From positions 1-25,562 of the IMG/VR virus record IMGVR_UViG_3300046819_000040: 25,562 bases of DNA. The stretch is one strand, 5' to 3'. This document shows, one piece after another, positions 1 to 25,562 of the stretch. Both the position numbers and the translations under genes were made by a program. This stretch comes from a virus. The number at the start of each line of letters is the position of its first letter. Within the stretch, counting starts at the first letter, position 1. A model generated the notes under the pieces. That model was not told the origin of the DNA. It worked only from the letters and a program-made list of their open reading frames with translations, and searched no databases.

Positions 1-208
1 GGCCATAGTATGGTAGAGCTGTATTACTAACACTAAGTGCCGTTCTTAATGGTACACTGTTTGCGTCTAGAGCACCATAAAGTGTGTTTGCTGCAATACG
101 AGAAGCATTATCTTCTTGACCATTTGTACCATCAAATCTGCCAGTCAACTTAATGACTGCATGTTCTGTGGTATCTTTGATTACCTGATATGTAAATATG
201 TTTGCCAT
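1..208 (-). CDS. Unknown head-module protein, 3' part cut by window edge
   Basis: About 69 residues of an open frame that runs off the left edge. It begins MANIFTYQVIKDTTEH and continues with AVIKLTGRFDG and a stretch rich in Ala, Asn and Leu. The ATG at 206-208 has an AGGA ribosome site eight bases upstream and follows the stop of the preceding gene by 10 nt, so the start is well supported. No membrane segment or catalytic motif is visible. Its place after portal and prohead-core-like genes suggests a structural or head-associated protein. From memory, proteins with this kind of N-terminus occur in aquatic phage contigs near capsid genes, but I cannot name a function. The C-terminus is missing. 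Confidence 0.75.
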   Translation of the reverse strand, partial: MANIFTYQVIKDTTEHAVIKLTGRFDGTNGQEDNASRIAANTLYGALDANSVPLRTALSVSNTALPYYG

Positions 209-218
209 TTTTTAAATC

Positions 219-758
219 CTATTTTAAGTTTTTCTTTGCAAAGTCCAAAACTTTATAAAACCCTTGTTTACTTTCATTGGCCATTTCGGTTAATTTAATT
301 CTATTCTCATTGCTGATAGAATTGTATAACTTCAATGTTGTCTCAGCAATATTGACATTCAGGTTAATATTGTCTCCATTGTTAAAAATGAAATTTTGTG
401 ATTTTCCACTTTCAACAATACTTTGCAGAGTTAGGACAATGTTGTTGTCCATTTCTTCTGCAACACCGGAAGATGACCATTGCATAGCAGTATAAGGTAC
501 GGTTACATATTTATTAATCTTGTCAACATAATACAATGCAACTCGTTGATTGTTAGGATACTGCCTTACAGACTTTCTACGCATAATAAGAATAGCAGGA
601 GGATCCATAGTTTCACCATGGTTCTCTTTAACCGCCTCTCCTAGGAGATTTGGCAATTCTTCCAATTCTAAAATTTCTGGTTCGCAAGAAACAACCTCTT
701 CGGTTTGTTCCTGAATAGATTGTTTCTTATTTGCGAGAAAGTCTTTATAAGTTATCAT
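219..758 (-). CDS. Hypothetical head-module protein (179 aa)
   Basis: I do not recognise this 179-residue protein. The N-terminal third is acidic and glutamate-rich (EEVVSCEPEILELEELPNLL). A central segment MRRKSVRQYPNNQRVALYYV looks like a compact beta-rich region, and the C-terminal part (IVLTLQSIVESGKSQNF, then ANESKQGFYKVLDFAKK) looks helical. It has no signal peptide or membrane segment. It starts 1 nt after the stop of the EF-hand prohead-like gene, so the two are probably translated together. In T4 the slots after gp20 hold small prohead-core proteins gp67 and gp68 before protease gp21; this gene sits in that zone. A prohead or head-assembly role is inference from position only. Confidence 0.8.
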   Translation of the reverse strand: MITYKDFLANKKQSIQEQTEEVVSCEPEILELEELPNLLGEAVKENHGETMDPPAILIMRRKSVRQYPNNQRVALYYVDKINKYVTVPYTAMQWSSSGVAEEMDNNIVLTLQSIVESGKSQNFIFNNGDNINLNVNIAETTLKLYNSISNENRIKLTEMANESKQGFYKVLDFAKKNLK

Positions 759-759
759 A

Positions 760-1311
760 TTATTCTTGTACGTTAGCAGCCTTCATGAACTTAGCACGAT
801 CAAAACGTGGGTTTTGTAGTGCAAACACTGTTGCGTGGTGTTGTGCCAGTTCCTTGCGCTTGTCGTGATCTTCATGCGATTTAATAAGATCGGCAACCAT
901 TTGAAAGTGCTTGCGTGTAGATTCGTCAAGTTCTTCAACTTCTTCTTTACGCAGTTTCTTAAAGTCGTCCGCATCAATTTTGCCATTTTTATTCTTGTCA
1001 ATCTTGTGTTGGTCGCCTTTTAATTCTTCAGTCTTTAAAGCATCCTTCTTGACCATTTTCTTGATCATTGCTTTATCTTCTTTTTCGTCCTCATGACCTT
1101 CTTCTTTATCTTCTTTTTCGTCATCGTCACATTCACATTCTTTTGCTTCGGCAACCGATGCTTGTTCCTGTGCAACTAGACCTTGAGCGATTTCGATCTT
1201 CTTTTGCTCAATGTGTGTATTAACTTTATCAAAGATAGAAGCGTAAAGAGCATCACGTAGTTCTTTACCTTGGTCGTTGTATGCGTAATCGATAATGTTT
1301 CTTGCTGTCAT
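760..1311 (-). CDS. Prohead-core-like protein with EF-hand loop
   Basis: This 183-residue protein follows the portal gene, the position of T4 prohead core proteins gp67/gp68. Residues 1-55 are predicted helical (ARNIIDYAYNDQGKELRDAL). Residues 57-80 are a low-complexity acidic run starting ECECDDDEKED. Residues 105-116 (DKNKNGKIDADD) match a canonical 12-residue EF-hand calcium loop, with Asp/Asn at positions 1, 3, 5 and 9, Gly at 6, Ile at 8 and Asp at 12. The C-terminal 50 residues (KRKELAQHHATVFALQNPRF) look like a conserved helical domain. High charge and helix content fit an internal scaffold protein removed during maturation. The start has a GGAG site and lies 24 nt below a perfect late promoter box. 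The prohead role is inferred from position and composition. Confidence 0.7.
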   Translation of the reverse strand: MTARNIIDYAYNDQGKELRDALYASIFDKVNTHIEQKKIEIAQGLVAQEQASVAEAKECECDDDEKEDKEEGHEDEKEDKAMIKKMVKKDALKTEELKGDQHKIDKNKNGKIDADDFKKLRKEEVEELDESTRKHFQMVADLIKSHEDHDKRKELAQHHATVFALQNPRFDRAKFMKAANVQE

Positions 1312-1313
1312 TT

Positions 1314-1328
1314 TAATCTCCGAGATTA
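1314..1328 (-). promoter_or_regulatory. 15-nt palindrome around the ribosome site of the prohead-like gene
   Basis: The bases read TAATCTC-C-GAGATTA on the plus strand, a perfect 7+7 palindrome with one central base. On the transcript the GGAG ribosome site falls in its centre. The predicted start of transcription from the adjacent late box (about six bases below it) would place this palindrome at the very 5' end of the mRNA. It may fold as a short 5'-terminal hairpin, but the stem is AT-rich and weak. A role is inference. Confidence 0.35.
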
Positions 1329-1334
1329 TTGGAA

Positions 1335-1342
1335 TATTTATA
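1335..1342 (-). promoter_or_regulatory. T4-type late promoter box TATAAATA
   Basis: The minus strand reads TATAAATA exactly, the T4 late promoter element read by the gp55 sigma subunit. It lies 24 nt upstream of the prohead-core-like start and overlaps the stop codon of the portal gene, the compact layout expected between late genes. An A/T 8-mer is expected a few times by chance in AT-rich DNA of this length, so the argument is its position, not its presence. Confidence 0.6.
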
Positions 1343-3002
1343 GTATTTGTTTTAACTTAGAAAATGATACTGTTTCTGATTGTGTTTGATTATTCTTTGC
1401 ATCCAGTTGATCTTGTGGATCCATACCACCCTGTTCTGGGTCAGCAGCCACTTGTTGTTGCATAGACATTTGTGCCACATTGTTTGTAACACCAACTGGT
1501 AATCCAAGACCTTCGGCCTTTTCTTCATCAATCTCCACTTGCATCTCTTTGATCTGGTCATCGGTTAAACGAAGAACATTTCTTTGGATCCATGCTTGAG
1601 AGAAGTAACGACCGGTATATGGATCAACTGCACCCAACAATGCCAGTCTGTTGTTCATTAACTCTGCATCTTTTAACTCCGAGAAGTTATTATCTTTAAT
1701 GAAGTCGTAATGAACATGCTCTTTGAATTCGTCCCATTCTTCAGCGGTACAAATACCTTTTAGTACACATTGAACACGTAGAGCTTGATTGAAAACATCA
1801 GAAAACTTATTGCGTAAACGATCAACAAACTTGGAGAATTTTAATTCGTCACGGGTAATTTCGCCTGTGCGACCAAGAGAGAAACCTGATGTTTCTGGGT
1901 TAAGTCTAGAAACTGGAACATTTAATGACTTATACAGTTTCTTTTCAAAATACTTAACATCTTCCAACTCACCCAGATTTTGACCACCTGGTAGTGTAGA
2001 GATTTCTGTACCCTTACCACCTTCACGGCGAGGTAACCAGAAATCTTCCATCATTGAAAGGAACTTACGATCATCACGTACTTCACCTGTATTAGCATCA
2101 TAGACAAGTTTGTTTTTATACTTGACCATGATATCACGCAGATATTGTTCTGCTTTTAATTTTGGTAAATTGCCAACGTCAATATAGAAAATCCGGCGTT
2201 CTGGTGCACGTGAAATACGGTATATGACCGTTGCATCTTCAATCATACGAAGCTGATTGAGTGGTTTAATAGCTTTGTGCAGATAACTCAGAACGACCGC
2301 CCGACGAGAATCCATGAGTCCTGAGACTACGGATATAATTGCATCTGTTGTGATTCGTACACCGACAGGACCATAGTTGGAAGAAGATCCAGATACTACC
2401 TTGTCGTTGAATATGTAATACTCATTGACTACCTTAGCAATATCAGCACCAGTTCTCTCATCTTTCTGTTTCTTGATTTCACGAACTTTGCGTAATTTTC
2501 TAGGGTCAATATAACGTAATTCTTTAATGCCTGCCGCAGGGTGTTCTCTATCGATTAGGATGTGATAGAACATTCTACCATCAATATAGTATCTGCGGAA
2601 AATATCATGAGCCATATTGTTATAGTTCAATAGTCTCAAGATATTATGGAATTCTGTTTTGATTGCTTTTTTAATTTTTTCTGGTTGATCTAAGTCATCC
2701 AGAACAATTTCTATAATCTTACCATCATCATCTTGGCAAATTGCTTCGTTTACAATGTCATCAATTGCCGATTCGATTTCTGGTTGCATTGCCATTTCAC
2801 GATAACGTGAAATTAGTTCTACTTCATTTTTTGCCGTTCCGTCAAGGTCAACATATGTCCCATAATAAGCGGCCGATTGGATAGTTAATGCGCCATCGTC
2901 ATTAGACGGCGGCGTAAACGACTGTTGCCCAACTTGTTCTTGTTCAGAATCTTTTCGGGCAATAGTGAAACCAAAGAGAGAGAATTTATTTTGAGATGCC
3001 AT
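1338..3002 (-). CDS. 20: Portal vertex protein gp20
   Basis: This 554-residue protein is the T4-type portal (T4 gp20 is about 524 aa), the dodecameric ring at the capsid vertex through which DNA is packaged and to which the neck binds. The N-terminal family signature REMAMQPEIESAIDDIVNEA is at residues 68-87. The conserved LNPETSGFSLGRTGEITRDE stretch lies around residue 370, in the conserved C-terminal half of the family. The C-terminal 60 residues are Gln- and Met-rich and less conserved. The ATG has an AGGA site at good spacing. It follows gp19 across a 67-nt gap that holds a strong UUCG hairpin, and it precedes the prohead genes as in T4. The identity is secure from gene order and motifs. 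Confidence 0.95.
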   Translation of the reverse strand: MASQNKFSLFGFTIARKDSEQEQVGQQSFTPPSNDDGALTIQSAAYYGTYVDLDGTAKNEVELISRYREMAMQPEIESAIDDIVNEAICQDDDGKIIEIVLDDLDQPEKIKKAIKTEFHNILRLLNYNNMAHDIFRRYYIDGRMFYHILIDREHPAAGIKELRYIDPRKLRKVREIKKQKDERTGADIAKVVNEYYIFNDKVVSGSSSNYGPVGVRITTDAIISVVSGLMDSRRAVVLSYLHKAIKPLNQLRMIEDATVIYRISRAPERRIFYIDVGNLPKLKAEQYLRDIMVKYKNKLVYDANTGEVRDDRKFLSMMEDFWLPRREGGKGTEISTLPGGQNLGELEDVKYFEKKLYKSLNVPVSRLNPETSGFSLGRTGEITRDELKFSKFVDRLRNKFSDVFNQALRVQCVLKGICTAEEWDEFKEHVHYDFIKDNNFSELKDAELMNNRLALLGAVDPYTGRYFSQAWIQRNVLRLTDDQIKEMQVEIDEEKAEGLGLPVGVTNNVAQMSMQQQVAADPEQGGMDPQDQLDAKNNQTQSETVSFSKLKQIL

Positions 3003-3037
3003 GTTATCCTAGTATGATTAAATCAAAGAAACATAAA

Positions 3038-3057
3038 GAGGGAACCGAAGTTCCCTC
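3038..3057 (-). terminator. UUCG-tetraloop hairpin between gp19 and gp20
   Basis: On the minus strand GAGGGAAC-TTCG-GTTCCCTC forms a perfect 8-bp stem closed by C(UUCG)G, an exceptionally stable tetraloop. It is followed by a T-rich but interrupted tail, TTTATGTTTCTTTG. CUUCGG hairpins between genes are well known in T4 transcripts. It sits 12 nt after the tail tube stop. It may be a partial intrinsic terminator that lowers portal expression relative to the abundant tube protein, or a 3' end protecting the gp19 mRNA. The broken T-run makes full termination uncertain. Confidence 0.75.
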
Positions 3058-3069
3058 CACAAATTAATA

Positions 3070-3612
3070 TCACGAAGTTGTATCTGATTCCCAGTATTGG
3101 AAGGCAAATGTGGTTGAATATTCTTCAATTGTATCATTTGAACCCCAATCCAAATCGATTGGTGCAATGTCAATTGGGAACATACCAACAAACTTATAAG
3201 TCTTGATAATTTCACCAGACTTACTGTATTGTGATACTGTTGCATCTACAGAGTATGAAGATGGGTTAACAGCGCCACTATTACGCACATTACCTGAATG
3301 ACTGTTGATTGCGTTCATCCACGATTCTAAAGAATTTCTGATTGTGAAATCTTCATCGTTAATGATTTGCAGTGTCCAATCTGTAAAGGTACGGTTGCCA
3401 GCAAACTTCAGTTCACGACCAAAGTAGTAAACTGGCACAATACCTACAGTTGAACCTGGCAACTGTGCAGACTTGGCCATGAATGTAGCCTTTTGGCCTG
3501 CAACAGTTCCGTTAGCAGCAATCGATGGGAATGTTAAAGTTACTTGGAATAGATTAGGACGTGCACCGTCACCAATCATGTTCGCTCTAAATTCTGCTAC
3601 GTTGAATGCCAT
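3070..3612 (-). CDS. 19: Tail tube protein gp19
   Basis: This 180-residue protein matches T4 gp19 in size (163 aa) and position, directly after the sheath and before the portal. gp19 stacks as hexameric rings to form the inner tube that the sheath drives through the host envelope. Visible family features are the N-terminus MAFNVAEFRANMIGDGARPN, the middle stretch FTDWTLQIINDEDFTIRNS and the C-terminal DLDWGSNDTIEEYSTTFAFQ, which are typical of gp19-type tube proteins. The ATG has a strong AGGAG site. A near-consensus late box lies 24 nt upstream over the gp18 stop codon, and a UUCG hairpin follows the gene. Such a unit of its own fits a protein needed in many copies. Confidence 0.95.
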   Translation of the reverse strand: MAFNVAEFRANMIGDGARPNLFQVTLTFPSIAANGTVAGQKATFMAKSAQLPGSTVGIVPVYYFGRELKFAGNRTFTDWTLQIINDEDFTIRNSLESWMNAINSHSGNVRNSGAVNPSSYSVDATVSQYSKSGEIIKTYKFVGMFPIDIAPIDLDWGSNDTIEEYSTTFAFQYWESDTTS

Positions 3613-3635
3613 TTGATTCTCCTATATCGTTGAAT

Positions 3636-3643
3636 TATTTATT
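3636..3643 (-). promoter_or_regulatory. Probable late promoter box AATAAATA before gp19
   Basis: The minus strand reads AATAAATA, one base off the T4 late consensus TATAAATA. It is 24 nt upstream of the gp19 start, the same distance as the perfect box before the prohead-like gene, and it overlaps the gp18 stop codon. The matching spacing and the high demand for tube protein support it. Confidence 0.45.
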
Positions 3644-5336
3644 AGAACTTACCAACGACTTCAGTGAAATCAACACCAGTTCTTACTGCAACGAAATTCA
3701 ACTGGATGTAGTTGATTGAACGAGCAGGTTTGATGTAAATATCACCAACAAATTGGTTACTATCGATAACTTGTGGTGTGTTGTTAGTAGTATCACAAAC
3801 AACCTTAAAGTCAAAGATACCACGGCGACCTTGAACATCACGCAAGAAAGGTGTCACTAAAGCAACAAACTGAGCACGTGTGAATTCGTCATTGAATTCA
3901 AACAACGAGAACTTAGATGCTGTAGAAATTGCCTTTTCTAGAACGATAAACAATCTACGTACATTGATACGATCAAATGCAGAAGGTTTATTCAGAAGTG
4001 TCTTATCACCGAACAGGGTTACACCTTGACCAGGGAAAGAAACAACTGGGTTTACACCAACGTTATACAGTGAGTCACGATCCGTTTGTGTTGGATTCCA
4101 TGCTAACTTAACTGCGTTCTTGATAGAACCACGGTTGAAACCAGCAGGTGAGAACCATGCGTCACGAACCGAATCAGTATAAACACACAGACCAGCTGTA
4201 TCACCGTTTAATGGAACATAACGGTAAACATTGTTGTATTTGTCGAACTGGTATTTCCAACCAGAATCGGCAAATGCATATGATGTGTGTCTTGCTAGTG
4301 CTGTCAACCAGGTTTGGATATCTGCAACTTCGTCACCGGCATTATTAACAACAGCAGAAGATGGTGGCGAAATAAACGCAACAGCATCTTTACGGGTGTT
4401 AACAACATTGTCGATAACATATTGTTGAACAGTAGTGTTTGCGTTACCTGTTATAACCAATGAAACATCTACGTCATTAGGATTTGAAAACAGATCGTAA
4501 CCAACAACAATATCTGCATTTGTAGGTTGTTCATCAACACCGTTAACAAGGTTGATTACTTGGTTTGTAGTTGATACATAGAAATTGGTGTTAGCACCAG
4601 TTTTACCCCATGTATTAACTGCCGATGTGTAGTCGATAGGATCTACAGCATAGATGTACTTAGATTTTTGGTAAATTACGTTTTTGTAGTAATTACTTGA
4701 ACCGTCATCGTTTGTTGCATCAATAGCTTTAGATACGAATGGGAATGTTTCTACCACTGTACCCTTGACGCCTGTAAACAGACCGCCAGCATCAACAACT
4801 GCGATGTGGATTTCATCGTTTGCACCACCAACGTCAGCAACTTTAGCTGATGTTCCTGGAGCACCGGTGAAGTAGTTTGAATAAGTCCAAGACGAATACA
4901 AAGCTGTGTTAGCACAAACAGCAACAGATAGTGAACTTCCTAAAGCACCAGGATAACGAGCCATAAACGAGCCGTTAACGTTTCCGTTATTGGTTAACAG
5001 AAATGGTTCTGCCTGATCTTCATTTGCAATCTGTACATACAATGCAGCAGAGTTTGCCTGAGCATTAGTACAGTTAGCATTTACAGCACGAACAATGGTA
5101 AGATTGTTGCCGTAAGATAGGAAGTTTGCTGCGGTGAAGAAAGAGGTGTAAGTGTTGGAATCCGGTGTACCGAATCGTTTAGCTAGAGTTACTTCGCTAT
5201 CGACAAGAATTCTTTTGTTGGCTGGACCCCATTGGAAAGCACCTACGAAAGCACCAGCTGTTGTAAGAACCGAAGGTACGACTGTGGTTAAGTCAACCTC
5301 GGATACATTTACGCCTGGAGAGAGTTGGAATGCCAT
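3642..5336 (-). CDS. 18: Contractile tail sheath protein gp18
   Basis: This 564-residue protein is the T4-type sheath (T4 gp18 is 659 aa), which contracts to push the tube into the cell. The N-terminal SPGVNVSEVDLT (residues 6-17) is the hallmark start of phage sheath proteins. The C-terminal region, with FVGDIYIKPARSINYIQLNF, carries the strand exchanged between subunits. The middle (about residues 100-330) is rich in Asn, Thr and Ala and looks like the variable surface domains; the protein is shorter than T4's, probably because of smaller surface domains. The start has an AAGGAG site. It is followed by gp19 and preceded by terminase gp17, the exact T4 order. Confidence 0.95.
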   Translation of the reverse strand: MAFQLSPGVNVSEVDLTTVVPSVLTTAGAFVGAFQWGPANKRILVDSEVTLAKRFGTPDSNTYTSFFTAANFLSYGNNLTIVRAVNANCTNAQANSAALYVQIANEDQAEPFLLTNNGNVNGSFMARYPGALGSSLSVAVCANTALYSSWTYSNYFTGAPGTSAKVADVGGANDEIHIAVVDAGGLFTGVKGTVVETFPFVSKAIDATNDDGSSNYYKNVIYQKSKYIYAVDPIDYTSAVNTWGKTGANTNFYVSTTNQVINLVNGVDEQPTNADIVVGYDLFSNPNDVDVSLVITGNANTTVQQYVIDNVVNTRKDAVAFISPPSSAVVNNAGDEVADIQTWLTALARHTSYAFADSGWKYQFDKYNNVYRYVPLNGDTAGLCVYTDSVRDAWFSPAGFNRGSIKNAVKLAWNPTQTDRDSLYNVGVNPVVSFPGQGVTLFGDKTLLNKPSAFDRINVRRLFIVLEKAISTASKFSLFEFNDEFTRAQFVALVTPFLRDVQGRRGIFDFKVVCDTTNNTPQVIDSNQFVGDIYIKPARSINYIQLNFVAVRTGVDFTEVVGKF

Positions 5337-5391
5337 TTTGTCTCCTTGATTATTTTATAATGTTATTCTGGCAGTTAAAATACCATAGTGA

Positions 5392-5399
5392 TATTTATG
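5392..5399 (-). promoter_or_regulatory. Possible late promoter box CATAAATA before gp18
   Basis: The 81-nt gap between gp17 and gp18 is the longest in the window. It holds CATAAATA on the minus strand, one base off the late consensus, 56 nt upstream of the gp18 start. A second, poorer AT-rich box (TATAAAATA, 5351-5359) lies only 15 nt from the start codon. A late promoter for the abundant sheath is expected here; which box serves is unclear. Confidence 0.4.
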
Positions 5400-5417
5400 A
5401 ACCATCAGATTTACATT

Positions 5418-7106
5418 TTACCTCATTAAGTCTCTAATAAAACCAGCATAGGTTTCTCCGCCGTTTGCTGATTCCCATATGTCACCACCTTCAACCATAA
5501 ATTCATGGTCTAAACCATCATCTATAATTGGTGTTACCAGTGTTTCATCATCAATCTGGTTCATATTTTCCAGTTGAATCTGTTTACGAATGTCGTGGTT
5601 TACAATTTCTTTAAAGTATTGTTGTGTTGATGCCCACGCAAATATAACCAAAGACATTACCAAGTCATCATTTGCGCCAAGTGCAGCTGCAAAAGAGTTC
5701 TTTTGTTGTTCAAAAGTGGTAAGTTCTGAGTAAGTATCAAAGTCATTAATAACAAGTTTGTCGCCTTCAACTAGGGTTTTTAGGTTAGAACACCCAATTG
5801 CCTTAACTTGAGGTGACATTTTTAGGCCCATTTGAATACCACGGGCAAATCCACCACTTAATTGTTGTGGTTTCTTATTGCCTGTAAATATTTTCCACAG
5901 GTTTTCGTACTCAAAATCTATATGTAATGAATCAGCAACTTGTGGATTGTTGTTGATTTCAACCAAAACGTATGCATCATTATAGTACCTTGCGGCATTA
6001 TAGATGACTGTTGGGAATAGAATTGGTGTTATTGCTGAATTGTGATATGATGCAACCTGTTTATATGGTGTCTGAGATATATCAATAACCTGAAATGCTG
6101 AATAGTCAAGATTTTTACCTTCAGATACGTCAACACAGATACAATACAGGTGGTCTGATTTAGCGTCACCGTGTCCTTCTTTGACAGGATGCTCATAAAT
6201 CTTCATGTGATCATGAACGGCCACAGGTTCCCTATAAGCAATTGTTTGCAGTTTGTAACCAGATACCAGTGTATTTGAAGAACCTAAGAACTCAGTTTCA
6301 AACTCTTGCCGGAATTGTCGTTCTGAGGTGTTGCGGATTGTTTCTTCTTTCCACTTCTCATCACGACCCGGTACTTGTGACCAGTGAATCTCAAAGTTCT
6401 TATAACCATTCTTGTTATTGATGGAATCCATCCATAACTTGTAGAACAGGTTCATGCCGTTTGGGGTAGAAACTATAATAATCTTTGTCGATTTACCAGA
6501 TGAAATAACTGGGTAAACTGAGTTGAAGAATTCTTCTGCGATGTTATTTGGAACGAACGCAAATTCGTCAAGGAATACACAGTTAAATGCACCACCACGA
6601 ACAGCTGAACTTGAGGTTGATGCCGCAATAATCTTTGAACCGTTTTCTAATTCTACATTACCTTTGTTCCATGTCACAACACCTTGTTGCAACCACATAG
6701 GTAAGTTTTCGTAAGCCAGTTGGTATTTGGCAAGAATATCACGTGCCAGAGAACCTTTGTTCGCCAGAACAGCAATGTTTTGTGTATCTTGGAAGATCGT
6801 CATCCACAACAAATATGCAACGGATGTTGTTGTCTTACCTACCTGACGTGGACATTTTGTGATAGAAAAACGATTCTCATGATAAACCTTAATCATGTCC
6901 TTCTGGAAGTCCCACATCTTGAACTTCATTAGACCAACGTCAACGTTTACGATGGTGATGTAGTTTTCGGCAAAATATACGGGATCTTCAGAACATCTGA
7001 TATATTCATCCAGTTGTTCTTGTGTGTACTTTACATCTACACCCGCTTTCTTTAGTAACGGGTTGTCCCTATACGAGTCTTTGGAATTCAAATCATATGT
7101 TGTCAT
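5418..7106 (-). CDS. 17: Terminase large subunit gp17
   Basis: This 562-residue protein is the T4-type packaging motor and nuclease (T4 gp17 is 610 aa). The ATPase domain shows Walker A CPRQVGKTT at 85-93, Walker B plus catalytic Glu in VFLDEF at 177-182, and the coupling motif IVSTPNG at 211-217. The C-terminal RNase H-like nuclease shows the acidic residues D326 (CVDVSEG), E383 (VEINNN) and D480/D481 (GANDDLVMS). All expected catalytic residues are present, so it should be active. It cuts concatemeric DNA and drives it through the portal. Its ATG overlaps the stop of the HNH gene (ATGA), and only a weak GGAA site precedes it, so it probably depends on translational coupling to the upstream gene. 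Confidence 0.97.
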   Translation of the reverse strand: MTTYDLNSKDSYRDNPLLKKAGVDVKYTQEQLDEYIRCSEDPVYFAENYITIVNVDVGLMKFKMWDFQKDMIKVYHENRFSITKCPRQVGKTTTSVAYLLWMTIFQDTQNIAVLANKGSLARDILAKYQLAYENLPMWLQQGVVTWNKGNVELENGSKIIAASTSSSAVRGGAFNCVFLDEFAFVPNNIAEEFFNSVYPVISSGKSTKIIIVSTPNGMNLFYKLWMDSINNKNGYKNFEIHWSQVPGRDEKWKEETIRNTSERQFRQEFETEFLGSSNTLVSGYKLQTIAYREPVAVHDHMKIYEHPVKEGHGDAKSDHLYCICVDVSEGKNLDYSAFQVIDISQTPYKQVASYHNSAITPILFPTVIYNAARYYNDAYVLVEINNNPQVADSLHIDFEYENLWKIFTGNKKPQQLSGGFARGIQMGLKMSPQVKAIGCSNLKTLVEGDKLVINDFDTYSELTTFEQQKNSFAAALGANDDLVMSLVIFAWASTQQYFKEIVNHDIRKQIQLENMNQIDDETLVTPIIDDGLDHEFMVEGGDIWESANGGETYAGFIRDLMR

Positions 7107-7663
7107 ATTGATCGTTTTTTCCTACCATTATTATACATTCTTAACCAATTTGAGAAGTTACCTAAAGACATTTCTTTTCTATCGAATATTCTACAAATAA
7201 CTTTAGGTTTTGGTTTGCTTAATTTTTTCTTGTGTTCTTCTGTTTTAGGTTTTCTGAGTTTATTTTTTATTTCTTCCGACTTTTCTTTACCGTGCAAATC
7301 TTCAAATGAACGGCCGACTAACGATAACCTTTTTTTATTACTTGTTTCCTTTGACTGTTTTTTTCCGTATAAAGGACTGTCTTTTCCTCTATTTTTATAA
7401 TTTGGATTTTTATTTCCTGTCTTACCAAAATTGGGATTATTTTTGCCTTTATTAGCCAGTGATTGGGCCATTTTTGTGGCCTCAGAACATGTTATTTGTC
7501 CACTTAAAGATTTCCAAGCACAATAATCCTGCCATCTGCCGTGTTCTTCCCACAACAATTTGTGCACTTCTGCGTGTTCTTTAACAGACAAACGTACTAA
7601 ATTTGATGGTTCATTTGTTCCACCAATATGTTTTGGTACTATATGGTGTACGTGATAAGTCAT
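7103..7663 (-). CDS. HNH homing endonuclease with NUMOD3-like repeats
   Basis: This 186-residue protein has an HNH nuclease core at its very N-terminus: HVHHIVPKHIGGTNEPSNLV (4-23) supplies the first His pair and the Asn, and LSVKEHAEVHKLL (25-37) the last His. Residues 70-100 hold NUMOD3-like DNA-binding motifs (GKNNPNFGK, GNKNPNYK, GKDSPLYGK). The lysine-rich C-terminal part (KNKLRKPKTEEHKKKLSKPK) is probably a DNA-binding tail. It is a free-standing homing endonuclease, a selfish gene that cuts alleles lacking it and spreads by repair. It lies between the two terminase genes and overlaps both by 4 nt (ATGA). Its base use is more AT-rich and Lys-rich than its neighbours, consistent with transfer. 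There is no sign of an intron or intein. Confidence 0.85.
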   Translation of the reverse strand: MTYHVHHIVPKHIGGTNEPSNLVRLSVKEHAEVHKLLWEEHGRWQDYCAWKSLSGQITCSEATKMAQSLANKGKNNPNFGKTGNKNPNYKNRGKDSPLYGKKQSKETSNKKRLSLVGRSFEDLHGKEKSEEIKNKLRKPKTEEHKKKLSKPKPKVICRIFDRKEMSLGNFSNWLRMYNNGRKKRSI

Positions 7664-8094
7664 TCCTTACCTTTTAACATCTTATTCAATTCAGATGTGT
7701 TTCCAACAAAAATGGCCTTGTCAATATTAGTATCACCAACTGCTGCCTTTTTGCCATCCATTTCACGCATCTTCTTTTGCATGTCCAGAAGTTTATCGTT
7801 AGCATCTGTCATGTTCTTTAATAGTGTAGCAAATACTTCAAAGGCACGAGGATGTTGACCTGCTTTGGCAATTAGAAGCAGTTCTTCCATAGCATCTTTG
7901 CCTTGGTCGATAAAGTTCACCAAGTTATTCTTGGATGTTTCGTATGCTGCATTTAAATCTGATTTCAGGTCGGGTTCTTCCGTATTGGATAATACAGGTA
8001 ACTTAACTTCCTCGACCTGAGGATCAGATTCTATTTTACTTGTTAAAGGTTCAATGTCAAAAATTTTTGCCATATTATTGTCAAAATCATTCAT
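7660..8094 (-). CDS. 16: Terminase small subunit gp16
   Basis: This is the T4-type small terminase (T4 gp16 is 164 aa), which forms rings that recognise phage DNA and regulate the gp17 ATPase. The N-terminus is variable and acidic. The central helical pair (about residues 55-120, including MEELLLIAKAGQHPRAFEVF and ANDKLLDMQKKMREMDGK) forms the coiled-coil core of the family. I choose the ATG at 8094 (144 aa), 1 nt after the gp15 stop. A TTG at 8106 would add four residues but leaves only about one base after the AGGAG site; the ATG lies 13 bases beyond it, which is long, so coupling to gp15 translation is likely. It overlaps the HNH gene by 4 nt. Confidence 0.88.
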   Translation of the reverse strand: MNDFDNNMAKIFDIEPLTSKIESDPQVEEVKLPVLSNTEEPDLKSDLNAAYETSKNNLVNFIDQGKDAMEELLLIAKAGQHPRAFEVFATLLKNMTDANDKLLDMQKKMREMDGKKAAVGDTNIDKAIFVGNTSELNKMLKGKE

Positions 8095-8095
8095 G

Positions 8096-9079
8096 TTAAT
8101 TGCCAAACTCCTGTATCACTGTTGTATATGTGTATGCACTATCAGCATTTGCTGTAGGTGGATTTGGTGTAACATCAATCTGAACCAATTTTACTGGATC
8201 CATATTATATGATGAATACTTGTATGAAGCATTTGTTACTGCACCAACTATTGGTTTAGTTGATATGAAGTTGCCATTGATACCATATAACTTAAGTATT
8301 TCTCCATCCCAAGATTCAACTTTAGCTGTTGCTGTAGCAGTTAGATGTGAGTAACCTTGGTATACGATTTCGTTAGATTGATAATCACCAAAACCTGTGG
8401 CCAGATTCATTTCAAAATTGACACTATCAGCAGGTGTTATGTTTGTCAGTACGTTTGTAATTGAATGTGTAATTAAACCTGCATCAGAAACGGCACCAAA
8501 GATGAAACCCTTGACTGTAAAGTTTAATGTCCAGATAATAATTCTGGTGTCTCTGTCACGATTACCTTCAAAGTCAACAGGAATATCGGTAGAATTTAAT
8601 ATGATTGGCACTTCTTTTACTATACCCATTTCTGGAACCAGATTCAACTTAATGGTATAATCTGGTGTAAAGTGTGACATAATTCTTTCAAAGATTTGAG
8701 AACCATCTTCAATGTTTCTTACATACAAATACAGCGAAAAATCAAAGTTGTATGGCACAGGATTGTATTGTGATACTACTCCTGATGCTGTTTTGGCAAA
8801 GTTCTTGATATTGGTATTTTGTTTTCTCGAAGAATCATAACTCATTCCTGTCATCTCATATGACATTCTTGGTAGAGTTAGTTGAATCTTTTTGTTAGCA
8901 TCAGGATCTTCTTCCAAACGCATAACATAATCTTCTTTCGAAGCATACACCAAAGGAACAACCATACGTTCTTGTTCTGTGTCGTCTGGGTTGTATCGAA
9001 CCAATGTGATGTTATTGAAAAGGTCGCCAAAACCAACGACCATTTTTCGGATGATTCTATTGTAGAATGTACTTGCCAT
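8096..9079 (-). CDS. 15: Tail sheath terminator/stabiliser gp15
   Basis: This 327-residue protein corresponds to T4 gp15 (272 aa), the hexameric ring that caps the finished tail and links it to the neck. Family features are the N-terminus FYNRIIRKMVVGFGDLFNNI (5-24) and LPRMSYEMTGMSYDSSRKQN (69-88), both strongly conserved in T4-like phages. The C-terminal third, with NPPTANADSAYTYTTVIQ, is more variable and accounts for the extra length. The ATG overlaps the gp14 stop in TAATG, with a weak GGAA site, so translation is coupled. The position between gp14 and gp16 is exactly as in T4. Confidence 0.93.
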   Translation of the reverse strand: MASTFYNRIIRKMVVGFGDLFNNITLVRYNPDDTEQERMVVPLVYASKEDYVMRLEEDPDANKKIQLTLPRMSYEMTGMSYDSSRKQNTNIKNFAKTASGVVSQYNPVPYNFDFSLYLYVRNIEDGSQIFERIMSHFTPDYTIKLNLVPEMGIVKEVPIILNSTDIPVDFEGNRDRDTRIIIWTLNFTVKGFIFGAVSDAGLITHSITNVLTNITPADSVNFEMNLATGFGDYQSNEIVYQGYSHLTATATAKVESWDGEILKLYGINGNFISTKPIVGAVTNASYKYSSYNMDPVKLVQIDVTPNPPTANADSAYTYTTVIQEFGN

Positions 9080-9960
9080 TAGATTGTTCCGAATGGGTTA
9101 ATGTCAGTATTGTCTCTTACCGATGCAGCTAATGTTTCAATTAGTTTATTGTCATATGCTTCATTCTTAACATTAACATCTATGGCATCAAATGTATGTA
9201 ATGAGTATTGTGCATTACTTGTTGCACCAATGATAACCATATTATTAGAGAACTCACCGAACACATTTGATATAGACAGTGTATTTGCTGATGGAGTCCA
9301 ACCTTGAACTGTGCCTGTTGCAACAGCATTAGCTACAGTATTGTCTGGAGATTGGAAAACAATTTCTTTATTCTGATAGAAACCAGTTCCTTCATCCGTG
9401 ATAAGATCAATTGTGTATGCAGAATTGGTAACAATGTCATCAATCTCTGGAACACCAGTGTCGATAACTTCTTGTGAGTATCTATATTTTTCAAGTTCCA
9501 GTTCATAGAAATATGGAACTTTTCTACCAAGCATGTTGTAATCTTTATTCTGGTTTGAAAACTTTATCTCGAATAGTTCACCAACACCATTTAATACAGG
9601 AACAAAAACAAGATCACCTTCACGTGGTCTTGTTATATTTGCATTTGGTACTCTTTGTGAGAAGGATCTCTTAGAAACAATAACGTTTACATTGTTTTTA
9701 ATTTCCAAACCAAACTTAGAGAAGAAGTCTTTTTCACCCATGTATTCGGTTGAATTGGACAGATACATCTCTATTATAAATGCTGACTGAAACTTCTTGG
9801 TTGGATCTTCACCATACAATAAGTCTCTTGCTTGGTCGTTATCATTTGGAAGATAATAAGCATCAAAACCCATTATCTTAATGGATTCAACGATCAAATC
9901 TTCTATAACGCCTTGTTCGGCACTTGATCCGTAATTGTTAAAGTATGATGAAGTTGCCAT
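9079..9960 (-). CDS. 14: Neck protein gp14
   Basis: This 293-residue protein corresponds to T4 neck/head-completion protein gp14 (256 aa), which joins gp13 below the portal and lets the tail attach after DNA packaging. The N-terminal EDLIVESIKIMGFDAYYLP (20-38) is the family signature. The middle (VNVIVSKRSFSQRVPNANIT, REGDLVFVPVLNGVGELFEI) is beta-rich and typical of gp14. The start lies 1 nt after the gp13 stop and has no clear ribosome site, so it probably relies on ribosomes leaving gp13. It overlaps the gp15 start. Confidence 0.92.
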   Translation of the reverse strand: MATSSYFNNYGSSAEQGVIEDLIVESIKIMGFDAYYLPNDNDQARDLLYGEDPTKKFQSAFIIEMYLSNSTEYMGEKDFFSKFGLEIKNNVNVIVSKRSFSQRVPNANITRPREGDLVFVPVLNGVGELFEIKFSNQNKDYNMLGRKVPYFYELELEKYRYSQEVIDTGVPEIDDIVTNSAYTIDLITDEGTGFYQNKEIVFQSPDNTVANAVATGTVQGWTPSANTLSISNVFGEFSNNMVIIGATSNAQYSLHTFDAIDVNVKNEAYDNKLIETLAASVRDNTDINPFGTI

Positions 9961-9961
9961 A

Positions 9962-10735
9962 TTAGTTCATTAAGAATTCTAGTGGTGCGAAATAATTGGT
10001 AGACATTTCTTCTTCCAACTGTTTGATTTCTGCTTCAGCTTCTTCGAAGATTTTATCTCCGTTGAGTGTTACACCACCTGGTAATTGTAGACCAGAAAAC
10101 TTTTTGAGGTTGTTGCCCCAGTTTTTCTTGATGAGTGCGGTTGCATACTCTTTCAACCAACGGTCATTCCACACCTTGTCGTAAACGTCAGGGTTGATAG
10201 AGGCATAACATTCAGCAACAACGATTGTTCCGACAGGTGCCTCAGATGCACCCCAAGCCCAGTCTATATACAGACGTTGCATATGTCTCTGGAACCGTAT
10301 AGGAACTTCGCCTGTGAACATCAACTCTAAAGAACGTAGATGTTGTTGGGTTAATGTGTAATTGATGTAGGATGCAGAGGTGAAGTCGTACAATTCATTC
10401 AGACGCAGTTGGTATCTTAGGTCAAACATGTTGATTGATGTTGACGAATCTTGAATTGGAAAGATTCTAGTTATACCAACAATTTCCATTGGATTATCTT
10501 GAGCATCTGTAACGGTACTCAAGTCTAAAAACTTTTGGTCAATATCTTGTTGTTGTACTGCTTTGATGTAATATACTTTCTGTAACCCATCAAAATGGTA
10601 ATCTTGCCAGTATTGTAGTGCGTCATCGATACGATCTTCAATTTGTTCATCGTCCAGATTGAGTTCAATGACCGGCGCACCTAATCTACGTAGGCAATAA
10701 TTTTTAAAATCTGTTCTGTTTGTTATGGCCGACAT
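9962..10735 (-). CDS. 13: Neck protein gp13
   Basis: This 257-residue protein matches the shorter aquatic-phage form of T4 gp13 (309 aa), a head-completion protein of the portal-neck joint. FKNYCLRRLGAPVIELNLDD (10-29) followed by QIEDRIDDALQYWQDYHFDG is the strongly conserved N-terminus. The C-terminal half has WLKEYATALIKKNWGNNLKK followed by the LQLPGGVTLNGDKI motif, then an acidic helix. The ATG has an AGGAG site with good spacing. A perfect late promoter box lies 21 nt upstream, inside the end of the APS-kinase-like gene. This suggests that the gp13-gp14-gp15-gp16-HNH-gp17 block can be transcribed separately from the accessory cassette. Confidence 0.93.
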   Translation of the reverse strand: MSAITNRTDFKNYCLRRLGAPVIELNLDDEQIEDRIDDALQYWQDYHFDGLQKVYYIKAVQQQDIDQKFLDLSTVTDAQDNPMEIVGITRIFPIQDSSTSINMFDLRYQLRLNELYDFTSASYINYTLTQQHLRSLELMFTGEVPIRFQRHMQRLYIDWAWGASEAPVGTIVVAECYASINPDVYDKVWNDRWLKEYATALIKKNWGNNLKKFSGLQLPGGVTLNGDKIFEEAEAEIKQLEEEMSTNYFAPLEFLMN

Positions 10736-10744
10736 GGTAATCTC

Positions 10745-11167
10745 CTATGATTGGATATTTATACCATGAATAATTATATCTGCCCAACGCACCGCATCCT
10801 GTTCCGTTACTCTAAAATTGTATTTTTCTGGTGGAACAAACATTTTGTTAGTATCTTCAAATCTGCCTTGAGAAATGGTATCAACCCAGACAGTAATATC
10901 TGCATCAAATATATCCCTCATCTCTTGTAATGGTGCAACAAAATCACAGATTTGTATTTGACAATTTGTACTGTCGCAAAGTTCCCTCATTCGTTTACTT
11001 TGGTTTATTCTACCTTGTAAACTAAAGTCCCAATCATCAAATTGTTTTCTCACATCATCGGCATTAAACCACACAGTACCACAACCAATGTCACACAGTT
11101 GTTTTTGTAGTTCTTTAGCCAGGGTAGTTTTACCTGACCCTGGCAATCCCATAATTAGAATTTTCAT
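10745..11167 (-). CDS. cysC: Adenylylsulfate (APS) kinase-like P-loop kinase
   Basis: This 140-residue protein looks like a compact APS kinase, which phosphorylates adenylylsulfate to PAPS, the universal sulfate donor. Seen: P-loop GLPGSGKTT (7-15); FNADDVR (34-40), equivalent to the family LDGDNVR; DWDFSLQGRINQSKRMRE (45-62), equivalent to the DLGFSxxDRxENIRR helix; CDFVAPLQEMR (74-84), equivalent to the FISPxxxxR segment; and a short lid GRFEDTNKMFVPP (101-113). It is shorter than cellular CysC (about 170-200 aa) and lacks the usual RDxKGLY lid. Its start overlaps the stop of the glycosyltransferase fusion by 1 nt (TAATG). With the nearby sulfotransferase, PAPS supply is a coherent role. 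Another small-molecule P-loop kinase is possible. Confidence 0.75.
   Translation of the reverse strand: MKILIMGLPGSGKTTLAKELQKQLCDIGCGTVWFNADDVRKQFDDWDFSLQGRINQSKRMRELCDSTNCQIQICDFVAPLQEMRDIFDADITVWVDTISQGRFEDTNKMFVPPEKYNFRVTEQDAVRWADIIIHGINIQS
10756..10763 (-). promoter_or_regulatory. T4-type late promoter box TATAAATA before gp13
   Basis: The minus strand reads TATAAATA exactly, 21 nt upstream of the gp13 start codon, with the AGGAG site between. It lies inside the 3' end of the APS-kinase-like coding sequence. The spacing is nearly the same as for the perfect box at 1335-1342. It would start the neck and packaging block. Confidence 0.6.
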
Positions 11168-13983
11168 TAATCTAAAGACTTTTTAAATGTACTCAAATAT
11201 TTGAAGAATAGTTCTGTTTCTTCTTCTGGATCCAAAACATAGAACTCAATGACTTGACCATCATTTGGATTTTGGAAAGCAACCTTTTCTGGTAACTTAC
11301 CTTTACAAGCGATGCCGTTAACTGCACAATATGAATAGAAGTGTTGTACTACACCTATAGATAGGCGAATCGTCCAGTCGTCTCCTGATGGTTTGAGAAC
11401 TTCGTGCCAATACTTCAATCCAAGCTCTAATAGTCCAAGATTTGGATTAGGATGACCAGTAATAAACTGACTCCAGTAATCGACAAGTATATAATGTTTG
11501 GCAAATATCTTATCTGGATAAACACGAACATTCTTGTAGATCAGGTCAGCATTTCTACCAAGAGATTTGGTTTTCAACAAACTTTGATTTGCTAAACCAT
11601 AGTGTAGAACCCATGCATAATCTTGCCAGAACATCTTGTCGCCAAGGAAGTCATTATCATTCTTACTTGGATATTCATGGACTACGCCAGTGAACCGAAT
11701 ACCAGCAGACTTCTTGAACAAACGGTCATGCATCACATCAACATTAATACCCATCTTATGTGATTGTACAGACATGCATTGTTTCTGTTTGAACAGTAGA
11801 CCATCATAGTAATCACTTAACAAGAATTTGAATACTGTTTCACCGTTTTCCAGTTGTTCATCAGCATCAATCCAGAAGATAAAATCACCAGATGCTTGAT
11901 CAACAGAATAGTTTCTTGCACGAGCAAAGTTGCCAAGACCATCTTCTTCTTCCCAAACAAGGTCATAAACTTTGTTGGTAAACTTAGATGCGATACGTTT
12001 GGTGTCATCGGTTGAACCAGTATCAACAATAACGATTTCATCAGCAAAGTCTGTTACTGACTTCAAACAACGAGATAGATTATCTTCTTCGTTCTTGACA
12101 ATCATGCAACAGGAGATAGTCTTGTATGGACGAGACTTCAACCACTTGTCTTGGTAATCAGGTTCATTAAATTCAATAACATCATCTTTAGATGCATTGA
12201 ACCAGAATAACCAGTTATCACACGGCTCACCACGGCGACCCTTAACTTTAACGTTGGCCGTTGCAACACTTAGATTGACGTTGGCAAAGATTTTCTTTAG
12301 ATCATTCAACTCAAAGTGATGCACATGGTGAATCTCTTTGTTATCCTTCTTCATAAATTCCCAAGGACCACGTGGAACTGTGAAGTAGAATAGGGTGTTC
12401 TCATTAGCAAGACTCATCAACATGTTGAGAAATTGTACTGTTGGTTCAATGTGTTCAAGAAGTTCGCCGATGATGACAATATCTGGTTTGAAACCATGCT
12501 TTGTAACATTGATTACATTATCACAGACATAGTTAATCTGTGGATACTTGTTCTTATAGTTTTTCTCTAAATGTTTCAAAACTGGTTCTGAACCATCATA
12601 CATTGTCATTGATGCGATGTTTGGTGAGAATCGTTTCATCAAAGGTAATGATAAAATGCCATCATTGCTACCAAGGTCGAGAATGTTTAGTTTTTTGGTA
12701 GGATCATCGTTAAGTATGTTTTCAACCAATTTAATTAAAGTTTCACTACGACCATTTAGATAAGTATCTTCGTTGCAATTACATTCTTTGAAATCACTAT
12801 ATGACATGTTATCGTGTTCTGCCTTATCAAGCATATCACGATACTTCTGGTCGCCAGTTAGTTTCCATGCTGCAACAATGTCGGAATGGTAAACAAGATT
12901 GTCAATGATCTTGTCTTTGTACTTTTTAAAACGATCTTGAAACATATTGTCAATGTAAGAATTCCAAGTCTTAGCAACATTTTCCCATGAGTATGGTTCA
13001 ATTAGTTCTTTACCCTTGGTAACTTCTGATTCATATACTTCGCCTTGATACTTGTCAAGGATTGCCAAGAACTTCTGCACATATTCATCTGAACCATATT
13101 CAGCATCAACCTTCGTGTCAGTCTTGACCGTTTCTGACATGGCGAACTTATCTGAAGTAACGATCAGGCACTTGTTGTACTGTGCTTCCATTGCATTGAT
13201 GCAAGAAATTTCTGGGAAATCTGTTGGGTAAACCATGTAAGCACATGATGCCAACAATTTATAGTATTGTTGTTTTGGTAAATGACCAACTTTACGAACA
13301 TTATTTGAATATTCCAAAATACCATCAATCTCGGCATATAGTTCTTCAATTTCTTTAGGTCGACCAAGTGTATGCTCATAACCACAAATGTGAAGAACTG
13401 CATCTGGATTCTTCTCTAGAATCTCTGGCCAAATCTTCTCAAGCAATAACTTCAGACCACGTTCTGGACGTGATGAATAGATGTAGTTGTTTTTCTTCTG
13501 TTCCCAAGGAAGTGGGTTAGTTACGATTGTTTGATCATAACCATTGGAAGTTTTCCAGATCCAATCTTTTGGTTCTAGTTTATAATTCTCATTGAACAGA
13601 TCCCTATGAAAATCACTCAAACAGAATACTCCATCCGCAACACCCAGAGCATCCTTAAAGTTATTTGTATCAATGTCGTGACACCAAAGAATGTTCATCT
13701 TTGTGTCTAGTGGCAGAGCAAGGAAGTCCGTGAAACGACTGACAATCAGAGTATCAAACTGTGATTTCTCGTCACCTAGGTATGCTTGAATCGGTCGATA
13801 CTCAACACTATCGTAGATGCCTGGACGATCACAGTTACAGTAAACGGTAACTTCGTTGTCTAGTTTAGCAAGTTCTCTTGCCATATAAATGAGAGCAGAT
13901 TCTGACCCACCTAGTGCTTTCTCATATACGGTGTTACCATTAAAATCTAAACCAGCCGTCACAAATCCAATAGTCTTTTTCAT
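11167..13983 (-). CDS. Trifunctional GT4 glycosyltransferase - methyltransferase - GT2 glycosyltransferase
   Basis: This 938-residue protein joins three enzymes. Residues 1-355 are a GT4-type GT-B glycosyltransferase: GGSESALIYMARELAKL (25-41), SSRPERGLKLLLEKIWPEI (170-188) and a Glu-X7-Glu pair E258/E266 (FPEISCINAME). Residues about 405-600 are a class I SAM methyltransferase: motif I LDLGSNDG (435-442) and GELLEHIEP (506-514). Residues about 620-938 are a GT2-type GT-A transferase: CCMIVKNEEDNLSRCLKS (625-642), VDTGSTDD (653-660) and the DXD-like WIDADE (704-709). No membrane segment is seen. It overlaps the upstream TPR-GT9 gene (ATGA) and the downstream kinase gene (TAATG). It probably builds and methylates a glycan in the cytoplasm; substrates are unknown. 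Confidence 0.88.
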   Translation of the reverse strand: MKKTIGFVTAGLDFNGNTVYEKALGGSESALIYMARELAKLDNEVTVYCNCDRPGIYDSVEYRPIQAYLGDEKSQFDTLIVSRFTDFLALPLDTKMNILWCHDIDTNNFKDALGVADGVFCLSDFHRDLFNENYKLEPKDWIWKTSNGYDQTIVTNPLPWEQKKNNYIYSSRPERGLKLLLEKIWPEILEKNPDAVLHICGYEHTLGRPKEIEELYAEIDGILEYSNNVRKVGHLPKQQYYKLLASCAYMVYPTDFPEISCINAMEAQYNKCLIVTSDKFAMSETVKTDTKVDAEYGSDEYVQKFLAILDKYQGEVYESEVTKGKELIEPYSWENVAKTWNSYIDNMFQDRFKKYKDKIIDNLVYHSDIVAAWKLTGDQKYRDMLDKAEHDNMSYSDFKECNCNEDTYLNGRSETLIKLVENILNDDPTKKLNILDLGSNDGILSLPLMKRFSPNIASMTMYDGSEPVLKHLEKNYKNKYPQINYVCDNVINVTKHGFKPDIVIIGELLEHIEPTVQFLNMLMSLANENTLFYFTVPRGPWEFMKKDNKEIHHVHHFELNDLKKIFANVNLSVATANVKVKGRRGEPCDNWLFWFNASKDDVIEFNEPDYQDKWLKSRPYKTISCCMIVKNEEDNLSRCLKSVTDFADEIVIVDTGSTDDTKRIASKFTNKVYDLVWEEEDGLGNFARARNYSVDQASGDFIFWIDADEQLENGETVFKFLLSDYYDGLLFKQKQCMSVQSHKMGINVDVMHDRLFKKSAGIRFTGVVHEYPSKNDNDFLGDKMFWQDYAWVLHYGLANQSLLKTKSLGRNADLIYKNVRVYPDKIFAKHYILVDYWSQFITGHPNPNLGLLELGLKYWHEVLKPSGDDWTIRLSIGVVQHFYSYCAVNGIACKGKLPEKVAFQNPNDGQVIEFYVLDPEEETELFFKYLSTFKKSLD

Positions 13984-15347
13984 TCAATGTCCTTCAGAAC
14001 AAGTTTCAATTCATCGTATGCTTCTTGCCAAGTCTCTGGCGTCACCTGACGAATCAATCGTAAATTATCACCATAAAAACTTGAGTTATGTTTACCTTCT
14101 GCCCAAGTGTAGTATTCCATAATTGGTATCATAATGATTGTTCTTTTACCCATTGCACAAGCAGCATGTGCCACTGAAGTACAAGAAGTAATCACTAAGT
14201 CTAGATTATGTATAACGCCTAATAAATCTTCAAATGACTCTAACTTATTACTTAGGTCAACTATATTTTGATTGTCTGAAAGTTGTTCCATACCAACATC
14301 ACGTTGAATAGAATATAATGACCAATCATTGCCTTCTGGCATTGCTCCAATTATCTTTGATAGATTAACTGTACGATGCAATTCGTGGTCATATCTTGGA
14401 TTGCCAGACCAACGAAGTCCTACTTTGAACTTACCATCAAGTTTGTGTTTCTCTATATATTCTGGTTTTGCTTGAAGGTAAGGACCATCCCACAAATCTT
14501 CAAAGTCAAGATTGAGTGTGTGTGGCAAATCCATCATTGGAGTCCACATGTCATAATCAGACTTCTTATAATCTTTCTGAGTAATTTTTTTATCAAACGG
14601 CAAATGGTCATAAACTGAAGAAATGCCGTGCACTGTCAACAAAGACACCTTTATACCCATGGCCACAACTTTTTTTACAAAACGAATGTTGATTATTTCA
14701 TCACCAATACCACCTTCAGCAACAAACAACACATGTTTACCTGGTTGTGGTTTTCCATCCCATCTTGGTAGTCCGTCGGTTACCTTAGAATATGAACCGA
14801 ATACATTTAGGTTACGGCCAATGGCAAGATGATCCATACCCGCTTTGAAATTGCCTTCAGCAATTAGATGAACACCCTTATTGAAAAGAATAGAGTCTGA
14901 TGTTCTAGAATCAAACTTCCAAATGTTTTCTTCCAATTTTTTAACGATCTCATATGATTCTTGTTTACGGTTGCAAGCAAACAATGCAGCTGAATAATCC
15001 AACATCATTTCATCTTCAATATCGGAATTATTTGCCATATATTCAAAACACTCCAAAGCTTTTGTTGGTTTGTTAGCACTCAAATATACTTTACCTAGAT
15101 TAGCAGACATTGCCACTTTTTGCTGGGTGTCCTCACACAGTTCTAAGGCCTTCTCACCGTATTCTATTGCCTTAATAAACTTTTTGGCTTTATTGTAACC
15201 ATAGAAATAAAGGTCGTAACCAAGTAGATTTAATGGGACAAGTTTCTTATTCTCAAACAGTTCCAGAAAATCTACCAGTTCATCAAGAAGATCACTACGT
15301 GCAAATACATCAATAGTGACCTTTACTGCATCATATTCGGTCATCAT
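13980..15347 (-). CDS. TPR protein with GT9-like (heptosyltransferase-fold) glycosyltransferase domain
   Basis: In this 455-residue protein, residues about 35-190 are TPR-like helix pairs (AIEYGEKALELCEDTQQKVA, LGKVYLSANKPTKALECFEY). Residues about 200-455 resemble the GT-B fold of family GT9 and related TPR-linked transferases: VLFVAEGGIGDEII (206-219), VGLRWSGNPRYDHELHRT (309-326) and DLVITSCTSVAHAACAMGKR (383-402), which forms the sugar-nucleotide pocket. TPR-GT fusions of this type are common in aquatic bacteria and phages for surface glycan or protein glycosylation. It starts 1 nt after the sulfotransferase stop; the second Met is an alternative start one codon later. It overlaps the trifunctional enzyme by 4 nt. 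Donor and acceptor cannot be read from the sequence. Confidence 0.82.
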   Translation of the reverse strand: MMTEYDAVKVTIDVFARSDLLDELVDFLELFENKKLVPLNLLGYDLYFYGYNKAKKFIKAIEYGEKALELCEDTQQKVAMSANLGKVYLSANKPTKALECFEYMANNSDIEDEMMLDYSAALFACNRKQESYEIVKKLEENIWKFDSRTSDSILFNKGVHLIAEGNFKAGMDHLAIGRNLNVFGSYSKVTDGLPRWDGKPQPGKHVLFVAEGGIGDEIINIRFVKKVVAMGIKVSLLTVHGISSVYDHLPFDKKITQKDYKKSDYDMWTPMMDLPHTLNLDFEDLWDGPYLQAKPEYIEKHKLDGKFKVGLRWSGNPRYDHELHRTVNLSKIIGAMPEGNDWSLYSIQRDVGMEQLSDNQNIVDLSNKLESFEDLLGVIHNLDLVITSCTSVAHAACAMGKRTIIMIPIMEYYTWAEGKHNSSFYGDNLRLIRQVTPETWQEAYDELKLVLKDIE

Positions 15348-15348
15348 A

Positions 15349-16128
15349 TTACTTCATGTGTTTCCAAAAGTCCATCTGTTCCAGATGGTTGAATAGATCA
15401 GGTGGTAGAATTGTTTGGCGATTCTTGAACTCCACCTTTTGACGTACATGGTGTAGACCTTTAATGTTCATGTCGGCATCAAATTCGTCCCATGAAGCTT
15501 CAACACTTTCAAAGTCATGTTCAAACCATGGTTCACCAATAAACTCATACAGTTTTTTCATTACCAGTTTTGGATTCTTTGCCAGTTGATCGTATTGAAC
15601 GATCATAACGTTTTCTTTCTTTGGTCCAAACAATGCCTGTTTAACACCATTGTAAGCAAAACCAATAAATGCACCGTCACTAGTTAGATATTGTGCTCTA
15701 GTATATACCGAAACACCAGCACCTTCTGGGAACATCAGTGGTACATCGTATGGGTTTTTAGCAAATAGTTGTTCAAACGAATCGATGATCCATGGAATAG
15801 AACGAATACAAACGATTGTTTTTGCCTTTGGATAAAGATCGGCAAGCAATGGTGTAAAGTAAGTCCAACCACGATTGGTATCAAATACTACTGGTTTTGA
15901 ATCTTTGTAGTATGTGTCGGCAATCGAATGTATGATTTCTTTGCGTTTCTCAGCATCACACTGAAAACGATAACCACCTTGTGATTGTGATTCTTCTATG
16001 ACGGCTCTTGTGAATCTTGCCAAAGGACCAGAAACAGATGCTTGAAACTTAGGGTTCTGGTTAAGAATAGAAGAAAGTAGTGTTGTGCCTGAACGTGGTA
16101 GTCCAGAAATAAAGTGAATCTTTTCCAT
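15349..16128 (-). CDS. PAPS-dependent sulfotransferase
   Basis: This 259-residue protein starts with IHFISGLPRSGTTLLSS. The GLPRSGTT loop (9-16) is the 5'-phosphosulfate-binding P-loop of PAPS sulfotransferases, and VCIRSIPWIIDSFEQL (106-121) is the 3'-phosphate-binding segment with Arg109 and Ser117. Length and layout fit the broad bacterial/phage sulfotransferase family. It moves sulfate from PAPS to a hydroxyl or amine on a glycan, lipid or protein. There is no signal peptide or membrane anchor, so it acts in the cytoplasm. It has its own AAAGG ribosome site and a possible late box 34 nt upstream. The same gene run holds an APS kinase-like protein that could make its donor. The acceptor is unknown; a glycan made by the neighbouring transferases is the natural guess. 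Confidence 0.88.
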   Translation of the reverse strand: MEKIHFISGLPRSGTTLLSSILNQNPKFQASVSGPLARFTRAVIEESQSQGGYRFQCDAEKRKEIIHSIADTYYKDSKPVVFDTNRGWTYFTPLLADLYPKAKTIVCIRSIPWIIDSFEQLFAKNPYDVPLMFPEGAGVSVYTRAQYLTSDGAFIGFAYNGVKQALFGPKKENVMIVQYDQLAKNPKLVMKKLYEFIGEPWFEHDFESVEASWDEFDADMNIKGLHHVRQKVEFKNRQTILPPDLFNHLEQMDFWKHMK

Positions 16129-16161
16129 AATGACCTTTCAATCAAATTACATTGTATGACT

Positions 16162-16169
16162 TATTTATT
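16162..16169 (-). promoter_or_regulatory. Possible late promoter box AATAAATA before the sulfotransferase
   Basis: The minus strand reads AATAAATA, one base off the late consensus, 34 nt upstream of the sulfotransferase start and overlapping the stop codon of the upstream gene. It lies at one of the few real gaps (36 nt) in this cluster. It may give the sulfation-glycosylation genes their own late start. Confidence 0.35.
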
Positions 16170-16791
16170 GTTGTTCCTGGACGACTTTTGGTTTGAGAAA
16201 GAAAAACTGTAATAGTCTGCCAGTTTCTTTTGTGTCACCATAAACATCACTATAAGAATGGAACATACCTGGTCTAAACAAAATAAGTTTGTTGAAACCA
16301 AATTCAATTCTGGTAGTTTCTTGCCATTTGTTTTCCCAATCCTGGTTTTCCGATTGTATGAAGTTTTCAAAATCTTGATATGAATTGATGTTGTATTTTT
16401 GAAATTCTGCTTGGTTATTAGGAACTTCATCCCAACCAGTTTTATTGTTTTTATAGAATTTTAAAAAATGTGGTTGCTCAGATTTACTCAAGCAAACAAT
16501 ACCAACCCACTGTGTCATTAAGTCAGGAAAGTTGGTGCATACTGATTGTAATGGTAAATCTTGTTGCGTGTTAATTACAAACGTACCAGAATTTTGTACA
16601 AACTCATATGAGTTTTCTGGTACGTTTGTGTAATACTCCATCTGGCGAAGCATATCTTCATTAGCAAAGTTCATAGGACAAATTTGTCCTTGAATAAAGT
16701 TCTCATTTTTTGAATACTCTAATGATGAAAATAATGTATTCATCTGGTGTGGATCACTATAAAATCCATCACACATAATAATCTGTTGCAT
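16165..16791 (-). CDS. 2-oxoglutarate oxygenase-like protein (DUF6445-like), possibly without the first two iron ligands
   Basis: This 208-residue protein resembles DUF6445-type 2OG-Fe(II) oxygenase-fold proteins. The distal part fits well: KLILFRPGMFHSYSDVYGD (168-186) supplies the late His (H178), and GRLLQFFFL (191-199) the 2OG-binding Arg (R192). WVGIVCLS (95-102) and the FYKNNKTGWDEVP segment (112-124) match the core strands. The expected HxD pair before the Trp should fall near residues 85-87, where the sequence reads CTN. So two iron ligands may be replaced, and the protein may be inactive or have another role. This rests on alignment by eye. It starts 3 nt after the preceding stop. 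Similar phage genes occur next to tail-fibre genes. The gene contains a striking nested inverted repeat. Confidence 0.6.
   Translation of the reverse strand: MQQIIMCDGFYSDPHQMNTLFSSLEYSKNENFIQGQICPMNFANEDMLRQMEYYTNVPENSYEFVQNSGTFVINTQQDLPLQSVCTNFPDLMTQWVGIVCLSKSEQPHFLKFYKNNKTGWDEVPNNQAEFQKYNINSYQDFENFIQSENQDWENKWQETTRIEFGFNKLILFRPGMFHSYSDVYGDTKETGRLLQFFFLKPKVVQEQQ
16577..16629. repeat. Nested inverted repeat: 15-bp perfect arms around a 16-bp palindrome
   Basis: The left arm ACAAACGTACCAGAA (16577-16591) is the exact reverse complement of the right arm TTCTGGTACGTTTGT (16615-16629). The 23-base loop holds a further perfect palindrome, AAACTCATATGAGTTT (16600-16615, sharing one base with the right arm). 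The whole lies in the coding region of the oxygenase-like gene, where the arms encode TNVPE and NSGTFV. Perfect 15-bp arms this close are very unlikely by chance. It could extrude as a cruciform or fold as a strong mRNA hairpin. Confidence 0.85.
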
Positions 16792-16794
16792 GTA

Positions 16795-17526
16795 TTACTC
16801 CAATATAATTTGTTCCAATTCTTCGATTGTTGTTTTGCTATCAATTTCAGATACTTTATCCGATTCCCAATCGAAACACGATTGTACATAATCAACAACT
16901 TCATCCACAACGGTTTGTAATTCGGCTTTGTTAAGTGTTACGAAACCTTGAGGAAATTTCCACTGTGCTGAATAGGTGTCGGTTGCAAAAACAAGTGCTT
17001 GTGTGTAGGCTGTTCTTGAACCTCTATCAGTATATATTGTTAAATTATAAGGACCGACCTGGCGATCAATTGAAGCATTTTCTTTTGTCCAACGATTGTT
17101 GGCCACAATTTGTTTTAGATTGTTTTTTGCTGTATTGATTGACAAATCCTCAGCATCATAATACATAATATAATTATTATATTGTGTATTTGTTTGTTCA
17201 ATAATTTCCTCTATTGGTTCACCAAGTTCATTTATATTAGTGACAGTGGTTTCATATGTTACTGTGTATGAAGGTTCACCTGAACCACCATACTTAAATT
17301 TTGGTCCAACCAAAGTTTCAAATAACGGATTAATTGTTGGAGGAGTTTCATCGAGTGTAGGTAATAGTTTTACCGTATCCGATAAAATTATAGGTTCAAC
17401 AATAGGATCGTTTGGCAAAGAAGTTTCAATACCACAATCTTGTTGTATAAAGTATTCGAAGTATCTTGGATTCCAATCTCTTGGTCCTGTTACAATTCTT
17501 TCATTTTTCAATAATGTGTATAACAT
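16795..17526 (-). CDS. DUF4376-like tail-fibre-associated/assembly protein
   Basis: In this 243-residue protein, the C-terminal part (about residues 140-235) resembles DUF4376, a domain found in phage tail-fibre assembly and fibre-associated proteins. Visible elements are the RQVGPYNLTIYTDRGSRTAY segment, the WKFPQGFVTLNKAELQTV segment and the ending YVQSCFDWESDKVSEI. The N-terminal half is proline- and threonine-rich and unrecognised. It has an AAGGAA site and lies 9 nt after the last RCC1 gene, the usual place for a small fibre-assembly gene directly downstream of a fibre gene. That placement supports the idea that the RCC1 genes encode fibres. It could be a chaperone or a minor component; the sequence does not decide. 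Confidence 0.65.
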   Translation of the reverse strand: MLYTLLKNERIVTGPRDWNPRYFEYFIQQDCGIETSLPNDPIVEPIILSDTVKLLPTLDETPPTINPLFETLVGPKFKYGGSGEPSYTVTYETTVTNINELGEPIEEIIEQTNTQYNNYIMYYDAEDLSINTAKNNLKQIVANNRWTKENASIDRQVGPYNLTIYTDRGSRTAYTQALVFATDTYSAQWKFPQGFVTLNKAELQTVVDEVVDYVQSCFDWESDKVSEIDSKTTIEELEQIILE

Positions 17527-17535
17527 TGATTTTCC

Positions 17536-18675
17536 TTAGTAAACAATTTTAGATGCCATAGCGTGTGATCCGTTACGAACTTGATTCCAATTTGTGTCTG
17601 TGCCGACTTGAACAGGACTATATCTATTGGTCGTATCCGATAAACCCAATTGACCATTTTCATTATATCCACAAGCCCACATAGTTCCATCATTCTTTAT
17701 AAAAGATACTGAGAAAAGTGATGAATGTACTTTATTCCAATTAGTCAATGATCCTACTTGTGTTGGTGATGAACGATTTGTCATGTCTGATAGACCTAAT
17801 TGTCCTCTACTATTCCAACCCCAAGACCAAAGAGTGCCATCCGTTTTTATTGCATATCCAGCAAGGGTGCCAAAAGACACTTTGCACCAATCACTTAATG
17901 TTCCAATCTGTATAGGTGATGAAACTGTTGTGTCACTATTATTTCCTAAAGAACCAAATGGATTATATCCCCAAGACCAAAGTGTTCCATTAGTCTTAAC
18001 GGCTAAAACTGCTGAATAACCACATGAAATTTCCGACCAATTTGTTTCTGTTCCAATTTGTACTGGACTAGAAATGTAAGTTGTGTCTGTGTTAGCACCT
18101 ACGGCACCTAGTCTATTGTCTCCCCATGCCCATAATGTACCATCTGTTTTGATAGCAACAACTGAAGGATACGTTTGGCATAAACCAGTGGAAATTTTAC
18201 TCCAATTATTTAATGAACCAACTTGAACAGGACTGTATCTAGTTGTACTATCTGATAGTCCTAATTGTCCAGATTGGTTTCTTCCCCATGACCAAAGAGA
18301 TCCATCTGTTTTGATTCCTGTACTAAATTCATATCCAGCTTCAACTTTACTCCAAACTCCGTTTGTTCCTACTTTTACAGGACTATAATAACCTGTGGTG
18401 TTGGATGTTCCTAATTGTCCATAGTTATTGTAACCACATGACCACAAAGTACCATCAGACTTTACTAATAATGAATGTATTCCACCAACAGCAAAATTTA
18501 TATAATTATTACCTGTTCCCAACTGAATTGGGCTGATATATGAGGTGGTATTTGATAATCCTAGTTGACCCACTCCATTGTTACCCCAAGACCATATGTT
18601 TCCACTCGTCTTGAAAAGAGACTTGGACATATATCGGTTTCTTAGGTCATTTGAACCTTGATAATTGTAGGTCAT
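17536..18675 (-). CDS. RCC1-repeat protein with seven repeats (single beta-propeller)
   Basis: In this 379-residue protein, after about 24 unique N-terminal residues (MTYNYQGSNDLRNRYMSKSL) there are exactly seven RCC1-type repeats of about 50 residues. Each is centred on a blade strand such as SDGTLWSCG, TDGSLWSWG or NDGTMWACG, followed by YGQLGLSDTTNRYSPVQVG-like loops and a Trp-containing strand. Seven is the number of blades in a canonical RCC1 propeller, so this is probably one closed propeller. The unique N-terminus may attach it to another virion part. It overlaps the giant RCC1 gene by 4 nt (ATGA) and is followed by the DUF4376-like gene. A fibre tip or adhesin role is inferred from context; RCC1 propellers generally bind other proteins. 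Confidence 0.85.
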   Translation of the reverse strand: MTYNYQGSNDLRNRYMSKSLFKTSGNIWSWGNNGVGQLGLSNTTSYISPIQLGTGNNYINFAVGGIHSLLVKSDGTLWSCGYNNYGQLGTSNTTGYYSPVKVGTNGVWSKVEAGYEFSTGIKTDGSLWSWGRNQSGQLGLSDSTTRYSPVQVGSLNNWSKISTGLCQTYPSVVAIKTDGTLWAWGDNRLGAVGANTDTTYISSPVQIGTETNWSEISCGYSAVLAVKTNGTLWSWGYNPFGSLGNNSDTTVSSPIQIGTLSDWCKVSFGTLAGYAIKTDGTLWSWGWNSRGQLGLSDMTNRSSPTQVGSLTNWNKVHSSLFSVSFIKNDGTMWACGYNENGQLGLSDTTNRYSPVQVGTDTNWNQVRNGSHAMASKIVY

Positions 18676-21600
18676 GCAAGTTCTGCCAGAATTGTGTTGG
18701 ATTGTGCAAACAAACTAATGTAGTTATTTATAGTACCAACTTGAATTGGGCTTGATCTGTGTGTATAATCACCTTGACCAAGTTGACCGTATGAGTTGTT
18801 TCCCCATGCCCATAATGTGCCATCTGTTTTTAGAGCTGTTGAGAAGGTATCACCACAAGCAATTTGCAACCAATTGGATAATGTTCCGACTTGTGTTGGT
18901 GATGAACGGTGTGTTATGTCAGACACACCCAACTGACCAAATGAGTTATTACCTTGTGCCCATAGAGTATTGTTACTATCAATTCCTAACCAATGTGCAG
19001 TACCAGCTGCAACTTTACTCCAATTAGATTTTGTTCCAAGTTGAATTGGTGAATAAATTGTAGCATACAATCTTCCCAACTGGCCAAGATCATTTCTGCC
19101 CCAAGAGTACAATTTACCTTCACTATTCAAAGCAAATGTTGAAGATGATGTTGTGCGTACTGACGACCAATTACTTAGGTTTCCTACTTTTGTTGGAATC
19201 CAATAATGTGTTTGATTTGATTGTGCAAGTTGACCGTATGAGTTGTTTCCCCATGCCCATAATGTGCCATCAGATTGTGTTGCAAGTGTGTTGTTATATC
19301 CACACACAACTTGTGACCAGTTGGTGTAAAGTCCGTAACCCAGTATTACTGGTGCATAGTATGTTGATGCTAATGTGTTGTTCTGGCCTAATTTACCTTG
19401 ACCATTGTACCCCCATACCCAAGCATTTCCTGAAGAATCTAATGCTATTGGACTAATAACGGATGTTGCGTCTATATCCACCCAATCCGTTTTTGTTCCA
19501 ATTTGTACTGGACTGGATCTGTTTGTTAGATCAGATACACCAATTTGGCCATAGTTATTGTAACCCCAAGTCCATAGTGTGCCGTCAGTTTTAATAGCAA
19601 AAATATTTGAAGATGATTGCCCTGAAATTTTTGCCCAATTACTTTCTGTTCCTATTTGTGTTGGAAATGATGCAAAAGTTACATTGCCTATTCCCAGAGC
19701 TCCATATGTGTTTATACCCCAAGCCCATAATGTACCATCAGTTTTCAGACCTGTTGCACCATAACCAGCAACTATTTGAGACCAGTTACTATCTGTACCA
19801 ATTTGAACCGGAGTTGATCTATTTGTCAGATCACCTGTTAGTAATTTACCAAAAGCATTGTTACCCCATCCCCATAAAGTTCCATTACTTTTTATTGCAA
19901 ACGCAGCATCACGAGCTGAAAATTGGACCCAGTCGGTGTCTGTTCCGATTTGCGTTGGCATATAACCATTTGTCCAAGGACTAGACGTATTCAATCCACT
20001 AAGGCCTTGACTTCCTGTACCCCAAGTCCATAAAGTACCATCCAGTTTTAATGCAAAACACGCATTTCCTGCATTGTAAGCTATTGACCAATCAGAATAT
20101 GTTCCGATCTGTATTGGTGTTGATGTGGCACCTTGAGTTAAACCAAATTGATATGCTCCAGCTGGACCCCAACCCCAAAGAGTGCCATCAGTTTTTGTTG
20201 CTATATTTGTAGCTGCTTCGCCAGAAACGCTTTTCCAATTATTCAGAACACCCACTTGAATAGGTGATGATCTATTTATTAAATCACCGACACCAAAACT
20301 TCCTAATGAATTGTCTCCACCAGTAACAAATAATCTATTGGACAAATCTATTAAAAATGATGTATATCCTGTAGAGGTTACTTTTGAATATGTTAGTGCT
20401 TGAGCACCAACTAAAACTGGACTATAATAGTGTGTTTGGTTATTTTGTCCTAATTGTCCATATGAGTTGCTACCCCATGTATATAGATAACCACTATTAA
20501 TTGCTGCACTGTGTTGTGATCCACCTGATGATTTTAACCAACCATTTGATGTTCCTATCTGAGTTGGATTGTAGATGTGTGTTCGATGACTTAAACCAAG
20601 TTGTCCATATGAATTGTTGCCCCAAGTCCAAAGAGTACCATCATTCTTGATAGCAGTAGCATGAAATTGACCAGAATTGATTGATGATAAGTCAGTAACG
20701 TAACCACCACCAACAAGTGTTGGTGTAGTTAGGTGCATTTGGTTTCCTTGACCTAATTGTCCATATGAGTTGTTACCCCATGCATACAGATAACCATTTG
20801 AATTGATAGCTACTGATCCATATGCAGACCACCCCGATGATGGATATACCCAATTACTTAATGTACCAATTTGTACTGGACTGTATCTATTTGTCGTATC
20901 TGATAGCCCCAATACACCATATGAATTTAAACCCCAACCCCAAAGAGTGCCATCAGTTTTTGTTGCTAAAACCATTTCATTACCAGAGGCGATATTGTTC
21001 CAGTCTGTTAAACTTCCTACCTGAGTTGGTGTTGATATGTGTGATCCTGTGTTTAATCCTAATTGGCCATAGTTATTGATGCCCCAAGACCATAGTGTTC
21101 CATCATTTTTAATGGCGAAAGAAGAAAGATTGGATGCACATATTTTATTCCAATTGGTGTCTGCACCAACTTGTACTGGACTCAATCTATTTGTCGTATC
21201 TGATAGTCCAAGTGAACCATAGTTATTGTAACCCCATGCCCATAGGCTGCCATCATTTTTAATGGCTAAGGTATGTGAACCACTAGAAGTTTTATTCCAA
21301 TTGGTGTCTGCACCAACTTGTACTGGGCTGGATCTATTTGTTAGATCAGATAACCCTAATTGTCCTTGGGCATTATTTCCCCATGTCCATAATGTGCCAT
21401 CAGTTTTAATAGCAGAAGTGAACCAAGATCCTTCAGAGACTTGACTCCAGTTACTAAGTACACCAATTTGTACAGGTCTATATCTGGTTGCTGTATCACT
21501 TGTTCCTAAATTACCATAGGCATTAGAACCCCATGCCCACAATGTACCATTTGACTGTATTCCTAAAACGGATTGATTATATACAGAAACTTGATTCCAA

Positions 21601-24600
21601 ATACTCGATACACCAACTTGTGTTGGACTAGACCTATCTATTGCATCAGATAAACCTAATTGGCCATTAGCATTAGAACCCCATGCCCACAATGTACCAT
21701 TTGACTGTATCGCTACATTGAAGCTTATTCCAGCCTCAACTTGTTTCCATTGGTTTGTTTCATTACCCACTTGAACAGGAATACTTTGTGTGTATGCATT
21801 ATTTTTGGCCAGTTGGCCAAATGAGTTGTTACCCCAACCCCATAAAGTACCACCACTATTAACAGCAAAAGAATGAAATTGGCCAAGCGACACTTTTGAC
21901 CAATTATTTTTTGGTGCATTCCATCCTAAAGTTACTGGAGAATTGTAAACGGTGTTGCCGTTATTTTGACTTAATTGTCCATTACCATTCAAACCAAAAA
22001 CCATTACCGTATCATCTGTCAAAATTGCCGCGGTGTGTCTTAGGCCGGCCGAAACTTTTTTCCAATTGTTTAATCCGCCCACTTGTACAAAACTATAGAC
22101 ATTGGTTGAATTTGATAGACCTAATTGTCCTTGTGTATTGTAACCGCAACCCCATAATGTACCATTAGATTGTATTGCTACTGTGTGTTGATAACCACAT
22201 GAAACTTGTTTCCACAAATCAGTACCAACTTGAGCAGGACTTGATCTGTTGGTCAGATTTGATGTTCCTAATTGACCTCTGTTATTGTAACCCCATGTCC
22301 ATAAAGTTCCGTTTGTTTTAATGGCCGCATTGTGGTTTTGTCCGGATGAAATTTGACTCCAATCACTCAGTGCACCAATTTGCACAGGACTATATCTACT
22401 TGTTGTATCAGATAAACCTAGTTGTCCGACTAAATTGTAACCCCAACCCCACAAAGAACCATTAGATTTGATAGCTAGAGTGTGTTGATAACCACAAGAA
22501 ATTTGACTCCAATCGGTTAATGTGCCAACTTGAACTGGACTGGAAAGTATAACATTGTTAGATTGGCCTAATTGTCCGTACTGATTTCTTCCAAAAGACC
22601 ATAGTGATCCATTGGTTTTTATAACCATTGTATGATAGTAACCTGCAGCAACTTGTGACCAATCACTTAGATTACCAACCTGAACCATTGTCAATCTATT
22701 TGTTGTGTCAGATAAGCCTAGTTGTCCTGAGTTATTGTAACCACATGTCCAAAGTGTTCCGTTGGATTGTAAACCAACTGTATGAAAATAACCCCCAGTC
22801 AATTGTGACCAGTTGTTAGCGGTTCCAATCTGAACCATAGTTGATCTATTTGTTAAATCTGTTGTACCTAATTGACCTTTGCTGTTGTAACCACATGTCC
22901 AAAGTGTTCCGTTGGATTGTATGCCTGCGGTATGGAAACCAGTTGCAAGAATATCTTTCCAATATTCAATACTATTACCAATTAATAATGGACTAGGATT
23001 GACTCCAATTATATTATTTTGTCCTAATTGTGCATATGAGTTGTTGCCCCATACAAACAATTCACCATCAGAATCTATAGCTGCACTATGAAAAACGTTT
23101 GCGTCAATTTCAATCCAGTTATTTGATGTGCCTACTCTTTGTGGATTAATACTAGAAATTTGATTTGATGTGCCTAATTGACCATAAGAATTTAAACCAT
23201 GTGACCACAGAGTTCCATTACTATTTAATACTAAACTGTGTGAAGTGCCAGGTGCAGAACTTTTTACTGATAACGGACTGAATATTGCAGGTTGTACAAA
23301 AGGTGTTGTTACATCAGTTAATTGACCGAAAGAAGTTACACCCCAACCATACAATGTTCCGTCTGTTTTGGTGTAAACACCCCAACCACCACCAATAGAA
23401 GCTTGAGTTACACTTGTTGCAATAGGAGTTGGTGTTGAAATAAATTGACCATCACCTATTGCATTGTTAGAATATACTGAATACCCGTATGAGACAGCAC
23501 ATTGGTAATTTGGCACCCAATTTGTATTATCGCCAAATATGTATAGTGTTCCTGATGTGTCCAGTACAGAAGACCAGGATACGTTTTGTGAACCCACTGG
23601 GAATGTTGACCAATTATTTGCAGAACCTACTTGGTTTGCATAAGATCGATATGATGTTGAATCATAACCTAATTGACCAAAATTTGGGCTTCCACCCCAA
23701 GAGTATAGTTCACCATTTGAATTTATTGCTGTGCTGTGATAGTCACCGGAACTAATTGATGCCCAATTTGATAAATTGCCAATTTGGATAGGACTAACAA
23801 TATTGGCCACGGTGTTTATACCAACTGCTCCAACTGATCCTTGTCCCCAAGACCATATTGTGCCATTGGTTTTAAGTGCTATTGTATGGTTGTATCCGCA
23901 AGAAACTTCATTCCAATCGTTTGACATGCCGACTTGGATCGGACTGGATCTATTCGTGTTATCATTTAAACCTAATTGTCCGTAGTTGTTAGAACCCCAG
24001 ATCCATAGTGTTCCGTCGGATTGAATCGCTGCTGTATGAAAATAACCACATGAGAATTTTACCCAATTATTAGAAGTTCCCACTTGAGATGGTGTTGATC
24101 TGTTTGTCACATCACCTAAACCAAGTCTACCGTTACCGCCGTTACCCCAAGCCCATAGAGTACCATCAGAATTTAATGCAGCACCAGCATAACCTTTATG
24201 ATATGTGTCAACTTTTGTCCACGCACCTGTTTTTATCTGCACAGGAGTGGACATTGCGGCCGTGGTGTTTAAACCTAATCTAATACCATCATTGTTTAAA
24301 CCCCAACCCCACAATGAACCATCGTCACGTATACCAAATGAATATGTGTATCCACAAGCAACTTTCGACCAATTACTAACGGTGCCAACTTGTACTGGTG
24401 TTCCTGATGGAGATCCTCCTCCGTAATTACCCCAGTCATTTCTACCCCATGCCCAAAGAGTGCCATTTGATTGGATACCCTCCATAAAATAACTGCCGTT
24501 GCCAATAGTTTTCCATAAACTAGACCCGACTTGACAAGGACTGCTTTGATTAACTGTTGTGTTTAATCCTAAGTTATTCTGTAAAGCGTTGGTGTAACTA

Positions 24601-24803
24601 TAACCACAAGTCCATAAGGTTCCATCGTTTTTTATGAATGCTGTAGTTCTTGGACCGCCAAAAGATTTATTCCAATCAGTCGAATTGCCTATTTTAGCAG
24701 GAATTAATGTATTATATCTTCTACTTCTACCAATTTCCCATAATGTACCGTCGTCTTTGATGACATAGTTAGAGTTGCTTTTAATTCCGTAATATTTTGT
24801 CAT
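18672..24803 (-). CDS. Giant RCC1-repeat protein with 40 repeats, probable tail fibre/adhesin
   Basis: This 2043-residue protein consists of RCC1-type repeats from end to end. I count 40 blade strands of the form DGTLWxWG or a variant (GTLWTCG, GELYSWG, GYLYAWG, TVMVFG). The N-terminus (MTKYYGIKSNSNYVIKDDGT) enters the first repeat at once, and the C-terminus ends just after the last (SLFAQSNTILAELA). There is no signal peptide, membrane segment, collagen-like region or peptidase. Forty repeats would fill almost six seven-bladed propellers in a row, like beads. Residues about 417-514 are the least regular part. The gene starts 4 nt after the preceding RCC1 gene and overlaps the next. In T4-like order this is the zone of baseplate, short fibre and whisker genes, hence the fibre guess. 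Asn, Ser and Thr are abundant, giving possible glycan sites. Confidence 0.85.
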   Translation of the reverse strand: MTKYYGIKSNSNYVIKDDGTLWEIGRSRRYNTLIPAKIGNSTDWNKSFGGPRTTAFIKNDGTLWTCGYSYTNALQNNLGLNTTVNQSSPCQVGSSLWKTIGNGSYFMEGIQSNGTLWAWGRNDWGNYGGGSPSGTPVQVGTVSNWSKVACGYTYSFGIRDDGSLWGWGLNNDGIRLGLNTTAAMSTPVQIKTGAWTKVDTYHKGYAGAALNSDGTLWAWGNGGNGRLGLGDVTNRSTPSQVGTSNNWVKFSCGYFHTAAIQSDGTLWIWGSNNYGQLGLNDNTNRSSPIQVGMSNDWNEVSCGYNHTIALKTNGTIWSWGQGSVGAVGINTVANIVSPIQIGNLSNWASISSGDYHSTAINSNGELYSWGGSPNFGQLGYDSTSYRSYANQVGSANNWSTFPVGSQNVSWSSVLDTSGTLYIFGDNTNWVPNYQCAVSYGYSVYSNNAIGDGQFISTPTPIATSVTQASIGGGWGVYTKTDGTLYGWGVTSFGQLTDVTTPFVQPAIFSPLSVKSSAPGTSHSLVLNSNGTLWSHGLNSYGQLGTSNQISSINPQRVGTSNNWIEIDANVFHSAAIDSDGELFVWGNNSYAQLGQNNIIGVNPSPLLIGNSIEYWKDILATGFHTAGIQSNGTLWTCGYNSKGQLGTTDLTNRSTMVQIGTANNWSQLTGGYFHTVGLQSNGTLWTCGYNNSGQLGLSDTTNRLTMVQVGNLSDWSQVAAGYYHTMVIKTNGSLWSFGRNQYGQLGQSNNVILSSPVQVGTLTDWSQISCGYQHTLAIKSNGSLWGWGYNLVGQLGLSDTTSRYSPVQIGALSDWSQISSGQNHNAAIKTNGTLWTWGYNNRGQLGTSNLTNRSSPAQVGTDLWKQVSCGYQHTVAIQSNGTLWGCGYNTQGQLGLSNSTNVYSFVQVGGLNNWKKVSAGLRHTAAILTDDTVMVFGLNGNGQLSQNNGNTVYNSPVTLGWNAPKNNWSKVSLGQFHSFAVNSGGTLWGWGNNSFGQLAKNNAYTQSIPVQVGNETNQWKQVEAGISFNVAIQSNGTLWAWGSNANGQLGLSDAIDRSSPTQVGVSSIWNQVSVYNQSVLGIQSNGTLWAWGSNAYGNLGTSDTATRYRPVQIGVLSNWSQVSEGSWFTSAIKTDGTLWTWGNNAQGQLGLSDLTNRSSPVQVGADTNWNKTSSGSHTLAIKNDGSLWAWGYNNYGSLGLSDTTNRLSPVQVGADTNWNKICASNLSSFAIKNDGTLWSWGINNYGQLGLNTGSHISTPTQVGSLTDWNNIASGNEMVLATKTDGTLWGWGLNSYGVLGLSDTTNRYSPVQIGTLSNWVYPSSGWSAYGSVAINSNGYLYAWGNNSYGQLGQGNQMHLTTPTLVGGGYVTDLSSINSGQFHATAIKNDGTLWTWGNNSYGQLGLSHRTHIYNPTQIGTSNGWLKSSGGSQHSAAINSGYLYTWGSNSYGQLGQNNQTHYYSPVLVGAQALTYSKVTSTGYTSFLIDLSNRLFVTGGDNSLGSFGVGDLINRSSPIQVGVLNNWKSVSGEAATNIATKTDGTLWGWGPAGAYQFGLTQGATSTPIQIGTYSDWSIAYNAGNACFALKLDGTLWTWGTGSQGLSGLNTSSPWTNGYMPTQIGTDTDWVQFSARDAAFAIKSNGTLWGWGNNAFGKLLTGDLTNRSTPVQIGTDSNWSQIVAGYGATGLKTDGTLWAWGINTYGALGIGNVTFASFPTQIGTESNWAKISGQSSSNIFAIKTDGTLWTWGYNNYGQIGVSDLTNRSSPVQIGTKTDWVDIDATSVISPIALDSSGNAWVWGYNGQGKLGQNNTLASTYYAPVILGYGLYTNWSQVVCGYNNTLATQSDGTLWAWGNNSYGQLAQSNQTHYWIPTKVGNLSNWSSVRTTSSSTFALNSEGKLYSWGRNDLGQLGRLYATIYSPIQLGTKSNWSKVAAGTAHWLGIDSNNTLWAQGNNSFGQLGVSDITHRSSPTQVGTLSNWLQIACGDTFSTALKTDGTLWAWGNNSYGQLGQGDYTHRSSPIQVGTINNYISLFAQSNTILAELA
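18725..18732 (-). promoter_or_regulatory. TATAAATA box before the seven-repeat RCC1 gene
   Basis: The minus strand reads the exact late consensus TATAAATA inside the 3' end of the giant RCC1 gene, 50 nt upstream of the next start codon. The distance is longer than at the other perfect boxes (21-24 nt), and it falls in coding sequence (INNY), so chance is a real alternative. Confidence 0.35.
18779..19271. repeat. 46-bp exact direct repeat in the RCC1 array (copies 447 bp apart)
   Basis: The copies are at 18779-18824 and 19226-19271 and are identical over 46 bases. The offset of 447 bp is 149 codons, about three RCC1 units, so they lie in the same frame and the same blade position. The identity extends over third codon positions, which protein-level selection alone does not explain. 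Confidence 0.85.
21143..21326. repeat. 37-bp exact direct repeat, one RCC1 unit apart
   Basis: The copies are at 21143-21179 and 21290-21326, offset 147 bp (49 codons). They encode the same VGADTNWNK segment in adjacent repeats. Confidence 0.85.
21520..21710. repeat. 41-bp exact direct repeat, one RCC1 unit apart
   Basis: The copies are at 21520-21560 and 21670-21710, offset 150 bp (50 codons). They encode the IQSNGTLWAWGSNA blade strand in adjacent repeats. Confidence 0.85.
22735..22921. repeat. 37-bp exact direct repeat, one RCC1 unit apart
   Basis: The copies are at 22735-22771 and 22885-22921, offset 150 bp. They encode the QSNGTLWTCGYN blade strand in adjacent repeats. Confidence 0.85.
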
Positions 24804-24807
24804 CTTT

Positions 24808-25562
24808 TTATAATCCGTAATCTAATTTTGATGCCTGTAAACCTGATGATTTTAAACCTAAACAACCAACAGCATTATAACCAAAACAAAAAACTTTTCC
24901 ACTACTATCTATTGCTATTGTGTGATATGATCCACATACAACGTTTTCCCATTGGTTTGATGATCCAATTTGAACTGGACTATATCTGTCTGTAGTGTCG
25001 CCTAATCCTAGTTGACCATAGACATTATATCCCCATGCCCATAATGTGCCATTAGATTGTATGGCTATACTGTGATTATAACCACAGGAGATTTTTTTCC
25101 ACAAATCTGTTCCGATTTGAACTCGACTTGATCTATTTGTTGTGTTGCTTGATCCCAATTGACCATAAGCATTATAACCCCACGACCAAATAGTTCCGTC
25201 GTCTTTTAAAGCCAGAACGTGAGAGTTTCCTGTAGAGACTTTATTCCAATAAGTTGTTGCAATTTGTGTTGGTGAAGTGGATGTTGCTGTTGTGTTATTA
25301 CCTAATTGACCATAAGCATTAGCACCCCATGACCATAATGTACCATCGGACTTTATGGCTATCGAATAATATGGTCCACAAGCTATATCATTCCATGTGT
25401 AACTTGTTATTTGTACCATACTGGAAAGGTTTACGGTCGTTGAATTTCCCAACTCATATGAATTGTTTCTCCCCCAACCCCATAGAGTACCATTGCTGTT
25501 TAGTGCAAAATTAAAAAAAGCACCAGATGAACATTTTGTCCAAGATTTGTCTGGTGCTATTT
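24808..25562 (-). CDS. RCC1-repeat protein, 5' part beyond the window
   Basis: The frame is open to the right edge, so the true start is outside the window. A TTG near 25452 would be a possible start only in isolation, because RCC1 sequence continues upstream of it (FALNSNGTLWGWGRNNSYEL). Five blade strands are visible: NSNGTLWGWG, KSDGTLWSWG, KDDGTIWSWG, QSNGTLWAWG and DSSGKVFCFG. The C-terminus ends abruptly in the last repeat (GLKSSGLQASKLDYGL), without the usual SPVQVG and Trp-strand half, which may be supplied from the N-terminus when the propeller closes. It ends 4 nt before the giant RCC1 gene. It probably forms part of the same fibre or adhesin complex. Its full length is unknown. Confidence 0.85.
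   Translation of the reverse strand, partial: IAPDKSWTKCSSGAFFNFALNSNGTLWGWGRNNSYELGNSTTVNLSSMVQITSYTWNDIACGPYYSIAIKSDGTLWSWGANAYGQLGNNTTATSTSPTQIATTYWNKVSTGNSHVLALKDDGTIWSWGYNAYGQLGSSNTTNRSSRVQIGTDLWKKISCGYNHSIAIQSNGTLWAWGYNVYGQLGLGDTTDRYSPVQIGSSNQWENVVCGSYHTIAIDSSGKVFCFGYNAVGCLGLKSSGLQASKLDYGL

Follow-up and report, generated by a model that had tools for sequence, protein, structure and literature searches.

The stretch of DNA analysed here (the window) spans one whole contig, 25,562 bases long, of a T4-like phage found in an uncultured sample. Its portal protein is 54-57% identical to those of cyanophages, and neck, tail and terminase proteins are present according to PHROG profile matches. 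A preliminary description of the sequence had placed a cassette of four minus-strand genes with tight junctions between RCC1 fibre genes and gp13, an arrangement borne out by the open reading frames and the family assignments:

16128-15349, minus strand: sulfotransferase gene (open frame, 259 aa)
15347-13980, minus strand: TPR protein gene (open frame, 455 aa)
13983-11167, minus strand: GT4-methyltransferase-GT2 fusion gene (open frame, 938 aa)
11167-10745, minus strand: APS-kinase-like gene (open frame, 140 aa), a short form without nucleotidyltransferase domain
9962-10735, minus strand: gp13-like neck protein, bordering the cassette on its downstream side (head-tail adaptor PHROG, 2.8e-44)
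16165-16791, minus strand: gene of 208 aa preceding the cassette, with weak matches to a minor-coat PHROG and to DUF6445
16795-25452, minus strand: RCC1-repeat fibre genes and a DUF4376 fibre gene, candidate substrates
16162-16168, minus strand: ATAAATA box resembling a late promoter; the sulfotransferase gene starts 40 nt downstream of it
10756-10763, minus strand: TATAAATA box resembling a late promoter, within the 3' end of the kinase gene and ahead of gp13

The sulfotransferase and TPR genes are separated by 1 nt, while the TPR and fusion genes overlap by 4 nt and the fusion and kinase genes by 1 nt. The kinase gene lies 9 nt from gp13 and the sulfotransferase gene 36 nt from its upstream gene. 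Around the cassette the RCC1 fibres are found upstream, and gp13, gp14, gp15, TerS, HNH, TerL, sheath, tube and portal follow downstream. Three RCC1 genes are consecutive in the window; one of them (18672-24803), near the contig end, encodes a 2,043-aa protein made up almost entirely of RCC1 repeats (31 repeat matches). The HNH gene between TerS and TerL (7103-7663) is homing endonuclease-like. Values of dN/dS of about 0.3 or less, obtained where dS could be estimated, indicate purifying selection, dS being saturated in most comparisons.

The cassette had also been described as lying under late-type boxes. This assignment stands for ATAAATA, which occurs on the coding strand at all eight of its sites and lies 27-62 nt before gene starts at six of them, a non-random placement (p=3e-7, uniform-placement null), whereas the number of exact TATAAATA copies in the window is by itself at chance level (3 found versus 1.7 expected).

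The sulfotransferase passes the Pfam cut-off for Sulfotransfer_3 (1.2e-16, 62.1 bits versus 27). Its 5'-PSB motif (8-SGLPRSGTT-16) is conserved, and the 3'-PB residues R109 and S117 are found in 29 of 29 aligned relatives, so that the earlier assignment as a PAPS sulfotransferase is well founded at the level of family and motifs. The closest PDB sequences, although weak matches, are tyrosylprotein sulfotransferases, and the protein may therefore possibly sulfate protein tyrosines.

The second gene was originally taken to encode a TPR-GT9 transferase. A TPR protein with a glycosyltransferase-like C-terminus is indeed encoded, its TPR matches lying below the Pfam cut-off, but membership of GT9 could not be confirmed, as Pfam, NCBIfam and PDB profiles make no call for this half of the protein. 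In relatives, Glyco_transf_9 is matched only below threshold (0.02-0.2), and "GT9" thus denotes a resemblance of the C-terminal domain to GT-B/GT9 glycosyltransferases. Single proteins in which Sulfotransfer_3 is joined to just this domain are observed directly in three relatives (L009:4358-6208, L014:3884-5650, L024:3169-4944), which points to joint action of both domains on one glycan. For the third gene the predicted GT4-methyltransferase-GT2 architecture was recovered in full, with Glycos_transf_1 (7e-10, residues 159-289), Methyltransf_23 (9e-10, 412-574) and Glycos_transf_2 (2e-18, 624-714) all passing their Pfam cut-offs. The core motifs are in place as well (SAM motif DLGSNDG at 436, GT2 motif DAD at 706, GT4 motif E-x7-E at about 258). 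A scan with the full-length fusion protein retrieved only two further loci. In other relatives (L002, L003, L005 and others) NodU/TobZ-type carbamoyltransferases lie upstream of the kinase gene and adjoin it, which suggests glycans that are carbamoylated as well as sulfated.

The kinase passes the Pfam cut-off for APS_kinase (3.8e-11, 43.7 versus 21.1), albeit over profile positions 5-91 of 152 only, and fails that of the NCBIfam APS-kinase equivalog TIGR00455 (39.5 versus 138.7). With its AlphaFold model (pLDDT 94) as Foldseek query, the top 24 PDB matches are all APS kinases (TM about 0.8), and APS kinases likewise rank first (8e-12) when the family profile is compared with the PDB. Positions aligned to the CysC elements DGDxVR, LGF, R and FISP are near invariant, the first half of the APS site thereby being kept, and D37, R40, F48, R53, F76 and P79 are invariant in the family. 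Relative to CysC, N is changed to Q56 in the pocket, and S to A or C. Moreover, about 17 residues of the APS lid, KKARAGELRNFTG, corresponding to the C-terminal lid KKARAGxxxxFTG of CysC, are absent, and an invariant DTN (DTNxxF) is found instead. The 140-aa protein would hence resemble an APS kinase by its predicted fold and by half of its site, equivalog membership not being granted; the earlier label APS-kinase-like holds for the fold and the first-half site elements, but not for the lid segment or the TIGR00455 cut-off.

The absent lid and the failed cut-off are in keeping with an alternative, in our view unlikely, in which the kinase does not act on APS. Instead, together with a nucleotidyltransferase frequently found beside it in relatives (see below), it would make another nucleotide-activated compound, such as an NDP-sugar or polyol, a 3'-phospho-CDP-phosphoramidate-like donor or an NAD- or CoA-type cofactor, and its linkage to the sulfotransferase would reflect a shared glycan locus. 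A precedent that we count in favor of this alternative is Campylobacter Cj1415, an APS-kinase relative acting on CDP-phosphoramidate. Against it, the closest folds and profiles are those of APS kinases rather than PSTK, NRK or gluconate kinase, and the residues of the first half of the APS site are retained.

On two separate contigs (L087 and L088) the gene order is identical to that of the window through gp13-14-15, with identities of 85% for the sulfotransferase, 70% for the TPR protein, 69% for the fusion protein and 61% for the kinase. One further relative and its near copies (L047) carry the cassette in a different setting, the sulfotransferase being 82% identical, and the 208-aa gene (16165-16791) is retained beside the cassette in L085-L087. 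Judged from sequence, the four genes are one unit. Three close cassettes (L085, L089, L090) lack the kinase.

To choose loci independently of the cassette, gp13 was used as anchor, and loci with at least 3 kb upstream were kept. Kinase and sulfotransferase occur together in five of these loci, neither occurs in 44, and none is discordant; after deduplication the counts are 3/0/0/38 (Fisher p=9e-5). Co-occurrence of the two genes beside fibre genes, the check proposed at the outset, is thus observed directly, as are gene content and synteny. When loci are centred on the sulfotransferase, the kinase lies downstream in nine of the 12 that could be evaluated. Sulfotransferases of distinct types are located within 30 nt of the kinase in L055, L061, L066, L192 and the SAR86 locus L223, and on the kinase tree the label for proximity to a sulfotransferase requires 14 changes.

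The concordance in gp13-anchored loci, together with the overlap of the cassette genes within one operon, argues against the kinase being an auxiliary metabolic gene for sulfur assimilation that stands beside glycan genes by chance. Furthermore, only hosts relying on PAPS reductase need PAPS for assimilation. We regard this explanation as very improbable, even though viral cysC is listed as an auxiliary metabolic gene and reported as such in metagenome papers (PMC12766990).

Across the wider kinase family the linkage is looser. Sulfotransfer_3 is above cut-off in only 13 of 50 kinase-bearing viral contigs, and a profile search of the flanks of 80 kinase loci showed the nucleotidyltransferase without any sulfotransferase in 46; several other sulfotransferase types had been missed. 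The kinase loci without a nearby sulfotransferase, which are the majority, speak for a substrate other than APS. They imply that PAPS is otherwise used in these phages, that sulfotransferase types were missed, or that some members act on something other than APS. Conversely, the adjacency of the kinase to several distinct sulfotransferase types and, in SAR11, to AprBA favors APS. The kinase family was not found in the isolate cyanophage genomes S-SKS1, S-SRM01 and S-SCSM1. Phages with a sulfotransferase but no kinase, that is the kinase-less cassettes and the isolate cyanophages, would use host PAPS.

The kinase has numerous relatives: IMG/VR contains at least 591, and GTDB genomes yielded at least 585 candidate stretches, among which the best 80 come almost all from SAR11 and SAR86. 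A phage-only gene was considered and ruled out, since SAR11 and SAR86 carry the kinase on their chromosomes. Of 84 non-redundant kinases, 62 are fused to, or lie near, an HxGH nucleotidyltransferase of about 120 aa. Its closest known relatives are NMN and phosphopantetheine adenylyltransferases (NMNAT/PPAT-like), a kinship that again counts toward a product other than PAPS; it matches no ATP sulfurylase profile (PF01747 or CysD), and its structure model (pLDDT 76) gives weak Foldseek matches. The preliminary description had missed both this paired enzyme and the chromosomal occurrence.

Several gene neighbourhoods bear on the function of the pair. In SAR86 (L223, L188, L187) the order is sulfotransferase, kinase, nucleotidyltransferase, with an unrelated gene standing in place of the sulfotransferase in L208 and L218. 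Four SAR11 loci (L183, L184, L185, L246) carry kinase and nucleotidyltransferase and later AprB and AprA (APS reductase). In all four, for example in L183:7995-12804, the pair is followed by a TENA-family gene, a gene without family assignment, AprB and AprA; for L183, AprBA is confirmed by Pfam and NCBIfam. Further SAR11 and SAR86 kinase loci adjoin DddP-like and DMSP-demethylase-like genes. On the side of a non-APS substrate, the fused form adjoins gmhA in L205, and a HAD/NT5C phosphatase lies upstream in loci within L057-L071. In that other phage group (L057, L059, L060, L069, L071) the HAD/NT5C-like phosphatase directly precedes kinase and nucleotidyltransferase; it is possibly a PAP phosphatase, or else a hint of a different pathway.

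Variant forms of the kinase were also encountered. In L008:3595-4206 and L070:2035-2652 it is followed by an in-frame membrane segment, which is confirmed as DUF2061 in L008 and resembles it in sequence in L070. The protein encoded by L149:6088-6981 resembles the window gene 16165-16791 in its N-terminal half and is a degenerate kinase copy in its C-terminal half; it lies directly upstream of an intact kinase-nucleotidyltransferase gene. A Pelagibacter polysaccharide-type locus (L182:3551-10827) contains a canonical CysC-like kinase, a short-lid kinase and a sulfotransferase-like gene.

Among 117 SAR11-order genomes the nucleotidyltransferase is present in 84 and Sulfotransfer_3 in 82, yet ATP sulfurylase PF01747 in only six. 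Across these genomes the nucleotidyltransferase shows no significant association with the sulfotransferase (62/22/20/13, p=0.12), perhaps because the genomes are incomplete; the counts therefore fit a compact PAPS pathway without proving one. CysD was rejected as a SAR11 candidate, the PF01507 matches being partial, mostly located in frames of about 520 aa and read as GMP synthase, an identity demonstrated directly only for a phage protein. Tentatively, and with rather more doubt than confidence, we propose that the kinase and the 120-aa HxGH nucleotidyltransferase form an unrecognised minimal PAPS synthase that is widespread in phages as well as in SAR11 and SAR86 and whose sulfate adenylyltransferase is not related to known ones, and that phages use the kinase together with sulfotransferases and glycosyltransferases on fibre glycans.

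As noted at the outset, the window encodes no ATP sulfurylase, and we found no partner nucleotidyltransferase in it either. Nor did a profile search, with a profile that does detect SAR11 genomes, find the nucleotidyltransferase in 27 contigs from relatives that have the short kinase or no kinase; these contigs are mostly fragments but include one of 322 kb with two sulfotransferases. APS would therefore have to come from the host, and phages with the short kinase, including that of the window, would depend on host APS.

With regard to the target, the cassette might, instead of the virion, alter LPS, capsule or exopolysaccharide on the surface of the infected host cell, for instance to block superinfection. 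The combination of a sulfotransferase with glycosyltransferases is typical of surface polysaccharide loci, and in hosts the kinase has homologues within loci of the polysaccharide type (L182, L205). On the other hand, the cassette lies within the cluster of late structural genes, flanked by fibre and neck genes and behind a late-type box, and relatives share this position, which is also linked to RCC1 fibres. Going by family assignments without a dedicated scan for hydrophobic segments, we recognised no membrane polymerase or flippase among the window genes. In a background set, both the TPR gene (p=1e-4) and the sulfotransferase (p=0.002) are associated with RCC1 fibres. Only gene position and this RCC1 association would decide for the virion, and we judge action on the host surface to be the less probable case, at about the same low level as a non-APS substrate.

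Taken together, we favor, with a probability of roughly 0.6, a late glycan-building and sulfating module with a divergent APS kinase, an APS-making nucleotidyltransferase partner in most relatives and the RCC1 fibres as likely target. The four genes would be expressed late as one module, in which the TPR-GT-like protein and the GT4-methyltransferase-GT2 fusion would build and methylate a glycan that the PAPS-dependent sulfotransferase would then sulfate. The divergent short-lid kinase would convert APS from the host ATP sulfurylase to PAPS and, as we propose, thereby render sulfation independent of the host PAPS pool. In most relatives the 120-aa HxGH nucleotidyltransferase would make APS from ATP and sulfate and form a compact PAPS-producing pair with the kinase, and the neighbouring RCC1 fibre set would probably be modified. 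We infer four of these elements, namely that APS is the substrate, that the nucleotidyltransferase forms APS, that a glycan is sulfated and that the fibres are the target. The original interpretation is partly backed, by co-occurrence, PAPS motifs, the APS-kinase fold and the sulfotransferase-GT fusions; action of the kinase on APS, GT9 membership of the TPR protein and the virion as target stay putative. What phage sulfotransferases do has been stated to remain unclear (PMC10580990), and the cassette provides a concrete four-gene hypothesis for it, namely a sulfated glycan on fibres or host surface made with phage-supplied PAPS. If true, the kinase-nucleotidyltransferase pair, present in most SAR11 genomes sampled, would also explain the origin of PAPS in sulfotransferase-bearing bacteria that mostly lack a known ATP sulfurylase.

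Compared to known systems, the window-type kinase shares with APS kinase/CysC (PF01583, TIGR00455) the P-loop fold, Walker A and the DxxR, F, R and FxxP elements of the APS site. It differs from CysC in the absent lid of about 17 residues, the invariant DTN, the pocket exchange of N for Q, an identity to E. coli CysC of about 21% and, unlike CysC, the usual pairing with an HxGH nucleotidyltransferase. Human PAPSS and bacterial SAT/APS-kinase fusions similarly combine an adenylyltransferase and a 3'-kinase, fused or paired, in two steps; in the phage/SAR11 pair, by contrast, the adenylyltransferase is a 120-aa NMNAT/PPAT-like protein and not PF01747, CysD or CysN, its activity on sulfate being putative. 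In mycobacteriophage virion glycosylation, as reportedly described by Freeman et al. in 2023, phage glycosyltransferases are thought to decorate virion proteins; phage-encoded glycosyltransferases are common to both cases, that of the window being known from genes alone. To our knowledge, no sulfation or donor-supply gene belongs to the mycobacteriophage system. Phage sulfotransferases such as those of S-SKS1, S-SRM01 and OM43 phages share the Sulfotransfer_3 family and the PAPS motifs, but the window gene, unlike those of S-SKS1 and S-SRM01, is part of a glycan cassette within the structural cluster and has a kinase alongside. Our literature search found no paper in which phage sulfotransferases are connected to APS kinase or to the supply of PAPS. 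Phage sulfotransferases and viral cysC are each already known; new here is a proposed phage glycosylation system with its own sulfate-donor step.

Follow-up and report, generated by a model that had tools for sequence, protein, structure and literature searches.

The three tandem RCC1 genes A, B and C of the viral record IMGVR_UViG_3300046819_000040 probably (we would put it at about 70%) encode adhesins for host recognition that belong to the tail-fibre module, the virion location being assigned to this virus by analogy. Our case is built on the repeats themselves, the order of the genes, a rule by which the repeats (blades) come in sevens, and the presence of RCC1 repeats on tail-fibre N-termini in unrelated phages. 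The stretch of DNA analysed, hereafter the window, is the whole IMG/VR record (25,562 bases, GC 37.6%). The source virus is T4-like, with a gp17 terminase about 55% identical to those of marine cyanophages; nothing nearly identical to the window at the DNA level was found among deposited phages.

Along the minus strand, RCC1-A (24808..25560), RCC1-B (18672..24803) and RCC1-C (17536..18675) come first. They are followed by a DUF4376 protein resembling tail-fibre assembly partners (16795..17526; PF14301 at 1.5e-12, phrog_10508 tail fiber at 1.5e-16), a conserved 208-aa cassette protein that is probably 2OG-Fe(II) oxygenase-like (16165..16791; phrog_1644 at 8e-9, 25% identity to the cassette member of locus L016), a sulfotransferase (15349..16128; PF13469 at 1.2e-16) and a TPR protein (13980..15347; weak TPR matches), the latter two recurring in RCC1 cassettes. 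The middle part consists of a 938-aa glycosyltransferase/methyltransferase/glycosyltransferase fusion (11167..13983; PF00534, PF13489, PF00535), an APS kinase-like P-loop kinase (10745..11167; PF01583 at 3.8e-11), the gp13-like (9962..10735; phrog_211, head-tail adaptor) and gp14-like (9079..9960; phrog_460, head closure) neck proteins, a gp15-like tail sheath stabilizer (8096..9079; phrog_227) and a gp16-like gene. An HNH/NUMOD3 homing-type endonuclease gene (7103-7663) lies between the latter and the gp17 terminase large subunit (5418..7106; recognized by tblastn to T4-like terminases), and the last genes fit gp18, gp19 and gp20; the gp16-like, gp18, gp19 and gp20 assignments come from gene order, not from profile matches. 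The sulfotransferase, the kinase-like protein and the glycosyltransferase fusion are grouped within 10745-16128. Sulfotransferase and kinase are repeatedly paired next to RCC1 cassettes and may serve the sulfation of a glycan on the fibres or on the cell.

The earlier note had described three tandem RCC1 genes with 52 repeats, and this count stands: by blade motif there are 5 + 40 + 7, in abutting genes that are all on the minus strand and together occupy essentially all of 17536-25562. Tandem repeats of about 50 aa exceed the curated cut-offs of PF00415 and PF25390 in these proteins, and all 47 PF00415 matches in the record, 43 of them above the cut-off, fall within this interval. The 2043-aa protein B comprises a half blade and 40 blades, spaced 48-54 aa apart in 37 of 39 cases (median 50); its 76 pattern hits, against about one in shuffled proteins, place the repeat count far above chance. 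Of A, whose 5' end lies beyond the contig, the C-terminal 250 aa are visible, with five blades of which the last is the first half of one. Its complete orthologs (482-483 aa) consist of a leader and 7.5 blades; by alignment with its ortholog, the window copy is short of about 235 N-terminal residues. C (379 aa) has exactly seven blades, one propeller's worth, behind a short N-terminal leader (residues 1-24), and its best sequence match in the PDB is UVR8 (3.7e-43). The leader of C resembles the RCC1 leader motif weakly: one search gave no match, and with the b-type model, one of four models tried, 14 of 2000 shuffles scored as high. The motif is conserved in many relatives, where it is confined to RCC1 proteins, and the C ortholog of locus L210 supports an N-terminal leader better than the window protein itself.

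Blade counts were exact multiples of seven in 199 of the 236 distinct complete ORFs with at least four blades found over all fetched loci: seven blades in 181, 14 in 11, 21 in six and 49 in one. An earlier set gave 68 of 92 (p about 1e-37 against an expectation of 1/7, a guide only, the ORFs being related). In L097b three seven-blade blocks are separated by long linkers, and in L099b a leader-like stretch lies exactly between two such blocks; together with the rule, these layouts favour closed seven-bladed units. The 49-blade (7 x 7) ORF is a single 2485-aa frame in an 18-kb viral contig (L186, 3092-10546). Still larger RCC1 frames (3840 and 4227 aa), in which 55-69 blades can be counted, occur in L095 (2-11521) and L096 (6647-26161), that of L095 with long non-RCC1 inserts of lectin-like appearance. 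The cyanophage gene S-SRM01 gp335 (L009, 31488-32519) has six blades, not seven, as in a six-bladed ring or after the recent loss of one blade.

Protein B departs from this rule. Its 40 blades and the 19 of its ortholog are both 5 modulo 7, neither being a multiple of seven, while their difference, 21, is three times seven; the two proteins match in position over their first ten blades, among them the irregular blades 8 to 10. A search for lag-7 similarity within B, intended to fix the propeller register, gave no signal; only neighbouring blades are alike (lags 1 and 2, z 2.9 and 2.6). AlphaFold models of the two halves of B, the second built from an artificial A+B fusion, are patchy (mean pLDDT 62 and 72) and contain confident closed propellers only singly or locally, as across blades B11-B17 (Z 38 to UVR8). 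B may be a string of about six propellers, as suggested, but neither the blade number nor the lag-7 search bears this out, and the models show closed propellers with confidence only locally.

Genes A and B meet within a blade (24753..24900, minus strand): A ends with its first half, GKVFCFGYNAVGCLGLKSSGLQASKLDYGL, and has its stop codon at 24808-24810, and B begins with its second half, MTKYYGIKSNSNYVIKDD. The orthologs in L210, L307 and L150 likewise have a half-blade end of A and a half-blade start of B; since L210 and L150 hardly differ from each other here, about three cases count as independent. We considered a frameshift error, since reading TAAA as one step joins both frames and yields a repeat of exactly 50 aa, and rejected it because the same two-gene arrangement is present in L210, L150 and L307. 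The simplest functional reading of the sequences is that A and B would jointly complete one blade; alternatively, the split is inherited without having a function. At the junction the model of the artificial fusion has pLDDT values below 50 and lends no support to a formed hybrid blade. Only tentatively, as a possibility we hold to be rather doubtful, do we suggest a distinct class of phage adhesins in which RCC1 propeller chains are lengthened in seven-blade steps (from one to seven propellers) and A and B are zipped together through one shared blade, half of it from each gene.

The window ends inside A, before any fibre gene, and the placement of the RCC1 genes was read from relatives. A search with gp14 provided 80 T4-like loci, and RCC1 was then sought in 35 records, 33 of these 80 and two cyanophages. 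Only four carried it: both cyanophages, selected on account of their RCC1 genes, and the record pair L016/L022. RCC1 near gp13 is thus a minority trait. With B, C and the APS kinase as queries, many further RCC1 loci were gathered. Among them a cassette recurs: S74 tail fibre, RCC1a, DUF4376, RCC1b, RCC1c and sulfotransferase/TPR/kinase genes, with gp13 next where the contigs extend that far; profile checks covered both the S74 domain and the assignment as a fibre. The closest relatives, as judged from gene order and sequence identity, are G046-G048 and G051 (372 kb), which show an S74-chaperoned tail fibre, an RCC1 gene of 18 blades (1056-1060 aa), A (482-483 aa), B (978 aa), C (381-383 aa) and DUF4376, followed by sulfotransferase, TPR and glycosyltransferase genes and, in G046-G048, also by the kinase and gp13. 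The L210/G051 proteins are 46, 45 and 51% identical to window A, B and C, respectively. Laminin-G-like and YadA-head matches, with weak carbohydrate-binding ones, were obtained for genes upstream of the S74 fibre in these nearest relatives and mark this region as a predicted adhesin cluster. The proposed fibre position was thus confirmed from relatives with the same cassette, and the DUF4376-like gene expected after the RCC1 genes is indeed in place in the window. DUF4376 was found in 9 of 14 RCC1-bearing records and in one of 14 RCC1-free T4-like records (Fisher p 0.004).

That the RCC1 genes take the place of gp10-gp12 and wac of T4, as the earlier note supposed, now appears highly improbable. 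They do have the baseplate/fibre region on one side and gp13 on the other, as gp10-12 and wac have in T4. Against this, relatives keep ORFs with gp9/10 or Collar domains elsewhere: the 372-kb relative, whose A, B and C are orthologous, has an ORF with a gp9/10-N domain (3131 aa) and another with a Collar domain (700 aa), a 259-kb record has both domains, and a 75-kb record has the gp9/10 domain. Moreover, the RCC1 genes of relatives directly follow a normal S74 tail fibre, and they also occur at other places, such as between gp15 and gp16 in L218. The L218 gene has 14 blades, and L238/L239 carry an RCC1 gene between the kinase and gp13. The fibritin profile PF07921 matched nowhere, controls included, and says nothing about wac; the case against a replacement is drawn from the relatives.

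RCC1 genes have already been annotated in other phages, among them the freshwater cyanophage S-SRM01 (NC_070963; gp335, gp337 and gp344), although the paper describing it does not mention RCC1. This T4-like phage resembles the window in that its RCC1 genes directly follow the S74 tail fibre and have a DUF4376 gene among them, with TPR, oxygenase and sulfotransferase genes thereafter; it differs in having six to seven blades per gene and in lacking both a 40-blade protein and a split blade. PollyC gp38 and SeaP4_12 (Ppr_SeaP4_12) stand in the tail-fibre place of T7-like phages and combine C-terminal RCC1 repeats with an N-terminus of T7-tail type, which tail-fibre PHROGs match over residues 1-334 and Pfam T7_tail below its cut-off, and Littlefix gp88 likewise joins a tail-fibre N-terminus to RCC1. 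In these three podophages one propeller is on the same chain as the fibre, whereas the window has separate genes. RCC1 genes also adjoin fibre or baseplate genes in PBES02, LIBA6276, SP-15 and LIS04. In the Septuagintavirus W70, the RCC1 proteins W70_237-239 were found in virions by mass spectrometry (PMC11370258), and GAP32 gp1 is a virion protein by the same method. The fusions to fibre N-termini, the neighbourhood of fibre and baseplate genes and the W70 virion proteins all argue for a role as adhesins. Other observations count against it: the 40 blades of B, the patchy models, and the RCC1 rows away from fibre genes. Unlike the window, W70, GAP32 and PBECO4/121Q have rows of single-propeller-sized genes, named chromosome condensation proteins; in the jumbo coliphages and in Erwinia phages (PBECO4, Hallingskeid) the rows are apart from the annotated fibre genes, and W70 genes 237-239 are distant from the main structural cluster.

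Presence in the virion alone would also fit proteins that organise the packaged DNA within the capsid, an idea proposed for phAPEC6 from the analogy with eukaryotic RCC1 (PMC7247149) and repeated in the W70 paper (PMC11370258). PHROGs similarly files phrog_4219, phrog_7220 and phrog_16766 under DNA, RNA and nucleotide metabolism, yet phrog_4219 covers PollyC gp38 with its tail-fibre N-terminus. We consider this explanation very unlikely: it rests on the family name, the window proteins are nearly uncharged (A, B and C have a pI of 7-8.7; B, pI 6.95 and net charge -2), and neither the position in the fibre module nor the fusions in PollyC, SeaP4 and Littlefix agree with it. It is also unlikely, if somewhat less so, that the proteins are no virion parts at all and are released or displayed by the infected cell, for instance to block receptors against other phages. 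C, hardly more than one propeller, and the surface-glycan enzymes of the cassette would suit such a protein; the W70 virion data and the same fusions speak against it.

Returning to the proteins as probable adhesins, each stretch of seven RCC1 repeats would fold into a closed seven-bladed beta-propeller, C being a single propeller with its leader taken as a docking tag and B having many more blades in a row. We infer that in the window phage the RCC1 proteins would be virion components, probably mounted on the S74 tail fibre that relatives encode just upstream, that the DUF4376 protein, as a putative assembly factor, would help in this mounting, and that they would present many weak binding faces to surface glycans. 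Beta-propellers of other families, one per chain, occur in the baseplate or host-recognition apparatus of phiKZ (gp131, Z 14.5) and of the S. aureus phage phi11, whose receptor-binding protein Gp45 contains one; in both, receptor binding is proposed or supported (PMC4901313). The cellular signalling proteins UVR8, HERC and RCC1 share with the window proteins only the RCC1 fold of seven blades (best Z values, 33-38).

That phages have RCC1 proteins, that virions contain them and that their genes neighbour fibre genes is already known or annotated. In the open-access literature we found no paper treating them as adhesins, and, as far as we searched, no description of the cassette, the seven-blade rule, the 40-blade size or the conserved split blade. 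Two papers take their lead from the name that phage RCC1 genes carry, 'regulator of chromosome condensation'; gene order and fibre fusions suggest instead that many of these genes encode adhesins. From the seven-blade rule it would seem that whole propellers are gained or lost in evolution and, if so, RCC1 genes would lend themselves, as a ready-made series, to tests of avidity and host range. The conserved split blade offers a directly testable way of joining two proteins.
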